Shown here: positions 1-64,000 of the stretch, one piece after another
Layout: each line of letters opens with the position of its first letter
How positions within the stretch are numbered: position 1 is the stretch's first letter
Made by a program: the position numbers and the translations under genes
The notes under the pieces: generated by a model
What the model saw: the letters and a program-made list of their open reading frames with translations, nothing else
Databases searched by the model: none
Told to the model about the DNA's origin: nothing
Assembly: GCF_900115005.1 (NCBI RefSeq)
Contig: NZ_FOUY01000024.1
Location: forward strand, 1-64,000
From: Pseudonocardia ammonioxydans
Lineage (GTDB): Bacteria; Actinomycetota; Actinomycetes; Mycobacteriales; Pseudonocardiaceae
Direction of reading: 5' to 3'
Length of the DNA stretch: 64,000 nucleotides

Positions 1-684
1 CCGCTCGTCGACCAGCTGGGCGTGCGCCTCGTGGCGGAACGCGGCGTTCTCGTCCAGGGTGACCTTGCCGTCGAGGGCGATCACCTTGTCCTGCGGGTCG
101 CGCACCAGCGGGTTGACCTCGACCAGGGTCGCGTCCTCGGCGACGAAGGTCTCCCACAGCTTCACGATCACGTTCGCGGCCTCGTCCGCGACCGCGGCCG
201 GGATCTTGCCCGCGGCGACGATCTCGTCGGCCTTGGCCTTGTCGACACCGGCGATCGGGTCGATCGCGATGCGCGCCAGCGCCTCCGGGCGCTCGACGGC
301 CAGCTCCTCGATCTCCATGCCGCCCTCGGCCGAGCACATGGCCAGGAAGGTGCGGTTCGAGCGGTCCAGCAGGAACGAGAAGTAGTACTCCTCGGAGATG
401 TCGCTGGCCTCGGTCACCAGCACCTGGTGGACCGTGTGGCCCTTGATGTCCAGACCGAGGATGGCCTCGGCCTTCTCCTTGGTCTCGTCGGCGTTCTGGG
501 CCAGCTTCACACCGCCGGCCTTGCCCCGGCCGCCGGTCTTGACCTGGGCCTTGACCACGACGGCGGTGCCCAGCTCGGACGCTGCGGCCGCGGCGTCGGC
601 GGCGTTGTCCACGGTCCTGCCCGGCAGCACCGGGACTCCGTGCGCGGCGAAGAGGTCCTTCGCCTGGTACTCGTACAGGTCCAC
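1..684 (-). CDS. sucC: Succinyl-CoA synthetase (ADP-forming) beta subunit, partial
   Basis: Beta subunit of the TCA-cycle enzyme that converts succinyl-CoA to succinate with ATP/GTP formation. The 228 visible codons start at GTG (682-684), reading [12 protein letters not shown], the canonical SucC N-terminus. A purine-rich ribosome site (GGAGCGGGAG) lies just upstream. ATP-grasp features are visible: [20 protein letters not shown] near residues 45-64 and TLVEVNPLV near residue 195. The gene runs off the left edge, so the CoA-ligase half and the expected downstream sucD are not seen. It diverges from the M23 peptidase gene. Confidence 0.95.
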
Positions 685-1368
685 TCGGCTCTCCCGCTCC
701 ACTTCGCTCTCGCCGCGACCGGCGCGGCCATCCCGGCTTGCGGGGGCGCGCCCCGCTCCTGCGGGCGGCAGCCGTCGCGGACGTCGGTCGTGCTGCGACG
801 GGGAGCCTAGCCACGCCGTCCGCACCGGGCCTGACCTGGCCTGGTGACCGTTGTCACCCCTTTGGGGCAGCGCTGGGCTCCGGCTCGATTCAGAAGCGCC
901 GGACGAGTGGCGCGCACCACCCGGGCACCCCGGCCGGACCACCGATCGTGAGCCGGCTCACCGGGCCGGGACCGTCGTCCGGGGAGGTCGGACGACCCGG
1001 CGGACCGCGTCCCGCTCCACCCGATCGGACCACCGCGGTGGCGGTCACCCGCCGCGACATCGACGCCCCGTCGGGCCGCCACGCTGCGCCGGGCGTGCGA
1101 GGACGACCGCCCACCCGCGCGACCTCGCAGCCACCCCCTCCGGCGCGCCGATCCGACCGGCTGTCGATGATCTTCGACCGCCCGGACCGCCTCGGCAGGC
1201 CGCCGTTGCCCTGCCACGGGCCAGCGGTTACCGTCGCGTTGTCCACGTCACGGACCGATCACGGTGGCCGGCGCCGAACCCCCGAACGGCGTCACCCCCG
1301 ACGGAGCCCCCACTCCGATGACCACCGCCGAGCGGCCCGCGACGACCTGAACACCAGAAGGGCAGGTC
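685..1368. other. Intergenic region between sucC and the M23 peptidase gene
   Basis: 684 bases between divergent genes. Open frames here look like GC-rich noise and resemble no protein I know. The stretch should hold the sucC promoter and the leader of the peptidase gene. A short hairpin (GACCTG 1344-1349 with CAGGTC 1363-1368) places the peptidase gene's ribosome-binding site AGAAGGG in its loop, directly before the TTG start. I looked for the c-di-AMP (ydaO) riboswitch often found before actinobacterial cell-wall hydrolases and could not recognise it. Confidence 0.5.
1206..1234 (+). promoter_or_regulatory. Candidate sigma-70-type promoter for the M23 peptidase gene
   Basis: TTGCCC (1206-1211), a 17-base spacer, and TACCGT (1229-1234) fit the actinobacterial housekeeping pattern TTGNCN-N17-TANNNT. 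It would give a leader of about 130 bases before the TTG start at 1369. Pattern match only. Confidence 0.3.
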
Positions 1369-3024
1369 TTGGCGCGCCACCGCTCCCCCAGCGGCGCCGT
1401 CCGACCGGAGCTCCGGCCCGGCACGCACCCCGACGTGCCTGCGGCCGCGGGCGGCCACCGGAACACGGCGCCTCCGCCGTCGTTCCCGCCTGCCCACCCG
1501 TCGACCGGCGACCGCAGGGCATCACGGCCGACCGCGGCCCTGCAGGACCGTCCGATCCCGGCTCCCGGGCAGCCTCCGGGCCACCCGGGACCGCATACCC
1601 GCACGGCACCTGCGTCCGGCCCCGGACGGGCCCCGCAGTACGCGCCGACGCACCGATCGGCGCCTCCGTCCGGGCCCGACCGCACTCCGCGGCCGCTCGG
1701 CGCGACCCGCCCGGGGAGGCCCGGTGCCCACCCGGCCGGCCCGCCGGCTCGCCCGGTTCCGTCCGCCGGTCCCGCGCGCCGCTCCGACGTGCCACCGGCA
1801 GGCCCGGCGACCCGGCCGGACCCCCGGACCACCGACCGTCCGACCGCGGCCCACCCCGGCGACCTCCACCACGCCGGCGCCCGGCCCGCCGACGCCAGAC
1901 CCGGCGCGACCCGTTCCGCCGACGCCCGACCCAGCGAGGCCCGCCCCGGCGTGGTCCGTTCCGCCGATACCCGTCCTGCCGAGGCCCGACCCGGCGAGGC
2001 CCGTTCCGCCGGAGCTCGACCCGGCTCGGCCCGGCCCGCCGACGCACGTCCTTCCGACACTCGTCCTGGGGAAGCCCGTCCCGCCGGAGCGGCGGGCGAC
2101 CGCGCACCGCACCGCGACGGCTCGTCCACGGCTCGTCCGGTGCGCCCGGTGGTCTCGGCGTCCCGGTCGCGCCCGACGGCGCACCCCGCCGGGGAGCAGC
2201 AGCTCCCGCAGACTCCGCCGGTCGTGTCGCGGGCCCGGGTCACGGTCGCGGCCGCGGCCGGTGGCGCGCTCGTCGCGGCCGGGCAGACGGTCGCCGGGAC
2301 CCTCGGGATCCCCGGCCTCGCGGGCGAGTCCTCGGTCGAGGAGTCCTACGCCAAGCTCTCCGCCTCCGCGATGCTCCCGGTCTCGACCGAGTCCCGGCCC
2401 GCCGACACCACCGCGCCCACCGCGACCCCGGCGATCGGCGGCGAGCAGCTCGTCCAGCCCGCGACACTGCCGAGCCTGGACGACACCACCGAGGTCGACG
2501 TCGCGAGCATCACCAAGGCCGCGCGGCTCGGGGAGAAGGCGGCCAAGGTCGAGCGGGCGATCTCGGGGGCGATGTCGCACGGCGCGCCCAAGGCCGTGGT
2601 GTACGACGGCGACCCGCTGGTCATGCCGACCTCCGGCCGGTTCACCTCCGGGTTCGGCGCGCGCTGGGGCGTGCAGCACTACGGCATCGACCTGGCCGCG
2701 CCGATCGGGACCCCGATCTTCGCCCTCACCGACGGTGTCGTGGAGAAGGCCGGTCCCGCCAGCGGCTTCGGCATGTGGGTGGTGCTCAAGCACACCGACG
2801 GGACCAGTTCGGTGTACGGCCACATCAACCGGTCGCTGGTCGAGGTCGGCCAGGAGGTCCGGGCCGGTGACGAGATCGCCGAGGTCGGCAACCGGGGCCA
2901 GTCCACCGGACCGCACCTGCACCTGGAGATCTGGGAGTCGGACGGCAGCAAGACCAACCCGCTGCCGTGGCTGATCCAGCGCGGCCTGGACGTCGCGCAC
3001 GCGACCGGCGGTCAGGACGCCTGA
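1369..3024 (+). CDS. M23 family metallopeptidase with long Pro/Arg-rich N-terminal region
   Basis: 551 residues from a TTG start preceded by AGAAGGG. The C-terminal third is a LytM/M23 peptidoglycan endopeptidase domain: G-x-H-Y-G-I-D-L (about 440-447), YGHINRS (about 483) and the zinc motif GPHLHLEIW (about 514-522), so Zn ligands H and D and the HxH motif are present. A hydrophobic stretch (VTVAAAAGGALVAAG, about 288-302) is the only membrane or signal-like segment. It is preceded by roughly 285 low-complexity residues rich in Pro, Arg and Ala, including degenerate five-residue repeats of the type x-x-A-R-P (DNA about 1876-2092). Likely an anchored cell-wall hydrolase with the N-terminus inside the cell. 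The start could lie further downstream, since the N-terminal part has no recognisable fold. Confidence 0.85.
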   Translation: MARHRSPSGAVRPELRPGTHPDVPAAAGGHRNTAPPPSFPPAHPSTGDRRASRPTAALQDRPIPAPGQPPGHPGPHTRTAPASGPGRAPQYAPTHRSAPPSGPDRTPRPLGATRPGRPGAHPAGPPARPVPSAGPARRSDVPPAGPATRPDPRTTDRPTAAHPGDLHHAGARPADARPGATRSADARPSEARPGVVRSADTRPAEARPGEARSAGARPGSARPADARPSDTRPGEARPAGAAGDRAPHRDGSSTARPVRPVVSASRSRPTAHPAGEQQLPQTPPVVSRARVTVAAAAGGALVAAGQTVAGTLGIPGLAGESSVEESYAKLSASAMLPVSTESRPADTTAPTATPAIGGEQLVQPATLPSLDDTTEVDVASITKAARLGEKAAKVERAISGAMSHGAPKAVVYDGDPLVMPTSGRFTSGFGARWGVQHYGIDLAAPIGTPIFALTDGVVEKAGPASGFGMWVVLKHTDGTSSVYGHINRSLVEVGQEVRAGDEIAEVGNRGQSTGPHLHLEIWESDGSKTNPLPWLIQRGLDVAHATGGQDA

Positions 3025-3072
3025 GTCCGAGATCCGGTTCCCTGCCGCGCGCGGACCGGTAAGACTGGCCCG

Positions 3073-3702
3073 GTGGCGGACGACGGGAGCATCCGGGTCG
3101 GGGACGAGGAACGCCGGGCGGTCGACGCCCGGCTGCAGCGCGCGCACGGTGAGGGCCGGCTGAGCCTCGAGGAGTACGAGGAACGGGCCGCCCGAGCATG
3201 GGCGGCCCGCACCCGTGGTGATCTCACCGAGCTCACCACGGACCTGCCCCCGGACCGCGCGCCGGCGCAGGCGCAGGCGCAGGCGACCGGTGAGGTCGCC
3301 GCACAGACCCCGGTGCGTGAGGCCGTCACCGAGTTCGCGCGCCGCGCCGGGTCCGCGCTCGGGACGGTCGTCGTGCTCGGCGCCGTGCTCTGGGGCGGCT
3401 CACACCTGCTCTCCGGTGACGACGGCACGGTCGTGTTCGGCAGTCGCACGATCGGGGTCGCCGAGACCGCCGACCGGGTCGACGTCGGTGTGCTGTTCGG
3501 CAGCGTCCGGGTGGTCGTGCCCGACGACGCCCGGGTCGTCGCCGGCGGGTGGAAGGTGTTCGGCTCGACCGACTGCGAGACCGCCTGCAGCGGCACCGGC
3601 GCCCGGGAGATCACCGTCGACGTCGACGGTGCGTTCGGCAGCACCGACATCCTCACGCAGAGCGAGGCCGCGGCCGAACCGCGCGAGGCGGACGACGACT
3701 GA
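3073..3702 (+). CDS. DUF1707 / LiaF-like C-terminal domain membrane protein
   Basis: 209 residues from GTG 3073. The N-terminus (IRVGDEERRAVDARLQRAHGEG) is a DUF1707 domain, a short helical module with the L-x-x-A-x-x-E-G-R-L-S-L-x-E-Y-E-E-R pattern (residues about 5-55). One transmembrane helix follows (LGTVVVLGAVLWGGSHLL, about 95-112). The C-terminal half resembles the LiaF/cell-wall-active-antibiotic-response beta domain (DGTVVFGS, VDVGVLFGSVRVVVP, AFGSTDI). Family members are linked to envelope stress sensing, but no precise role is established. It ends 38 bases before the convergent pcrA. Confidence 0.8.
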   Translation: MADDGSIRVGDEERRAVDARLQRAHGEGRLSLEEYEERAARAWAARTRGDLTELTTDLPPDRAPAQAQAQATGEVAAQTPVREAVTEFARRAGSALGTVVVLGAVLWGGSHLLSGDDGTVVFGSRTIGVAETADRVDVGVLFGSVRVVVPDDARVVAGGWKVFGSTDCETACSGTGAREITVDVDGAFGSTDILTQSEAAAEPREADDD

Positions 3703-3740
3703 CCGCGCTGCCGGGCGGTACGGGGCCAGGTCGGGTCGGG

Positions 3741-6212
3741 TCAGAGCTTCTGCATCGGGACGCCGCCGATCAGCATCAGCCGGACCGTGCCGCCCGAGCC
3801 GAAGTCGATCGTCACCGTCGCCCGTGGACCGACGCCGTCGGCCGCGATCACCGTTCCCAGGCCGTACTTGTCGTGGTTGACCCGGTCACCGACGTCGAGC
3901 TGCAGCGAGGTGTTGTTCAGGCTGCGCTCGGGCACCTTCCAGTCGCCACGGTCGCCACCCCCACGCCCGCTCTGGCGGCCGAAGCCGAACCGGCCGACCG
4001 GCGCGGACGGCCGCTCCGCGACGAGCTGCTCCTCGGTGCGCCGCCACTCGGTCAGCTCGGCAGGCACCTCGTCGAGGAACCGGGACGCCGGGTTGGTGCT
4101 CGGCTGCCCGAACGCCGACCGCACGATCGCGCGGGACAGGTACAGCCGCTGCTCGGCCCGGGTGATGCCGACATAGGCCAGGCGTCGCTCCTCGGCGAGC
4201 TCCTTCGGGTCACCCAGCGTGCGCATGTGCGGGAAGATCCCGTCCTCCCAGCCGCACAGGAAGACCACCGGGAACTCCAGGCCCTTCGCGGTGTGCAGGG
4301 TCATCAGGGTGACCAGGCCGGAGTCGTCGTCGGGGATGGAGTCGGCGTCCGCCACCAGCGCGACCCGCTCCAGGAATGCGGCGAGCGAGCCGGGTTCGGG
4401 GGCGAAGTCGGCGTCGTCGCTGCCGGGCCCCTCGGCGGGCAGGTCGTCCTCGGTATCCCCGGTGGGAGCGGTCCCGGACCCGATCGCGCCGCCGGCGACC
4501 TCCGGGTCGGTGGAGAGCGCGGTCAGGTCGGCCACCGCGGCGTCGCCGGCGAACTCGCGGGCGACGGTGACCAGCTCGGCGAGGTTGTCCATCCGGGTCC
4601 CGTCCTGCGGGTCCTCGGAGGCCTGCAGCTCCTCGGTGTACCCGGTGCGGCCGTAGACGGCCTCCAGGATCTCGGCCGTGTCCTCGCCGCGGTCGACGAG
4701 TTCGCGCAGCTCGTCGAGCATCCGGACGAACCCGGCGATGTTCTTCTGGGAGCGAGTCGCCAGTGCCGGTACCTTCTCCGGCTCCTCGGCGGCGGTGCGC
4801 AACGCGCGGGCGAACGACGTGCGCTCCCGCTCGGCGTACTCCGCCACCACCGCCTCGGCCCGGTCACCGATGCCGCGCTTGGGCACGTTGAGGATGCGGC
4901 GCAGGCTGACCGTGTCCTCCGGGTTGGACAGCACCCGCAGGTAGGCCAGCGCGTCGCGGATCTCGCGCCGCTCGTAGAACCGGACGCCGCCGACGACCCG
5001 GTAGGGCAGCCCGACGCGCAGGAACACGTCCTCGAAGACCCGGGACTGGTTGTTGGTCCGGTAGAAGACCGCGATGTCGCTGTTGCGGTACTCCCCCGAG
5101 TCGACGAGCCGGTCGATCTCCTTCGCGACGAACGACGCCTCGTCGTGCTCGTTGTCGGCGACGTAACCGACGAGCTTCTGGCCGTCGCCCGCGTCGGACC
5201 ACAGCCGCTTGTCCCGGCGCTCGGGGTTGCGGGCGATCACCGCGTTCGCCGCGGACAGGATGGTCTGGCTGGAGCGGTAGTTCTGCTCGAGCAGGATCGT
5301 CCGCGCGTCCGGGAAGTCCTGCTCGAACTCGATGATGTTGCGGATGTTCGCACCGCGGAACGCGTAGATCGACTGGTCGGAGTCGCCGACGACGCACAGC
5401 TCGGCCGGCTGCGCCTCGGCCGTGGCCGGCCGGACCAACTGGCGGACCAGCTCGTACTGCGCGTGGTTGGTGTCCTGGTACTCGTCGACGAGCACGTGCC
5501 GGAACCGGCGCCGATAGTACTCCGCGACGGCGGGCATCCGGTCCAGCAGCGAGACCGTCTCCATGATCAGGTCGTCGAAGTCGAACGCGTTCGCCTGCCG
5601 CAGCCGGGCCTGGTAGAGGCCGTAGACCTCGGCGATGCGCCGCTCGTGATCGGTGCCGGCCCGGTCGGCCGCGTCCTCCGGGGAGAGCAGCTCGTTCTTC
5701 AGGTTCGAGATCTGGGCGGCGAGCGCGCGCGGCGCGAACTTCTTCGGGTCGAGCTCCAGGTCGCGCCCGACGATGCCGACCAGCCGGCGGGAGTCGTCGG
5801 CGTCGTACACCGAGAACGCGCTGCGCACGCCCAGGTGCTTGGCCTCGCGGCGCAGGATGCGCACGCACATGGAGTGGAAGGTCGACACCCACATCGGGCC
5901 GGAGCGGCGGCCGACGAGCGCGTCGACCCGTTCCTTCATCTCGGCCGCGGCCTTGTTCGTGAAGGTGATCGACATGATCTCGCCGGGGTGTACCCCGCGT
6001 TCGGCGAGCAGCCAGCCGATGCGGTGGGTGAGCACCCGCGTCTTGCCCGAACCCGCGCCCGCGACGATGAGCAGCGGGGTTCCCGCGTGGGCCACGGCCT
6101 CCCGCTGCCGGTCGTTGAGGCCCTCGAGCAGCCGGCGGCCACGCGAGGTCTTCGGCTCGGGGGCGGTGACGCCCTCCGGGCTCGTACCGGGGAGTTCGAA
6201 CAGCGCACTCAT
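3741..6212 (-). CDS. pcrA: ATP-dependent DNA helicase PcrA/UvrD1 (SF1A)
   Basis: 823 residues from ATG (6210-6212, MSALFELPGTS). Superfamily 1A 3'-5' helicase acting in nucleotide excision repair and replication-fork clearance. Visible motifs: Q-motif LNDRQREAVAHAG, Walker A GAGSGKT (motif I), TFTNKAA (Ia), VDEYQDTN (II, Walker B), GDSDQSIYAFRGA (III), LEQNYRSS (IV), LMTLHTAKGLEFPVVF (V) and YVGITRAEQRLY (VI). The C-terminus carries the SH3-like tail (LDVGDRVNHDKYGLGTVI) that in PcrA contacts RNA polymerase. An acidic insert near 520-560 (DTEDDLPAEGPGSDDADFAPEPG) is lineage-specific. An open frame continues upstream, but MSALF is the family-like start. No strong Shine-Dalgarno is seen. Confidence 0.96.
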   Translation of the reverse strand: MSALFELPGTSPEGVTAPEPKTSRGRRLLEGLNDRQREAVAHAGTPLLIVAGAGSGKTRVLTHRIGWLLAERGVHPGEIMSITFTNKAAAEMKERVDALVGRRSGPMWVSTFHSMCVRILRREAKHLGVRSAFSVYDADDSRRLVGIVGRDLELDPKKFAPRALAAQISNLKNELLSPEDAADRAGTDHERRIAEVYGLYQARLRQANAFDFDDLIMETVSLLDRMPAVAEYYRRRFRHVLVDEYQDTNHAQYELVRQLVRPATAEAQPAELCVVGDSDQSIYAFRGANIRNIIEFEQDFPDARTILLEQNYRSSQTILSAANAVIARNPERRDKRLWSDAGDGQKLVGYVADNEHDEASFVAKEIDRLVDSGEYRNSDIAVFYRTNNQSRVFEDVFLRVGLPYRVVGGVRFYERREIRDALAYLRVLSNPEDTVSLRRILNVPKRGIGDRAEAVVAEYAERERTSFARALRTAAEEPEKVPALATRSQKNIAGFVRMLDELRELVDRGEDTAEILEAVYGRTGYTEELQASEDPQDGTRMDNLAELVTVAREFAGDAAVADLTALSTDPEVAGGAIGSGTAPTGDTEDDLPAEGPGSDDADFAPEPGSLAAFLERVALVADADSIPDDDSGLVTLMTLHTAKGLEFPVVFLCGWEDGIFPHMRTLGDPKELAEERRLAYVGITRAEQRLYLSRAIVRSAFGQPSTNPASRFLDEVPAELTEWRRTEEQLVAERPSAPVGRFGFGRQSGRGGGDRGDWKVPERSLNNTSLQLDVGDRVNHDKYGLGTVIAADGVGPRATVTIDFGSGGTVRLMLIGGVPMQKL

Positions 6213-6481
6213 CGCGAGCAACACGGTACGCGCGAGGTCCGACACTCCTGCTCCGGCGTCGGTGGAACACCGGCGGACGGGGTCTACACTCGGCCGCGTG
6301 CACACCGACGGGCGATTTCGCTACGGGTCCCGGACTCCGGCACCCGCTGCGCACCCCGTCTGAGCACAGACCGTCTGAGCACAGATCGACCAGCACGCCC
6401 CGGAGTCCGGTGGACCCGGGGCGCTCACACGTCCTCGGTCCACGGCAGGCCACGCACGACCGAGACGAGGAGACCAGGACC

Positions 6482-6829
6482 GTGAGCAACCCCGTGGGAA
6501 GCACCGTGAACGCCGGAAACACCGTGAACGCCGGAAACACGGCGGCCACCGGGAACACCGGAGACGCGCTGCCCAACGGCGCGGACTCCGAGATCGACGA
6601 GCTCCGCACGGAGATCGACCGGCTCGACGCCGAGATCCTCGACGCGATCCTGCGCCGGACCGAGGTCTCGAAGCGGATCGGTGCCGCGCGCATGGCCGCG
6701 GGCGGCCCGCGCATCGTCTACAGCCGGGAGATGGCGGTGCTCGACCGGTTCGCCGCGCTCGGGCCGGAGGGCCGCGAACTCGCGATGATGCTGCTGCGCC
6801 TCGGCCGCGGACGCCTCGGGAGCCGGTGA
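6482..6829 (+). CDS. Chorismate mutase (AroQ class)
   Basis: 115 residues from GTG 6482, with GAGGAGA about 11 bases upstream. Converts chorismate to prephenate for Phe/Tyr synthesis. The all-helical AroQ signature is visible: EIDELRTEIDRLDAEILDAI then LRRTEVSKRIGAARM (active-site Arg/Lys region) and IVYSREMAVLDRF (R-E of helix 2-3). This is the small cytoplasmic actinobacterial type that is activated by binding DAHP synthase, with the C-terminal LGRGRLGSR. The N-terminal extension contains an 18-base tandem duplication encoding TVNAGN twice. It sits divergent to pcrA, as in mycobacteria. Confidence 0.9.
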   Translation: MSNPVGSTVNAGNTVNAGNTAATGNTGDALPNGADSEIDELRTEIDRLDAEILDAILRRTEVSKRIGAARMAAGGPRIVYSREMAVLDRFAALGPEGRELAMMLLRLGRGRLGSR

Positions 6830-7148
6830 GCGCGGTACCACCACTGCCGCGCACCGCTCACCGTGTGCGCCGGGAAAACGGGGGACCGCTCGTCGATTCG
6901 TGCGAACCCCACGGGGTGTGACGGGGCGTACACGCAGCGCATGTCCGACCTGGGACTTTCGACCCGTCGTCGTCGTACAGGGGTTGCCTGAACCGGTAAC
7001 GAGCAGGGCGAACGGTCGGATACGCCCGACGAACGGATACCACTCGAACGAGTGATGTGCGACGAGCGGAGGGTGATCACTTGGGGATCGCCCCGGCTTC
7101 GGGTAGACCTTTCCCGGTCGAGACGACCCCGAAGGAGGACGTGCGGCC
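6830..7148. other. Intergenic region upstream of the membrane repeat protein
   Basis: 319 bases without a recognisable gene. It contains the heptamer CGGATAC twice (about 7017-7023 and 7034-7040), immediately followed by the inverted repeat CACTCG-AA-CGAGTG (7041-7054), then TGATCACTT at about 7075. Taken together this looks like a control region for the gene at 7149, but no promoter hexamers stand out. Confidence 0.4.
7041..7054. promoter_or_regulatory. Inverted repeat CACTCG-N2-CGAGTG, possible operator
   Basis: Perfect 6+2+6 inverted repeat about 95 bases before the GTG start at 7149. No regulator can be assigned. Confidence 0.3.
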
Positions 7149-8768
7149 GTGACCGACACTCCCACCGGCGCCCCGCTCCCCGGCTCCCCCGGCGCCACCG
7201 GGCCCGACGAGACGGTGAGCGTCGCCGAACTGCTGGCCCGCAACACGGCCGGCTCGGGCGATGCCCGCCACGGCGCAGGGCCGATGACCGGCCCCGTGCT
7301 GTCCGTCGGCGATCTGCTGCGCCGCGAGGGCCGTGCGCCCGTCGCTCCCGTCCCGGCCGACGTGCCCGCCGCCGGCGCGCCGGGTGGCTGGCCGGACATC
7401 GACCTGCCGCGGCCCGGCGACCAGGCCGACCGGTCCCAGGGCTGGCCCGCCCGGCCGACGTCCGGTCGCCGGCGGGCCGGGGCCGTCGCCGGTGCGCTCG
7501 TCGCCGCGGGCTCGGTGCTGGGCGCCGCCCTCTACAACGGCGCCACCTCGCACGACTCCGACGCCCAGGCCGCCGCCGACGGGCTGTTCCCCGGGATCGG
7601 CCTGCCCGCGGCCGCCGACACACCGGAGACGCTGCCGGGTCAGTACCTCCCGGCGAACGTCGCCCTCGCCTCCCCGCTGCCGGAGCTGCCGACGACGGCG
7701 CCCGGCGCGACCGACTGGATGGACGTCGCGTTCCCGCAGCAGTCCTCCTCCGCCGCGGGTGCGCTGCGTCAGGTCTCGACCAGCGCCGGCTCCGGCGCCG
7801 CCGCCGCGATCCCCGCACAGCGCACGCCCGTGACGCCCGCACCGTCCACCGGCTCCGGGAGCGGGACCGGGTCCGTCTCGTCCGACCCGGCCGACGCCGG
7901 GTCCGGCGCTCCGAGCACCGCCGGGACCGGCGCCACCGGCACCGGCTCCCCGCTCGGCGGACTCGGGGTCGTCCAGGCCGTGAACAACCCGGACCGCGCA
8001 CCGGCCGGGAACCTCATCGAGCCGCTCGACGCCCGCGCCCCGTCCGCGGGCGGGACCAGCACCGGCCCCCTGCAGGACGTCACGGAGAACACCCGGCCGC
8101 TCGGCTCGACCGTGGGCCGCATCGCCTCGCCGGTCGCGCAGGCCGCCGCCCCGGTCGGCGAGACCGTCGGCGGGGTCGCCTCCCCGCTGACCTCCGCGGT
8201 GTCCCCGGTGACCGACGCCGTCAAGCCCGTGACCCGGCCGCTGACCGACACCCTCGAGCCCGTCACCACGCCGGTCCTCGGCGCGCTGTCCCCGGTCACC
8301 GAGCCGGTGCTCGGTGCGACCAAGCCGCTGACCGGCCCGATCCTGGACGCCGCCGAGCCCGTCACTGGGCTGCTCGACACCTCGGCGAAGAAGAAGTCGG
8401 GTTCCTCGGACTCGACGTCCGGCTCGGACTCGGGTTCGGAGTCCGGGGAGTCCCGCGCCTCCGGGCCGCTGGACGGCGTCACGAAGCCGGTCGGGAAGAC
8501 GCTGAACACCGTCACCGAGCCGGTCGGCGGGGTCGTGTCGACCGTGACCGAGCCGGTCGGCGGGGTGCTCGGCGGTGTCACGAAGGGCGCCGGCTCCCTG
8601 CTGGGCGGCGGCAAGAACAGCAACGACAGCCAGAGCAGCAGTGCTTCCGGTGGCAGCGGCAGCAGCGACGAGAGCCGCAGCGACCGCACGAGCGGCGGCA
8701 GCGACAGCGACAGCAGCAGCAGCGCCGACGGCAGCAGCAGCGAGAGCAGCGACGACGGCGACAGCTGA
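7149..8768 (+). CDS. Membrane-anchored, repeat-rich, Ser-tailed protein of unknown function
   Basis: 539 residues from GTG 7149 with a strong ribosome site (AAGGAGGA) 10-12 bases upstream. The N-terminal cytoplasmic part has two copies of a short motif, TVSVAELLARN (about 23-33) and VLSVGDLLRRE (about 54-64), suggesting a repeated binding site for a partner. One transmembrane segment follows (RAGAVAGALVAAGSVLGAALY, about 115-135). The presumed extracellular part is Pro/Gly/Ser-rich with many copies of P-V-T-x-P-V / P-V-G-x-x-V (DNA about 8150-8590). The C-terminus is almost pure Ser/Asp/Gly. No catalytic domain is seen. It could be a cell-wall-spanning or surface protein. It ends just before a strong terminator. 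Confidence 0.7.
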   Translation: MTDTPTGAPLPGSPGATGPDETVSVAELLARNTAGSGDARHGAGPMTGPVLSVGDLLRREGRAPVAPVPADVPAAGAPGGWPDIDLPRPGDQADRSQGWPARPTSGRRRAGAVAGALVAAGSVLGAALYNGATSHDSDAQAAADGLFPGIGLPAAADTPETLPGQYLPANVALASPLPELPTTAPGATDWMDVAFPQQSSSAAGALRQVSTSAGSGAAAAIPAQRTPVTPAPSTGSGSGTGSVSSDPADAGSGAPSTAGTGATGTGSPLGGLGVVQAVNNPDRAPAGNLIEPLDARAPSAGGTSTGPLQDVTENTRPLGSTVGRIASPVAQAAAPVGETVGGVASPLTSAVSPVTDAVKPVTRPLTDTLEPVTTPVLGALSPVTEPVLGATKPLTGPILDAAEPVTGLLDTSAKKKSGSSDSTSGSDSGSESGESRASGPLDGVTKPVGKTLNTVTEPVGGVVSTVTEPVGGVLGGVTKGAGSLLGGGKNSNDSQSSSASGGSGSSDESRSDRTSGGSDSDSSSSADGSSSESSDDGDS

Positions 8769-8783
8769 GTCCGCCGGAACCAC

Positions 8784-8836
8784 GAACGGGCGTCGGCCCG
8801 GGCCCGATCACCACGGGTCCGGGCCGACGCCCGTTC
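8784..8836. terminator. Strong bidirectional hairpin terminator
   Basis: A 23-base arm (8784-8806) pairs with 8814-8836 with a single G-T mismatch and a 7-base loop. It lies between two convergent genes, so it can end both transcripts. No U-tract, as usual in actinomycetes. Confidence 0.8.
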
Positions 8837-8851
8837 CGGTCGCGGGGCGAC

Positions 8852-9523
8852 CTACACAAGCCTCCGGTCGGTGGCCCAGCGGGACAGTTCGTGCCGGTTC
8901 GACGTCTGCGTCTTGCGCAGCACGCTGGACACGTGCGTCTCCACCGTCTTCACCGAGATGAACAGCTCCCCGGCGATCTCCTTGTAGGCGTAGCCCCGGG
9001 CCAGCAGCCGCAGCACGTCGCGCTCTCGCTTGGTCAGCTGGTCCACCTCCGGGTCCACCGGCGGCGCCGCGCCCGGACGGTCGGAGAAGGCGTCGAGCAC
9101 GAACCCGGCCAGGCGCGGCGAGAACACCGCGTCCCCGACCCGGACCCGGCGCACCGCGTCCGCCAGGTCCCGCCCCGAGATCGTCTTCGTGACGTAGCCG
9201 CGCGCACCGGCCCGGATGACGCTGATGACGTCCTCCCCCGCGTCGGAGACCGACAGCGCCAGGAACACCGACTCGGTGCCGGCCGCCCGCGCGCGGCGCA
9301 GGATCTCGGCCCCGCCACCGCCGGGCAGGTGTACGTCCAGCAGCACGACGTCCGGGACGAGGTGCCCGATGCCGGCGACCGCCTCGTCCACCGAGCCGGC
9401 CTCGCCGATCACCTCGACGACCGGCGTGCGCCCGTCGCCGCGGTCCAGCTCGGCACGTACGCCGGACCGGAACAGCGCGTGGTCGTCGACCAGGTAGACC
9501 CGGATCGGCGCCTCGTCGTTCAT
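8852..9523 (-). CDS. NarL/LuxR-family response regulator paired with the PspC sensor kinase
   Basis: 223 residues. Receiver domain with acidic pair VDDH (about 11-14), phospho-acceptor in PDVVLLDVHLPGGGG (about residue 60), and K of YVTKTI (about 113). A LuxR-type helix-turn-helix follows: LTKRERDVLRLLARG, YKEIAGELFISVKTVETHVS (about 155-200). Its ATG overlaps the kinase stop codon (ATGA, 9520-9523), so the two are translationally coupled and surely form one system. The PspC domain on the kinase and the divergent PspC protein suggest control of an envelope-stress response; its targets are not known. Confidence 0.93.
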   Translation of the reverse strand: MNDEAPIRVYLVDDHALFRSGVRAELDRGDGRTPVVEVIGEAGSVDEAVAGIGHLVPDVVLLDVHLPGGGGAEILRRARAAGTESVFLALSVSDAGEDVISVIRAGARGYVTKTISGRDLADAVRRVRVGDAVFSPRLAGFVLDAFSDRPGAAPPVDPEVDQLTKRERDVLRLLARGYAYKEIAGELFISVKTVETHVSSVLRKTQTSNRHELSRWATDRRLV

Positions 9524-11265
9524 GCGGTCTCCCCCTCTGCCAGCGGCATCGACAGCCGTACCTCGGTCCCCTCGCCCGCAGCCGTGCGGATCCGGACCGT
9601 GCCGCCGTGCCGGTTCATCCGTGCGTGGATCGAGTCGGCCAGACCGTGCCGGTCGCCGTCCACCGAATCCGGGTCGAAACCGCGGCCCCGGTCCCGGACG
9701 AACACCTCGGCCGTGCCGGGCCCCTCGTCGGAGGCCTGCTCCACCTCCACGTAGACGTCCACGTCGGAGGTACCGGAGTGCTTCGCCGCGTTGACCATAG
9801 CCTCCCGCGCCGCGAGCACCAGGGCACGCAGGTCGGCGTCGAGCTCGGCGTCACCGACCAGCACCGGCCCGACGGTGACGGCGTAGGTGTCCTCCACCTC
9901 CCCGGCGACCCGGGTGATCGCCGCGGACAGCGTCGTCTCGGTCGTGGCCCCGTGACCGTCGCCGCCCCGCGCGCGGCCGTCCGGGCCGTAGAGCCAGGCC
10001 CGCAGCTCGCGTTCCTGACCGCGGGCCAGCCGCTGCACCTCGCGGGAGTCGGAGGCCTGGCGCTGGATCAGCGCCAGCGTCTGCAGGACCGAGTCGTGCA
10101 GGTGCGCGGCGATCTCCATGCGTTCCGCCTCGACCGCGCGGGCCCGTCGCTCCTCGCCGAGGTCCCGGACCAGCCGCATCCACCACGGCACGGTCAGCAC
10201 GACGACACCGAGCAGGGTCGCGAGCGCGGCCAGGATCCCGAACCGGACCTGGCCGAGGTCGAGCTGTCCGAGCAGGAACACCATCAGCCCGGTCATGACC
10301 AGGGCGGCGCCGAGGAACGTCCGCAGCAGCGCCGCGCGTCCCCCGACGACGCGCGTGCGGGCGTCGCGGGCCCACCGCCTGCGCTGCGCCTCGTCGGCCT
10401 CCCGCCAGACGACCGCGGCGCCCACCGTGGCCAGCCCCAGCGGCCCGGCGATCCAGCCGAGCACCGTCGACCCGGACGTGGCCGCGACGAGCGAGAGCCC
10501 CAGGCCGAGGGTGAGCAGACCGGCCGCCTGCAGCCGCTCGGAGCGGGTGACCGTGCGCTCGACCCCGGTGTCCTCTTCCTGCCGGACGAACACCCACAGC
10601 AGGCCGTAGGCCAGCACGCCGGCCCAGCCCAGGAACGTCAGGACGACGAACGCGGCCCGCGCCCACCGGGCGTCGACACCGAGGTGGTCGGCCACGCCGC
10701 CGGCGACCCCGCCGAGCATCCGGCCGGACCGGCGCCGGGCGAGCGGGGCCCGGGCCGGGGCGCCGGGGCGGTCGACGGGTGCGGTCCCTGCCCCCGCCGG
10801 GGGCTGGTCCGCGGTCGCGTCCTCCGACGCCGTGGTGTCCGGTCCGCCGTCCGAGGACTCCTCCGCGGAGTCACCGGCCGCGTCGTGCCTCGTTCCCGCA
10901 CTCCCCGGGGCGGTGCCCTCGGGGGCTGTGCCCTCCTGGGCCGTGCCGTCCGGGGTTGTGCCCTCCTGGGCTGTGCGCGCCGGGGCTGTGCCCTGCGGGG
11001 CTGCGCCGTCCTGGGCTGTGCCCGCCGGGGCTGTGCCGTCCGGGGCCGTGCCACCCGTGCCCGCCTCCGCGCCGTCGGGGGCACGGTCGTCACCGGGGTC
11101 CGCGGAGCGGACGGGCGCGGTCGTCGCACCGGGGTCGTCGACGACCTCGGTGGCGCACGCCGGGCCCCCCGACCGCAGGCGTGCGGTGCGCGAGCGCGTC
11201 CACCACGACGCGCCGTCCCGGTTCCCGGGGGGCGCCCCGTGCACGGATGGGTTCGGGCTGTTCAC
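9520..11265 (-). CDS. PspC-domain sensor histidine kinase (HisKA_3 type)
   Basis: 581 residues from GTG 11265. Residues about 1-185 are low-complexity and include some ten repeats of G-T-A-x-x, encoded by a 15-base tandem repeat. A PspC domain follows (SGRMLGGVAGGVADHLGVD..WARAAFVVL, about 190-240). Then come several transmembrane helices (LLTLGLGLSLVAATSGSTVL; ALVMTGLMVFLLGQL; ILAALATLLGVVVLTVPWW). The HisKA_3 dimerisation box is EIAAHLHDSVLQTLALIQRQ (phospho-His in HLHDS). The HATPase has N-box REAMVNAAKHSG and G-box DRGRGFDP / HGLADSI. This is the typical actinobacterial architecture in which PspC is fused to a kinase. It is divergent from the PspC-only gene at 11375, so the pair may share a control region of 109 bases. 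Confidence 0.92.
   Translation of the reverse strand: MNSPNPSVHGAPPGNRDGASWWTRSRTARLRSGGPACATEVVDDPGATTAPVRSADPGDDRAPDGAEAGTGGTAPDGTAPAGTAQDGAAPQGTAPARTAQEGTTPDGTAQEGTAPEGTAPGSAGTRHDAAGDSAEESSDGGPDTTASEDATADQPPAGAGTAPVDRPGAPARAPLARRRSGRMLGGVAGGVADHLGVDARWARAAFVVLTFLGWAGVLAYGLLWVFVRQEEDTGVERTVTRSERLQAAGLLTLGLGLSLVAATSGSTVLGWIAGPLGLATVGAAVVWREADEAQRRRWARDARTRVVGGRAALLRTFLGAALVMTGLMVFLLGQLDLGQVRFGILAALATLLGVVVLTVPWWMRLVRDLGEERRARAVEAERMEIAAHLHDSVLQTLALIQRQASDSREVQRLARGQERELRAWLYGPDGRARGGDGHGATTETTLSAAITRVAGEVEDTYAVTVGPVLVGDAELDADLRALVLAAREAMVNAAKHSGTSDVDVYVEVEQASDEGPGTAEVFVRDRGRGFDPDSVDGDRHGLADSIHARMNRHGGTVRIRTAAGEGTEVRLSMPLAEGETA
10907..11056. repeat. 15-base tandem repeat inside the kinase gene
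   Basis: About ten imperfect copies of a 15-base unit (consensus on + strand GGGGCTGTGCCCTCC, alternating with TGG-starting units). It encodes a Gly-Thr-Ala-rich linker ahead of the PspC domain. Units differ at several positions, so the array is not newly expanded. Confidence 0.85.
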
Positions 11266-11374
11266 GGGTCCATGGTCACACGCGTCGCGACGGTCCCCCT
11301 CCGGTTTCCTTCCAGGGGTGTCTCAGGGTTGTCCCCGAGACCGCGGGGCGGCGGCGCGGGGCAGGCTGGTCACC

Positions 11375-12661
11375 ATGAACGGAACGGGGGCCCCGGAGCC
11401 GGGGACACAGCGAGTCGCCGCGCAGGGCATGGACACCCTGCGCGACATGTGGGACTCCCGGCCGCTGCGACCGCGCGACGACCGCAAGCTCGCCGGGGTC
11501 GCCGCCGCCGTCGCCCGCCGCTACGACCTGGACCCGACCCTGGTGCGGGTCGGTTTCGTCGTCGCCGCGGTCACCGGCCCGGGACTGCCGCTCTACCTGG
11601 CGGGGTGCGCCGTGCTGCCCGACGCCGGTCCGCCCGGCGCGCCGGCACCGGCCCGGAGCGGGACGACGTCGGCACTGTCGGTCGTCCTGCTGACCGTCGC
11701 GGCCCTGCTCGCGATCCCGCTGGTGATGCCGGTCGACCGGATGATCGCGACGGTCGTGACGCTGGGGCTGCTGGTCGCGTTGCACCTCTCCCGCGGGTCG
11801 CGGCCCGGCAGCCGGGAGGCGGCGGCCGCCCCGACCGCGCCGGCACCGTGGGCCGTCCCGCCGCAGCCACCGGCCACCCCGGCGGCACCGACCGCGCCGG
11901 TCCCGCCGCTGCACGCCCGGGCCGAGCCGGTCCGGACACCACCGGCCTGGGACCCGCTCGGGGTCGCGCCGTTCGCCTGGGACCTGCCCGAGCCCGGCCC
12001 GGAGCCGGCCCCGCCGGCGCCCCCGCGTTCGAAGCTGACACCGGTGACGCTCGCGGTCGCCCTCGTCGTCGCCGGGATGGTCGGGGTCGTCGCGCTGACC
12101 GCACCGGGTGTGCTGCCGGCGTCCGCGGTCCCCGGGGCCGCGCTGGCCGTGGTCGGGGTCGGGCTGCTGATCGGGGCGTTCCGGCGCGCCGGGCGCTGGC
12201 TCATCCCGTTCGCCGTGGTGCTGGCGCTGGTCACCGGGATGACGACGCTGCTCAACGGCGCACTCGGACCGGACGGCTGGGCGGTGCGCGGCGGGTTCGG
12301 CCCGATCGAGGAGTCCCCGGCCACGGCGGCCCAGCTGGCGCCGGAGTACCGGCGCGGCACCGGGGCCATCGAGCTGGACCTGACCCGGCTCGACCTGACC
12401 GCCCAGCCGGGCGCCGAGGGCCCGGTCCGCACCCGGGCGGAGATCGGAGCCGGTGTGGTCTCCGTGCGGGTACCGGAGAACGCCGACCTGCGGGTCCACG
12501 GATCGGCCGGGTTCGGTGACGTGACGATCGACGGGCAGTCGCGGACCGGGCAGGACCCGAGCCTGGTGGTCACCGACCCCGGCCCGGACGGTCCCGGCGG
12601 GCGGGTCCTGGAGCTCGACCTGCGGTCGGAGATGGGAGCGGTGGAGGTGCAGCGTGGATGA
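11375..12661 (+). CDS. PspC domain-containing multi-pass membrane protein
   Basis: 428 residues from ATG 11375. An N-terminal PspC domain (DDRKLAGVAAAVARRYDLDP, RVGFVVAAVTGPGLPLYLAG, about 30-80) is followed by hydrophobic pairs (about 95-130) and a second block (VTLAVALVVAGMVGVVAL, AVPGAALAVVGVGLLIGAF, WLIPFAVVLALVTGMTTLL, about 225-300). The soluble C-terminal beta domain (TRAEIGAGVVSVRVPENADL, GSAGFGDVTIDG) resembles the LiaF C-terminus. Predicted partner or input element for the neighbouring PspC kinase in envelope-stress sensing. The gene stops exactly where a duplicated 26-base element begins. Confidence 0.87.
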   Translation: MNGTGAPEPGTQRVAAQGMDTLRDMWDSRPLRPRDDRKLAGVAAAVARRYDLDPTLVRVGFVVAAVTGPGLPLYLAGCAVLPDAGPPGAPAPARSGTTSALSVVLLTVAALLAIPLVMPVDRMIATVVTLGLLVALHLSRGSRPGSREAAAAPTAPAPWAVPPQPPATPAAPTAPVPPLHARAEPVRTPPAWDPLGVAPFAWDLPEPGPEPAPPAPPRSKLTPVTLAVALVVAGMVGVVALTAPGVLPASAVPGAALAVVGVGLLIGAFRRAGRWLIPFAVVLALVTGMTTLLNGALGPDGWAVRGGFGPIEESPATAAQLAPEYRRGTGAIELDLTRLDLTAQPGAEGPVRTRAEIGAGVVSVRVPENADLRVHGSAGFGDVTIDGQSRTGQDPSLVVTDPGPDGPGGRVLELDLRSEMGAVEVQRG

Positions 12662-12715
12662 ACGGAGCTTGCGGAGTGAACATCGGCGCTGAACGGAGCT
12701 TGCGGAGTGAACATC
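12659..12715 (+). repeat. Duplicated 26-base element carrying a ribosome site
   Basis: The 26 bases at 12659-12684 recur exactly at 12690-12715, with a 5-base spacer. Each copy contains TTGCGGAG followed by TGAACATC. The first copy begins on the stop codon of the PspC gene, and the second supplies the ribosome site (GCGGAG) of the next gene. The junction between the two genes has therefore been duplicated in tandem. Confidence 0.9.
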
Positions 12716-12928
12716 ATGGCTGACAACGAGACCCGGAAGCGCCGCCCGGACGTCATCACGCTGGTGGTGGGCATCCTCGCGCTGCTGGTCGCCGCGGCCG
12801 GCATCACCGGCACGGGCCCGTGGGAGGTCGTCGACATCCGCTGGCTGCTCGCCGGAACGGCCGTCGTGGCCGGCATCGTCTTCCTGGCGGCGAGCCTGCG
12901 TAACTCCCGGGCCCCGTCGGACGACTAA
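12716..12928 (+). CDS. Small two-helix membrane protein
   Basis: 70 residues from ATG 12716; GTG at 12707 is the alternative, but GCGGAG then sits too close. The sequence begins with a charged stretch (MADNETRKRRPD), then TM1 (VITLVVGILALLVAAAGITG) and TM2 (WLLAGTAVVAGIVFLAASL), and ends RNSRAPSDD. Such proteins commonly follow PspC genes in actinomycetes, but no function is established. It lies 54 bases after the PspC gene and is presumably co-transcribed. Confidence 0.75.
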   Translation: MADNETRKRRPDVITLVVGILALLVAAAGITGTGPWEVVDIRWLLAGTAVVAGIVFLAASLRNSRAPSDD

Positions 12929-13031
12929 GGAGGCAACACGGACGCCGGCGGGCTGGGGAGCGTCGCCGACGTCCGCGCCGCCCGAGCGGTCGCGCCCCGA
13001 CGGGGGTCGGGCGCTGGACCCGGGCGGGAGC

Positions 13032-13062
13032 GGGGCGGGGCCGGTATGACCGGCCCCGCCCC
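13032..13062. terminator. Perfect 14-bp hairpin terminator
   Basis: GGGGCGGGGCCGGT (13032-13045), loop ATG, and its exact complement at 13049-13062. It sits between the convergent small membrane protein gene and guaA, and should serve both. Confidence 0.85.
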
Positions 13063-13070
13063 GATTCACG

Positions 13071-14630
<1,560 letters not shown>

Positions 14631-14708
14631 GCGACCAGGGTAACGACGCGACGCCGGTCACCGTGTGGCCGTACCGGGCAGCCACCCCGCCGGGACGTGC
14701 CGCCGCCG

Positions 14709-15479
14709 TCAGGCCGCGAGCCGCTCGATGCCGTCCAGGATCAGCCGGAGGCCGAACTCCCAGTCGCCCTCGGGGTACTCGGCGTCGGCGGCCTCGTCGA
14801 ACCCGCCGGCGTTCCACAGCGTGAGCATGGTCGGGAACCGTTCCTCGCTGTAGTAGGTGCCCCAGAAACCCGCCCGCGACGAGTAGTAGTCGTCCTGGGT
14901 GACCCCGGTACGCGCGGCCAGCGAGGTGTCGGTGATCGCCGCCCGGGCCGTGCCGAAGACGTGCGACTCGATCAGCCCCGCCGACCGGACGACGGTCCCC
15001 GGGGCCAGCCCGGTCAGCAGCATCACCCGGTACAGGTCCTCCTGGACGTCGAGCACGTGCGGGCCCAGCGGCATCCGCCAGAGGTTCGAGCTGATCAGCC
15101 ACGGGTGCTCGCGGTACATCCGCCAGGCCTCGTGCGCGTGGAACTCCGCCTGCGCACGCCACGGCAGCCCGGTGTCCGGCAGCTTCCGGCCCGCCCAGGC
15201 GCGGTCGATCATCAGCTCGAACAGCTCGTCGCGGCCCGGCACGTAGGTGTAGAGGCTCATCGCGCCGACGCCGAGCTCCTGGGCGACCTTGCGCATGGAC
15301 AGCTCGTCGACCGACCGGGCCGCGACGGCCATCCCGGCCTCGACGACCTGGTCCAGGGTCAACCGCTGGCGCGGCCCGCGGCGCGCGGGCGGCGGCGGGT
15401 CCCAGAGCAGTTCGATCATCGCCCGGCCCTCGGGGGTGCCCCACTGCTCCGGCCCGGCCACGTGCTCCTGATCTGACAC
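14709..15479 (-). CDS. TetR-family regulator with TetR_C-type ligand domain
   Basis: 256 residues from GTG 15479, with GAGGGAG just upstream. Helix-turn-helix region: LTLDQVVEAGMAVAARSVDELSMRKVAQELGVGAMSLYTYVPGRD (about 40-84). The C-terminal ligand domain is of the long TetR_C_1 type (AGRKLPDTGLPWRAQAEFHA, YRVMLLTGLAPGTVV). It is divergent from an ABC exporter pair 79 bases away, the classic arrangement of a drug-responsive repressor controlling an efflux pump and itself. Confidence 0.92.
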   Translation of the reverse strand: MSDQEHVAGPEQWGTPEGRAMIELLWDPPPPARRGPRQRLTLDQVVEAGMAVAARSVDELSMRKVAQELGVGAMSLYTYVPGRDELFELMIDRAWAGRKLPDTGLPWRAQAEFHAHEAWRMYREHPWLISSNLWRMPLGPHVLDVQEDLYRVMLLTGLAPGTVVRSAGLIESHVFGTARAAITDTSLAARTGVTQDDYYSSRAGFWGTYYSEERFPTMLTLWNAGGFDEAADAEYPEGDWEFGLRLILDGIERLAA

Positions 15480-15503
15480 CGAAACTCCCTCGCACTTTCT
15501 CCC

Positions 15504-15548
15504 CGTACGGCGTACTGTATCGCCTCGCCACTCGGTACAGCGTACGGC
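15504..15548. promoter_or_regulatory. Imperfect inverted repeats between tetR and the ABC exporter
   Basis: The 79-base divergent spacer contains CGTACGGCGTACTGTA (15504-15519) and, after 15 bases, GTACAGCGTACGGCG (15535-15549). These are imperfect inverted copies built on GTACNGCGTAC. This is the expected location and form of a TetR operator overlapping both promoters. Confidence 0.5.
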
Positions 15549-15558
15549 GAGAGGACTC

Positions 15559-16617
15559 TTGTTGATCCACACCGAAGCACTGACCCGGCACTTCCGGGTC
15601 GGGAACGAGACCGTCGAGGCGGTGCGGGGCATCGACCTCGACGTCGCCGCCGGCGAGCTGGTCGCCTTCCTCGGCCCGAACGGCGCGGGGAAGTCGACGA
15701 CGCTGCGGATGCTCACCAGCCTGCTGCCGCCCAGCTCCGGGCGCGCCGAGGTCGCCGGCCTCGACGTCGCCGCACACCCGGCCGAGGTGCGCAGGCGGAT
15801 CGGCTACATCGGCCAGAAGGACGGCGCCGGGCACAACTACCGGGTCCGCGACGAGCTGCTCCTGCAGGGCCGGTTCTACGGCCTGTCCCGGGCCGAGGCG
15901 GCCGCGAACACCGAGCGGCTGCTGCACACCCTGGACCTGGGCAGGCTGGGGATGCGCAAGGTCAGCACGCTCTCCGGCGGGCAGAAGCGCCGCCTGGACA
16001 TCGCGCTCGGCCTGGTCCACTCGCCGCGCCTGCTGTTCCTCGACGAGCCCTCGACCGGCATGGACCCGCAGAACCGGGCGAACCTGTGGGAGCACATCCT
16101 GCGCATCCGTGCCGAGCACGGGACGACGATCGTGCTGACCACCCACTACCTCGACGAGGCCGACGCGATGGCCGAACGGGTGGTGATCATCGATCACGGG
16201 CTGGTGATCGCCGACGACACCGCCGAGCGGCTCAAGGCCGAGCGGGCCGGTGACCGGCTGACCGTGACCGTCGCCGCGGCCGACGTCCCCGCGGCCCGCG
16301 CGGTGCTCGCCCGGGTGGGCGCCGCCGTGCCCGCCGGAGCCGTCGCCGCCGGCGCCACGGACGACGACAGCCGGGGCGGCCCGGAACCGGACGGCCCAGA
16401 TCCGAGCAGGGCAGAACGGGAGATCGAGGAGCACGCCGCCCCGGACGGCCGGGCGCTCACCATCGGGGTCGCCGCGGCCGCGCACGCGCTGCCCCCGCTG
16501 CTGGGCGAGCTGCGCGACGCGGGGATCGAGGTGCTGGCCGCCGAGTCCCGGCGGCCCACGCTCGACGACGTCTTCCTGCACCTGACCGGCCGCAGCCTGC
16601 GCGAGGGGGAAGCCTGA
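15559..16617 (+). CDS. ABC transporter ATP-binding protein, DrrA-like
   Basis: 352 residues from TTG 15559 (a second TTG at 15562 is equally possible; GAGAGGA precedes both). Nucleotide-binding subunit of a drug/lipid exporter. Walker A GPNGAGKST (about 39-47), signature LSGGQKRR (about 141), Walker B LLFLDEPSTGMDP (about 158-170), H-loop TTHYLDEAD (about 195). The C-terminal extension (about 215-352) is the DrrA type and contains a low-complexity insert (DDDSRGGPEPDGPDPS). It overlaps the permease gene by one base. Confidence 0.93.
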   Translation: MLIHTEALTRHFRVGNETVEAVRGIDLDVAAGELVAFLGPNGAGKSTTLRMLTSLLPPSSGRAEVAGLDVAAHPAEVRRRIGYIGQKDGAGHNYRVRDELLLQGRFYGLSRAEAAANTERLLHTLDLGRLGMRKVSTLSGGQKRRLDIALGLVHSPRLLFLDEPSTGMDPQNRANLWEHILRIRAEHGTTIVLTTHYLDEADAMAERVVIIDHGLVIADDTAERLKAERAGDRLTVTVAAADVPAARAVLARVGAAVPAGAVAAGATDDDSRGGPEPDGPDPSRAEREIEEHAAPDGRALTIGVAAAAHALPPLLGELRDAGIEVLAAESRRPTLDDVFLHLTGRSLREGEA

Positions 16618-17405
16618 TGACCGTCCTGGCCCCCCGGTCCACCGGGGTCCTCACCGACATCCGCAACGTGTGGTGGCGGGAGACGCTCACGATCGTCCGG
16701 GACCCGTTCTCGCTGATCTTCAGCCTGGTCCAGCCGCTGGTGTTCCTGGGCCTGTTCGGGCCGCTGCTGTCCGGGCTCGCGGGCGACGGCGGGATGTTCG
16801 GCGGGTCGTCGCTGCAGTGGTTCCTGCCCGGGGTCATCGTCATGATCACGATGTTCGGGACCTCGATGACCGGCGCCAACCTGCAGTTCGAGATCATGAC
16901 CGGGGCGTTCGAGCGGATGCTGGCGACGCCACTGGCGCGGTCGTCGCTGATGGTCGGGCGGGCGCTCAAGGAACTGACGCCGCTGGTCGTGCAGGCCGCC
17001 ATCGTCACGCTGGTCGCGGTGCCGTTCGGCTTCGCGCTGTACCCGCTGCACGTGCTGGTCGGGCTGGTCCTGCTCGGCGTCTTCGGGGTCGGGGTGGGGG
17101 CGCTGTCCTACGCGCTCGCGATCGCCGCCCGCAGGACCGAGTGGATCTTCTGGGCGGTGCAGCAGTCGCTGCTGTTCCCGCTGCTGATCCTGTCCGGGAT
17201 GATGCTGCCGCTGGAGACCGGCCCGGAGTGGATGCGGGTCGCGTCCCTGGTCAACCCGCTGACCTACGTCGTGGACGCCGAGCGGGCCCTGTTCTCCGGG
17301 ACCCTCGCCGACCCGGCGGTGCTGAACGGCTTCGTCGCCGCCGTCGTCACGGCCGCGGTCGGACTGGCCGTCGGCATCCGCGCGATCCGCGGGGCGACCG
17401 CCTGA
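16617..17405 (+). CDS. ABC-2 type transporter permease, DrrB-like
   Basis: 262 residues. ATG overlaps the TGA of the ATPase gene (16617), so the two subunits are coupled. Six predicted helices: FSLIFSLVQPLVFLGLFGPLL, SLQWFLPGVIVMITMFGTSM, ELTPLVVQAAIVTLVAVPFGF, VLVGLVLLGVFGVGVGALSY, SLLFPLLILSGMMLPLE and a last one near 235-255. ABC-2 motif LSGMMLPLETGPEWM. Predicted efflux of a hydrophobic compound under the divergent TetR regulator; substrate unknown. Confidence 0.92.
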   Translation: MTVLAPRSTGVLTDIRNVWWRETLTIVRDPFSLIFSLVQPLVFLGLFGPLLSGLAGDGGMFGGSSLQWFLPGVIVMITMFGTSMTGANLQFEIMTGAFERMLATPLARSSLMVGRALKELTPLVVQAAIVTLVAVPFGFALYPLHVLVGLVLLGVFGVGVGALSYALAIAARRTEWIFWAVQQSLLFPLLILSGMMLPLETGPEWMRVASLVNPLTYVVDAERALFSGTLADPAVLNGFVAAVVTAAVGLAVGIRAIRGATA

Positions 17406-17408
17406 GTG

Positions 17409-17457
17409 CCGCGGCCGGCACCCGGATCGGACTCGGTCCTACTCGTGCCGGCCGCGG
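17409..17457. terminator. Hairpin terminator with 13-bp perfect stem
   Basis: CCGCGGCCGGCAC (17409-17421) pairs exactly with 17445-17457 across a 23-base loop. It follows the permease stop directly. The right arm lies in the last codons of the convergent gene. Confidence 0.65.
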
Positions 17458-17873
17458 GAGCGGTGCGGGGGCGGCTGGACCGCCCCGAGCAGGGCACGCA
17501 GGTCGGCGGCGGAGGCCGCCCGCCGCCCCAGGTCGACGGCGACGACCGGCGCGACCTCGCGCAGCCGCGGGAGCACGGCGGGGTCGGCGAGGTCGTGGGT
17601 GCCGCCGTCCACGACCCCGGTGACGATCGCGTCCGGGCGCGCCTCGGCCACCGCGCCGGGGTCGGGAGCACGGTCGCCACCGACCGGGCCGACGCCGTCG
17701 AGCTCGCCGGCGCAGCCCACGACCCGTGCACCCAGCTCCAGCAGCAGCGCACCGACGTCCGGGTCCGTCGCGACGACCTGGGTGATCGGCCCGCGCAGCG
17801 GCACCGGCGTCCCGGTCGCGTCGACGAACGCGCGTCCACCTCCCATGGCGGACCCGGCGGTGGGTCGGTTCAT
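17439..17873 (-). CDS. FecB/BtuF-like periplasmic-binding-domain fragment protein
   Basis: 144 residues from ATG 17873, with GAGGAGGAG upstream. The sequence reads like the N-terminal lobe of a siderophore/cobalamin-binding protein: ITQVVATDPDVGALLLELGARVVG, then DPGAVAEARPDAIVTGVVD, then PAVLPRLREVAPVVAVDL (about 30-115). There is no signal peptide or lipobox, the second lobe is missing, and no permease is nearby. It is about half the family length, so either a cytoplasmic single-lobe protein or a truncated remnant with an intact start. Confidence 0.6.
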   Translation of the reverse strand: MNRPTAGSAMGGGRAFVDATGTPVPLRGPITQVVATDPDVGALLLELGARVVGCAGELDGVGPVGGDRAPDPGAVAEARPDAIVTGVVDGGTHDLADPAVLPRLREVAPVVAVDLGRRAASAADLRALLGAVQPPPHRSRGRHE

Positions 17874-18001
17874 CCGGTGCTCCTCCTCGGCTGCGGCACG
17901 GCGGCTGAGGACCATCATGCCCGGGCCCGGACGGCGTGCGGATCTCCGGCACGCGGGAATCCGATGGCCGCAGGCGCCCGGTGCACCTACCGTCCTGCGC
18001 C

Positions 18002-18511
18002 GTGACCAGACCGAGTGAGACCCGGATCCGTCGGGCCATGGCGAACTGTTCCCGGGGCGAGGCGTCCCGGATGGTGCTGCCCGCCGCGGTCCGCGAGCTC
18101 GACCCCGACCAGCTCGACGACGTCGCGGGCTGGCGCGACCCGAAGGCGCCGGAACGGGGCGTGCTGCTCGTGCCGACCGCGGACGGGCCGGTGGGGATCG
18201 TGCTGCGCGCCGCGGCCGGCCGGACCCGGGCCGCCGCCATGTGCGCGCTGTGCCGGACCACCCACTCGGTCGGCGGAGTGGCGCTGTTCGCCGCCGCCCG
18301 TGCCGGCTCCAAGGGCCGCCAGGGCGACACCGTCGGTACCTACATCTGCGCCGACCTCGCCTGCGCCGAGCACGTGCGCCAGGAGCACGCGACCGCGGCA
18401 CTGCGGCCCACGCCGGGGACGACCGTGGACGAGCGCCGCACGGGCCTGCAGGAACGGGCGGCGGAGTTCGTCGCGACGGTCACCGGCGCGGCGCCGGCCC
18501 CGGCCGGCTGA
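18002..18511 (+). CDS. FBP-domain (EF-G-binding, treble-clef zinc finger) protein
   Basis: 169 residues from GTG 18002. Matches the FBP C-terminal zinc-finger family related to FusB/EF-G-binding proteins: IRRAMANCSRGEASRMVLP, WRDPKAPERG, then Cys pairs C-A-L-C-R-T-T-H and Y-I-C-A-D-L-A-C-A-E-H-V-R forming the four-Cys zinc site (about 80-125). FusB-type proteins bind EF-G and rescue ribosomes from fusidic acid. Whether this stand-alone actinobacterial form does so is inference. Confidence 0.82.
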   Translation: MTRPSETRIRRAMANCSRGEASRMVLPAAVRELDPDQLDDVAGWRDPKAPERGVLLVPTADGPVGIVLRAAAGRTRAAAMCALCRTTHSVGGVALFAAARAGSKGRQGDTVGTYICADLACAEHVRQEHATAALRPTPGTTVDERRTGLQERAAEFVATVTGAAPAPAG

Positions 18512-18658
18512 GCGGAGCGGACCTCTTGCCTCCGCGGGGCCGGACCGGGCCGGCAGCGTTTATCCGCAGGACGACAGTGGTAGACCCTGCGGTACGGCCC
18601 GGCTGCGCAGCATGGCGCCGTGGTGCGGGCCCGCGGACTCGGATGGGACGGAGTGCGG

Positions 18659-19393
18659 ATGCCGGACGGCGACGACGGGGCGCTGCTCCTGAAGAGCCTG
18701 GACCGCGTGGCGCGGGACATGGTGCGCCGGCGGGACCACCACGACCTCGAGGAGACGGTCTCGGCGATCGTGCAGTCGGCCGTCCGGACGGTGCCCGGCG
18801 CCGACGTCGGCGGCCTGACCGTCACCCAGAACTCGCGGGTCTCGTCGAGGCACCCCACGGGCGACGAGCTCCACGGTCTCGACGAGCTGCAGTCCCGGCT
18901 CGGTGAGGGCCCCTGCATCACCGCCGCCGAGAACCCGCCGGAGGACGGCCTGGTCTACGCGCCCGACCTCGCCTCGGACGAGTGCACGCGGCGCTGGCCA
19001 CGCTTCGCCCCGGAGGCCGTCGAGCGCGGTTTCCGGTCCCTGCTGTCGACCCAGCTCGCGACCCGCGACGGCCTGTACGCCGCGCTCAACCTGTACTCGC
19101 ACCGGCCGGACGCGTTCGACGAGTCCGCGCGGATGCTGGCCGGGCTGTTCGGCCTGCAGGCGGCCGTGCTGCTCTACGGCGCGCACAATGCGTCCCACCT
19201 GCACACGGCCCTGGAGACGCGGGACCTGATCGGCCAGGCGAAGGGGATCCTGCAGGAACGGTTCGACGTGGACGAGGACCGGGCGTTCGCCATGCTCGCC
19301 CGCTCCTCGCAGGACACGAACATGAAGCTGGTCGCCGTCGCCCGGTGGCTGGTCGAGAACCGCGGCGCCACCCGCGCGGCGGGGCTCGGGTAG
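18659..19393 (+). CDS. GAF and ANTAR domain regulator
   Basis: 244 residues from ATG 18659 (GGACGGAG upstream). An earlier in-frame GTG at 18620 would add 13 residues. Residues about 25-165 form a GAF sensor (RTVPGADVGGLTVTQNSR, LGEGPCITAAENPPEDGLVY, LSTQLATRDGLYAALNLYS). Residues about 175-235 are an ANTAR RNA-binding domain (ETRDLIGQAKGILQERFDVDEDRAFAMLARSSQDTNMKL, given here as a run of adjacent motifs: DLIGQAKGILQERFDVDEDR and AFAMLARSSQDTNMKLV). ANTAR proteins prevent transcription termination by binding two-hairpin RNA. Its target is not evident. A second member of this architecture is at 39555. Confidence 0.92.
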   Translation: MPDGDDGALLLKSLDRVARDMVRRRDHHDLEETVSAIVQSAVRTVPGADVGGLTVTQNSRVSSRHPTGDELHGLDELQSRLGEGPCITAAENPPEDGLVYAPDLASDECTRRWPRFAPEAVERGFRSLLSTQLATRDGLYAALNLYSHRPDAFDESARMLAGLFGLQAAVLLYGAHNASHLHTALETRDLIGQAKGILQERFDVDEDRAFAMLARSSQDTNMKLVAVARWLVENRGATRAAGLG

Positions 19394-19409
19394 CCGGGCA
19401 GGCGCCGCT

Positions 19410-20801
19410 CTAGAACTGCAGCACGAGCTGCGCCACGCTGAAGTAGATGACCAGCCCGGTGGCGTCGACCAGGGTGGTCACCGCGGGGGCGGAGACCACC
19501 GCGGGGTCGATCCCGAGCCGCCGGGCGACCAGCGGCATCGTCGCCCCGATGGTCGCGGCCCAGGCGCAGATCGCGACCAGCGAGAGCCCGACGACGAGCG
19601 CGATCCGCGCGCCGACCAGCGCGGTCCCGATCACCAGTCCGGCGACCGCCAGCATCGCGCCCAGGACGGCACCCACCCGGGCCTCGCGCCACATCACCGC
19701 GAGCACGTCCGAGGGCCGCACCTCGCCGACCGCGAGCGCGCGGACGCTGGCCGTGGCGGCCTGGGCGCCGGCATTGCCCCCGGTGCCGATCAGCAGCGGG
19801 ACGAACAACGCCAGGGCGGTCACCTGAGCGAGGACGTCCTCGAAGTACTGCAGAACGTTCACCGTCAGCGTGGCGGCGACCAGGAGCAGCAGCAACCACA
19901 CGATCCGGGAGCGGGCCAGCGACAGCACGCCGACGGTCATGTAGTGCCCCGCCCACGGCGCGGCCCCGGACTGGCGGGCGACGTCCTCGGAGTCGGCGCG
20001 CTCGAGCTCGGTGACGGCGTCGTCGATCGTGACCAGGCCGAGCAGCCGCCGTTCGTCGTCGACCACCGGCAGCGCGATCCGGTCGGAGCCGCCGAGCAGG
20101 CGCGCGGCCTCCTCGCCGGTGGCGGTGGCCCGCACCCACGGGGCCCCGGTGTCGACGAGCTCGTCGAGCGGGGTGTCGGGCGGGCTGAGCACCAGCTCGC
20201 GCAGGGTCACCACCCCCTCGAGCCGCCGGCCCGGGCCGACGACCGGCAGTGTGTAGACGGTCTCGGCGGGGCCGCCGACCCGGCGCACCCGGGCCAGTGC
20301 CTCGGTCACGGTGCCACCGGCGTGCAGGCTCACGACCTCGGGCGTCATCAGCCGGCCCGCGGACCCGGCGGGGTACCCGAGCAGCGCGGCGGTGGCCCGG
20401 CGCCGGTCGGGGGCCAGCCCCGCGAGGACGCGGTGGGCCACCGACGCGGGCATCTCGCCGATCAGCCGGGCGCGGTCGTCCGGGTCGAGCCCCTCGACGA
20501 GCTCGGCGACCCGTTCCTCGCGCATGCCGTCGAGCACCCGGCGGGCACTGACCGCGTCGATCTCCTCGAACACCGATGCCGCGGTGTCCTTGTCCAGCAG
20601 GCGGAACAGCACCCCGGCATCGGCGGAGTCGCAGCGGGCGAGCGTCTCGGCCAGGTCGCGCGGGCTCAGCTCTCCCGCCCGGGCGGCGACCGCGGCGACA
20701 TCGCCGTCGGCCAGGGCGCGACCCAGCAGGCCGGTGAGCTGCTCGGCCCGGTCGGCCGCCGACCGGTCTGCTGCGGACGGCGTCGTGCTCCTCGCGTCCA
20801 T
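19410..20801 (-). CDS. mgtE: Magnesium transporter MgtE
   Basis: 463 residues from ATG 20801 (AAGAGGGGGA upstream). A Mg2+ channel gated by cytosolic Mg2+. The N-domain superhelix (LARCDSADAGVLFRLLDKD, LVEGLDPDDRARLIGEM, about 45-130) is followed by tandem CBS domains (TPEVVSLHAGGTVTEALARV; LPVVDDERRLLGLVTIDDAV, about 150-270). The pore domain has five helices and the signature LLIGTGGNAGAQAATASVRALAVG (here split: LLIGTGGNAGAQ and AATASVRALAVG) near residue 345. Together with mgtA just upstream it makes a magnesium uptake locus. Confidence 0.95.
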   Translation of the reverse strand: MDARSTTPSAADRSAADRAEQLTGLLGRALADGDVAAVAARAGELSPRDLAETLARCDSADAGVLFRLLDKDTAASVFEEIDAVSARRVLDGMREERVAELVEGLDPDDRARLIGEMPASVAHRVLAGLAPDRRRATAALLGYPAGSAGRLMTPEVVSLHAGGTVTEALARVRRVGGPAETVYTLPVVGPGRRLEGVVTLRELVLSPPDTPLDELVDTGAPWVRATATGEEAARLLGGSDRIALPVVDDERRLLGLVTIDDAVTELERADSEDVARQSGAAPWAGHYMTVGVLSLARSRIVWLLLLLVAATLTVNVLQYFEDVLAQVTALALFVPLLIGTGGNAGAQAATASVRALAVGEVRPSDVLAVMWREARVGAVLGAMLAVAGLVIGTALVGARIALVVGLSLVAICAWAATIGATMPLVARRLGIDPAVVSAPAVTTLVDATGLVIYFSVAQLVLQF

Positions 20802-20820
20802 GTCCCCCTCTTCCCCGTAA

Positions 20821-20893
20821 CCCTGTCCGGATGCGCCCTGTCCCGGATGCGCCCTGTCCCGGATGTGCCCTGCTCCGGATGTGCCCTGTGCGG
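20821..20893. repeat. Tandem 15-16 base repeats upstream of mgtE
   Basis: Four and a half copies of CCCTGTCCCGGATGCG-like units with 1-3 differences between copies. They occupy almost the entire tatA-mgtE gap, only about 20 bases before the mgtE start, so they lie in the mgtE leader or ribosome-access region. Confidence 0.85.
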
Positions 20894-20901
20894 GCCGGGG
20901 C

Positions 20902-21117
20902 TCAGCGACCGGGCGCCGGAGGCGGCCCGTTCCCGCCACGGTCCGCGTCGTCGTCCGCACCGGTCGGGTCCGGCCCGGCGTCGGCGTTCAGCTCGGCGCG
21001 CAGGATCCGGCTCGACCGGCCGACCGAGCGGGCCAGGTCGGGCAGCTTCCGCGCCCCGAACAGCAGCACGACGGCGAGCAGCACGATCAGGAGCTGGGTC
21101 GGTCCGGGAGGGGTCAT
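20902..21117 (-). CDS. TatA/E-type twin-arginine translocase-like protein
   Basis: 71 residues from ATG 21117, whose ATGA overlaps the stop of the P-type ATPase. One N-terminal helix (TQLLIVLLAVVLLFGARKLP), then the TatA hinge and amphipathic helix FGARKLPDLARSVGRSSRIL, then a charged tail (DPTGADDDADRGGNGPPPAPGR). The FGxxKLPxLxRS signature identifies TatA/E. No tatC or tatB is nearby. Its position between two Mg2+ transporters raises the question of whether it serves transporter assembly rather than general Tat export. Confidence 0.8.
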   Translation of the reverse strand: MTPPGPTQLLIVLLAVVLLFGARKLPDLARSVGRSSRILRAELNADAGPDPTGADDDADRGGNGPPPAPGR

Positions 21118-23819
21118 CGTCGGTCCTTGTCCGCCGGGTGGATGCCCAGCACGTGACGCAGGTAGAGCGACCGGGTCGCGGCCGCGCACAGCAGGAACGG
21201 GGTCACCACCGCGGCCAGCAGCGGCCACACCGCGGACGGCGGTGTGGCCATCCCCAAGAGCGGGGCGAGCGGCGTGAACGGCAGGGCGAGGCCGGTGGCC
21301 ACCACCGCGGTCACGGTCAGCACCACGGGACGGGTCGGGCGGCCGGCGCGGGTGCGCAGCAGGAGCAGCACCAGCACCTGGGACAGCACACCCTCCATGA
21401 ACCAGACGGCCTGGAAGACCGCCTGCTCCTGGGGTGTGTCCAGGCCCAGGTAGTGCCAGACGGCCCAGAACGTGACCAGGTCGAAGGCCGAGGACAGCGG
21501 CCCGAGGACCACCATGAACCGCAGCATCCCGCGGGTGTCCCAGCGCCGCGGCCGGGCGAGCCAGCCGGGTTCGACGCGGTCGAACGGGAGCGACAACGCC
21601 GCCATGCCGAACAGCACGCTCTGCAGTACCAGCTGCGTCGGCAGCAGCGGGAGGAACGGCAGCACCGCGGCGGCCACCACCACCGACAGCGCACTGCCGA
21701 CGTTGAGCGCCGCGGCCACCGTCAGGTAGCGGGTGGCGCGTCCGAGCGTGCGCCGTCCCTCCTCGACGGCGGTCACGACCGCACCGGGTCCACGGTCGGT
21801 GAGCACGATGTCGGCGGCCGCCCGGGCCGCCGGGACCGCACCGTCGACGCCGACCCCGACGTCGGCCACCCGCAGCGCGCCGACGTCGTTGACGCCGTCA
21901 CCGACGAAGCCGACGGTGTGCCCGGCGGCCTGCAGGGCCCTGACCACCCGCTCCTTCTGCAGCGGGCCGAGCCGGGTGAACAGCGTGGTCCGCGCCGCGG
22001 CGCGGGTCAGCGCACCGTCGTCGAGCGCGTCCAGGGCCGCCCCGTCGAGCACGTCCCCGACCTCGATACCCGCGCGGGCACAGACCTGCTCGGCGACCGT
22101 GGTGTCGTCGCCGGTCAGGACCTTCACGGCGACGCCCTGGGTGCGGAAGCGCTCGACGGCGGCGACCGCGGAGGCGCGCACCGGATCGACCATGCCGACG
22201 AACCCGAGGAGCAGCAGCTCGCGTTCGGGGTCCGGATCGTGCTCCGAGCCGTGCCGGGTCGCGACCGCGACCACCCGCATGCCGCCGGCCCGGTGACCGT
22301 CGGCCACGTCGGCCGCCGCGGCGCGCAGCGCCCGGGTGAACTCGACGGGTTCGCCGCCGCGGACCACGTGCGTGCAGCGGGGCAGCACGGTGTCCGGGTC
22401 CCCGCGCACGATCACCAGCGCGCCGGGCCGGTGACCGTCGCGCAGCACCACCGCGGCACGGCGCCGGAGGTGGTCGAACGGCAGCTCGTCGAGCGGGGCG
22501 AACAGTCCCCGGGCGAGCACCGTGGACCCGTCCCGGCCCGCCTCGGCCAGTGCCTCGTCGATCCCGTCGCGGGGCACGGTCTGGAACCGCACCGCGACCG
22601 CGGCGGCGTCGCCCGGGCCGGGATCGGGCCGGCCGTCGAGGTCGACCGAGTGGGTGAACACCACGCGGTCCTCGGTCAGCGTCCCGGTCTTGTCCAGACA
22701 GGCCACGTCGATCGCACCGAGGTCCTGGATGCCCTCCGGCCGGGTCACCAGCACGCCGGCGTCGCGGAGCCCGGCCGCGCCCCGCAGCAGGGTCGTCCCA
22801 ACGATGAGCGGGAGCAGCTCGGGAGCCAGCCCGACCGTCACCGCGACGGCGAACAGCAGCGCCTGCCGCACGTCCCCGGAGACCATCCCGTTCACGACCA
22901 GCACCAGCGGCGCGGCGACGAGCATGCACCGGACCAACGTCCAGCTCACCGACCGCACGCCACGGTCCACAGCGGACTCCGGACGGGGGTGACGGGCCCG
23001 GCCCGCGAGCTGTTCGGCGTGGGTCGCGGGGCCGGTGGCGAGGACGACGGCGGTGGCCTCGCCGCGGGTGATCGTGGCGCCGGCGAACAGCAACGACCCG
23101 AGCCCGGTCACCGGGCCCGCGGACCGCGGACGGCTCCGCATCCGGCGCCGCGCCGGCCCGCCACCGGACGCCCCGGCACCGACCGGCGGCGCCTTGGGCA
23201 CCGGCAGCAGCTCCCCGGAGAGCGCCGACTGATCGACCAGCAGGTCCCGGGCGCGCAGCAACCGGGCATCCGCGGGTACCGGGTCGCCGGCGTGGAGCAC
23301 GACGACGTCGCCCGGCACCAGGTCCTCCGGCGGTACCTCGCGCTCCCGCGGGGCCGATCCCGGCGCCGGGCGCCGCCGGACGGTGACGGTGGTGCCGATC
23401 CGGGCGCGCAGCACCCGGCCGGCGTGGTCGACGCGGACCCGGTGCCAGAGCCGCAGTGCGACACCGAGCACGGCGATCAGCAGAACCATGACGGCGCTCG
23501 CCGGGGCCTCGGCCAGTGCGAGCAGCGTGCCGAGCACGGCCATCAGCCCGGCGAACGGGCTCGCGAGGGCGTGACGGAACCAGCCCGCCGCCGCGCGGCG
23601 CTCGACCGCCGGCGCGTTCTCCCCGTACTCGACCAGTCGTGCCGTGGCGACGTCCTCGGTGAGGCCACGCCGGGAGGTCTCCAGACCGCGCAGCAGGACG
23701 AACGCGTCCGCATCGGCCCAGCGCCGCAGGGCCGCCTCGCCGTCCACGGCGGGCCGGCCGGGCGCGAGGGTCGACGCGGGACCCGCCGTGGCGCGAACCG
23801 CCTCGGTCGTCCGGTCCAT
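21114..23819 (-). CDS. mgtA: P-type ATPase, magnesium-translocating (MgtA/P3B type)
   Basis: 901 residues from ATG 23819, with GAGGAG upstream; the length fits MgtA (about 900). Phosphorylation motif CLDKTGTLTED (about 375-385), actuator loop LVDQSALSGELLPVPK (about 195), hinge VGFVGDGVNDVGALRVADVG (about 640), and the P3-type N-terminal cation-ATPase region (RGLTEDVATARLVEYGENAP). The C-terminal six-helix block ends in LYLRHVLGIHP. A Gly-rich insert (GAGASGGGPARRRMRSRPRS, about 220-240) is unusual. It takes up Mg2+ at low external concentration. Likely controlled by the divergent ArsR protein through the palindrome at 23871-23897. Confidence 0.9.
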   Translation of the reverse strand: MDRTTEAVRATAGPASTLAPGRPAVDGEAALRRWADADAFVLLRGLETSRRGLTEDVATARLVEYGENAPAVERRAAAGWFRHALASPFAGLMAVLGTLLALAEAPASAVMVLLIAVLGVALRLWHRVRVDHAGRVLRARIGTTVTVRRRPAPGSAPREREVPPEDLVPGDVVVLHAGDPVPADARLLRARDLLVDQSALSGELLPVPKAPPVGAGASGGGPARRRMRSRPRSAGPVTGLGSLLFAGATITRGEATAVVLATGPATHAEQLAGRARHPRPESAVDRGVRSVSWTLVRCMLVAAPLVLVVNGMVSGDVRQALLFAVAVTVGLAPELLPLIVGTTLLRGAAGLRDAGVLVTRPEGIQDLGAIDVACLDKTGTLTEDRVVFTHSVDLDGRPDPGPGDAAAVAVRFQTVPRDGIDEALAEAGRDGSTVLARGLFAPLDELPFDHLRRRAAVVLRDGHRPGALVIVRGDPDTVLPRCTHVVRGGEPVEFTRALRAAAADVADGHRAGGMRVVAVATRHGSEHDPDPERELLLLGFVGMVDPVRASAVAAVERFRTQGVAVKVLTGDDTTVAEQVCARAGIEVGDVLDGAALDALDDGALTRAAARTTLFTRLGPLQKERVVRALQAAGHTVGFVGDGVNDVGALRVADVGVGVDGAVPAARAAADIVLTDRGPGAVVTAVEEGRRTLGRATRYLTVAAALNVGSALSVVVAAAVLPFLPLLPTQLVLQSVLFGMAALSLPFDRVEPGWLARPRRWDTRGMLRFMVVLGPLSSAFDLVTFWAVWHYLGLDTPQEQAVFQAVWFMEGVLSQVLVLLLLRTRAGRPTRPVVLTVTAVVATGLALPFTPLAPLLGMATPPSAVWPLLAAVVTPFLLCAAATRSLYLRHVLGIHPADKDRR

Positions 23820-23870
23820 GGCGTGCTCCTCGGGTCCCGGGTCCCGGGCGCAGGACCCGCCGCGTACCGT

Positions 23871-23897
23871 AACAGTTGCGCGAATGGTGCAACTGTT
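23871..23897. promoter_or_regulatory. Perfect 9-9-9 inverted repeat, probable ArsR operator
   Basis: AACAGTTGC (23871-23879), a 9-base spacer, then GCAACTGTT (23889-23897). It lies in the 87-base divergent spacer between mgtA and the ArsR-type gene, 10 bases before that gene's ATG and 52 bases from the mgtA start. Its placement and perfect symmetry make it the likely site for the ArsR protein. Confidence 0.8.
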
Positions 23898-23906
23898 GGG
23901 AGAGCG

Positions 23907-24257
23907 ATGCCGGAGCGACCGGAGCCGCAGCTGCTCGATCCCGAACTGCTGGCCGACGCCGCAGCGGCGTTCGGCATGCTCAGCGCCCCCTCGCGGCTGC
24001 AGATCGTGTGGCTGCTCGCCGACGGGCCGTGCGACGTGGGCACCATCGCCGGCGCGCTCGGCCAGCCGGTCGCCGCGGTCAGCCAGCACCTCGCGAAGCT
24101 CAAGCTCGCCGGGCTCGTCCGGGCACGCCGCGAGGGGCGCCACCAGATCTACGTCATCGACGACCCCGATGTGGTCACGGTGGTGCGGTCGATCGTCTCG
24201 GCACAGCAGGCGCGGCGCCGCCCTCCGGACGGACGGCCGGCGCGGGGAAGCGCCTGA
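23907..24257 (+). CDS. ArsR/SmtB-family winged-helix regulator
   Basis: 116 residues from ATG 23907 (GGGAGAG upstream). Winged helix: AAAAFGMLSAPSRLQIVWLL, DGPCDVGTIAGALGQPVAAV, SQHLAKLKLAGLVRARREGR, HQIYVIDDPDVVTVV. A single Cys (DGPCDV) sits near the alpha-3 metal site. There is no classical ELCVCDL pair and no alpha-5 His pair, so metal ligands cannot be assigned. It faces mgtA across a perfect inverted repeat and is therefore its likely repressor. An ArsR protein over a Mg2+ pump is unusual. Confidence 0.88.
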   Translation: MPERPEPQLLDPELLADAAAAFGMLSAPSRLQIVWLLADGPCDVGTIAGALGQPVAAVSQHLAKLKLAGLVRARREGRHQIYVIDDPDVVTVVRSIVSAQQARRRPPDGRPARGSA

Positions 24258-24356
24258 CACCGCTGCGCCGGCATCGGCAGATCCGCCCGACCCACCCGTC
24301 CCCGAACCCGAGGAGCTCCCATCTCCGAGATCATCGAGTTCTTCGGCTCCGTCCCG

Positions 24357-25031
24357 GTGTGGGTGGTGGTGCTCGTCGCCGGCGTCGTCTCGCTCGGCGA
24401 GTGCACGCTCGCGGTCGGCCTGGTCCTGCCCGGCGAGACGGTGCTGCTCGCGGCCGCCATGGCCGTTCCCGACGTGCCGGCGGCGGCCCTGGTGACCGGC
24501 GTCGTCGCCGGCGCCGCGCTGGGCGGGGACGCCATCGGCTACACGATCGGCCGCCGGCTCGGCCCGCGGCTGCGTGAGACCCGCCTGATCCGCAGGATGG
24601 GACGCGACAGGTGGGACGACGCCGCCCGCACCCTGCGCCGGCACGGGCCGTGGGCGGTGCTCGGCGCGCGTTTCCTCCCGGTCGTGCGGACGATGACGCC
24701 GGCCGCGGCGGGGGCGTCGGGACTGCCGTTGCACCGTTTCCTGCCCGCCGCCGGTCTCGGCGCGACGGTCTGGGCGGCCCTGCACGTCACCGCCGGCTAC
24801 CTGCTCCGCGAGGCGGCCGAGCGGCTCGAGCACACCTTCGGCGTGCTCGGCTGGGTGGTGCTCGCCGTCGGGATCGTGGCCGGGGTGGCCGCCTGGAAGC
24901 TCCGCAGGCACCGCGCCGGTGCCCGCGCGCGACGAGCCCGCGCGGCGCCGACCGTGCCGGGAGGCGGCGCCGGCGACACCGGCCCGGGCGACGGCCGGGC
25001 GGTACGGCCGCTCCCGGTCACCCATGACTGA
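24357..25031 (+). CDS. DedA-family (SNARE-associated/VTT) membrane protein
   Basis: 224 residues from GTG 24357. DedA features: GECTLAVGLVLPGETVLLAAAM, GDAIGYTIGRRLGPRL, ARFLPVVRTMTPAAAGASG-L (the F-x-P-x-x-R-x-x-x-P-x-x-A-G signature), and several helices up to about residue 180, then a basic/acidic tail. Family members flip undecaprenyl phosphate or other lipid carriers across the membrane. The GTG lacks a ribosome site. Twelve codons upstream, AGGAG (24311-24315) precedes an in-frame ATC at 24321 that would give I-S-E-I-I-E-F-F-G-S, a DedA-like N-terminus, so a rare AUC start is possible. It overlaps the next gene by 8 bases. Confidence 0.88.
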   Translation: MWVVVLVAGVVSLGECTLAVGLVLPGETVLLAAAMAVPDVPAAALVTGVVAGAALGGDAIGYTIGRRLGPRLRETRLIRRMGRDRWDDAARTLRRHGPWAVLGARFLPVVRTMTPAAAGASGLPLHRFLPAAGLGATVWAALHVTAGYLLREAAERLEHTFGVLGWVVLAVGIVAGVAAWKLRRHRAGARARRARAAPTVPGGGAGDTGPGDGRAVRPLPVTHD

Positions 25032-26208
25032 ACCATCGCGCCGATCACGGCTGCGGGCCGGCGCGGCCCGGTTCGAGCGGGCCCCGTCGCTGCACCTGCT
25101 CCTGACCGTGGTCGGCGCGTTGCTGCTGGTCGGTCTCGTGATGGTGCTCTCGGCCTCCGCGGGCGGCCGCGGCGTGACCGACGGTGCCGCCACCGCCGCG
25201 CTCGTACGGCACCTGTTCTTCCTCGTCGCCGGCGCGATCGCGTTCGCCGTCGCGATGCGGGTCCCGCCGGCACGGATCCGCGCCTGGACCCCGGTGCTCC
25301 TGCTCCTGTGCCTGGTGGCGTTGATCGCCGTGCTCGTCCCCGGTGTCGGGGAGGTGCGCGGCGGTGCCCGGAGATGGGTCTCGATCGGCGGCCTCACCGT
25401 GCAGCCGGGCGAGCTGGCCAAGACGACGTTGCTGCTCTGGGGCGCGCACGTGCTCGCGTTGCGCGGGCGGACGGTGCGTCGCGGCGCCGTCGCCCTGCTC
25501 CCGGTGGTGCCGGTCGCGCTGTCGATGGCCGCACTGCTGATGCTGCAGCCTGCGCTGAGCACCACCGTCGCCCTCGGCGTGATCATGCTGGCGCTGCTGT
25601 GGTTCGCCGGGACACCGAGCAGGCTGCTGGCCGGGCTCTGCGGCGGTGCCGTGCTCGGTGTGGCCGTGCTGGGCTGGACCGCCGGGTACCGGCGCGACCG
25701 GATCGTCGCGTTCCTCGGTTCCGGCGACGAGCTCGGGGCCGGCTACCAGTCCCGGCAGGCGCTGCTCTCCCTCGCCGACGGCGGTGTGCTCGGCACCGGG
25801 CTCGGCCAGGGCCGCGCGAAGTGGGACTACCTGCCCAACGCGGCCAACGACTTCATCTTCGCCGTGATCGGTGAGGAGCTCGGCCTACTCGGCGGCCTCG
25901 CGGTGCTGGCCCTGTACGGCGCGCTCGGCCGGATCGGACTGCGCATCGCCGCCCGGACCGGGGACCCGTTCCTCCGCATCGTGTCCGCCGCCACCGCGAC
26001 CTGGTTCGTGGCACAGGCCGCGATGAACGTCGGCTACGTCGTGGGTCTCCTCCCGGTGACCGGGCAGCAGCTCCCGCTCGTGTCGGCGGGCGGGACCGCG
26101 TTGGTCAGCTCGATGTTCCTGCTCGGACTGCTGGCCAACGCCGCCCGCCTCGACGGTGTACCGCCGGTCAGCCCTTGGCCTTGGCGGTCCGGCGCAGCCG
26201 GGTGTTGA
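25024..26208 (+). CDS. FtsW/RodA/SpoVE-family SEDS protein
   Basis: 394 residues from ATG 25024, inside the 3' end of the DedA gene. Ten-helix SEDS glycosyltransferase that polymerises lipid II. Signatures: GGARRWVSIGGLTVQPGELAKTTLLLWGA (as GGARRWVSIGG and VQPGELAKTTLLLWGA, catalytic Arg/Glu region, about 115-140), QPALSTTVALGVIM, GYQSRQALLSLADGGVLGTG (large extracellular loop), NDFIFAVIGEELGLLG, and GQQLPLVSAGGTALVSSM near the end. It lacks the long FtsW C-terminal tail. No class B PBP lies beside it. Its last 41 bases overlap the convergent aldehyde dehydrogenase gene. Confidence 0.9.
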   Translation: MTEPSRRSRLRAGAARFERAPSLHLLLTVVGALLLVGLVMVLSASAGGRGVTDGAATAALVRHLFFLVAGAIAFAVAMRVPPARIRAWTPVLLLLCLVALIAVLVPGVGEVRGGARRWVSIGGLTVQPGELAKTTLLLWGAHVLALRGRTVRRGAVALLPVVPVALSMAALLMLQPALSTTVALGVIMLALLWFAGTPSRLLAGLCGGAVLGVAVLGWTAGYRRDRIVAFLGSGDELGAGYQSRQALLSLADGGVLGTGLGQGRAKWDYLPNAANDFIFAVIGEELGLLGGLAVLALYGALGRIGLRIAARTGDPFLRIVSAATATWFVAQAAMNVGYVVGLLPVTGQQLPLVSAGGTALVSSMFLLGLLANAARLDGVPPVSPWPWRSGAAGC

Positions 26209-27550
26209 CGAACTCGCCCATCCCCCACCGGCCGAGTTCACGACCGAAGCCGGACCGCTTGACGCCGCCGAAGGGGAGCCCGGGCAGCGTGGTGCCGTGC
26301 TCGTTGACGTAGGCCATGCCGACCTCGAGCCGGTCGGCGACCTGCTGTGCGCGGTCGATGTCGCTGCCCCACACCGATCCGCTGAGGCCGAAGCTCACGT
26401 CGTTGGCGAGCGTGACGGCCTCGTCGACCGAGTCGACGCCGTAGACGACGGCGACCGGGCCAAAGATCTCCTCGGAGTAGGCGTCCATGTCCTGGGTGAC
26501 GCCGGTCAGCACGGCCGGACGCATGAAGGCGCCGTCGCCGTCGAGCGCGCCGCCGCCGGTGTGGAGGGTGGCACCCTGCTCGACGGCCCGCTCGACCTGC
26601 CGGACCACGCCGTCCCGCGCCCCGACCGAGGACAGCGGGCCGACCTGGGTGTCCGGGTCCGTGGGATCGCCCACCCGGACCGACTCGAACGTCCGGACGA
26701 GCACGGAGACGAAGTCGTCCACCTTGTCGTTCGGCACGATCATCCGCTTCGGGGAGTTGCAGGCCTGGCCGGCGTTCATCAGCCGAGCCTTGGCGGCGAC
26801 CGTGGCGGTCCGCTCGAGGTCGCCGTCGTCGAGAACGATCATCGGATCGGAACCGCCGAGCTCGAGGACGGCCTTCTTCAGGTTCCGCCCGGCGGTCTCG
26901 GCCACCGAGGCCCCGGCCCGCTCGCTGCCGGTCAGCGAGATGCCGCGCACGCGCGGGTCGGCGAGCATGTCGGCGATCTGCTCGTTGGTCGCGAACACGT
27001 TGATGTAAGCGTCGGCGGGCACACCGGCGGTGTGGAAGATCTCCGCCATGACCTCCGAGGAGGCCGCGCAGATCGGCGCGTGCTTCAGGATGATCGTGTT
27101 GCCCACCATGAGGTTGGGCGCGGCGAACCGGGCCACCTGGTAGTAGGGGAAGTTCCACGGCATCACCCCGACCAGCAGGCCGACGGCCTCGGTCTCGACC
27201 AGGGACTCCGCGGCGCCCTGCGGGTCGAGCACCTCCTGCTGGAGCAGGTCCGGCCCGTGCTCGGCGTACCAGCGGTAGATCGCGGCCGCGAGCTTGACCT
27301 CGCCCGCGGCCTCCTTCATCGGCTTGCCCATCTCGGTCGCGATCAGGGTGGCCAGCTCGTCCCGCCGCGCCTCGTAGGCCTCGGCGACCCGGGTCAGGAT
27401 CTGCGCCCGCTCGGCCACCGGCGTGCCTCGCCATCCGGCGTAGGCCCCGTGCGCGCGGCCCAGGACCTCGGCCACCCCCGCAGCGTCGAGCTCGGGGAAC
27501 TCCTTCTCGGTCCGGCCGGTCGCCGGGTTCGCCGTCACGTAGGCAGACAT
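26168..27550 (-). CDS. NAD(P)-dependent aldehyde dehydrogenase, succinate-semialdehyde type
   Basis: 460 residues from ATG 27550 with GGAAGGGG upstream. Aldehyde dehydrogenase of the GabD/SSADH branch lacking the usual long N-terminus (begins SAYVTANPATGRTEKEFPEL). Visible: VMPWNFPYYQVARFAAPNLM (cofactor site), ILKHAP with the NADP-contacting Lys, ISLTGSERAG, general base Glu in LELGGSDPMIVL, nucleophile Cys in MNAGQACNSPKRM, and EEIFGPVA. FGGVKRSGFGRELGRWGMGE is the SSADH C-terminal signature. Probably oxidises succinate semialdehyde or a similar short aldehyde. Substrate not certain. Confidence 0.93.
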   Translation of the reverse strand: MSAYVTANPATGRTEKEFPELDAAGVAEVLGRAHGAYAGWRGTPVAERAQILTRVAEAYEARRDELATLIATEMGKPMKEAAGEVKLAAAIYRWYAEHGPDLLQQEVLDPQGAAESLVETEAVGLLVGVMPWNFPYYQVARFAAPNLMVGNTIILKHAPICAASSEVMAEIFHTAGVPADAYINVFATNEQIADMLADPRVRGISLTGSERAGASVAETAGRNLKKAVLELGGSDPMIVLDDGDLERTATVAAKARLMNAGQACNSPKRMIVPNDKVDDFVSVLVRTFESVRVGDPTDPDTQVGPLSSVGARDGVVRQVERAVEQGATLHTGGGALDGDGAFMRPAVLTGVTQDMDAYSEEIFGPVAVVYGVDSVDEAVTLANDVSFGLSGSVWGSDIDRAQQVADRLEVGMAYVNEHGTTLPGLPFGGVKRSGFGRELGRWGMGEFVNTRLRRTAKAKG

Positions 27551-27795
27551 GGACACGGTCCCCTTCCTGTCGCGGACACGGGCCGCCGCCGCTGCTGCTG
27601 AAGCGGCGGGCTCCGCCCGGAGTACGGCACCCGTGCCGGCACCCGGAACGCGCCGCACACTCCGACGGCGCCCGTCCCCCGCGGATTGCCCGGCCGGGCC
27701 CTCGGCAAACGTCGTCCGGGCCACCGCCGTGACGATCACCGGGGCCCGCACCGCACCCGGGCCGGCGCGGCGACCGACACCGGCCCGGAGCACCG

Positions 27796-28125
27796 TCAGG
27801 CCTGGACGGTGGGCAGTTCGGCCACTCCCGCGATCGGCTGGTTGTTGCCGCCCTCCAGGACCCGTACCGCCGAGACCCACCCGTCCCCGTGCGTGCTACT
27901 GATCTTGACCCACCAGAAGTTGACCGCGTTGCCCTCGGTGACCGAGCCACCGGCGCACTGGCCCAGCGCGGTGTAGGAACCCGCCGGCAACGGCGCCCCG
28001 ATGATGTTGTTCGGTCCCAGCACCGACACCCCGCGCCTCAGGTTCGTCCCGGCCGCGACCGGCACCGTGCGCGGTGGGGCCGTGGCCGGTGCCGTGGGTG
28101 GGGCGGCCTGCGGGTCTGCACTCAT
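27796..28125 (-). CDS. Small SH3-like-domain protein, hypothetical
   Basis: 109 residues from ATG 28125 with GGAGAGGA upstream. After a Pro/Ala-rich start (about 1-28), residues 30-105 look like a bacterial SH3 beta barrel: TNLRRGVSVLGPNNIIGAPL, AGSYTALGQCAGGSVTEGNA, FWWVKISSTHGDGWVSAVRV. There is no signal peptide, so a cell-wall role is not supported. It could be a cytoplasmic partner-binding module. The 245 bases between it and the aldehyde dehydrogenase gene hold no recognisable gene. Confidence 0.6.
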   Translation of the reverse strand: MSADPQAAPPTAPATAPPRTVPVAAGTNLRRGVSVLGPNNIIGAPLPAGSYTALGQCAGGSVTEGNAVNFWWVKISSTHGDGWVSAVRVLEGGNNQPIAGVAELPTVQA

Positions 28126-28618
28126 CGTCGTCGTCCTCTCCGACGTGCCCGGCGCCGCCCCGGGAGCGGGACGGCGCACACCGTGCGGTGCATCCCGTGG
28201 CCTCGTGCCGATCTCCGGATCCGCTACGTGCGACCCGCCGACACCACCCGTCCGGCGGCGCCGCGCCCGTGTTCCACGGCTCCGGTCCGTGGCGTGCTCA
28301 CCGCGTCCCGGTCGGAGGCTCGTCGGGCCCGCGCGGCCGCGCGTCGTGCTGCGATCTCGCGGGCGATCTCGGCGCGCAGGGACCGGGCGGGCTCCGGCCC
28401 GCTCGCAGGGTCCGGCGGGGCGGGCACACGCGAGGTGGGGAGCCGGAGCCGGCCGTCGCCGTGGTCACGATCGGACGCGGCGCGAGCGGCTCCCGGGTTC
28501 GGAATGCACCATCGGGCCCGTCCGGGGGCTCGATCCCGTGCCTCGCCGACGCCCTGGCCGACCGCGCCGTCGAGAAGGTGGCGGGGAGATCACACCCGGG
28601 GTGAGACGATGTCGTAGG
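28126..28618. other. Stretch without a recognisable gene
   Basis: About 490 bases. A 67-codon leftward frame (28427-28224, helical, Arg/Ala-rich, GTG start) has no ribosome site and resembles nothing known. The base composition drops toward the right, marking the start of the accessory island. Confidence 0.4.
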
Positions 28619-29000
28619 TCATCCGGGAAACAGCTCAGCGTATCCGGCTGGTAGCTGCGACCGGACGTTGTCGAGCACGCCGGGGCTGACGAACTGGCCC
28701 AACAGGTCCAGCACTACCCGGGCGTGCACACGGGGCTTGCTCGGGGGTGCGGCCTGGGCCTTCGTAGTCGGCCAGCCGCTGCAGGAACTCGTCGACGTCG
28801 AAGGCCTCGGCAGGACCGGTGTGGCGGACAAGGGTCTCTTGGACTTCGCCCGGCAGCTGGGCAGCCAGGTTGGCAGGCTCGCCTCCGGCCAGTCGTCGGC
28901 CGAGTAGCTCGATGGTGCCGGTGATCGCGGTACTGGCCTCGTTGGCGGTGCTCAGATCGGTTCGGGTGCGCACGGCGGCGCACAGCTCGTCGTAGTGCAT
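28619..29000 (-). pseudogene. DUF2267 protein, broken by a single-base frameshift
   Basis: Starts well at ATG 29000 (GGAGAG upstream) with the DUF2267 pattern: MHYDELCAAVRTRTDL, ASTAITGTIELLGRRLAGGE, NLAAQLPGEVQETL, FDVDEFLQRLADYEG. Past about 28760 the homologous reading continues in another frame: VHARVVLDLLGQFVSPGVLD, NVRSQLPAGYAELFPG, ending at TGA 28619. The shift corresponds to one extra base (or two lost) in the C-rich stretch around 28715-28765. Intact, it would be about 125 residues, the usual family length. Either a decayed gene or a sequence error in a homopolymer. Confidence 0.75.
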
Positions 29001-29218
29001 CGGAGGTGGCTCTCCTTCCGGTCGGGAAAGGTGGACGGGGTCGGGGTGGAGCCGTGCCCCTCAGCTATCGAACGCGGACGGCGCGTTGCATTTCTGCTGT
29101 GAGCGGATTCGTCACATCCAGCGCAATTCTCGAGCACGCCGGCGAAGGTGGATGAGGGTTCGGACCTGGCCATTCCTTGAGCGACGTCGGAAAGCACCGG
29201 GACTGGCCCTTTCAGTGG

Positions 29219-29668
29219 CTAGTTGGTGCCGAGATGTGCTGCGGCTTCGTGTCGATCAGCGACGGAGTCACGGGCGACCGAGCGCAGGGCCGCGTCCACG
29301 GTGGGAAAACTGCGAACCTGTCCGAGGCGGGTGCGTGCCGAGACGCTCGCGGCCGTGAGCCCGGACGGATGGCCTGCGATCGCGAACTCGATGTTGCGCC
29401 GGGTGCAGGCGTAGCGGGCGTGCTCGATAGCTTGGGACCCACCTCGTTCGAGCGCTTCCAGCTGCGATACATCGACGATCACACCAACGACTCGCTTGTG
29501 GCCGCCGCGGGCCAGCAGCAGTTGCGAGTCGATCAGGCGCAGTAGCCGTGCTCCGGCGCCCGAGTCCAGCACGCCGTTCACACCGAGCAGCCGGACACCC
29601 GGCGCGGGTGTCTCGATCGTCAGTCGGGCGGGGCCGGGCGACGGGGAACCGGCATGCGAGGGCATCAT
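29219..29668 (-). CDS. STAS-domain protein (anti-sigma-factor antagonist-like)
   Basis: 149 residues from ATG 29668 (two consecutive ATGs; GGAGAG upstream). STAS fold: RLTIETPAPGVRLLGVNGVL, DSGAGARLLRLIDSQLLLA, KRVVGVIVDVSQLEALERGG, NIEFAIAGHPSGLTA, VRSFPTVDAALRSV. The usual phosphorylation motif D-S-x-G-L is replaced by LERGGSQAI, so classical partner switching is uncertain. No kinase partner is adjacent. Confidence 0.75.
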   Translation of the reverse strand: MMPSHAGSPSPGPARLTIETPAPGVRLLGVNGVLDSGAGARLLRLIDSQLLLARGGHKRVVGVIVDVSQLEALERGGSQAIEHARYACTRRNIEFAIAGHPSGLTAASVSARTRLGQVRSFPTVDAALRSVARDSVADRHEAAAHLGTN

Positions 29669-29777
29669 GAGGCACTCTCCGGTGCTGAGCGAGCCGAACA
29701 CTGCAACAGAGAGGGTGTGTCGGCTCAAGGCGGACCGGTGAGCTGGTCCTCAACTCGACGCGGAATGTCTTTAGGGG

Positions 29778-29803
29778 GTTACCGCGCGGTCTGGGCCGCA
29801 AAC
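29778..29803 (-). promoter_or_regulatory. Weak sigma-B/F-like promoter candidate before the STAS gene
   Basis: On the minus strand GTTT (29803-29800), 16 bases, GGTAAC (29783-29778), compared with the actinobacterial stress-sigma pattern GNNT-N14-16-GGGTAC/T. One mismatch in the -10. It lies 110 bases before the start. Suggestive only. Confidence 0.25.
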
Positions 29804-29915
29804 ATGAGTGCTGCTTCTGGTGCGTGCGGATCGCAAGATCCCCCTGCTGATCCCCGGCGCCGAACCTCATCCGGCCGCTCGCTCGGCTGGTCCTGGGCTC
29901 CTGAGCAGGTGCGGG

Positions 29916-30302
29916 TCATTCCTGGCTGGTGTCGGCGCCGTCGGGCTCCTGCCGGCTCAGCCGGGCACGGCGTTCCTGTTCGCGGCGGCTGCAGGCGGCC
30001 TGGCGGATGGCGTCCTCGTCAGCGAATCCCGAACCGAGTGCGCCGGCGACCGTGCCCATCGACATCGACAGCCAGGCGATCATCACATAGTCGCTCACTC
30101 CGGGCGGCTGCATCAGTGTGGAGCCGAGGTAGTCGGGTGGGAGGACCAGTGCGGCCACGAGCGGCACGACGACCAGACCGGCCCGCGGCCTGCGTCGCCG
30201 TGACGGCTGTGGCAGGTGCCCGGTGATCCCGCCACCGAGGACGGCGCGGGAGCCGGGTCCACCCGCATCGCCGATCCGGGCCGGGAGTAGCCAAAACGCC
30301 AC
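29916..30302 (-). pseudogene. Truncated paralogue of the membrane protein at 43222-44389
   Basis: Only the C-terminal membrane part is present. LVVVPLVAALVLPPDYLGST, GVSDYVMIAWLSMSMGTVAG and ALGSGFADEDAIRQAACSRR match in order LACLLFITPDYLATNLGHPC, GFGDYLDTALMATVMGLVAG and AVGSGLEDEATIRHATYGFR of the larger protein. The N-terminal cytoplasmic domain and first helices are absent, and the preceding DNA encodes something else. The first codons (MAFWLLPARIGDAG) may be unrelated. Most likely a remnant. Confidence 0.65.
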
Positions 30303-30356
30303 CGCCTCGAGCTCGGTGTCCGGGCTCTGCTCACCCGCCGCGCGGCTACGTCGCGA

Positions 30357-31193
30357 TCATCGCACCGGTCGTGCCGGAGTCCGGGCCGTTGCAGTGAGGG
30401 AGGCAGCGCGAGGCCCGAGGGCTGCGACCGCCAGTGAAACCAGAGTCGCGGTCCCCAGGACGACCCCCATCGCGGCGTCCGAGGAGATCCCACCGAACGT
30501 GACTCCGGTGTTCAGCGCCACGTGCATGAGCACCGCACCAGCGACACCGCCGGAGAGCCGCTCGGTGACGAACCAGAACAGATAGGACAGCGGCAGGAAG
30601 GAGATGAGGAACAACGTCGCTGCGGGCGATCCGATGCCCATCTCGGCCTGGCTGGTGCCGGGAACGAAGAACAGTGGCAGGTGCCACACCGCCCATCCGG
30701 CGCCGAGGACGGCGGATGTGGCGACCGGCCCGAGCCGGCGGCACAGCCGTGGCTGGGCGTATCCGCGCCAGCCGAACTCCTCGGCGAGTGGCCCCGCGAG
30801 GAGCAGCATCATCAGGGCCGGGAACAGGCCGCCGACGTCCTCGATCATCGTCGCAGCGGCCGCCGGGTCGAACATCGGACCTGCCAGGGCAACGGCGGCC
30901 GCCGACGGGAGCAGCCCGAGTGCCAGCGCGGCGGGAACCCACGCCCAGACCCGGGTCAGGACGGGACGCGCCGGGCCGCGCGGCCGCCGGTGTCCCGCGA
31001 GCCACAGCAGCAGCGCGGCGAGCGTCGGCCCGGACGTACCCACGAGGAACCAGACGTCACCCGGCCGGCCGACGGCGATCGTCATGGCCAGCGGGACCCA
31101 ACTGACCAGCATTGTGAGGACGGCGAACCAGGTCAGGTCGACCCCGGCCCGTGTCGTTCGTGAACCGGTGGCGGGATGTGTGACGACGCTCAT
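30357..31193 (-). CDS. CPBP-family intramembrane metalloprotease/glutamic endopeptidase
   Basis: 278 residues from ATG 31193. Multi-pass membrane protein with the CPBP (Rce1-like, formerly CAAX/Abi) motifs in order: EEFGWRGYAQPRL (E-E-x-x-x-R, about 160), WAVWHLPLFF (F/W-x-x-x-H, about 190) and LMHVALNTG (H-x-x-x-N, about 240). Family members cleave membrane proteins or act in bacteriocin self-protection. No peptide gene is evident nearby. It diverges from a TetR gene whose control region lies between them. Confidence 0.9.
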   Translation of the reverse strand: MSVVTHPATGSRTTRAGVDLTWFAVLTMLVSWVPLAMTIAVGRPGDVWFLVGTSGPTLAALLLWLAGHRRPRGPARPVLTRVWAWVPAALALGLLPSAAAVALAGPMFDPAAAATMIEDVGGLFPALMMLLLAGPLAEEFGWRGYAQPRLCRRLGPVATSAVLGAGWAVWHLPLFFVPGTSQAEMGIGSPAATLFLISFLPLSYLFWFVTERLSGGVAGAVLMHVALNTGVTFGGISSDAAMGVVLGTATLVSLAVAALGPRAASLTATARTPARPVR

Positions 31194-31314
31194 GGTCCGA
31201 GTCTCGCCAGCCGGGCGGGGACGACCGAGCCGGTCCGCCCGAGGATCGATATCGGGTTCTCCCGACCCGTGGCTTCCGGCGTCCCCCCGCCACCTCCGTC
31301 GCGGCGCCGGAGCC

Positions 31315-31343
31315 TTCAGATTACTGACCGACCGTGCTACGGT
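31315..31343 (+). promoter_or_regulatory. Promoter with operator-like repeat; leaderless start for tetR
   Basis: TTCAGA (31315-31320), a 17-base spacer, and TACGGT (31338-31343) place the transcription start at or next to the GTG at 31350, predicting a leaderless mRNA. A perfect inverted repeat GACCGT-GCT-ACGGTC (31330-31344) covers the -10, the position expected for autorepression. Confidence 0.6.
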
Positions 31344-31349
31344 CTGAAC

Positions 31350-31970
31350 GTGCGGTCTAATCCTAGTACGATTGGTCAATCGTCGACCTTCACCGAGCAG
31401 GCACGTCGGATCCAGATCGTGGAGTGCGCGATCGACACGATGAGCGAGCTCGGCTACGCGCGCTCATCCCTCGCCGAGATCGCGAAGCGAGCCGGCATCA
31501 GCAAGGGAGTGATCGCCTACCACTTCACCAGCAAGAACGAGCTCACCGAACAGGTGGCGCTCGAACTGTTCGGCCGGGCCGGTCGACTGATCGACACACG
31601 GCTCGAGGAGGCGCCGACCGCCACTGCGGCGTTGAGGGGGTACCTGGAGGCGAACCTGGCCTTCATCGGTGCGAATCCCGACCTCGTGCGGGTGCTGACC
31701 GACATCGTCATGAACTTCCGGGACGCGGACGGTTCCCCGCGCTACGGCCCCCAGGACGATGGGCTGATCGAGCACCTGGAGGGCACCTTGCGTCATGGTC
31801 AGGAGACCGGCGAGTTCCGCGACTTCGCCACTCGCGCCATGGCCATCGCGATCCGCGCGGCTGTGGACGCCGCAGCCGGCAGGATCGGCCGCGATCCGCG
31901 CTTCGACATCGGCACCTACACCCGGGAGCTGATCACGCTCGTCGGACTCGCCACCGCGAAGAGCCCCTGA
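31350..31970 (+). CDS. TetR-family regulator
   Basis: 206 residues from GTG 31350. Helix-turn-helix: RIQIVECAIDTMSELGYARS, LAEIAKRAGISKGVIAYHFTS (about 20-65, the K-x-x-I-A-Y-H-F signature). A C-terminal ligand domain of TetR_C type follows. It is co-translated with the next membrane protein gene (TGATG overlap) and divergent from the CPBP protease, which are its likely targets. A second palindrome ACGATTG-GT-CAATCGT lies inside codons 7-12. Confidence 0.9.
   Translation: MRSNPSTIGQSSTFTEQARRIQIVECAIDTMSELGYARSSLAEIAKRAGISKGVIAYHFTSKNELTEQVALELFGRAGRLIDTRLEEAPTATAALRGYLEANLAFIGANPDLVRVLTDIVMNFRDADGSPRYGPQDDGLIEHLEGTLRHGQETGEFRDFATRAMAIAIRAAVDAAAGRIGRDPRFDIGTYTRELITLVGLATAKSP
31368..31383. 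promoter_or_regulatory. Perfect 7-2-7 palindrome within the first codons of tetR
   Basis: ACGATTG-GT-CAATCGT, about 20 bases downstream of the predicted transcription start. A roadblock-type operator is plausible. It is AT-richer than its surroundings. Confidence 0.5.
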
Positions 31971-32692
31971 TGGCGACGAAGCCGCCGGAACCGGATCGGC
32001 CTGACCCCCGCGCGCAGCTCGTCATGATGGGGCTCGACATCGCCGCGCCGCTGGCCCTGTTCTACGGATTGCGGTGGGTCGGTGTGAACCAGTGGCTCGC
32101 ACTGATCCTCAGCGGCGTGGTGCCCGTTCTGACACTCGTCTACAGGTTCGTCACCGAACGCCGGATCGGCTTGCCGGCCGTCTTCACCCTCACGATCCTC
32201 GGCGCCGGCACGGCCATCGGCTTCCTCACCGGTGATCCGCGGCTTCTGCTGGCCCGCGAGAGCTACCTGACCGGACTGGTCGGCCTCTGGATCATCGCCA
32301 CACTGTGGCTCCCCCGCCCCTTCCTGCTGTCCGCCACCCTGCCGTTGCTGCCCGCGACGACCGCCCGCTCATGGGAACGTGACTGGGCGAACGACGCCAC
32401 GTTCCGCCGTGTCCTGCGCGTCATGACGTTCGCATGGGGCATGGCGTTCCTCCTCGACGCCGTCGCTCGGATCGTCATGGCCTACACCCTGCCGGTCGAC
32501 CTCGTTCCGCTGCTCAGCGTCGCGCTGCTGGTCGTGTTGTTGATCGCTGTCGTGCAGGTGAGCAAGGCCTACGGGCGTCGACTCGTCGCCGGAGGCCCTC
32601 AGCGGGCGACACCCCCGGTGCGGGACGGCAAGGGCGCGGAGACAGCAGGACTCGGCGGCGTCGCCGAGGGCCGCGACCACCAGGATCCGTGA
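31970..32692 (+). CDS. VC0807-like multi-pass membrane protein
   Basis: 240 residues from ATG 31970, overlapping the tetR stop by one base. Six helices: LVMMGLDIAAPLALFYGLRW, WLALILSGVVPVLTLVYRFV, LPAVFTLTILGAGTAIGFLT, YLTGLVGLWIIATLW, FAWGMAFLLDAVARIVMAYTL, VPLLSVALLVVLLIAVVQVS. Charged R-S-W-E-R-D-W between helices 4 and 5. Members of this family often follow TetR genes; no biochemical function is known. Confidence 0.75.
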   Translation: MATKPPEPDRPDPRAQLVMMGLDIAAPLALFYGLRWVGVNQWLALILSGVVPVLTLVYRFVTERRIGLPAVFTLTILGAGTAIGFLTGDPRLLLARESYLTGLVGLWIIATLWLPRPFLLSATLPLLPATTARSWERDWANDATFRRVLRVMTFAWGMAFLLDAVARIVMAYTLPVDLVPLLSVALLVVLLIAVVQVSKAYGRRLVAGGPQRATPPVRDGKGAETAGLGGVAEGRDHQDP

Positions 32693-32753
32693 CGGCGCCG
32701 CGCGATTCGAGCCACGGCCCGACGGCGTCCACCACAGGACGGGCCCACAGGTT

Positions 32754-33110
32754 GTGCCTGACCCGATGCCAGGTGTCCGGGTCGACAGCGATGGGTGGTT
32801 CGTCGTCGTCTGCCGGCCCCTCGCGGGACAGCGGCTTCACCCCGACGACCTCGCCGCCGGGTTCGGGATCGGCACTACCACGGCGTTCCGCTACATCCGC
32901 AAAGCGATCGGCGTCCTCGCCGCCGCGGCACGAAGCTGGACGTGCCACGGCGTGGACGTCGGCGCCGCCCTCGCGACGCAACCCGGCCCCGGTGAACGCG
33001 CGACCGCGATGTTCACGAGCTGGAAGATTCTGCGGAAGATCCGCTGCTGCCCGCAGCGCACCTCCGCGCTGGTCAACGCTCATGTGACGTCCCAATGGCG
33101 CGGGGGTACC
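32754..33110 (+). mobile_element. Internally deleted IS5-type transposase relic
   Basis: A rightward frame begins with a helix-turn-helix typical of these transposases (LHPDDLAAGFGIGTTTAFRY, IRKAIGVLAAAA). It then jumps to the family's C-terminal signature (GERATAMFTSWKILRKIRCC, PQRTSALVNAHV), normally seen as A-x-x-K-x-W-x-I-L-x-K-L-R-C-C-P. The whole DDE core between them (some 150 residues) is missing. No terminal inverted repeats were seen. Dead element. Confidence 0.75.
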
Positions 33111-33425
33111 CGAGGGAGCACTCGTCAACCCGCACCCTCGCGCCTCGACCTGATCGCCGGTGGGAGGACAGGGTGCTGGTGATCGCACGATGGTGGCGGC
33201 CCGTCTGCTGCTGACCCTGGTAGTTCTGGCGGGCGTGATCGCGGTGTCGGCCGGGGTCCCGCCCGTGGACAGCTCCGCGGCCGGGTCGCCGGCTACGGAT
33301 GGGTGGGGCCCGTCGTCTGGGTCGTCGTGCCCCGCAGGATGAGCCGGATGCCCTCGTCCGGGACGACGGCCGGCGGGGTCGGCCACAGCGCCGATGATCA
33401 CCACGGTCAGCGGTGCGAGCAGGAG
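33111..33425. other. Stretch without a convincing gene
   Basis: Contains a 50-codon rightward frame at 33190 with a signal-peptide-like start (MVAARLLLTLVVLAGVIAVS) but no well-placed ribosome site. On the opposite strand the reading frame of the small membrane gene at 33560 continues past its stop (LLLAPLTVVIIGAVADPAGR), suggesting the remains of a longer protein. Confidence 0.4.
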
Positions 33426-33560
33426 TCAGCCCGACGTGCCGTCCAGGGGCGATACGTAGGTGCCGAACAGCAGGGGCATCCCGGCGAGCAGCGTGAACCA
33501 GCTGCGCGTGTACCGGGCGCCCCAGTACGTCGTGCGGTCGCGTCGCCTCCTGCTCCCCAC
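33426..33560 (-). CDS. Small membrane protein, last gene of the B12/STAS operon; possibly truncated
   Basis: 44 residues from GTG 33560, 2 bases after the STAS stop, with GAGGGAGG 11 bases upstream inside the STAS gene. Sequence RRRDRTTYWGARYTRSWFTL then a hydrophobic LLAGMPLLFGTYVSPLDG. After the TGA (33426-33428) the same frame continues with another hydrophobic stretch, so a premature stop in a longer two-helix protein is likely. Not recognised as a known family. Confidence 0.45.
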   Translation of the reverse strand: MGSRRRRDRTTYWGARYTRSWFTLLAGMPLLFGTYVSPLDGTSG

Positions 33561-33562
33561 CG

Positions 33563-33967
33563 TCAGGTGCCTCCCTCGGACGAGTTCTCCGGCAACGGTC
33601 CCGGCCGGGCTTCGCGCGGCTCCGTCTCGCGGTCGTCGCAGGCGCCCGTGAGGTACTCGACGGTGTGGGTCACGACGAGCAGCCGTTCGAGTGCGCGGGC
33701 GCGGTTGTCCAGGTGCAGCTCGGCCGAGGCTGCGGTCACCAGTCGGCGCACCATCAGGAGCGAGGCGAGCCCGTAGGAGTCGCAGAACTGCAGGCCCGCA
33801 CAGTCCAGCCGGAGCCAGCGCACCGCACCGTGTTCGCCCAGCAGCTCCTCGACCGCCTTCGTCAGCTGGTCGGCGTTGGTGTGGTCGAGATCACCGGCGA
33901 TCGCGAGCCGGGCGGTGTCCGCGCGAGGACGGCTCCCGGTCAGGGACAGCTCCCCCAGGTCGTTCAT
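33563..33967 (-). CDS. STAS-domain anti-sigma-factor antagonist (RsbV-like)
   Basis: 134 residues from ATG 33967 (ATGA overlap with the upstream gene). STAS features: ARLAIAGDLDHTNADQLTKA, VRWLRLDCAGLQFCDSYGLA (the D-S-x-G-L phosphorylation site, Ser about residue 63), SLLMVRRLVTAASAELHLDN, RLLVVTHTVEYL. In partner switching an anti-sigma kinase phosphorylates this Ser and a SpoIIE-type phosphatase removes the phosphate. That phosphatase is encoded two genes upstream in the same operon. Confidence 0.9.
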   Translation of the reverse strand: MNDLGELSLTGSRPRADTARLAIAGDLDHTNADQLTKAVEELLGEHGAVRWLRLDCAGLQFCDSYGLASLLMVRRLVTAASAELHLDNRARALERLLVVTHTVEYLTGACDDRETEPREARPGPLPENSSEGGT

Positions 33968-35085
33968 GCCGGCTCTCCGGTTCGGTCCCGGGGCGGGTCG
34001 GCTGCAGGCGACGGCGGGTCCCCCGCAGCCGAGGGCCCGGGCGTGGAACGCCCGGCCGACGCCGACCGCACCAGTGCCGCGGCACGCGGGAAGTCGCGCA
34101 GCTGTTCGCCGAGCAGGTCCAGGGCGGGAGCCAGTACCCGTGCCGGGACCGACCGTGCGGCGAGGATCGATGCGGTCCAGTCGAGGAAGTCGGTGAAAAT
34201 GCCCGGATCGCCCGTGTAGAGCGCGACACCGAGGAAGTCGACGATGTGCCGGACGTCCTCCGCGGTCCGTTCACGCTGCGCGTCGTCGTAGTCGCCCACC
34301 TCCGGGAGCCGCTCGGCCAGCCGGTGTACCACCGAGGCGGCCAGTGCCGGGGCCTTGCGGCTCACCAGCGTGAACTCCTGGTCGGCCAGGTGTGGCAGGT
34401 CGTCGAGGGGCTGGGAGTTCGGGTGCTCCGGCGTGGGCAATCCGGACGCGAGGGTGTCGGCCGCCGACCGGGCGTCGGGCGCCCAGGCGTCGGCACCGAG
34501 CAGGCGGGCGTACCGGCCGTCCGCCCCGAAGGCGGCTCCCCCGACGATCACCGGCACTCCGGCCGCCTGGCAGGCGGAGATCGTCGCGTGCGCGGTGGGC
34601 AACCGGACCGCGAGGGACGACGAGAGCGCCACCGCGTCCGGGCCGGTGCGGTGCAGATGCGTGATCAGGTGCGGCGACGGTACCTGGGCGCCGAGGTAGT
34701 CGACGTCGAAACCGCGCAGGCGCAGCACCTCGGCCAGCAGCCGGGCGGGAAACGCATGCCACTCGCCGTCGACACAGGCCACCGTGACCCGTCCGGGCCC
34801 CCCACCTTCGACCGGGGCTGCTCCGGTCGGTGCGACGATGCCGATCACACGGTCGTTGATGGCGGTAGCGGCGTGTTCCTGGGCTACGGACAGGCGGTTC
34901 GCCGCCCACTCGCGCCCGACCCGCGCCTGGACCGCCCCGATCACCTCGAGCAGGACGGACTCGGCGTCCAGACCGTCACGCAGCGCGTCGGCGACGACCT
35001 CGGCCGCGGTGTGCTGGGCGCGACGCAGCACCGCCTCCCACAGCCGGTCGGCGTACCGGGTGGTCCGGTCGCTGTGTGTACTCAT
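33964..35085 (-). CDS. Cobalamin-binding sensor protein with CarH-like light-sensing motif
   Basis: 373 residues from ATG 35085 (ATGA overlap with the phosphatase stop). Residues about 10-85 form the helical B12-capping domain: W60-x9-E70-H71 (REWAANRLSVAQEHAATAIN), the signature of CarH/LitR photoreceptors. Residues about 97-230 form the Rossmann cobalamin-binding domain: RVTVACVDGEWHAFPARLLA with the lower-ligand His110 in E-x-H, LRGFDVDYLGAQVPSPHLI, PDAVALSSSLAVRLPTAH, GVPVIVGGAAFGADGRYARL. There is no MerR DNA-binding domain. The C-terminal 130 residues are helical and unknown (about 270-350), ending in a Pro-rich tail. Predicted to sense light or adenosylcobalamin and signal to the flanking phosphatase/STAS pair by protein contact. 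Confidence 0.88.
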   Translation of the reverse strand: MSTHSDRTTRYADRLWEAVLRRAQHTAAEVVADALRDGLDAESVLLEVIGAVQARVGREWAANRLSVAQEHAATAINDRVIGIVAPTGAAPVEGGGPGRVTVACVDGEWHAFPARLLAEVLRLRGFDVDYLGAQVPSPHLITHLHRTGPDAVALSSSLAVRLPTAHATISACQAAGVPVIVGGAAFGADGRYARLLGADAWAPDARSAADTLASGLPTPEHPNSQPLDDLPHLADQEFTLVSRKAPALAASVVHRLAERLPEVGDYDDAQRERTAEDVRHIVDFLGVALYTGDPGIFTDFLDWTASILAARSVPARVLAPALDLLGEQLRDFPRAAALVRSASAGRSTPGPSAAGDPPSPAADPPRDRTGEPA

Positions 35086-36725
35086 GCGGTGAACCGGCCC
35101 GGACCACGGCCGTCGACGGCCGCGAGGTGGTGGGTGTGTGGCGCGGTGACGGCCATGACGGCCATGTCGTCGTGGCTGTTGCGGCCGGCCCACTGGGCGG
35201 CCACCATCTGCACCCGCTCGACGACGGCCTCGGCGGGCATCCCGGCGCACTCGGCGGCGACCCGCCGCAGGCGGTCCTCGCCGAACATGTCCCGGCCGAG
35301 CGGGCCGCCCTGGGCCTCGGTGATGCCGTCGGTGTAGAGCAGGCAGGTCTCGCCGGGTGCGAGAGCGGTCGTGAAGGTCGTGCTCTCGATCGACGGCAGT
35401 GCGCCGATCAGCGTGCCGTGTGTGGCGGCCTCCTCCACCCGGCCGTCCGCCCGGATGATCAATGGCGGTGGGTGACCCGCGCAGGTCAGGCGCAGCCGGA
35501 TGTCCGCGCCGCGGCGGGTCACGGAGGCGAGCACCATCGTCACGAAGCGGGCGTGGGCGTCGGTGATCAGCGCGTCGTTCAGCAGACGCAGCAGCCGCGG
35601 GTGATCCTCGGCGAGCGGTAACAGCGCCTGCAGCGCGCTGCGGATCTTGCCGGTGAACACGGCCGCCTCCAGGCCCTTGCCGCACACGTCCCCGAGGACC
35701 GCGAGGGTCCCCCCCGACCCCTCGACTGCCGGGTGGACGTCGTAGAAGTCGCCGCCGACGCGCTCGTGGTCCTGGGAGGGCCGGTAGCCACCGGCGAACT
35801 CGACGCCGTGAAGGTGCTGCAACGTCGGCGGGAGCAGCTCCCGCATCAGGGTGTCGGTGATCGAGGCCTGGTCGGCGAACATCCGGGCGGCCGACATCGC
35901 CAGTCCGGCCCGCGTGGCGAACTCGCGTGCCGTGGTCTCCTCGCCCTCGCTGAACGGGCCGGAACCGGCGCGGCGCAGCAGCACGAGCGCGCCGGCCGGG
36001 ACGCCGTGGCCGGGCAACGGTGTGACCACGACGGACCCGATCTCGCCGAAGCCGTCCGGGGCGAGCCAGGCCGGGGCGAGGGCCGGGTCGATCCAGCGCG
36101 ACGGCACCGGCGGGAAACCCTGCAATGCCTCCGCAAGACCGGGCAGCTGCTCGGTGTCGATACGGCGCAGCACGGTCCGGGCCGTACGGGTGCCGGTCAC
36201 CGCGCTCGCCACCTGACACCGGCCCCGGGTCTCGGGGGCGATCACCAAGGCGGCATCGGCCAGTCGGCTCGCCGCGAGGTCAGCAGAGATCTCTATGCAG
36301 CGCAACACGTTCAGAGATCCCAGCAGTGCCGCGGACGCCTCAGCCAGGAACGAGGCGCGGGCCTGTTCGAGTCGCAGCTCGTCGCGGAGCGAACGGACGA
36401 CGGTGACGTCGATCAGCCACCAGGTGATCGACCCGTCGCCGTGCCGGACCGGGCGGGCGTCCACCGCACGGCCGTCGACGACGTCGCAGACCGGTCCGGG
36501 CGCCTCCGCCCGTCCGCACGCCGCGTCGTGCGCGGGGGCCAGCCACGGAACGACCTGCGCGAGCGGCTCCCCGGCCCGCAGCTGCGGCAACAGAGCGGCG
36601 GCCGACTGCCGGGCCTCCAGCACGAGGCCGGACGGGCTCACCGTCAGCGCCGCCGCGCCGCCCGCGTCCCGTGGGGTGTCGGTTGTGGGGGTCGGCTCGG
36701 ACGCCGAGGCTCGGACGACGCTCAA
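35082..36725 (-). CDS. SpoIIE/RsbU-type PP2C phosphatase with PAS and GAF domains
   Basis: 547 residues from TTG 36725 (GAGGAG 7 bases upstream). A PAS-like region (ALTVSPSGLVLEARQSAAAL..WWLIDVTVVRSL, about 20-125) and a GAF domain (ADLAASRLADAALVIAPETR..GSVVVTPLPGHGVPAGALVL, about 150-300) come first. The PP2C domain is about 320-540: VGGDFYDVHP, LAVLGDVCGKGLEAAVFTGK, LTCAGHPPPLII, LLYTDGITEAQGG, NSHDDMAVMAV, with the metal-binding Asp residues in place. Predicted to dephosphorylate the STAS protein encoded downstream. No anti-sigma kinase or stress sigma gene is in the window, so those partners must lie elsewhere. Confidence 0.92.
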   Translation of the reverse strand: MSVVRASASEPTPTTDTPRDAGGAAALTVSPSGLVLEARQSAAALLPQLRAGEPLAQVVPWLAPAHDAACGRAEAPGPVCDVVDGRAVDARPVRHGDGSITWWLIDVTVVRSLRDELRLEQARASFLAEASAALLGSLNVLRCIEISADLAASRLADAALVIAPETRGRCQVASAVTGTRTARTVLRRIDTEQLPGLAEALQGFPPVPSRWIDPALAPAWLAPDGFGEIGSVVVTPLPGHGVPAGALVLLRRAGSGPFSEGEETTAREFATRAGLAMSAARMFADQASITDTLMRELLPPTLQHLHGVEFAGGYRPSQDHERVGGDFYDVHPAVEGSGGTLAVLGDVCGKGLEAAVFTGKIRSALQALLPLAEDHPRLLRLLNDALITDAHARFVTMVLASVTRRGADIRLRLTCAGHPPPLIIRADGRVEEAATHGTLIGALPSIESTTFTTALAPGETCLLYTDGITEAQGGPLGRDMFGEDRLRRVAAECAGMPAEAVVERVQMVAAQWAGRNSHDDMAVMAVTAPHTHHLAAVDGRGPGRFTA

Positions 36726-36846
36726 GGGCGGCTCCTCGCGCTCGGCGGGCCGGCGGCCGAGGTCGGGTGCCGGTCGAAGGTCATCGTGGGAACGATACAG
36801 AGGCTGCGCCGTCCCGGCCCGGCGATGCAGCCCGGCAGAGCCCTGC

Positions 36847-36881
36847 GTGCCCCGGCGCCGGAGGGGGCGGCGCCGGGGCAC
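36847..36881. terminator. Perfect 14-bp hairpin
   Basis: GTGCCCCGGCGCCG (36847-36860) pairs exactly with 36868-36881, loop of 7. Second of two hairpins after the hsp20 operon, ahead of the phosphatase promoter region. Confidence 0.75.
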
Positions 36882-36902
36882 GGTCTCGGGAGACGCGCCG
36901 TC

Positions 36903-36929
36903 CCCCCGCGGGTGGTGTCCCCGCGGGGG
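36903..36929. terminator. Hairpin terminator directly after the hsp20 stop
   Basis: CCCCCGCGGG (36903-36912), 7-base loop, CCCGCGGGGG (36920-36929), 6 bases beyond the stop codon. With the next hairpin it separates the hsp20 operon from the phosphatase operon on the same strand. Confidence 0.75.
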
Positions 36930-36934
36930 CCGTC

Positions 36935-37378
36935 TCAGGAGGTGAGCTGCGGACGGTCCTGCGAGGTGCCGGACTCGATCGCGATCGTGCGCGGCCTGGC
37001 CGACTCGGCGACCGGGATCCGGAGGCGCAGGACCCCGGCGTCGTAGGAGGCACGGATCCGCTCGGTGTCCAGCCCGTCGCCGAGGAGGAGCTGACGGGAG
37101 AACACGCCGTAGGCTCGTTCGGAGGCCACCATCTCCTCCGGCTGCTCACCGGCCCGCGGTCGGCGCTCGGCCTTGACCGTGAGCGTGGTCCGTTCCACGG
37201 ACAGATCGATCGCGTCCGGGTCGATCCCGGGAAGGTCGAACTCGACCACGAACTCCTCACCGTGGCGCCACGCGTCCATCGGCATCGCCGCCGGCCGCGA
37301 CCACGTTCCCCCCGGTGCGTCGAACGCCTGCTGTGCCATCCGGTCCAGCACGCGGAAGGGGTCCGTCCTCATCAGCAT
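36935..37378 (-). CDS. Hsp20/alpha-crystallin small heat-shock protein (copy 2)
   Basis: 147 residues from ATG 37378 with GAGAGGAG upstream. Holdase chaperone. Alpha-crystallin domain: [80 protein letters not shown] (the G-V-L-x-x-x-I-P signature). About 75% identical by eye to the copy at 37540, from which it is separated by 161 bases; clearly a tandem duplication. Second gene of the operon. Confidence 0.95.
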
Positions 37379-37448
37379 CGAACATCACTCCTCTCGCCGG
37401 GCCGGCGCCGGTCGCCCGTGGTGGGACGCCCCGGCGCCGGCCGCCTGT

Positions 37449-37473
37449 CCACGGTCGGGCGCGCCGACCGTGG
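37449..37473 (-). other. 10-bp perfect stem-loop between the two hsp20 genes
   Basis: CCACGGTCGG (37449-37458), 5-base loop, CCGACCGTGG (37464-37473). Could be an attenuator or processing site adjusting expression of the second copy. Confidence 0.55.
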
Positions 37474-37539
37474 TGGAGACCGCTGGAGGGGCCGGGACGG
37501 CGGTCGCGCCCGGCCCGGTGCCTGCACCCTGCACCCCGC

Positions 37540-37983
37540 TCAGGCGGTGATCTGGGTCCGGTCGGCCGAGTGGCCGCTGTCGACCGCGATCGTGCGGGGC
37601 TTGGCTGCTTCGGCGACGGGGATCCGCACCCGCAGCACACCGGCCTCGTACGAGGCCCGGATCCGGTCGGTGTCCATACCGTCGCCGAGCATCAGCTGCC
37701 GGGAGCAGACGCCGTAGGGCCGTTCGGAGGCGACCCACTCCACGTCGTCGGCCTCGGCCTGCGTCGGACGACGCTCCACCTTGACCGTCAGGGTCCTGCG
37801 CTCCAGGGACAGTTCGACCGCGTCCGGGTCGATCCCGGGAAGGTCGAACTCGACCACGAACTCGTCACCGTGTCGCCACGCGTCCATCGGCATCGCCGCC
37901 GGCCGCGACCACGTTCCCGTCGTGTCGAGCGCCTGCGCGGCGAGACGATCCAGGGCGCGGAACGGATCCGTCCGCATCAACAT
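37540..37983 (-). CDS. Hsp20/alpha-crystallin small heat-shock protein (copy 1)
   Basis: 147 residues from ATG 37983 (GAGAGGGG upstream; GTG 37986 is an alternative). Same architecture as the neighbour: [80 protein letters not shown]. First gene of the operon and directly downstream of two palindromic sites and a promoter-like sequence, so it is probably heat- or stress-regulated. Confidence 0.95.
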
Positions 37984-38051
37984 CACGAACCACCCCTCTC
38001 CGGGGCCCGCGGGCCCTCGACTCAGATCAACCACATGCCGTGCCGAAGAAC

Positions 38052-38093
38052 TATCCGCCCCGAACGGGCGGATACCTCAACTCTAGAGTTGAG
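38052..38093 (-). promoter_or_regulatory. hsp20 promoter with two perfect inverted repeats
   Basis: 18-base perfect palindrome CTCAACTCTAGAGTTGAG (38076-38093), followed on the minus strand by TATCCGCCC-N5-GGGCGGATA (38052-38074). Read leftward, TTGAGG at the palindrome edge, a 17-base spacer and CGGATA give a plausible promoter embedded in both repeats, about 70 bases before the first hsp20 start. The palindrome has the TTGAG/CTCAA arms in opposite order to the HspR HAIR element and is not a CIRCE, so the regulator is unknown. The MerR-like protein at 38627 is a candidate. Confidence 0.65.
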
Positions 38094-38105
38094 ATTTTTC
38101 GGTTG

Positions 38106-38360
38106 TCAAGCGCTGATGTGCGCGTCCGGTCGGCGCCGCTCGATCGCGCGCCCTCCCGCCCGCCTGGCCATCGCCCAGTGATCGTGGAGGATCATCCCGG
38201 CCCCCGTCAGCGGAAGCGTCAGCAACGCGACCACTGCCCACACCACGCCTCCAACGCGCGCCCACCGGTCGATCAGGACCGCCGCAAGCAGCACCAGGAC
38301 GAGCAGTCCGACCCCGACCACCAGGGCGCGCACACTCCTCCACGCCGCGCGCATCACCAT
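38106..38360 (-). CDS. Small two-helix membrane protein
   Basis: 84 residues from ATG 38360 (GTG 38366 possible; GAGAGAGAGG upstream). TM1 SVRALVVGVGLLVLVLLAAV, TM2 VVWAVVALLTLPLTGAGMIL, then a basic tail HDHWAMARRAGGRAIERRRP. No family recognised. It lies directly upstream of the hsp20 operon on the same strand. Confidence 0.6.
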   Translation of the reverse strand: MVMRAAWRSVRALVVGVGLLVLVLLAAVLIDRWARVGGVVWAVVALLTLPLTGAGMILHDHWAMARRAGGRAIERRRPDAHISA

Positions 38361-38403
38361 CGACACCCTCTCTCTCCGCCGCTATCGCCCCTGACAGCGG
38401 ATG

Positions 38404-38429
38404 CTGTATATCTACAGTTACCAGTGTAG
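38404..38429. promoter_or_regulatory. Overlapping inverted repeats in the divergent spacer
   Basis: CTGTA-N4-TACAG (38404-38417) overlaps CTACA-N8-TGTAG (38412-38429). CTACAGT recurs at 38483-38489. AT-rich against the surroundings, between the leftward membrane protein gene and the rightward MerR-like gene. Likely an operator cluster. Confidence 0.45.
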
Positions 38430-38495
38430 TATTTACGCCAGGTCTGCTGCAGGAGAGGAGACGATGTAATGGCCACCTAGGGCTACAGTCACCAC

Positions 38496-38609
38496 ATGGG
38501 CACTCGTCCAGGTGTGCTGATCGGTGAGTACCTACGACCGGAGCGTCCGCTCACCGGACGACGACCTGCCGTGGACGATGCACATCACCCGGTGTCCGGT
38601 GGCACGTAG
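38496..38609 (+). CDS. Possible 37-residue leaderless upstream ORF before merR
   Basis: ATG 38496 follows TACAGT (38484-38489) by 6 bases with no ribosome site, which would suit a leaderless start. The frame ends at TAG 38607-38609, 17 bases before the MerR-like ATG. Product MGTRPGVLIGEYLRPERPLT plus 17 more residues; unrecognised. No good -35. May be chance. Confidence 0.25.
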   Translation: MGTRPGVLIGEYLRPERPLTGRRPAVDDAHHPVSGGT

Positions 38610-38626
38610 CGCGAGAGGAGTCCCGG

Positions 38627-39073
38627 ATGGGAGTAGAACGGCTCGACGACCCCGACTACCCGGCCGTCGCCATGGGCCAGGCCGCGCACCTGCTCGACGT
38701 CGAGCCGGCATTCCTGCGGAGCCTGGACAGTGCAGGGGTGGTGAACCCGCACCGTTCGGCGGGCGGTCACCGGCGCTACTCCCGCCGTCAGCTCGAGCGG
38801 GCCGCCCGGCTCCGTGAGCTGCTCGACGACGGCCACTCGCTGGAGTCGGCATCGACGATCGACCAGCTCCGCACCGACCTGGCCGCCAGCGAGTCGCAGC
38901 TCACCGCCGCGAACGCCGAGGTCGACCGTCTCCGTGTCGAGCTCGGCCACACCCGTCCGGCGACATCCGAGCACGCGCCCACCGCGGACGGTCCGCACCA
39001 GCCGCTGCCCTTCGATGACTCCGAGTCCTTCGATGATCGCCCGTCCTCCGACGATCGGGAGGTCCCCGAGTGA
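38627..39073 (+). CDS. MerR-family-like regulator with C-terminal coiled coil
   Basis: 148 residues from ATG 38627 (GAGAGGAG upstream). MerR winged helix: YPAVAMGQAAHLLDVEPAFL, RSLDSAGVVNPHRSAGGHRR, YSRRQLERAARLRELLDDGH (about 10-70), close to HspR/soxR-like helix-turn-helices. A coiled coil follows (IDQLRTDLAASESQLTAANA, EVDRLRVELGH, about 78-108), then an acidic tail. Its position beside an hsp20 operon with palindromic promoters suggests it controls small heat-shock proteins. Confidence 0.82.
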   Translation: MGVERLDDPDYPAVAMGQAAHLLDVEPAFLRSLDSAGVVNPHRSAGGHRRYSRRQLERAARLRELLDDGHSLESASTIDQLRTDLAASESQLTAANAEVDRLRVELGHTRPATSEHAPTADGPHQPLPFDDSESFDDRPSSDDREVPE

Positions 39074-39435
39074 ACGCTGCCCCGACCACCAGCACCGCCC
39101 CCCGGACCGCGGGACCCGTCGCGGCCCGCGCCCGCGACGACGCGATCCGGCGGTTGAGCGGCGAGTTCAGCTTGCTCATCATGACCGGGCGACTGACCAC
39201 CCGCGACGTCGTGACCGCGGTAGAGGACAGCTTGCGCGAACTGACCTTGGCCGGTGCGCCCGTCGCCTGCCTGCCCGAGTTCGTCGAGCGACTGGCCCGG
39301 GTACGCCTCGCCGAGGTCACCGACGAGCCCGGTCACACCGTGGGGGGTGGCGGGGACGCGCACACCGACCGGCCGGTGGGCGGGCGGCGGCCGCGAGAGA
39401 CGGGTGTGCTCGCCACCCGGGCCTCACCGCGGTGA
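39070..39435 (+). CDS. Hypothetical helical protein coupled to merR
   Basis: 121 residues from GTG 39070, overlapping the MerR stop (GTGA). Core ARARDDAIRRLSGEFSLLIM, TGRLTTRDVVTAVEDSLREL, VACLPEFVERLARVRLAEVT is helical and amphipathic (about 20-80). The C-terminus is disordered. Not recognised; the overlap suggests it acts with the MerR-like protein. Confidence 0.6.
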   Translation: MNAAPTTSTAPRTAGPVAARARDDAIRRLSGEFSLLIMTGRLTTRDVVTAVEDSLRELTLAGAPVACLPEFVERLARVRLAEVTDEPGHTVGGGGDAHTDRPVGGRRPRETGVLATRASPR

Positions 39436-39554
39436 GATGTGCGGTAACAGCGACGGGGGTGCATCGGACATCGTCCGAGGAGTCGCGGACGCGAGTGGGA
39501 TGTCAACCGAGTGACCAACCGGAACGGATCCGGATGGACCGGTGAAGGGAGCCA

Positions 39555-40436
39555 GTGGTGGACGAACGGCAGTGGGACGCCGACCGGGACCGGTTCGTCC
39601 GCGACTGGACCGACGCCGCGACCGAGCACCGCGAACCCCTGCGCGACCACGGGTTCCCGCTGGGCCCGCTCGGCAGGCAGTTCGCCGTCCTGACCTACAG
39701 CCTGCTGGACGCGGCCTCGGTCGGTGACGTGCTGGGCCAGATCGTGGCCGCCACCGTCGGGCTCGTGCCCCGGGCCGAGCGGATCAGCGTGGTGCTGCGG
39801 ACCGGCGACCGTTTCGACGTGGCCGCCGCACACGGGCCCGGGCCCGCCGAGATCGACGAGCTGCAGCGCAAGCTGCAGGAGGGACCCGCGATCGAGGCCG
39901 CGAAGCTGGGGAGCCCGGTACCCGTGCTGTCCCGCGACCTGTCGACGGAACGACGGTGGGCGCGATGGGCCCCGGCCGCCCGCGAACTCGGCGTCGGTTC
40001 GGTCCTGTCCACGCACCTGCGGGCCCGGATCGGCGTCGACCGCCCCGGCTCGGAGAACGGATCCGAGCCCGCCCGGGCCCCGTCCGGCGCGCTCACGATC
40101 TACACCCGCGAGCCGCACGGGCTCGACGACGTCGACCCCGACCAGGTGCTCCTGCTCGCCACCCACGCCTCCCTCGCCCTGGCGGCCACCCACGCCGGCA
40201 CGAGCGCGCAGCTGATGGAGACCAACCTGCGGCGCGCGGTCGACAGCCGCGACGTCATCGGGCAGGCCAAGGGCATCCTGATGGCCAGCCGCAACATCGA
40301 CGCCGGTGCGGCGTTCGACATCCTGCGTCGCACCTCCCAGGACCTCAACGTCAAGCTGTCCGACATCGCCGAGACCCTGGCGACCCGCCACCACGAGCTC
40401 GGGAGCCAGGCGACGCCTGCCGGCACCGACAGCTGA
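39555..40436 (+). CDS. GAF and ANTAR domain regulator (second copy)
   Basis: 293 residues from GTG 39555 (GAAGGGA upstream; GTG 39558 alternative). The N-terminal extension of about 40 residues includes GPLGRQFAVLTYSLLDA. GAF domain (about 50-190): LVPRAERISVVLRTGDRFDV, LQEGPAIEAAKLGSPVPVLS, GVGSVLSTHLRARIGV. ANTAR (about 220-275): SRDVIGQAKGILMASRNIDA, AAFDILRRTSQDLNVKLSDI. Predicted RNA-binding antiterminator responding to an unknown ligand. Only distantly similar to the copy at 18659. Confidence 0.92.
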   Translation: MVDERQWDADRDRFVRDWTDAATEHREPLRDHGFPLGPLGRQFAVLTYSLLDAASVGDVLGQIVAATVGLVPRAERISVVLRTGDRFDVAAAHGPGPAEIDELQRKLQEGPAIEAAKLGSPVPVLSRDLSTERRWARWAPAARELGVGSVLSTHLRARIGVDRPGSENGSEPARAPSGALTIYTREPHGLDDVDPDQVLLLATHASLALAATHAGTSAQLMETNLRRAVDSRDVIGQAKGILMASRNIDAGAAFDILRRTSQDLNVKLSDIAETLATRHHELGSQATPAGTDS

Positions 40437-40720
40437 GCTTCCGGCCCTGTGCCGACAATGCGCCCGGGCCAAGCCCTGTCGATCAGCACGGTTCCGCTGT
40501 GCGTCGAAGACCACCGGCCTCGCCGTCGCCCGCAGCTCCCGGGAGTGCGCCGGCACGGTCCGCGGTACGGATGAACGTCCTGCCTGTGGGTACCCGGTGA
40601 GCGTCAGCCGTGCCGTACGGCGGAGGTCTCCGGTGATGGTGACGCTTACCCACACCGACCGGTGGGCGTACCGGCCCGGCACGGTGCACCGGCCCGCCCC
40701 CGACACGGCGGGGTCCTGAC
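40437..40720. other. Stretch without a recognisable gene
   Basis: 284 bases. Short frames only; the last (about 28 codons, ending 4 bases before 40721) has no assignable family. Probably decayed DNA belonging to the same remnant as the methyltransferase. Confidence 0.35.
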
Positions 40721-41208
40721 ATGGCGGCGCTGCTGCTCTGCCCGCCCGGCGTCTACCGGCCACAGTCCGACTCGGAGCTGCTCGCACGCGCCATGGCGCA
40801 GTCCGGCCGGGCGTCCGGACGCGAGGTACTCGCATCTGCACGGGAACCGGCACCGTCGCGTTGGCCGCCGCACGCAGCGGGGCCCGCTCGGTCAGCGCCG
40901 TCGACCTGTCGCGGCGTGCGACCTGCGTGGCCCGGCTCAACGGCCGGCTGCACCACGCCGGACTGGCGGTGCACCGCGACGACCTGTTCGCCGCCGTGCC
41001 CGGCCGCCGGTTCGGGCTGATCACCGCGAACCCGCAGTACGGTTGCCGGGATCGTGGGACGGCCCGGTCCGCGTGGTGGCCCGTCGACCGACGTGCTTCC
41101 GGTTCGCCACCCGGCGAGGTCATCCCGAAGCAGGGCAGATCGAGTTCGGGCCGGGATGCTGGCCGGGGAGTTGTTGTTCGAGATCGAGTCCTGGGCACGC
41201 AGCGGTGA
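40721..41208 (+). pseudogene. HemK2/MTQ2-like methyltransferase, frameshifted and internally deleted
   Basis: Begins MAALLLCPPGVYRPQSDSEL (first frame), typical of HemK2/PrmC-like methyltransferases. Near 40830 one base is missing: the frame changes and continues with the SAM motif CTGTGTVALAAARSGARSVS, AVDLSRRATCVARLNGRL, DLFAAVPGRRFGLITANPQY (normally N-P-P-Y). Just after, the frame changes again and a C-terminal fragment (PVRVVARRPTCFRFATR) appears without the central region. Clearly dead. Confidence 0.7.
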
Positions 41209-41554
41209 CCGTGGCCGACCTGTTCTACGACCGGTTGGGCCTGAGCCAGGAGCTGCAGCTGCACATGTGGGCACACTTCTGTCAGCGCGCGGCGGTCCTC
41301 GCCGGAGGCGTCGCGGACGGCGTCGCGGTGTGCACGAACCGCACGGCGTGGTCCGCCGGCACTGCGCGCGGCTGACGCCGGCCCGTACCCGGTGCGTCGC
41401 TTGCCCCGGCCTCCGCGACGGCGTCGTCCAGTACGGCGTTGGCTCCGGGGATGTCGAGGCGCTACAGCACCGTCTCGTCGCGGACCCGTTGCATCGCCCA
41501 CGCCAAATGAACGACAGCGGGCCGTGATGGCGGAGGCGGGCGAGGTGCAATAAA
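41209..41554. other. Degenerate stretch without a convincing gene
   Basis: About 346 bases. A rightward frame reads TVADLFYDRLGLSQELQLHM, WAHFCQRAAVLAGGVADGVA but has no start signals and matches nothing I recognise. Possibly further decayed sequence. Confidence 0.35.
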
Positions 41555-41570
41555 ATGAACACCAGTTCAT
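41555..41570. promoter_or_regulatory. Perfect 6-4-6 inverted repeat, probable TetR operator
   Basis: ATGAAC-ACCA-GTTCAT, 27 bases before the ATG of the TetR gene in a locally AT-rich promoter region. A half-site GTTCA recurs at about 41579. Typical autorepressor position. Confidence 0.65.
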
Positions 41571-41597
41571 TCAACGTAGTTCACTCGACGGAGCGCG

Positions 41598-42206
41598 ATG
41601 CCACGAACCCCGGAGCAGAACGAGTCCCTCCGCGCCGCGACGCAGGAGGCGATCCAGACGGCGGCCGTCCGCGTGTTCGCTCGCCGCGGGTTCGCTGCCG
41701 CGAACATGCGGCAGATCGCAGCGGAGGCGGGGCTGAGCACCGGGTCGATCTATCGCCACTACTCCGGCAAGGAGCAATTGTTCGAGCACCTGCTCGCGCA
41801 GGCCTCGGCCGGCCTCGACGCCGCGGCCGAGCGGCTCCAGCGCGACGGGTCACCCCTCGTGCTCGTCCGGGACTTCACGATGACGTTCCTCGCAGACATC
41901 GTGGGAGAGCGCGGAGCGCTGGAGTTCTTCCAAGTCATCAATCAGGGGTTCCTCACCGACACCCCGCCGGGGACGGCACGGCGGATGGCCGCGGCACAAC
42001 GCTCCTTCTGGCGGACTTTCGCCGACCTCGTGCGACGCGGCCAGGAATGCGGCGAGTTCGCCGCCGGCGACCCCGAGCAGGTCACGGGGTACTACTTCGC
42101 GACGCTGTCCGGCATCGCGACCATGCGGCGGGCCATGGATGACGAGTTCGGCGAGTCCGGCGTCGCACTGGTCCTCCGCCTGCTCACCGGAGGACGAGGG
42201 ACATGA
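41598..42206 (+). CDS. TetR/AcrR-family regulator
   Basis: 202 residues from ATG 41598. Helix-turn-helix: AIQTAAVRVFARRGFAAANM, RQIAAEAGLSTGSIYRHYSG, KEQLFEHLLAQA (about 18-70). C-terminal ligand domain with LVRDFTMTFLADIVGERGAL and YYFATLSGIATMRRAMDDEF. It overlaps the acetyltransferase gene by 4 bases (ATGA), so it controls itself and that gene. Confidence 0.92.
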   Translation: MPRTPEQNESLRAATQEAIQTAAVRVFARRGFAAANMRQIAAEAGLSTGSIYRHYSGKEQLFEHLLAQASAGLDAAAERLQRDGSPLVLVRDFTMTFLADIVGERGALEFFQVINQGFLTDTPPGTARRMAAAQRSFWRTFADLVRRGQECGEFAAGDPEQVTGYYFATLSGIATMRRAMDDEFGESGVALVLRLLTGGRGT

Positions 42207-42813
42207 TCGAGATACGCCGGGCCGACGAGCTGGGCGAGAGCTGCCGGCGGAGGACGACCGAGGTGCTCGTGCGTGGATTCGCCGAGGACTTCGCGTACTT
42301 CTCCACCGATCCGCAGACGCTGGCCGATGCGTTCGAGCACATGCTCCTGCTCGACCGCTTCGTCGTCGCGCTCGTCGACGGCGCGCCCGCGGCGGTCGCG
42401 TCGGTCACCGAAGGCGACCAGGAGTGCTTCGAGCCCGAGCGCAGGGCCCTCCAGCGCAGTCTCGGCCGGTGGCACGGGCTGACGAGCTATTTGATCATCC
42501 GCAACCAGTTCCTCGGCGCCTACGACGGGGCGCGGCCGGGCCTCGCCGAGATCGGATTCGTCACGACAGCTCCGTGGTTCCAGGGCACGGGGTCCCCACC
42601 GCGCTGATGGAACATCTGCTCCGCCTGACGTTCGAGGAGTTCGTCCTGCGCGACATCAAGGACACGAACGCGCCCGCGCTGGGCCTGTACCGGAAGCTGG
42701 GCTCCGTGGAATCGCGCATCCGGCCGGTGCGGTTCACCCGGAGGGCGGGCTTCTCGTCGTACGTCACGATGACGTTCCGGCGCGCCGACGCCGCGCAGAC
42801 CTGGTCGTCCTAG
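42203..42813 (+). pseudogene. GNAT-type acetyltransferase broken by a one-base deletion
   Basis: Starts at ATG 42203 inside the tetR stop: MIEIRRADELGESCRRRTTE, AEDFAYFSTDPQTLADAFEH, FVVALVDGAPAAVASVTEGD. At the acetyl-CoA loop, FQGTG (42580-42595), a run of four G breaks the frame. Restoring one G continues to VPTALMEHLLRLTFEEFVLR, DIKDTNAPALGLYRKLGSVE and a normal end at 42813. One homopolymer base separates the broken from the intact gene, so a sequence error is possible. Confidence 0.8.
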
Positions 42814-43036
42814 CAGAGGTCGGAGCGGCCTACGCCCCCGGCGGGGCTTCTCACTCCCTCGCCGGTAGGGATGCCGGCCGGCCCCCCGGGGGGTGGGCTT
42901 CACCGGCCGGTCAGGTCCTCGGTCACCGGCTCCCGCTGGCGCCACGGTGACGAGGTAGCCGCGGTCAGGACCGCGACAGCGACTCCATGACGCCGCGTCG
43001 GCGTATGCGTCGGCGCAGTGTGGGTAGGACGTGGAG

Positions 43037-43225
43037 ATGGCCGAGAACGATGAGACGGTCACGCTCAAGCCCGGCGAACGTGCACCTGTGTCCGGGTTCT
43101 ACGACTGCGACGCCGGGGGCGGGCATCGGTGGAGCACCGATGTGAAGGGTCACCCGATGCTGCCGCTGCCCGAGGAGTGCACGGGCGCGGTCTGGCGGCT
43201 GGCTCAGCAGCGTCCGAGCTCGTGA
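43037..43225 (+). CDS. Small YjzC-like protein
   Basis: 62 residues from ATG 43037 (AGGA upstream). Sequence ETVTLKPGERAPVSGFYDCD, GGGHRWSTDVKGHPMLPLPE, ECTGAVWRLAQQRP resembles short YjzC-type proteins (K-P-G-E-x-A-P-x-S-G-x-Y). Two Cys may bind metal. Its stop overlaps the next gene's GTG. Confidence 0.6.
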   Translation: MAENDETVTLKPGERAPVSGFYDCDAGGGHRWSTDVKGHPMLPLPEECTGAVWRLAQQRPSS

Positions 43226-44389
43226 GCGCTGCAGCAGCGTCCTCGGGCGAGGCCGGTTCCGCCGAGGGCCACGAGGTCGTCGTCGGGATCCTCGCCGATC
43301 CGGATCTCCCGACTGTGGTCGCGGACCGCCTGAACAGCGGTTTGCAGACGCGGCTGCCCGAACGAGTGGCCGACGTGGCGGTGCGGTGGCGGGTCGAGGT
43401 CGTGCGCGGCGTTCGAGGCGCACTCGACCTACGAGCGCCTGCTCGACCGGGCCCGCGAACGGGTCCGGACCAGCGACTGGGACCTGGCCGTCTGTCTGAC
43501 CGACGCACCTCTGCGCGATCGCCGCGGCGTCGCGGTGGCCGAGATCGGTGCCGACGACAGCACCGCGGTGGTGTCGCTGCCGGCGCTCGGCGGCGCCGAC
43601 CTGGTACGCCGCACCCGCCGCCTCGTCGCACTCCTGGCCACCCACATGGCCGCCGACATCGTCGCCCCCGGCTCGGCGCGGACGCCGCTGCGCGACGACC
43701 CGCACCTGCACCGTGCCCGCACGCTGCACGTGCTCGACCCGACCGACCACGACGTCGGTGGCAAGATCGTGCTCGGCCACCGGATCGGCACGATCCGGTT
43801 GCTGCTCGGCATGACCCGTGCGAACCGGCCCTGGCAACTGACATGGGGTCTGTCGGCCGCGCTGGGTGGTTCCCTGGCCGGCTCCGCGTTCGGAGTGCTC
43901 TACTCCAGCATCTGGATGCTGGCCGACTCCCTGTCGGAGTGGCGGATCGTGCTGGCCTGCGCCGCCGCGATCGCGATCTACGTCGTCTGGATCGTCACCC
44001 GCCACGGGCTGTGGCAACCGTCCATCACGCCGGCCCGCCGCGACGACGTGCCCACCACGCTGCGTAACGCCAGCACGCTGCTCACCGTCACGATGGGCGC
44101 CGTGGTCTTCTTCGCCACCCTGTTCTCCGGTGTCCTGCTCGCCTGCCTGCTGTTCATCACCCCGGACTACCTGGCCACGAACCTGGGCCATCCGTGCGGG
44201 TTCGGTGACTACCTCGACACCGCCCTGATGGCGACCGTGATGGGCCTGGTCGCCGGCGCGGTCGGCTCCGGCCTCGAGGACGAGGCCACCATCCGGCACG
44301 CCACCTACGGCTTCCGCGAGCGGCAGCGCGTCGAGGCCCTCGAGCAACAGGCCCACGAGCAGCAGGCCCGCGAGCACGGCGACTCGTGA
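43222..44389 (+). pseudogene. Multi-pass membrane protein with cytoplasmic N-domain, frameshifted near 43410
   Basis: GTG 43222 overlaps the preceding stop. The N-domain begins HEVVVGILADPDLPTVVADR, LNSGLQTRLPERVADVAVRW, RVEVV. One extra base at about 43400-43412 shifts the frame, which then continues AFEAHSTYERLLDRARERVR, TSDWDLAVCLTDAPLRDRRG and four helices (LSAALGGSLAGSAFGVLYSS; IVLACAAAIAIYVVWIVT; VTMGAVVFFATLFSGVLLAC; ATVMGLVAGAVGSGLEDEAT) to a Gln/Glu coiled tail. Intact length would be about 389. I recall similar actinobacterial proteins being labelled a methylene-tetrahydrofolate dehydrogenase, with no support that I can see. A truncated paralogue lies at 29916-30302. Confidence 0.7.
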
Positions 44390-44566
44390 CGACCGCGGCC
44401 GGCACGGACGACGGGCCCACGGCACCGGCCGAGCGGGACCGGCGGACCCCCGGGACGCCCTCCCTCAGACCTGCACCACCGTCGTCACAGCGGCCGTCCG
44501 GCCGGTGCCGCTGCTCGTCGTCGAGGGTCCGGAACGCCGTTGCCACCGTGTCGTCGGGAGAGTGTG

Positions 44567-44935
44567 ATGCCGGGTTGGGATGCCATCTTCAGCATGAGCG
44601 TTCCGGTACTGGAGATCTTCGTCCGCGGAACGCTCACGTTCCTGACACTGACCGCGATGCTGCGCCTCGTGGGTCAGCGCGAGTCCGGTGGCCTCGGGAT
44701 CACCGACGTCCTGCTGGTCGTGCTCGTCGCCGAGGCCGCGAGCGCCGGGCTGACCGGTGACCGGCTGAGCTCGATACCGGACGGTCTCCTGCTGGTGGCG
44801 ACCGTCCTGCTCTGGAGCGTGGTGATCGACGCGGTCGCGTATCGATGGCCCGAGGCGGCGTGATCTGAAGGCGAAGCCCAGGCCGCTGATAGAGGACGGT
44901 CGGCTCAACCGCCGCGCTCTCCACCGACGACCCGC
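44567..44935 (+). pseudogene. DUF421 (YetF-like) membrane protein, frameshifted and truncated
   Basis: From ATG 44567 (GGGAGAG upstream), 98 residues of intact DUF421 N-terminus: VPVLEIFVRGTLTFLTLTAM, LRLVGQRESGGLGITDVLLV, VLVAEAASAGLTGDRLSS, LLWSVVIDAVAYRWPE. The frame stops at 44863, but the family's next element, LKAKPRPLIEDGRLNRRA, follows immediately in another frame (about 44868-44921). After that the similarity fades. The YetF soluble domain is largely lost. Confidence 0.75.
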
Positions 44936-45019
44936 CTTCGGCGCCGACTCCGTGACTCGACAACGCCCGAGGCTGAGCGGCTCCCGCGACCCGATGACCG
45001 CCGGTCAGGGCGGTCGGCA

Positions 45020-46165
45020 TCAGCTCCGCAGGTTCAGCCCGACCCGCTGGAACTCCTTCAGGTCGGAGTAGCCGGTCTTGGCCATCGCCCGGCGCAGCGC
45101 GCCGAACAGGTTCGTCGTCCCGTACGGGCTCGCGGTCGGCCCGAGCAGCACCTGCTCCAGGGTCCGGCCCGACCGGACCAGCCCGGTGACCTCCGAGCGC
45201 GGCAGCGACGGGTGCGCGGCGGACGAGGTCCAGTACAGCCCACCGGCCGGGGACTCGGTGGCCTCCGCGAGCTGCTCACCGAGCATCACCGCGTCGGCAC
45301 CGCAGGCCGCGGCGCGGGCGATGTCGCCGGAGGTGCTCATCCCGCCGTCGGCGAGCACGTGGACGTAGCGCCCCCCGGTCTCGTCCAGGTAGTCGCGGCG
45401 GGCCGCGGCGGCGTCGATGATCGCGGTCGCCATCGGCACGCCGACCCCGAGCACCTCGTCGGTGGTGGTGGCGGTGGACTGGCCGTACCCGACGATCACG
45501 CCGGCCGCGCCGGTCCGCATGAGGTGCAGCGCGGTGCGGTAGTCCCCGACCCCGCCGGCGACGACCGGGACGTCGAGGTCGTTGATGAAGTCCTTGAGGT
45601 TCAGCGGCTCCTGGGCCGACTCCTCCTCGGAGGCCGCGCCGACGTGCTCGGCGGAGATGATCGTGCCCTGCACGACGAGCACCTCGACACCGGCGGCTAG
45701 CAGCGCGGGGGTGAGCTCCCGGGCCCGCTGCGGGCTGACCCGGGCGGCGACCGTGTGCGAGCCCTCGCGCAACGGGCGCAGCGCCTCGGCGATCAGGTCC
45801 TCGCGGATCGGGGCCTGGTGCAGCTCCTGCAGCACCGCGAGCGCCGAGTCGGGCTCGTCGCCGGTCGCGGCCTCGACGACCCGCGCGAGGGCGCCCTCCG
45901 CGTCGCCGTGCCGGGCCCAGAGGCCCTCGGCGTTGAGCACCGCCAGGCCACCGAGCTCGCTGATCCGCACCGCCGACGAAGGCGACACGACCGCGTCCGT
46001 CGGGTGGGTCACCAGCGGGATGTCGAACCGGTAGGCATCGAGCTGCCACGCGGTCGACACCGCCTTGGAACTGCGGGTCCGCCGCGACGGCACGATCTCG
46101 ATCTGGTCGAGGTCGTAGGCTCGTCGGGCCTCCCGGCCCATCCCGATCTCCACGAGGTCACGCAC
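45020..46165 (-). CDS. guaB3: GuaB3-family IMP dehydrogenase-related protein
   Basis: 381 residues from GTG 46165. IMPDH/GMP-reductase barrel without CBS domains, as in mycobacterial GuaB3 (Rv3410c type). Features: MRDLVEIGMGREARRAYDLD, TAWQLDAYRFDIPLVTHPTD, VVAGGVGDYRTALHLMRTGA, AGVIVGYGQSTATTTDEVLG (active-site loop, without the catalytic Cys-Thr of true IMPDH), LADGGMSTSGDIARAAACGA, YGTTNLFGALRRAMAKTGYS. It follows guaB after 64 bases on the same strand, the conserved actinobacterial pair. Members of this clade have been suggested to act as GMP reductases. Confidence 0.95.
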   Translation of the reverse strand: MRDLVEIGMGREARRAYDLDQIEIVPSRRTRSSKAVSTAWQLDAYRFDIPLVTHPTDAVVSPSSAVRISELGGLAVLNAEGLWARHGDAEGALARVVEAATGDEPDSALAVLQELHQAPIREDLIAEALRPLREGSHTVAARVSPQRARELTPALLAAGVEVLVVQGTIISAEHVGAASEEESAQEPLNLKDFINDLDVPVVAGGVGDYRTALHLMRTGAAGVIVGYGQSTATTTDEVLGVGVPMATAIIDAAAARRDYLDETGGRYVHVLADGGMSTSGDIARAAACGADAVMLGEQLAEATESPAGGLYWTSSAAHPSLPRSEVTGLVRSGRTLEQVLLGPTASPYGTTNLFGALRRAMAKTGYSDLKEFQRVGLNLRS

Positions 46166-46229
46166 GGCCTCACCCTAAGCCGCGCGCTCACGCCGACGCG
46201 TCGCGCCCCACCCGTCGTGGGCCGGGCGC

Positions 46230-47789
<1,560 letters not shown>

Positions 47790-47811
47790 TCATCCGGGTA
47801 CCGTGTACGTC

Positions 47812-48225
47812 GTGTCACCAGAGGCGCTGCCACCGGACCCGTTCGCCGGAGACCCGGATGACCCTGCGCGCTCCATGGAGGCGCTGGACGACCACGGCGC
47901 GGGCGCGTGGACGGACTCCGGTGACTCGGAGATCCCCCCGCTGACCGAGGCCGAGCGGGGCGAGATCCTGGCCGATCTCGCCGATCTGGCCGTCTACCAG
48001 GCCCTGTTGTCCGGGCGCGGCATCCGGGGTGTCGTCGTGGACTGCACCGACTGCGGCGAGCAGCACTTCCACGAGTGGAACCTGCTGCGCGCCAGCCTGC
48101 AGCAGCTGCTCGACGAGGGGCGGATGCGCCCGCACGAGCCGGCCTTCAACCCGGACCCCGCCGACTACGTCACGTGGGAGTACTGCCGCGGCTACGCCGA
48201 CGCGACCCTCGACCACGACAACTGA
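47812..48225 (+). CDS. DUF5319 family protein
   Basis: 137 residues from GTG 47812 (GTG 47803 possible). Conserved actinobacterial protein of unknown function, always found between guaB and rsdA/sigD (Rv3412 type). Signatures: PLTEAERGEILADLADLAVY, GRGIRGVVVDCTDCGEQHFH, EWNLLRASLQQLLDEGRMRP, DYVTWEYCRGYADA. The C-x-x-C-x-x-x-H-x-H pattern (about 83-90) could bind metal. Confidence 0.88.
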   Translation: MSPEALPPDPFAGDPDDPARSMEALDDHGAGAWTDSGDSEIPPLTEAERGEILADLADLAVYQALLSGRGIRGVVVDCTDCGEQHFHEWNLLRASLQQLLDEGRMRPHEPAFNPDPADYVTWEYCRGYADATLDHDN

Positions 48226-48271
48226 CGGTCACGGGCCGCGACCGGCCCCACGCAGGACGACCTCACGCAGA

Positions 48272-48303
48272 CGAAGGCCCCGGAGTGATCTCCGGGGCCT
48301 TCG
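48272..48303. terminator. Perfect 14-bp hairpin terminator
   Basis: CGAAGGCCCCGGAG (48272-48285), loop TGAT, exact complement 48290-48303, followed by a short T-containing stretch. Lies between convergent DUF5319 and rsdA. Confidence 0.9.
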
Positions 48304-48345
48304 TCGTGCGTCCTGCCATCGTGCGTACTGCCGGTGGTGCCTGGG

Positions 48346-49608
48346 TCAGTTCGGGGTGCTGCTGACCGCACCGGTCGAGGTGGACGACGTCGGCTCGGCC
48401 GGGTCGCCGGTGCCCTCCCCCGACGCCGTCGGTGTCGTCGACGTCGTGGTCGTCGGGTCGGCCGAGCCCTCGGTGGTCGGCGAGGTCGCCGGCGGCCGCG
48501 GGGCCGTCGTCGTGCTGCCGGACGGGCTGGTGCTCTCCGACGGGTCCGTGGTCCCGCCCGGGCCGCCCAGCACCCGCGGGTCCTGGCTGCCCGGCGACGT
48601 GCTGCCCGGCGACGGTGAGGTGCCACCCGGGGAGGTCTCCCCCGGCGAGGAGGTGCCCCCCGGCGACGGCGTGCCACCGGGCGAGGTGCCCTCGGGTCCG
48701 GTGGAGCCACCGGTCGTGCTGCCCGGCGTGGACGAGCCGGGCTGCGGCGACGGCGACCGGTCCGGGGTGCCCTCGGTGGACGTCGGGGGCGGTGGGGCCG
48801 GGGTGCCGTCCTGCAGCGGTGCCCGCGGGTCGGTCGGAGTCCCCGGCGGGGTCTCCGCGATCTTGGCCGAGAGGAACCGGTTCTGCTGGGCGAACTCGTC
48901 CCGCATGTCGGGATCGGTCCGGTCGACGAGCGGCCCGAGGGTCGCCAGCTCCCGCTGCGCGCCCGCGATGTCGCCCGCGGCGAGCTTCGCGTTGACCTGC
49001 TCGATGCCCGTGCGCAGGTCGGTCGCGGCCTGGACCTGGTCCGCACGTTCGCTGTAGAGCACCTTGCTGACGCCCCACAGCGCATCGCCCGGCTGGGCCT
49101 CGTGCGCGCCGATCGAGACGACGGCGAGGGCACAGGCCGCCACCGCGGCGGCGGCGACCAGCGGCCGCAGGAACGAGATCTTCCGCGAGGGCTTCGCCGG
49201 CTGCAGCATCTGGACGGCCTCGTCGGTCCCGACGAGCTCCGGGACCGGGTCCCGGTCGACCTCGCCCTTCCAGGACGACAGCATCGCGACCAGGCGGTCG
49301 TCGACGTCGTACCCCCGGTTGCCCGGGACCGAGACACCGAGACCGGACGAGAGCGCGTTGATCAGCTCGTCGTCGGCCTGCAGCTCGACCAGGTCGACCG
49401 GGCCCTCGTCGTCCGCCTCGTCCAGACGGTTCCCGACCGGGCGCCCGTCGGCACCGCTGTGGTGGGAGTAGTCATGCCCGTTCGCCCCGCCACCCCGCTC
49501 CGGACGCGGCTCGCCGAACCGGCCGCGGGTGACCGACGCCGGCGTGCCCTCCTGCCCGTCGTCGGAGGGTGGGGGCGCGCCCGGACCGTTCGGATCCTGG
49601 TCACGCAT
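48346..49608 (-). CDS. rsdA: Anti-sigma-D factor RsdA
   Basis: 420 residues from ATG 49608, 8 bases inside the sigD gene. Single-pass inner-membrane anti-sigma factor. The N-terminal sigma-binding region (LVELQADDELINALSSGLGV, DDRLVAMLSSWKGEVDRDPV, about 70-115) is followed by TM LRPLVAAAAVAACALAVVSI (about 142-161), then an extracytoplasmic helical segment (ALWGVSKVLYSERADQVQAA; ELATLGPLVDRTDPDMRDEF). The long Thr/Ser/Pro/Gly tail (about 260-420) contains P-G-G-T-S repeats. In mycobacteria RsdA is degraded by Clp proteases to release SigD; the same is inferred here. Confidence 0.94.
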   Translation of the reverse strand: MRDQDPNGPGAPPPSDDGQEGTPASVTRGRFGEPRPERGGGANGHDYSHHSGADGRPVGNRLDEADDEGPVDLVELQADDELINALSSGLGVSVPGNRGYDVDDRLVAMLSSWKGEVDRDPVPELVGTDEAVQMLQPAKPSRKISFLRPLVAAAAVAACALAVVSIGAHEAQPGDALWGVSKVLYSERADQVQAATDLRTGIEQVNAKLAAGDIAGAQRELATLGPLVDRTDPDMRDEFAQQNRFLSAKIAETPPGTPTDPRAPLQDGTPAPPPPTSTEGTPDRSPSPQPGSSTPGSTTGGSTGPEGTSPGGTPSPGGTSSPGETSPGGTSPSPGSTSPGSQDPRVLGGPGGTTDPSESTSPSGSTTTAPRPPATSPTTEGSADPTTTTSTTPTASGEGTGDPAEPTSSTSTGAVSSTPN

Positions 49609-50176
49609 CCCGGACCACCTGCTCATTCATGATCTTCCGCAGCCGGGTCAGCGCCCGGTGCTGAGCCACCCGGACGGCGCCCGGTGTGGAGCCGACGGCT
49701 GCCGCGGTCTCCTCCGCGGACAGCCCCACGACCACGCGCAACACGATGATCTCCCGATGCTTCTCGGGGAGGACCTCCAGCAGCCTGGACATCTCCTCGG
49801 ACAGTTCGACCTGAAGGGCGCGGGCCTCCGGGCCGTCGGCCGACTCCATCCGTTCCGGCACGTCGGCGACGGGCTCGGACCGGTTGCGGGACGCCGCCCG
49901 GTGCGCGTCGATCACCTTGTGCGACGCGATGCCGTAGACGAACGCGAGGAACGGGCGGCCCTGCACCCGATAACCCGGCAACGCCGTGAGCACGGCCACA
50001 CACACCTCCTGAGCGACGTCGTCCGCCGAGACGGACCCTCGATCCACCCCGAGCCGTGCGCGGCAGTAGCGCACGACGAGGGGCCGAATCACGGTGAGAA
50101 CGCGCTCGACCGCGGATCGGTCGCCGGCCATGGCGGCTTCGATCCACTCGTCGGGTACGTCTCTTGATTCACTCAT
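49601..50176 (-). CDS. sigD: ECF RNA polymerase sigma factor SigD
   Basis: 191 residues from ATG 50176. Region 2 (ERVLTVIRPLVVRYCRARLG, DDVAQEVCVAVLTALPGYRV, FVYGIASHKVIDAHRA, about 25-95) and region 4 (LLEVLPEKHREIIVLRVVVG, LSAEETAAAVGSTPGAVRVA, QHRALTRLRKIM, about 130-182). SigD/ShbA clade, controlled by RsdA in the same operon. This group governs stationary-phase or housekeeping-sigma expression depending on the genus. Confidence 0.95.
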   Translation of the reverse strand: MSESRDVPDEWIEAAMAGDRSAVERVLTVIRPLVVRYCRARLGVDRGSVSADDVAQEVCVAVLTALPGYRVQGRPFLAFVYGIASHKVIDAHRAASRNRSEPVADVPERMESADGPEARALQVELSEEMSRLLEVLPEKHREIIVLRVVVGLSAEETAAAVGSTPGAVRVAQHRALTRLRKIMNEQVVRDA

Positions 50177-50913
50177 CGTGGGGAACCGTCCAGGCGTTAC
50201 GAGTCCGCGTCAGTGTCATCCGATCGTGGAGGCAACCCGCGTGACGGCAGGTGGGACCACGGTGTGTCCACCGTATCCGAGCGCCGACCGTCCCCGGGAA
50301 TCGCTTCACACCGGGTCGGACGTCCGTGCGGAGCGACGGGTTGCCCGTCGCCGCGGGTGCGCGCGGTCATCAGGCGGGCACGGTCGGCGAGCGGTCCGCG
50401 TGGACGCACGCGGCGCGCCGGGCCGGCGGCATGAGGATCGTCACCGCCGTCGGGCCGGTCGTGGACCGCCCGGCGCCGGTGGTGTCCGCTTCGGCGCCGC
50501 CGGAGATCGGGATCCCGGGGAAGCGTGTGACGTCAGAGGCGAGAGTGACTGATGGTGCGGCCGTGGCGGGAGGTGACTGTTCCCGGCTCGGAGGCGACCG
50601 TTCGCCGCCCGACGACGTCGGCGGATCGAGGGCCGAACGGCCCTGGTGCCACTACGCGTGGCGGAGGCCGATGGTGCGCTGTACGGTGGCACGGTCCGGC
50701 GGCACGGTCCGGTCGCGGGGAGCACGACCGGCGTCGTCCACCGGCACAGCGGCAGGGCCGGGTGGCACCGGAACGGAACCGCGGGGGTTCGGCTCGGCCC
50801 GGCAGGTCCGTCGCCCCGGCCACCGACGCCCCGGCCACCGACGTGGTCACACGAGGCGCGGAAACGACCGCACGGCTCCCCTGTCGGGGACGGGTGCGGC
50901 CGAAAGGGGTGGC
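50177..50913. other. 737-base region without a recognisable gene
   Basis: Lies upstream of sigD and downstream of the response-regulator gene. Contains short direct repeats (GGCACGGTCCGG twice near 50690-50715; GCCCCGGCCACCGAC twice at about 50812-50842) and a terminator near the right end. Frames across it show no family resemblance. The sigD promoter is expected near 50180-50300. Confidence 0.45.
50868..50899. terminator. Two-part hairpin after the response-regulator gene
   Basis: CCGCAC (50868-50873) pairs with GTGCGG (50894-50899), and inside it TCCCC (50877-50881) pairs with GGGGA (50886-50890) around a 4-base loop. It lies 15 bases beyond the stop codon of the leftward gene. Confidence 0.6.
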
Positions 50914-51510
50914 TCAGGAGACCAGTCCGCGGCGGAAGCCGTGGGCCACGGCCTGCGCACGGTCGCGCACACCCAGCTTGCGGAACAGCCGGCGGGCGTG
51001 GGTCTTGACCGTGTCCTCGGACAGGTAGAGCTCCCGGCCGATCTGGCCGTTGCTCTTGCCCTGGCTCATGCCCCGCAGCACCTGCAGCTCGCGCTCGGTG
51101 AGCTGGACCCCCGGGTCGGTGGGGACCCGCGGCGTCGGCACCGAGGTGCTGGCGAGGGTGTGCGCGAGCGCGGCGACCAGCTCCGGGCGCGACGCGTCCC
51201 AGCGCAGGTAGCCACGGGCGCCGCCGGCGATGGCCGCGGCGATGCTGCCGGCGTCGTCCGGGGCACCGAAGACGATGACGTTGGCCTGCGGGTGGGCCGC
51301 GACCAGGCGCCGGGTCGCCTCCACACCGGTGGGCACCGCACGCTGGGTCCCGACCAGGACCACGTCGACGGACTGGCGGGCGTAGCGGGCGAGGAGCTCG
51401 TCCCCGTGGGCCACGCAGTCGATGCGCTGGACCCCGGGGACCGCGGACATGACGCGGGTCAGACCCTCGCGGACGCTGCGACGATCGTCGCAGATGAGTA
51501 CCGTCGTCAC
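50914..51510 (-). CDS. LuxR-type orphan response regulator with atypical receiver
   Basis: 198 residues from GTG 51510. Receiver-like domain: TVLICDDRRSVREGLTRVMS keeps the acidic pair (DD). At the phospho-acceptor position the sequence reads SVDVVLVGTQRAVPTG, so the usual Asp is Gly, and the later Lys is replaced in GARGYLRWDASRPEL. Phosphorylation as in standard regulators is therefore unlikely. LuxR HTH: LTERELQVLRGMSQGKSNGQ, IGRELYLSEDTVKTHARRLF (about 130-175). No kinase partner. A conserved position between whiB and sigD suggests a developmental or stationary-phase role. Confidence 0.9.
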   Translation of the reverse strand: MTTVLICDDRRSVREGLTRVMSAVPGVQRIDCVAHGDELLARYARQSVDVVLVGTQRAVPTGVEATRRLVAAHPQANVIVFGAPDDAGSIAAAIAGGARGYLRWDASRPELVAALAHTLASTSVPTPRVPTDPGVQLTERELQVLRGMSQGKSNGQIGRELYLSEDTVKTHARRLFRKLGVRDRAQAVAHGFRRGLVS

Positions 51511-51540
51511 GACGATTCCTTCCTGCAGCTTCCTGCAGCC

Positions 51541-51582
51541 GGGTGATATTCACCCTCCGAATCGGCGGGTGACCCTCTCACC
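51541..51582. promoter_or_regulatory. GGGTGA-type inverted repeats before the orphan regulator
   Basis: GGGTGA-TAT-TCACCC (51541-51555, perfect) and GGTGA-N5-TCACC (51568-51582), with a further GGGTGA at about 51650. They lie 31-72 bases upstream of the GTG start. Two spaced copies of the same half-site suggest a cooperative operator, possibly autoregulatory. Confidence 0.55.
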
Positions 51583-51711
51583 TTGACACGGTCGGGGCGA
51601 ATTTGTGCCCTCCGTTCGGAACCTCGTCCCACCTGACTCAGCGTCATGTGGGTGAAAGGTCGCCGAATGGAGTAGTCCGTACGGTACATCGTCGGAGCCC
51701 GGTTTCCAGCA

Positions 51712-52824
51712 CTACTCCCGCAGCAGATCGCGCCCGGTCCCGTCACTTCGCGTATAGAGGACGCTCACAGTGTGCAACACCGCATGTCGGCGACACTCCG
51801 CATCCGTTTGGCGACTGCGCGTATCCGACCGTGACGCTCCGGCGTGTCGCGCCCCGGCATCCGCGTGGCCCGGGCCCGGCGTCGTCGCCTGATCGGCGGC
51901 CGGATGTCCGGTTCGTGCCGCCTGCTCTCCGGCATCCGGGCCACTGCCGGCCCCGTTCAGCGGCGGGCCGGCCGCGGGCGCCCGGACCGGGCCGGCCAGG
52001 TCCGCCGCGGCGAGCAGGGCCGGCCGGTGCAGCGGGAGGTGGCCGGTCCGGAGTGCGTCCGCCGCGACGGTGCCCAGCTCCGCGAGCACCGACGCCCGGT
52101 CCTCGCCGGCCACGCCCGCGGCGACCGCCCGCACGAGGCGGCTCTTGAGGACGTGCCGGAGCGACCCGAGCGCACGCGCGCCGGCCAGTGCCTCGTCCGC
52201 CGCGGCGAGTGCCGCACCGGGGTCGCCGGCGACCAACGCGGTCTCGGCCCGCACCCAGCCGTGCCGGACCCGGGTCCGGGATCCCGGCGGGCCGCACCAC
52301 GCCCCGGCCCGTCCCAGCAGGACGCCGGCCGTCGCGGCGTCGAACCGTCCCAGGGCGTCGGCCGCGAGCCCGGTCAGCGCGTCCGTCGTGGCCGCCGCGA
52401 TGTCCAGCCCCCACCGGCCGCTCCCGGCCTCCGGTCCCCCGTCGTCCGGTGCAGCGTCGTCCGGTGCAGCGTCGTCCGGTGCGGCAGAGCACGCCGCCCC
52501 ACCGGGTGTGGACGGCAGCGCCAGGCGCAGGGCCGCGGCGTCGAGCCGGGCGGCGGCGGTGTGCCCGCCCAGCTGCCGCAGGTGCGACGCCCGGGTGATC
52601 GCGACGTGCGCCCGCACGGCCGCGCCCACCCGCGGGTCCCGCCACAGTGGACCCAGTAGCGCCGCCGCGGCGGCGTAGTGGCCGAACCCGCCCAGTGCCA
52701 CCGCCGCGGCCCAGCGCACCCGCGGGTCCGGGGAGGACGCGGCCCGGGCCGCGTCCCGGCCGGTCACGCCGCCACCGAGCAGCGCGGCCACGGTACGGCG
52801 GCGAACCGTCGCCCGGACGTGCAC
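51712..52824 (-). CDS. Helical repeat (HEAT/TPR-like) protein of unknown function
   Basis: 370 residues from GTG 52824 (GAGGTGA upstream). Ala-rich helical repeats: PDPRVRWAAAVALGGFGHYA, GAAVRAHVAITRASHLRQLG, RVRHGWVRAETALVAGDPGA, ALAAADEALAGARALGSLRH (about 30-260). A 15-base tandem triplication (52441-52485) encodes A-A-P-D-D three times. The C-terminal 100 residues are low-complexity and polar, ending in an unusual LHTVSVLYTRSDG. Proteins of this kind occupy the same place beside whiB in related genera. Diverges from whiB across a perfect palindrome. Confidence 0.75.
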   Translation of the reverse strand: MHVRATVRRRTVAALLGGGVTGRDAARAASSPDPRVRWAAAVALGGFGHYAAAAALLGPLWRDPRVGAAVRAHVAITRASHLRQLGGHTAAARLDAAALRLALPSTPGGAACSAAPDDAAPDDAAPDDGGPEAGSGRWGLDIAAATTDALTGLAADALGRFDAATAGVLLGRAGAWCGPPGSRTRVRHGWVRAETALVAGDPGAALAAADEALAGARALGSLRHVLKSRLVRAVAAGVAGEDRASVLAELGTVAADALRTGHLPLHRPALLAAADLAGPVRAPAAGPPLNGAGSGPDAGEQAARTGHPAADQATTPGPGHADAGARHAGASRSDTRSRQTDAECRRHAVLHTVSVLYTRSDGTGRDLLRE

Positions 52825-52851
52825 GATCGTTCACCTCGAATCAGGTTTGCG

Positions 52852-52867
52852 CCCGTCGATCGACGGG
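52852..52867. promoter_or_regulatory. Perfect 16-base palindrome between whiB and its divergent neighbour
   Basis: CCCGTCGATCGACGGG, 44 bases before the whiB ATG and 27 bases before the divergent GTG. It could bind a dimeric regulator controlling both genes. Confidence 0.5.
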
Positions 52868-52911
52868 AATCTGGCCCACAACACGGTCGAGGTCGAAGGC
52901 AGGTGACAAAC

Positions 52912-53253
52912 ATGGCGGACATCCGGAGGCTTCCCGGCCCGGTCGCCGACATCTACGACTGGCAGATGGAGGGAGCCTGCCGGGGGATGGACAGCGCGTT
53001 CTTCTTCCATCCCGAGGGTGAGCGCGGGCCCGCGCGGGCCCGCCGGGAGGCTCGCGCCAAACAGGTCTGCGCCTCGTGCCCGGTCCTGCAGCAGTGCCGC
53101 GAGCACGCGCTGGCGGTGCACGAGCCGTACGGCATCTGGGGCGGGCTGTCCGAGTCCGAACGCGACACGATCATCCGCGGTCCGCGCCGCAGGCTCAAGG
53201 TCGCCGGGGACGCGACCACCGAGCCCGTGCACCGGTCCCTGGACTCGGCCTGA
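52912..53253 (+). CDS. whiB3: WhiB-family Fe-S transcriptional regulator (WhiB3/WhiD type)
   Basis: 113 residues from ATG 52912. Four cluster-ligating Cys in the Wbl spacing: MEGACRGMD (Cys about 23), then C-A-S-C-P (about 53 and 56) and Q-Q-C (about 62). The beta-turn GIWGGLSESERD and basic C-terminus GPRRRLKVAG contact sigma and DNA. WhiB3/WhiD proteins bind the housekeeping sigma factor region 4 and respond to redox/NO; in mycobacteria whiB3 likewise lies between groEL1 and sigD. The symbol rests on this gene order. Confidence 0.93.
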   Translation: MADIRRLPGPVADIYDWQMEGACRGMDSAFFFHPEGERGPARARREARAKQVCASCPVLQQCREHALAVHEPYGIWGGLSESERDTIIRGPRRRLKVAGDATTEPVHRSLDSA

Positions 53254-53301
53254 ACCGACCCCCGGGCCCCGGCACGTCCTTCTCCTGCCACGCAACGCAC
53301 A

Positions 53302-53331
53302 ACGGCGGGCGACCCACAGGTCGCCCGCCGT
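53302..53331. terminator. Perfect 13-bp hairpin terminator
   Basis: ACGGCGGGCGACC (53302-53314), loop CACA, complement 53319-53331, then TCGTCGT. Convergent whiB and groEL end on either side. Confidence 0.88.
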
Positions 53332-53352
53332 CGTCGTGCCGGAAGGGGTGGC

Positions 53353-55095
<1,743 letters not shown>

Positions 55096-55386
55096 TCAGT
55101 TGACGACGGCCAGCACGTCGCGGGCGGAGAGGATCAGGTACTCCTCGCCGTTGTACTTGACCTCGGTGCCGCCGTACTTCGAGTAGATGACGACATCGCC
55201 CACGGCCACGTCGAGCGGCACGCGGTTCCCGTTGTCGTCGACCCGGCCCGGGCCCACGGCCAGGACCTTGCCCTCCTGGGGCTTCTCCTTGGCGGTGTCC
55301 GGGATGACGATGCCGGAGGCGGTGGTGGTCTCCGCCTCGCTGGCCTGGACGACGATCTTGTCCTCGAGCGGCTTGATGTTCGCCAC
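55096..55386 (-). CDS. groES: Co-chaperonin GroES
   Basis: 96 residues from GTG 55386 (GGGGAGG upstream). Ten-kDa lid of the GroEL chamber: [40 protein letters not shown] (mobile loop), [39 protein letters not shown]. Full length. First gene of the groESL operon. Confidence 0.97.
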
Positions 55387-55511
55387 GACGATGACCTCCC
55401 CTTCCTGGGGTGAATCCGGTATCACGGGTTCTGTCCGGTGTCAGCAGCGCTCGCGTGCGACCTGCGCCCCGCCGTCGCGGGTGCCGGGGCGATGGTCTCG
55501 GTTGCGCGCTT

Positions 55512-55536
55512 TGGCACTCTACCCATGAGAGTGCCA
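55512..55536 (-). promoter_or_regulatory. CIRCE operator (HrcA site) of groESL
   Basis: TGGCACTC-N9-GAGTGCCA (8+9+8, perfect), matching CIRCE TTAGCACTC-N9-GAGTGCTAA apart from the outermost bases. 125 bases upstream of groES. Predicts HrcA repression under non-stress conditions; hrcA itself is not in the window. Confidence 0.92.
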
Positions 55537-55552
55537 GAAGGAGAGCGGGGCC

Positions 55553-56011
55553 TCAACCAGTTCCGCTCCGGCGAGTCCCGGGCGTTCCCGGAGCGCACGC
55601 GTCGCCGCCCCCGATCAGGTCGCGCAGCCGTCGCGCCGGATCCACCGGGAGCCGCCTGCGGCCGCGCAGATGCCGGAACACCGGGGCGAGCACCTCGTCG
55701 GCGAGCAGCTCCTGCCGGAGCACCGGCACCGTCAGCCGGTGCACCCGCAGCGGTGCCCACCATCCCCCGTCCGCACGGGGACGGGCGTCGGCGAGCACGT
55801 CCGCGAGTGCCTCGACGCCACCGCCCGGACCGGTGCGGTAGACGACCACCCGGTCCCCGGCGGCCGTCGTCCGCAGGCAGCATGGCGCGGCGGGCGGGTC
55901 GGCCACCTCCGCCGCGTCCCACAGCAGGATCGCGCTCGGCAGGACCGCACCCGGTCGGAACGGACCGGACGGGGACGGGCTCGGCGGGCCGGCTGCGTGC
56001 ACGGGGAGCAC
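55553..56011 (-). CDS. Hypothetical protein
   Basis: 152 residues from GTG 56011 (AGGGG upstream). Third codon positions are strongly G/C, supporting coding. Sequence SAILLWDAAEVADPPAAPCC, LRTTAAGDRVVVYRTGPGGG, VEALADVLADARPRADGGWW, APLRVHRLTVPVLRQELLAD, EVLAPVFRHLRGRRRLPVDP. No known domain, no signal peptide. It lies upstream of groESL on the same strand and is separated from it by the CIRCE element. Confidence 0.6.
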   Translation of the reverse strand: MLPVHAAGPPSPSPSGPFRPGAVLPSAILLWDAAEVADPPAAPCCLRTTAAGDRVVVYRTGPGGGVEALADVLADARPRADGGWWAPLRVHRLTVPVLRQELLADEVLAPVFRHLRGRRRLPVDPARRLRDLIGGGDACAPGTPGTRRSGTG

Positions 56012-56080
56012 TACCCCTGCACGCGCCGAACCAACCCTCCCGGGGCAGGCGGGCGACCGCGCCCGGTAGCGTCGCCGACC

Positions 56081-56992
56081 GTGGCTGACCTGGTACTGGG
56101 CGCGAACGTCTTCGGCTGGACGGCGGACAGGGACACCTCGTTCGCGATCCTCGACGCGTTCGTCGCCGCCGGCGGGACGAAGATCGACACCGCGGACTCC
56201 TACATGTACCGCGCACCGGGCAACTCCGGCGGCGAGTCGGAGACGATCCTGGGCGAGTGGATGGCGGCCCGGGGCAACCGGGACGCCCTGCACCTCGCGA
56301 CCAAGGTCGGGTCCCTGCCCGGCCGGAAGGGCCTGGGCGGGGAGAACATCGCCGCCGCCGCCCGGGACTCGCTGCGCCGGCTGGGCACCGACCGGATCGA
56401 CCTCTACTACGCCCACCGCGACGACCCGGACACCGCGCAGGAGGAGTCCCTCGACGCGTTCGACGCCCTGGTCCGCGAGGGCCTGGTCCGCGAGATCGGC
56501 GCGTCGAACTTCTCCGCGGAGCGACTGCGCTCGGCGCTGGAGATCTCCGGCCGGGACGGACTGACCGCGTTCACCGCGCTCCAGCCGCACTACAACCTGA
56601 TGGAACGCGACGACTTCGAGGCGGCCCTGGCCCCGCTGGCCGAGTCCGAGGGGCTGGCCGTGTACCCGTACTACGGGCTGGCCAAGGGCTTCCTGACCGG
56701 CAAGTACCGCCCGGACTCGCCCGCGCCGGAGGGCCCGCGGGCCGAGGGGGCCGCGGCCTACCTGGACTCGCGCGGGCGGGCGGTGCTGGCCGGGCTGGAC
56801 GAGATCGCCGCAGGCCACGGCGTCCCGGTGCCGGCGGTCGCGATGACCTGGCTGGCGGCCCAGCGGCCGGTCACCGCGCCGATCGCCAGCGGGCGCACCC
56901 CGCACCAGCTGGAGCAGCTGCTGCCGATGCTCACCCTCGCGCTGACCGACGACGAGCTGCGACTGCTGTCGTACCTGTCGGCGACGGGCTGA
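56081..56992 (+). CDS. Aldo/keto reductase
   Basis: 303 residues from GTG 56081. NADPH-dependent (beta/alpha)8 oxidoreductase. Features: LVLGANVFGWTADRDTSFAI, GGTKIDTADSYMYR (Asp and catalytic Tyr of D-T-A-x-x-Y), LHLATKVGSLPG (Lys), DRIDLYYAHRDDPDTAQEES (His), LVREIGASNFSAERL, YYGLAKGFLTGKYR. The last 62 bases overlap the convergent pucR gene. Substrate unknown. Confidence 0.94.
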   Translation: MADLVLGANVFGWTADRDTSFAILDAFVAAGGTKIDTADSYMYRAPGNSGGESETILGEWMAARGNRDALHLATKVGSLPGRKGLGGENIAAAARDSLRRLGTDRIDLYYAHRDDPDTAQEESLDAFDALVREGLVREIGASNFSAERLRSALEISGRDGLTAFTALQPHYNLMERDDFEAALAPLAESEGLAVYPYYGLAKGFLTGKYRPDSPAPEGPRAEGAAAYLDSRGRAVLAGLDEIAAGHGVPVPAVAMTWLAAQRPVTAPIASGRTPHQLEQLLPMLTLALTDDELRLLSYLSATG

Positions 56993-58538
56993 CCTGCCCG
57001 GCGCGGGCCCGCTCCACCTCGTCGCGGAACGCGAGGTAGAGGTTCGCGACGGTCGCCGCGGCCCCGATCCGGGCCCCGAGCAGCGCCTCGACCTTGCGCA
57101 GCCGGTAGCGGACCGTGTTCGGGTGCACCACCAGCCTGCGCCCGGCCGCACCGACGTCCTGGTCGCAGGCCAGGTAGGCGACGACCGTGTCCAGCAGGTC
57201 CGGCGCGCGGGCCAGCTCGCCGAACTGCCGCTCGAACCGGTCGGCCGCGCGCGGGTCGCCGGCCCGGGTCGCGGACAGCCAGGTCGCGTAGTCGACCTCG
57301 TCGAGCCGGACCAGCGCACCGCCACCGGCGCCGGTACCGGCGGGGCCGGAGCCACGGGCGGCGATCCGGTGCGCCGTGCCGGCCTCCTCGGCCCGCTCCG
57401 GGCAGCCGGTCAGGTCGGTGAACGGCCCGCTCGTCCCGACCGTCCCGCTCGTCGCCGCCGAGTCCAGCCAGTGGGCGCCGGGCCCGTCGTCCACCAGCAG
57501 CGCGCTCGCGCTGATCCCGGCCACACCCGGGTCCGGGTCCTCCAGCACGAGCAGCCGGGGCGGCTCGTCGCCCGCGACGCGGTGGTCGCGACCGGGCCGG
57601 GGCGGTTCGGGAGCGTCCCAGCGCACCATCCGCAGCGGCTCGCCCGGGCGGAACCCGAAGGCGCGCAAGCGCTCCCACGTCTGCCGGACCCGCGATGCCG
57701 GGAGCCCGGCGAGCAGCTCCGAGAGCAGCCGCCCGGCCTCGCGCCGCTCCTGATCAGCGGTCAGCACCCGGACGCTGTTCGCCGCGGCGAGCACCCGCGC
57801 GGCGGTGCGGAGCAGGTCCTCACCCAGGTCGTCGAGCACCCGGGACTCCCGGGAGGCGATCACCAGGTCGTAGTCCGCGGGGCCGATCCGCAACGACCGG
57901 TGCCGGACCTCCCAGCGACCGACGGTGAACGCGGGCCCGGCACGGGCGAGCTCGTCGGCGATCAGGCGGAACGGGGCGGGACCGGTGGCGGCGACGGTGC
58001 GCCCGGACGCGTCGAACAGCGCCGCGGCGCCCCGGGCGAGCGCGCCGAGCCGGACCATCAGCGTGCCGGTCGGATCGGTGGACACGAGCGCGCCGAGCAG
58101 GTCGTCCTGCAGCCACACCGTCCGGCGCAGCAGGTAGGTCTCACCGGCCAGGACGCCGCGGGTCACCGCCTCCTCGATCCGCGCGAACGGGACCTCGGGG
58201 GCGACCGCGAGCACCGGGATGCCGTGGGCCCGGGCCGCACGGCGCAGCCCGGACGGCACCTCGTCGAACACGATCCCGGTCCCGAACAGCACGGCGGCGA
58301 TCCGGGCCGCGGCCAGCGACTCCACGAGCGCGTCCCACCCGGGGTCCTCCGGCCCCGCCGCCGCGAGCCGCAGCCCGGTCGTGAGCATCAGGCTGCCGGG
58401 GCGGAGCCACCGGGCGGCGTCGGCGATCTCGATCGAGTGCGCGCCGCGTACCGCGACGTCCAGCCCGGCGTCGTCGAGCGGGGTCAGGCCGAGCCCGGGC
58501 TCGTCGACCAGGGCGCGCAGGGTCAGGCCATCCGGCAC
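56931..58538 (-). CDS. PucR-family transcriptional regulator (CdaR/HTH_30 type)
   Basis: 535 residues from GTG 58538 (AAGGAG upstream). N-terminal purine-catabolism regulatory domain (LTLRALVDEPGLGLTPLDDA..GSLMLTTGLRL..AVLFGTGIVFDEVPSGLRRA, about 5-115), a GGDEF-like middle region, and the C-terminal PucR helix-turn-helix: LLDTVVAYLACDQDVGAAGR, RLVVHPNTVRYRLRKVEALL (H-x-N-T-V-x-Y-R-L-x-K, about 455-495). Divergent from hyuA, which it probably regulates. Confidence 0.92.
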   Translation of the reverse strand: MPDGLTLRALVDEPGLGLTPLDDAGLDVAVRGAHSIEIADAARWLRPGSLMLTTGLRLAAAGPEDPGWDALVESLAAARIAAVLFGTGIVFDEVPSGLRRAARAHGIPVLAVAPEVPFARIEEAVTRGVLAGETYLLRRTVWLQDDLLGALVSTDPTGTLMVRLGALARGAAALFDASGRTVAATGPAPFRLIADELARAGPAFTVGRWEVRHRSLRIGPADYDLVIASRESRVLDDLGEDLLRTAARVLAAANSVRVLTADQERREAGRLLSELLAGLPASRVRQTWERLRAFGFRPGEPLRMVRWDAPEPPRPGRDHRVAGDEPPRLLVLEDPDPGVAGISASALLVDDGPGAHWLDSAATSGTVGTSGPFTDLTGCPERAEEAGTAHRIAARGSGPAGTGAGGGALVRLDEVDYATWLSATRAGDPRAADRFERQFGELARAPDLLDTVVAYLACDQDVGAAGRRLVVHPNTVRYRLRKVEALLGARIGAAATVANLYLAFRDEVERARAGQVSPSPTGTTAVAARRRSARG

Positions 58539-58558
58539 CGGCCCACTCCTTCGTCTGT

Positions 58559-58597
58559 ACGGACAACGATCCGTGGCCCGGACTGTAGATCCGACAG
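58559..58597. promoter_or_regulatory. Inverted repeats in the pucR-hyuA spacer
   Basis: ACGGA-N6-TCCGT (58559-58574) and CTGT-N7-ACAG (58583-58597) within the 127-base divergent region. Candidate PucR binding sites; short arms, so weak evidence. Confidence 0.35.
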
Positions 58598-58665
58598 TGA
58601 CGGCCGGGAAGGACCCTCGTCAGAGTGGGCCCCGTCACCGACGACCGGACAGCGACGGAGGCCCC

Positions 58666-60705
58666 ATGACCAGGCAACGGGTTGCGATCGACGTCGGGGG
58701 GACCTTCACCGACGTCTGTGTGTTCGACGAGGCCGGCCACGACGTGCGGGTCACCAAGGTCCCGTCCACACCGGACGACCCGATGCGGGCGGTGCTCGAC
58801 GGCGTCACCCGCGGCGACATCGACCTGCGCCGGGTCTCGCTGTTCTCGCACGGCACCACGGTCGCGACGAACGCCCTGATCACCCGCAGCTTCCGGCCCG
58901 CGGCGATGGTCACCACCCGCGGCTTCCGGGACGTCGTCGAGATCCGCGACGGCACCCGCGACGACCTCTGGGACGCCTACGCCGACGTCGCCCCGCCCTA
59001 CATCCGGCGCCGTGACCGGTTCGAGGTGCCGGAGCGGATCGACCAGGCCGGACGGGTGGTGAGCCCGCTGGACGAGGACGCGGCGCGCGAGCTCGCCCGG
59101 CTGCTGCGCCGGCGCGGCGCCCAGACCGTGGCGGTCTGCTTCGTGAACTCCTACGCCAACCCGGCGCACGAGATCCGGATGCGCGAGATCCTCGAGGAGG
59201 AGCTGCCCGGGACCTCGGTCTCGACCAGCGCGGAGATCCTCCCGGAGATCTTCGAGCACGCCCGGTTCACCACCACCGTCGCCAACGCGGTGCTGGCCCC
59301 GCTGGTCAGCGGCTACGTCGGCCGGCTGGCCGAGGAGCTGCGCGCGGGCGGCTACACCGAGGACCTGCTGCTGCTGCACTCCGGCGGCGGGTCGATGACC
59401 CCGCGCACCGTCGAGCGCTACCCGGTCCGGCTCGCGGCGAGCGGGATCGCCGCGGGGGCGATCGCCGCCCGGCACGTCGCGGCCCAGTGCGGGTTCGCCG
59501 ACGCCATCGGCCTGGACATGGGCGGGACGAGCACCGATCTGTCGCTGGTGCACGGCGGCACGCTGCGGATGACCAAGGAGTGGTCCGTCGAGTACGGCCA
59601 CCCGATCATCTTCCCCTCGATCGAGGTCCTGACGATCGGCGCGGGCGGCGGCTCGATCGCCCACATCGACGACGCCGGCTCGCTGCGCAACGGGCCGCAG
59701 TCGGCCGGCGCCGACCCCGGCCCGGCCTGCTACGACGGCGGCGGTGAGCTCGCCACCAACTCCGACGCGAACATGTACCTGGGCCGGCTCGGCGACACCC
59801 TCGCCGGCGGGGCGAAGCAGCTGCGCCGCGACCTGGCGGAGAAGGCGCTGCGCAGCACCGTCGCCGACCCGCTCGGGCTCGACGTGGACCGGGCGGCCGA
59901 GGCGGTGCTGGAGGTCGCGAACGCCAACATGGCCGACGCCGTCCGGCTGATCTCGATCCGCCGGGGCCTCGACCCGCGCGAGTTCGCCCTGATCGCGTTC
60001 GGTGGGGCGGGCGGCCTGCACGGCGCCGACATCGCCCGCGAGCTGAGCATCCCGACCGTGATCGTGCCGCCCAACCCGGGCGTCACGTCGGCGCTGGGCT
60101 GCCTGCTCGTCGACATCCGGCACGACCTGTCCGCGATGTTCGGCGGGCGGGCCGACGAGATCGACGTCGCCGACGTCGAGGACGCGTTCGGCGGGCTGGA
60201 GTCCGAGGCCGCGGCCCGGATGCGGGCCGAAGGGGTCGCCGACGGCGACGTCGTCCTGCAACGGGCCGTGTCGATGCGCTACCTCGGCCAGTGGCGGTCG
60301 CTGCAGGTCGACTGCGGGCACGGCCCGGGCGCGCTGGACGAGGCCGTCGAACGGTTCCACGAGCAGCACGAGCGCGAGCACGCGTTCCGCCGCGACGACA
60401 CCCCGGTCGAGATCTACCAGCTGGGACTCACCGCGATCGGCACGACGCCGAAACCCTCGTTCCCGGCCCGCCCGGCCGCGGGCGGCGAGCCGGCCCCGGC
60501 ACGGCGCCGCCCGGTGCGCTTCTCCGGGGACGGCTGGCTCGACACCGCGGTGTACGACCGGGCGGACCTGCGGTCCGGGCACGCGTTCGACGGACCGGCC
60601 GTCGTCGAACAGCTCGACTCGACCGCGCTCGTGCCGCCCGGCTGCCGGGCCGAGGTCGACGAGTGGCTCAACATCCGTATCCGGATCGCGGGAGGGACCC
60701 GATGA
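58666..60705 (+). CDS. hyuA: Hydantoinase/oxoprolinase family protein, subunit A
   Basis: 679 residues from ATG 58666 (CGGAGG upstream). ATP-dependent HyuA-type subunit related to N-methylhydantoinase, 5-oxoprolinase and acetone/acetophenone carboxylases. ASKHA-type ATP sites: RVAIDVGGTFTDVCVFDEAG (about 5-24), HGTTVATNALITR (about 65), IGLDMGGTSTDLSLVHGG (about 280-297), IAFGGAGGLHGADIARELSI (about 443). Coupled to hyuB by an ATGA overlap. Exact substrate cannot be told from sequence: hydantoin, oxoproline-like lactam or a ketone. Confidence 0.9.
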   Translation: MTRQRVAIDVGGTFTDVCVFDEAGHDVRVTKVPSTPDDPMRAVLDGVTRGDIDLRRVSLFSHGTTVATNALITRSFRPAAMVTTRGFRDVVEIRDGTRDDLWDAYADVAPPYIRRRDRFEVPERIDQAGRVVSPLDEDAARELARLLRRRGAQTVAVCFVNSYANPAHEIRMREILEEELPGTSVSTSAEILPEIFEHARFTTTVANAVLAPLVSGYVGRLAEELRAGGYTEDLLLLHSGGGSMTPRTVERYPVRLAASGIAAGAIAARHVAAQCGFADAIGLDMGGTSTDLSLVHGGTLRMTKEWSVEYGHPIIFPSIEVLTIGAGGGSIAHIDDAGSLRNGPQSAGADPGPACYDGGGELATNSDANMYLGRLGDTLAGGAKQLRRDLAEKALRSTVADPLGLDVDRAAEAVLEVANANMADAVRLISIRRGLDPREFALIAFGGAGGLHGADIARELSIPTVIVPPNPGVTSALGCLLVDIRHDLSAMFGGRADEIDVADVEDAFGGLESEAAARMRAEGVADGDVVLQRAVSMRYLGQWRSLQVDCGHGPGALDEAVERFHEQHEREHAFRRDDTPVEIYQLGLTAIGTTPKPSFPARPAAGGEPAPARRRPVRFSGDGWLDTAVYDRADLRSGHAFDGPAVVEQLDSTALVPPGCRAEVDEWLNIRIRIAGGTR

Positions 60706-62678
60706 CCGAGACGCCCACCACGCCGACCCCGGCCGGGCTCGACCCGGTGACCTTCGAGGTGCTCAAGAACGCCTTCGTCACCGCCGTCGACCTGATGAGC
60801 GAGCAGATCATGCGGACCTGCTACTCGTTCGTCATCTACGCCCGCGACTTCTCCTCGGCACTGTGCGACGCCGAGGGCAACACCGTCATGCAGGGCAGCG
60901 AGGACATCGCCGTGCACGTCGGCACGCTGCACTTCCAGTGCAAGGCGGTGCTCGAGCAGTTCGGCGACGACATCCACCCCGGCGACGTCTTCGCCGTCAA
61001 CGACCCCTACCGCGGCGGCACCCACTTCAACGACGTCAGCTTCATCCGCCCGATCTTCGTCGGCGACGAGATCATCGGCTACGCCCAGAACAAGGGCCAC
61101 TGGGCCGACATCGGCGGGTCGGTGCCCGGGTCGTTCGACGTCAACGCCGGCGAGCACTTCGGGGAGGGGCTGCGGATCCCGCCGGTGCGGATCTGGCGCC
61201 GCGGCACCCGGCTCGACGACGTCGCGCAGCTGCTCGTGTCCAACACCCGCTCGCCCTACAGCAGCATGGGTGACCTCAACGCGCAGGCCGAGGCCACCTC
61301 GGTGTGCGAGCGCGAGGTGCTGCGCCTGGTCGAGCGCTACGGCCGCGACACGGTCGTCGCCGCCATGACCGGCGTGCAGGACTACGTCGAGCGGCTCGTG
61401 CGGGCCCGGCTGGCCGAGCTGCCCACCGGGACCTGGGAGACCGTCGACCACCTCGACGCCGACCCCGGCGCCGGCGAGGGCCTGATCCCGGTGCGGATCC
61501 GGATGACCATCGACGCCGACGGCGTGTTCTACGACCTGGGCGGCAGCGCGCCGGTGGTCTCGACGTTCCTGAACTCCGGCTACGGGACGACGTTCTCCGC
61601 GCTCTACGCGGGCACCAAGACGTTCTTCCCGGAGGTCCCGCTGAACTCGGGCTTCTACCGCGTCGTGCGCGGCGACATCGGTCCGGAGGGGACGGTGGTC
61701 AACGCGGGCTGGCCGTACGCGGTCACCGGGTTCTGCTCGGGCCCGTACGAGAAGCTGATGAACGGGCTGTTCGAGATGTGGTCGGCGGTCATGCCGGAGC
61801 GGGCCATGGCGTGCGCGTTCAACCTGGAGTACCTGCTCATCGGCGGTCGCGACGTCCGGACGGCCGACCGCCCGTTCTTCATGTGGTACGACTGGATGGC
61901 CGGTGGCTGGGGCGCCCGGGCGACCAAGGACGGGCCCAACGCCTCCTCGCCCGTGTTCGGTCCGGGCCTGGCCGTGCAACCGGTCGAGGGCCAGGAACGG
62001 CTCTCCCCCGTGCTCATCACCGAGCACCGGATCGTGCCCGACTCCGGTGGCCCGGGCCGGCACCGCGGCGGGTGCGGCCTGGAGAAGGGCGGCACGCTCA
62101 CCGACTGCACCGGCACCGTCATGTCCTACTGCTGTGACCGGGCGCGCTCGATCACCTGGGGGATCGAGGGCGGGCTGCCGTCGGTCCCGCACGGGGTGTG
62201 GCTCAACCGCGACACCGACGACGCCCGGTTCCTCGGGGCGACGTTCTCCGGGGTCAAGGTCGGGCCCGGGGACACGTTCACCCGGCCGTCGGCGGGCGGC
62301 GGTGGGAAGGGGGACCCGCTGACCCGGGACCCGGCCGCCGTGCTGGAGGACGTGATCGACGGCTATGTGACCCTCGACGGGGCGCAGCGCGACTACGGCG
62401 TGGTGATCCGGCCGATCGACCCGGAGCTCGACTCCTACGAGATCGACGTGGCGGGCACGGACACGGCGCGCGACCGGATCCGCGCGGAGCGGCGCGGGTG
62501 GCTCGAGGCCGACCCCGAGGAGGTCGCGCGCCGGTACCGGGCAGGCGAGCTCGACACCGCCGACCTGGTGCGCCGCTACGGCGTGCTGGTCGACTGGGGC
62601 ACCGGCGAGCTGCACCCCGACACCACCCGCGAGTACCGGGAGCTGCTGCGGCGGCGGTCGGTCGAGCACTGGACCTGA
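60702..62678 (+). CDS. hyuB: Hydantoinase B/oxoprolinase family protein, subunit B
   Basis: 658 residues from ATG 60702 (GGGAGGGA upstream). HyuB fold: LDPVTFEVLKNAFVTAVDLM, EQIMRTCYSFVIYARDFSSA, VHVGTLHFQCKAVLEQFGDD, GDVFAVNDPYRGGTHFNDVS (metal-binding N-D-P-Y-x-G-G-T-H, about 105), GHWADIGGSVPGSF, PGRHRGGCGLEKGG, SAGGGGKGDPLTRDP. Longer than minimal HyuB, with a C-terminal extension (about 540-658; TARDRIRAERRGWLEADPEE, YREL), as in acetone-carboxylase-like enzymes. No third small subunit is found downstream. Confidence 0.9.
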   Translation: MTETPTTPTPAGLDPVTFEVLKNAFVTAVDLMSEQIMRTCYSFVIYARDFSSALCDAEGNTVMQGSEDIAVHVGTLHFQCKAVLEQFGDDIHPGDVFAVNDPYRGGTHFNDVSFIRPIFVGDEIIGYAQNKGHWADIGGSVPGSFDVNAGEHFGEGLRIPPVRIWRRGTRLDDVAQLLVSNTRSPYSSMGDLNAQAEATSVCEREVLRLVERYGRDTVVAAMTGVQDYVERLVRARLAELPTGTWETVDHLDADPGAGEGLIPVRIRMTIDADGVFYDLGGSAPVVSTFLNSGYGTTFSALYAGTKTFFPEVPLNSGFYRVVRGDIGPEGTVVNAGWPYAVTGFCSGPYEKLMNGLFEMWSAVMPERAMACAFNLEYLLIGGRDVRTADRPFFMWYDWMAGGWGARATKDGPNASSPVFGPGLAVQPVEGQERLSPVLITEHRIVPDSGGPGRHRGGCGLEKGGTLTDCTGTVMSYCCDRARSITWGIEGGLPSVPHGVWLNRDTDDARFLGATFSGVKVGPGDTFTRPSAGGGGKGDPLTRDPAAVLEDVIDGYVTLDGAQRDYGVVIRPIDPELDSYEIDVAGTDTARDRIRAERRGWLEADPEEVARRYRAGELDTADLVRRYGVLVDWGTGELHPDTTREYRELLRRRSVEHWT

Positions 62679-62687
62679 TCCCGGTGC

Positions 62688-62747
62688 GATCACGGATCCG
62701 GCGGGAAAGCGGTCATCCGTGGCCGTCTCGACGCCGGATCCGTGATC
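62688..62747. terminator. Long inverted repeat (16-bp perfect arms) between convergent genes
   Basis: GATCACGGATCCGGCG (62688-62703) and its exact complement at 62732-62747 with a 28-base loop. The right arm overlaps the stop codon of the convergent pucR. Probably a bidirectional terminator. Confidence 0.7.
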
Positions 62748-64000
62748 ACTCGTCGGTGAGCAGGGCCAGGTAGACGCCGGCCAGCACCGACGGGTCACGC
62801 AGGTCGCCGACGCGTGCCCGTACCCGGCCCAGACGGTGCCGGACGCTGTTGTCGTGGACGTGCAGCGCCCGCGCCGTCGCGGGCACGTCCTGCCGGTGCG
62901 CGAGCCAGGCCCGCAGCGTGGCCACCAGGGTGGCGTCCAGCGGCCCGAGGAAGTCCCCGGCGAGCTCGCGGGCCCGCTCCGCGCCGACCTCGGCGACCAT
63001 CCGGTCCAGCACGGGGAGGTCCTCGGCCCGGACCGGTCCGCCCCCGGTGAGGGCCGCACGGCGGGCGGCGAGGCGGGCGTTGCGGTAGGCCGGACCGAGC
63101 GGCGCACCGGGCGGGACGGCCGAGCTCCCCGCGACCGGGAGCATCTCCGGAACGGCCTCGACCAGCGCGACCACCGCGCCGTCGAGCTCGCCGAGCAGGT
63201 AGGGCGCGTGCAGCGTGTCGAGCACTCGCTCGGCCTCGGGCAGGCCGGCCTCGGGTGCCAGGACCGCGACCACCCGGGCCCGATCGGGAGCCGGGCCCGC
63301 GTCGGCGGCGGGGCGGGCGGGCCCCGCGTCCTCCCGGCCGGCGCTCGATGTCCGGGCATCGGGCACGCCCGCGGTGCCGACGCCGACCAGCCGCCGCAGC
63401 TCGGCGGCCCGGAGCCGGCGCCGGCGCGCGGCGTCCTCGTCCCCCGCCGCGGCCAGCCCACCCAGCAGGCGCGACACCAACGTCACCGCACGCACGATCA
63501 ACGGCACCGGCACCGAACCGCGCGACACCCCGGCGAGCACCCAGGACCGCAGCTCACCGCCGGGCCGGACGGCGGCGGCGAACAGCCCGTCGGCGTCCAC
63601 CACCTCCACCGGCGGGCCGGTGACGGGCAGCGCCCGGAACCGGGTCCAGCGCTCGGCCGCACCCCGCTGTCCGGACCCCGGGTCGGCGGCCAGCACCGAG
63701 CCGTCCGGCCGGTGCAACGCCACCCCGCAGCGCAGCACCCGGGCCAGCCCGTGCACCAGCGCCGTCGCCGGGTCCGGGCCGCCGAGCAGCGCGGTGAGGG
63801 CGTCGGTGATCGCGGCGGCCCGGCGGAACGCGTCCAGGTCGCGGTCGAGCAGGGTGGCGTCGACCGCGCGGACGATCTCCCGGAACGGGGTGGCCTCCGG
63901 CACCGTGAACAGCGGCAGGTCCCGGCGGCGGGCCTCGTCGACCAGGCCGGGCGGCACGTCGTCGTGCACGATCCCGACGCCGAACCCGAGCGCGGCCACC
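62746..64000 (-). CDS. PucR-family transcriptional regulator, 5' end outside the window
   Basis: At least 418 residues visible, open to the right edge. The visible start (LGFGVGIVHDDVPPGLVDEA, RRRDLPLFTVPEATPFREIV) is the second half of the N-terminal PucR domain, so about 80 residues lie beyond the window. Middle: VHGLARVLRCGVALHRPDGS. C-terminal HTH: LVATLRAWLAHRQDVPATAR, ALHVHDNSVRHRLGRVRARV. A second PucR protein flanking hyuAB. It converges on hyuB, so it may regulate genes to the right instead. Confidence 0.9.
   Translation of the reverse strand, partial: VAALGFGVGIVHDDVPPGLVDEARRRDLPLFTVPEATPFREIVRAVDATLLDRDLDAFRRAAAITDALTALLGGPDPATALVHGLARVLRCGVALHRPDGSVLAADPGSGQRGAAERWTRFRALPVTGPPVEVVDADGLFAAAVRPGGELRSWVLAGVSRGSVPVPLIVRAVTLVSRLLGGLAAAGDEDAARRRRLRAAELRRLVGVGTAGVPDARTSSAGREDAGPARPAADAGPAPDRARVVAVLAPEAGLPEAERVLDTLHAPYLLGELDGAVVALVEAVPEMLPVAGSSAVPPGAPLGPAYRNARLAARRAALTGGGPVRAEDLPVLDRMVAEVGAERARELAGDFLGPLDATLVATLRAWLAHRQDVPATARALHVHDNSVRHRLGRVRARVGDLRDPSVLAGVYLALLTDE

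Follow-up and report, generated by a model that had tools for sequence, protein, structure and literature searches.

What does a B12-binding protein regulate when its gene is placed between the genes of a serine phosphatase and an anti-anti-sigma factor? This question was raised by a minus-strand locus of Pseudonocardia ammonioxydans, contained in a stretch of 64,000 nucleotides that is called the window here (Table 1). The sequence-only reading of the locus had wired a cobalamin light sensor into a partner-switching stress pathway, and comparison with relatives supported this wiring, since SpoIIE and STAS genes stand beside most of them, kinase genes beside some and SigB/F-type sigma factor genes beside six. 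We consider it fairly probable that the locus is a translationally coupled three-gene input to partner switching, in which a photocobilin serves as the light-sensing regulatory partner of the phosphatase and the STAS protein is the substrate.

Table 1. Features of the locus, with positions counted in the window
Feature	Position	Strand	Basis
SpoIIE/PP2C-type serine phosphatase, 547 aa	35082..36725	minus	PF07228 E 1e-41
Stand-alone photocobilin (predicted), 373 aa	33964..35085	minus	phmmer, Foldseek, AlphaFold
B12-binding_2 four-helix bundle, residues 12-83, with W60, E70-H71	34837..35052	minus	PF02607
B12-binding Rossmann domain, residues 98-208, with E108-x-H110 (lower ligand)	34462..34794	minus	PF02310
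Photoglobin (biliverdin-binding, non-heme globin; predicted), about residues 236-346, with D277, W303	34048..34380	minus	alignment to 8J2W/8J2X; model helices
RsbV-like STAS protein (anti-anti-sigma factor), 134 aa	33563..33967	minus	PF13466, PF01740
ATGA overlap, phosphatase stop / photocobilin start	35082..35085	minus	sequence
ATGA overlap, photocobilin stop / STAS start	33964..33967	minus	sequence
44-codon GTG ORF, probably outside the system	33426..33560	minus	without counterpart in relatives

From its sequence and predicted fold, the B12 protein was identified as a stand-alone photocobilin, composed of a CarH-type B12 domain and a biliverdin-binding photoglobin. Both Pfam B12 models matched over their cut-offs (PF02607, E 7e-13; PF02310, E 3e-18), and Pfam found no DNA-binding domain, as had been read earlier. 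Through phmmer, the protein matched SasPcob of Saccharothrix syringae (8J2X) with E 1.8e-72 over residues 14-335 and AbPcob (8J2Y) with E 9e-42; the PDB sequence search revealed no entry closer to it than SasPcob. The AlphaFold model (pLDDT 88, pTM 0.85) matched 8J2X in Foldseek with E 8e-25 and TM 0.89 (target length). A fold comparison with CarH had been proposed earlier; the CarH-type B12 core was indeed recovered, by way of the structural match with SasPcob. The C-terminal part, described earlier as an unknown helical region, is the photoglobin domain, and its match with SasPcob over both sequence and fold ruled out an orphan domain. Considering that the C-terminus is a biliverdin-binding globin, a sensor with two chromophores is predicted.

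The earlier statement that known B12 photoreceptors are fused to MerR is outdated, because photocobilins that stand alone or are fused to an enzyme have been in print, with structures, since 2024 (PMC10979010). SasPcob (8J2W, 8J2X) shares both domains with the window protein along some 320 residues, is 45% identical to it in an alignment of 167 sequences, and has in common with it the adenosylcobalamin (AdoCbl) residues and the two biliverdin (BV) residues that were checked. In the tree, from which sequences shorter than 280 residues were left out, the window protein is located in a clade of 128 sequences (support 1.0) that does not include SasPcob, which pairs with the protein of locus L104 (65%). 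AbDPcob, of which 8J2Y is the photocobilin part, shares the B12 and globin core, but it carries a diguanylate cyclase in the same chain while the window protein stands alone, and its BV aspartate is replaced by His with weak BV binding (PMC10979010), while the window protein keeps the Asp. The CarH/LitR proteins (5C8A, 5C8D, 3WHP) share the W-x9-EH and E-x-H core, their B12 part aligning at E about 1e-8; they contain a MerR DNA-binding domain, whereas the window photocobilin lacks it and has the extra globin instead, and it scored 55 bits with the CarH model NF052513, whose cut-off is 400.

The W60-x9-E70-H71 motif and H110 were found at the positions where they had been read, which supports a CarH-type photosensory B12 site. 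Homologues lacking the W, EH and His residues had been named as an observation that would speak against the sensor; W60, E70, H71, E108 and H110 are identical in 61 of 61 aligned sequences, which is beyond a chance match. The larger alignment, whose 167 sequences have a minimum length of 280 residues and take in duplicate genomes as well as two references, shows WEHEH at these positions in 161 of them and WEHDH in the other 6. D277 and W303 correspond to D270 and W296 of SasPcob, for which roles in biliverdin binding have been described (PMC10979010). Thus the B12 domain, the W-x9-EH and E/D-x-H motifs, the joined photoglobin and the checked BV pocket residues that mark a photocobilin are all present. 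The Trp is kept in 60 and the Asp in 42 of the 61 aligned sequences, and the 19 without the Asp include one truncated sequence; because this aspartate is not universal, BV may be dispensable.

The phosphatase starts with TTG, 6 bases behind GAGGAG in our own reading of the sequence. Its GGDFYD, GDVCGKG and HDD stretches are invariant or nearly so in 27 sequences, and the top Foldseek matches of its AlphaFold model (pLDDT 84, pTM 0.54) are PP2C phosphatases, the first being the RsbU-RsbW structure 3ke6. Together with PF07228, this gives the PP2C/SpoIIE phosphatase expected in a SigB/SigF partner-switching module. A PAS-GAF-SpoIIE architecture had been proposed, of which the SpoIIE part is clear; GAF is below the Pfam cut-off (E 0.007; E<=0.01 in 14 of the 27 sequences, that of the window included), and no Pfam PAS model matched, a PAS-like domain followed by a GAF-like one being seen in the predicted fold by the order of strands and helices as we read it. 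A phytochrome-like chromophore in this part was considered and rejected, as the Foldseek phytochrome matches had TM of 0.21-0.27 (query length), expected from generic PAS-GAF order.

The STAS protein matched PF13466 (E 3e-11) and, under its cut-off, TIGR00377 (E 9e-12). The RsbV-like D-S-x-G-L phosphosite noted earlier is found as CDSYGL, with a putative phosphorylatable Ser after the Asp as in an RsbV-like module component. The D-S pair is kept in 39 of 41 STAS matches beside photocobilins, the exceptions being locus L104 (FSSPGI) and the second match of locus L074 (FASAGL).

To describe the neighbourhood, we used 60 family loci, which are the places fetched with long flanks among 82 listed besides the window (22 were left out), and 80 named loci, the best 80 of 440 relatives; with the window they give 141 loci, duplicates included, at least 12 contigs being present in both sets. 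A SpoIIE gene is located directly upstream on the same strand in 57/60 family loci (absent in 3) and in 80/80 named loci (absent in 0). A STAS gene is located directly downstream in 40/60 family loci (absent in 20; 38/60 present under a narrower rule) and in 70/80 named loci (absent in 10). After removal of the shared contigs, the counts are 125/128 for SpoIIE upstream and 100/128 for STAS downstream. As a control, SpoIIE was counted in 1-kb bins on both strands up to a distance of 5 kb: the same-strand bin at -1 kb contained it in 135 of 140 loci, and each of the remaining bins in 0-3. The association is therefore not unique to this strain, a point on which the earlier proposal had been made to depend, and the phosphatase-photocobilin-STAS trio recurs widely in actinomycetes. 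From this wide recurrence, light probably feeds a stress sigma factor.

Among the other places, a plasmid relative (57.8% identical) has no SpoIIE next door, five of six plasmid records having been viewed. Outside the class, SpoIIE was absent in 17 of 18 places within flanks of about 1.5 kb, and the 18th has it downstream. Within the genus, 4 of 10 other genomes sampled gave no photocobilin match at E<=1e-20. None of the 80 named loci was flagged for a fusion of phosphatase and photocobilin.

Both junctions of the window are ATGA, as had been observed earlier. The start codon is at -4 in 120 of 137 scored phosphatase/photocobilin junctions and in 106 of 111 scored photocobilin/STAS junctions (window included; these are the junctions that could be scored from the 141 loci). 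Such overlaps imply translational coupling, and the claim that they force equal expression was too strong. Three of the four genes first proposed, for the phosphatase, the B12-binding protein and the STAS protein, are real, while the fourth, for a small membrane protein, is unsupported. That ORF encodes a single hydrophobic stretch; no counterpart was seen by eye behind STAS in 10 of 10 relatives inspected, and phmmer at E<=1 across 61 loci matched the window alone, so it is probably not a member of the system. The Hsp20 and MerR proteins of the window matched in 1/141 loci (the window itself), its GAF-ANTAR protein in 3/141 (window included), and CbiZ and the heme oxygenase of the genome in 0/141 each; with this recurrence, none of them was retained as a part of the system.

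A SigB/F-type (SigBFG) sigma factor gene was found in the same cluster and on the same strand in 6 of the 141 loci, all six factors scoring over the TIGR02980 cut-off. These loci fall in two families: L107, L112, L117 and L120, of the family set, and L183 and L208, of Streptomyces. A kinase match accompanies five of the six, not L183, and the kinases of L107 and L208 were confirmed by Pfam; in L208 the gene of the kinase follows that of STAS. Only L183 and L208 have sigma-linked photocobilins close to that of the window (59-60% identical); the other four belong to a lineage with Val at the position of the BV aspartate. A kinase match within about 5 kb on either side and either strand was found in 30 of the 80 named loci. 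Compared with RsbU/RsbV/RsbW-SigB and SigF switching, the locus shares the PP2C phosphatase and the RsbV-like STAS protein, and some relatives also share the kinase and SigBFG; it differs in having a photocobilin in the input role and in its surroundings, as neither a kinase nor a sigma factor was matched at 28001-43000 of the window; the nearest HATPase match in the window is at 9646-9837.

A link from light to stress through STAS and SpoIIE is already proposed in print for photocobilins. Zhang et al. 2024 linked SasPcob to SpoIIE and STAS through STRING networks and put forward a role in stress, while stating that the function of stand-alone photocobilins "is less clear" (PMC10979010); the addition of this work is the strength of the photocobilin-SpoIIE-STAS gene association. 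Relatives have been shown by others to bind the chromophores, to respond to light and to control an enzyme in trans: SasPcob and AbDPcob bind AdoCbl and BV, and light-state photocobilin raised diguanylate cyclase activity in trans (PMC10979010). BV-free SasPcob acted in trans with the opposite sign (PMC10979010), so the sign of the light effect is not predictable.

We infer the activity of the photocobilin, its light sensing included, the phosphatase as its direct target, and the kinase and sigma factor served, as follows. The photocobilin would bind AdoCbl in the dark, W60 lying over the ribose, E70-H71 reaching across the dimer and H110 serving as lower ligand, and biliverdin would probably sit in the C-terminal globin at D277 and W303. 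Green light would break the Co-C bond and the dimer would rearrange; red light may act via biliverdin. The photocobilin would then contact the phosphatase, most likely its PAS/GAF part, and alter how fast the latter dephosphorylates phospho-STAS. Unphosphorylated STAS would bind an anti-sigma kinase, by which a SigB/F-type sigma factor would be freed. Control of the phosphatase by light, and hence of STAS phosphorylation and the sigma factor, is the most likely reading.

The photocobilin might instead act on the STAS protein, sequestering or shielding the anti-anti-sigma factor in one light state; RsbR and RsbS hold RsbT in much this manner. We regard this as unlikely, although it is the best of the alternatives. 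STAS is the other coupled gene, with its start codon at -4 in the 106 junctions counted above, and the homology between globin-B12 proteins and the RsbR globin is close enough for the latter to have served as outgroup (PMC10151467). Against this, STAS is missing in 20/60 and 10/80 loci and SpoIIE in 3/60 and 0/80, and the phosphatase, being missing less often, is the steadier partner.

That the photocobilin senses AdoCbl supply or redox state, with photolysis incidental, is improbable: the photosensory residues are the same ones that hold AdoCbl, and in one relative the gene immediately preceding that of the phosphatase encodes an adenosylcobinamide amidohydrolase, but that neighbour occurs in 0/141 other loci, the closest characterised relatives are light-responsive and the photoglobin would stay unexplained. 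Partner switching also has non-sigma outputs, and STAS could serve one of these, for example a regulator of MarR type or an enzyme of c-di-GMP; we give this the least credence, since the same-strand MarR-like matches up to 2.5 kb downstream (13/141 loci, 8 of them strong) and the annotated MarR gene after STAS in three of the five plasmid relatives from Streptomyces that were viewed are set against the SigBFG clusters of six loci and two families, five with a kinase match, and no MarR match at 28001-43000 of the window.

Returning to light control of the phosphatase, we might tentatively extend it to the Actinomycetes, a proposal that we find a little short of probable. Here a two-colour photoreceptor, sensing green light through AdoCbl and red light through biliverdin, would be the standing regulatory subunit of a dedicated, translationally coupled SpoIIE phosphatase, making visible light a general and ancient SigB/SigF stress input in soil actinomycetes; a side lineage, placed inside a sigF cluster in four genomes of one genus, has lost the BV aspartate, often to Val or Cys, and would be B12-only or hold a bilin differently. 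In the Bacillus stressosome the light input is a LOV protein. If the reading is true, light would be an input of the stress sigma pathway in many soil actinomycetes through a chromophore pair unlike that LOV input. The recurrent overlapping order of phosphatase, photocobilin and STAS, with a sigma factor in some clusters, makes the function of stand-alone photocobilins biochemically testable, and the operon offers a natural, separable photoreceptor-phosphatase pair. The genome of the strain contains six SpoIIE matches and one heme oxygenase gene, and a STAS-kinase-SigF locus is located elsewhere in it, on contig C76.

The best match of the window's B12-binding protein in a PDB sequence search was SasPcob, a characterised photocobilin of Saccharothrix syringae (8j2x, E 1.8e-72, residues 14-335); the photocobilin part of AbDPcob also matched (8j2y, E 9e-42). 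Next after the photocobilins came 1y80 (3e-12) and CarH entries (2e-9 to 2e-8), through the B12 part alone. The AlphaFold model, made with 25 sequences, had pLDDT 88 and pTM 0.85, and its top five Foldseek matches were all photocobilin chains (8j2x E 8e-25, TM 0.89 by target length). Therefore, the helical C-terminal region, regarded as unknown in the sequence-only reading, is a photoglobin domain, which in SasPcob binds biliverdin (BV) (PMC10979010). In the tree, the protein fell within a clade of 128 sequences (support 1.0) without SasPcob, and its nearest named relatives, among the best 80 of 440 relatives, were from Pseudonocardia (71% and 68%).

W60, E70-H71 and H110, noticed earlier as a photosensory signature, are indeed present: W61, E71-H72 and E106-x-H108 of SasPcob align on W60, E70-H71 and E108-x-H110 of the window protein, and D270 and W296 align on D277 and W303. 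The five B12 residues were identical in 61/61 aligned sequences (window included). When 167 sequences were compared, each 280 residues or longer and with two references and some duplicates counted in, the pattern was WEHEH in 161 and WEHDH in 6. The BV tryptophan was kept in 60 of the 61 sequences, the exception being truncated, and the BV aspartate in 42 (Val 7, Cys 6, others 5, truncated 1). Val (7/61) or Cys (6/61) here was found in a lineage among the photocobilins of loci L107-L120 (not all), and the Cys could matter for bilin binding. One heme oxygenase above the Pfam cut-off was found in the window's genome; therefore, the organism can probably make biliverdin.

The phosphatase, B12-binding protein and STAS genes stood as first described, all on the minus strand and joined by ATGA overlaps. 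For the phosphatase, TTG is the probable start codon, with GAGGAG before it in the sequence. A small membrane protein had been counted as the fourth gene, but this 44-codon ORF behind STAS had no counterpart in the 10 relatives inspected and probably is not a gene of the system. The Hsp20/MerR neighbourhood of the operon was not found among the 140 other loci.

Features of the window and of one plasmid relative, with positions in each record
Feature	Record	Positions	Strand	Remark
SpoIIE-type phosphatase	window	35082-36725	minus	
B12-binding protein (photocobilin)	window	33964-35085	minus	373 residues
RsbV-like STAS protein	window	33563-33967	minus	
Two Hsp20 genes and MerR-type regulator	window	36935-37983 and 38627-39073		adjoin operon
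Second STAS-like protein	window	29219-29665		weak, under Pfam cut-off, near DUF2267 gene
DUF2267 gene	window	28635-29000		
Two genes with ANTAR domain and GAF-type match	window	18659-19393, 39555-40436		one GAF match under cut-off
Adenosylcobinamide amidohydrolase	L241, Streptomyces fungicidicus plasmid	3435-4115		directly upstream of phosphatase-photocobilin pair

The gene order was compared in 60 family loci (Pseudonocardiaceae), taken from the 82 places other than the window, and in 80 named loci, the best 80 of 440 relatives, which share at least 12 contigs with the family loci and come from Pseudonocardia, Amycolatopsis, Saccharothrix, Streptomyces, Actinomadura, Mycobacterium, Nonomuraea, Nocardioides and others. 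The gene immediately upstream, in the same orientation, was SpoIIE in 57/60 family loci and 80/80 of these best named loci, and the one immediately downstream was STAS in 40/60 and 70/80. One positive locus, L078, was scored on a 54-residue match alone, and SpoIIE was absent next to the photocobilin in the family loci L098, L106 and L121. As an internal control, the same-strand 1-kb bin upstream contained SpoIIE in 135/140 loci, and every other bin within 5 kb, on either strand, in 0 to 3. SpoIIE matched 6 times across the 7.4 Mb of the window's genome, so this adjacency is not explicable by chance. Of the junctions that could be scored, 120/137 between phosphatase and photocobilin and 106/111 between photocobilin and STAS showed a -4 overlap with a start codon there. 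In the phylum draw (flanks of about 1.5 kb), SpoIIE was upstream in 11/11 places of the same order or class; beyond the class it was upstream in 0/18 and downstream in 1/18. Reading frames seemed split or mostly missing in the photocobilin of L092 and the phosphatases of L089 and L078, through either assembly error or decay.

Because SpoIIE is a steadier neighbour than STAS, the phosphatase is favoured as the direct target of the photocobilin, by a linkage argument and not a proof. Light-state photocobilin raised diguanylate cyclase activity in trans (PMC10979010). BV-free SasPcob acted oppositely (PMC10979010), so the sign of the proposed light effect on the window's system is not predictable.

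A kinase match by our own kinase model was present anywhere in the locus in 30 of the 80 best named loci, and a SigB/F/G-type sigma factor in the cluster on the same strand in 6/141 loci, all six above the TIGR02980 cut-off. Four family loci of one genus (L107, L112, L117, L120) had the order kinase - SigF - STAS - kinase - SpoIIE - photocobilin - STAS. The Streptomyces locus L208 had SpoIIE - photocobilin - STAS - kinase - sigma, and L183, also Streptomyces, SpoIIE - photocobilin - STAS - second STAS - sigma with no kinase match. All five kinase domains submitted (two of L107, and L208, L104, L154) passed the Pfam HATPase_c_2 cut-off; those of L112, L117 and L120 were assigned by our own model only. 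The photocobilins of the four family loci fall in the lineage that carries Val in place of the BV aspartate, so for the window's own lineage the sigma link comes from L208 and L183 of Streptomyces. Elsewhere in the window's genome, on another contig away from the operon, STAS, kinase and SigF lie side by side.

Photocobilins, including the stand-alone form, are already in print, with genome-neighbourhood networks and the suggestion that SasPcob may be linked to STAS and SpoIIE in a stress role (Zhang et al. 2024, PMC10979010), and its supplementary figures may show part of the gene-order counts given here. Beyond that paper, searches for B12 or cobalamin with SpoIIE, STAS, anti-sigma or partner switching gave a flavin photoreceptor review only, and no test of the phosphatase in a photocobilin system was found in the literature searched, covering the accessible part of that article. 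As far as we have seen, the conserved overlap architecture with its counts, the sigma-factor-linked clusters and the window protein's place in a large clade excluding SasPcob are new. The proposed stress-signalling function becomes directly testable.

Photocobilins (E <= 1e-20) were found in 74/200 genomes drawn from the family and 26/396 from the phylum, the window's own genome included in both, and in 6/10 other genomes drawn from the genus. Among five plasmid records viewed, four had the phosphatase upstream; on the Streptomyces plasmid L242, the photocobilin had no SpoIIE neighbour and adjoined gas-vesicle genes. The amidohydrolase of L241 had no match in 141 other loci. A MarR-type match lay downstream of STAS, on the same strand within 2.5 kb, in 13/141 loci, eight of them strong (L160, L162, L191, L193, L200, L207, L212, L225), and an annotated MarR gene followed STAS in 3/5 Streptomyces plasmid relatives viewed (L238, L239, L240); a MarR-type regulator is a possible fourth member of the system in Streptomyces.
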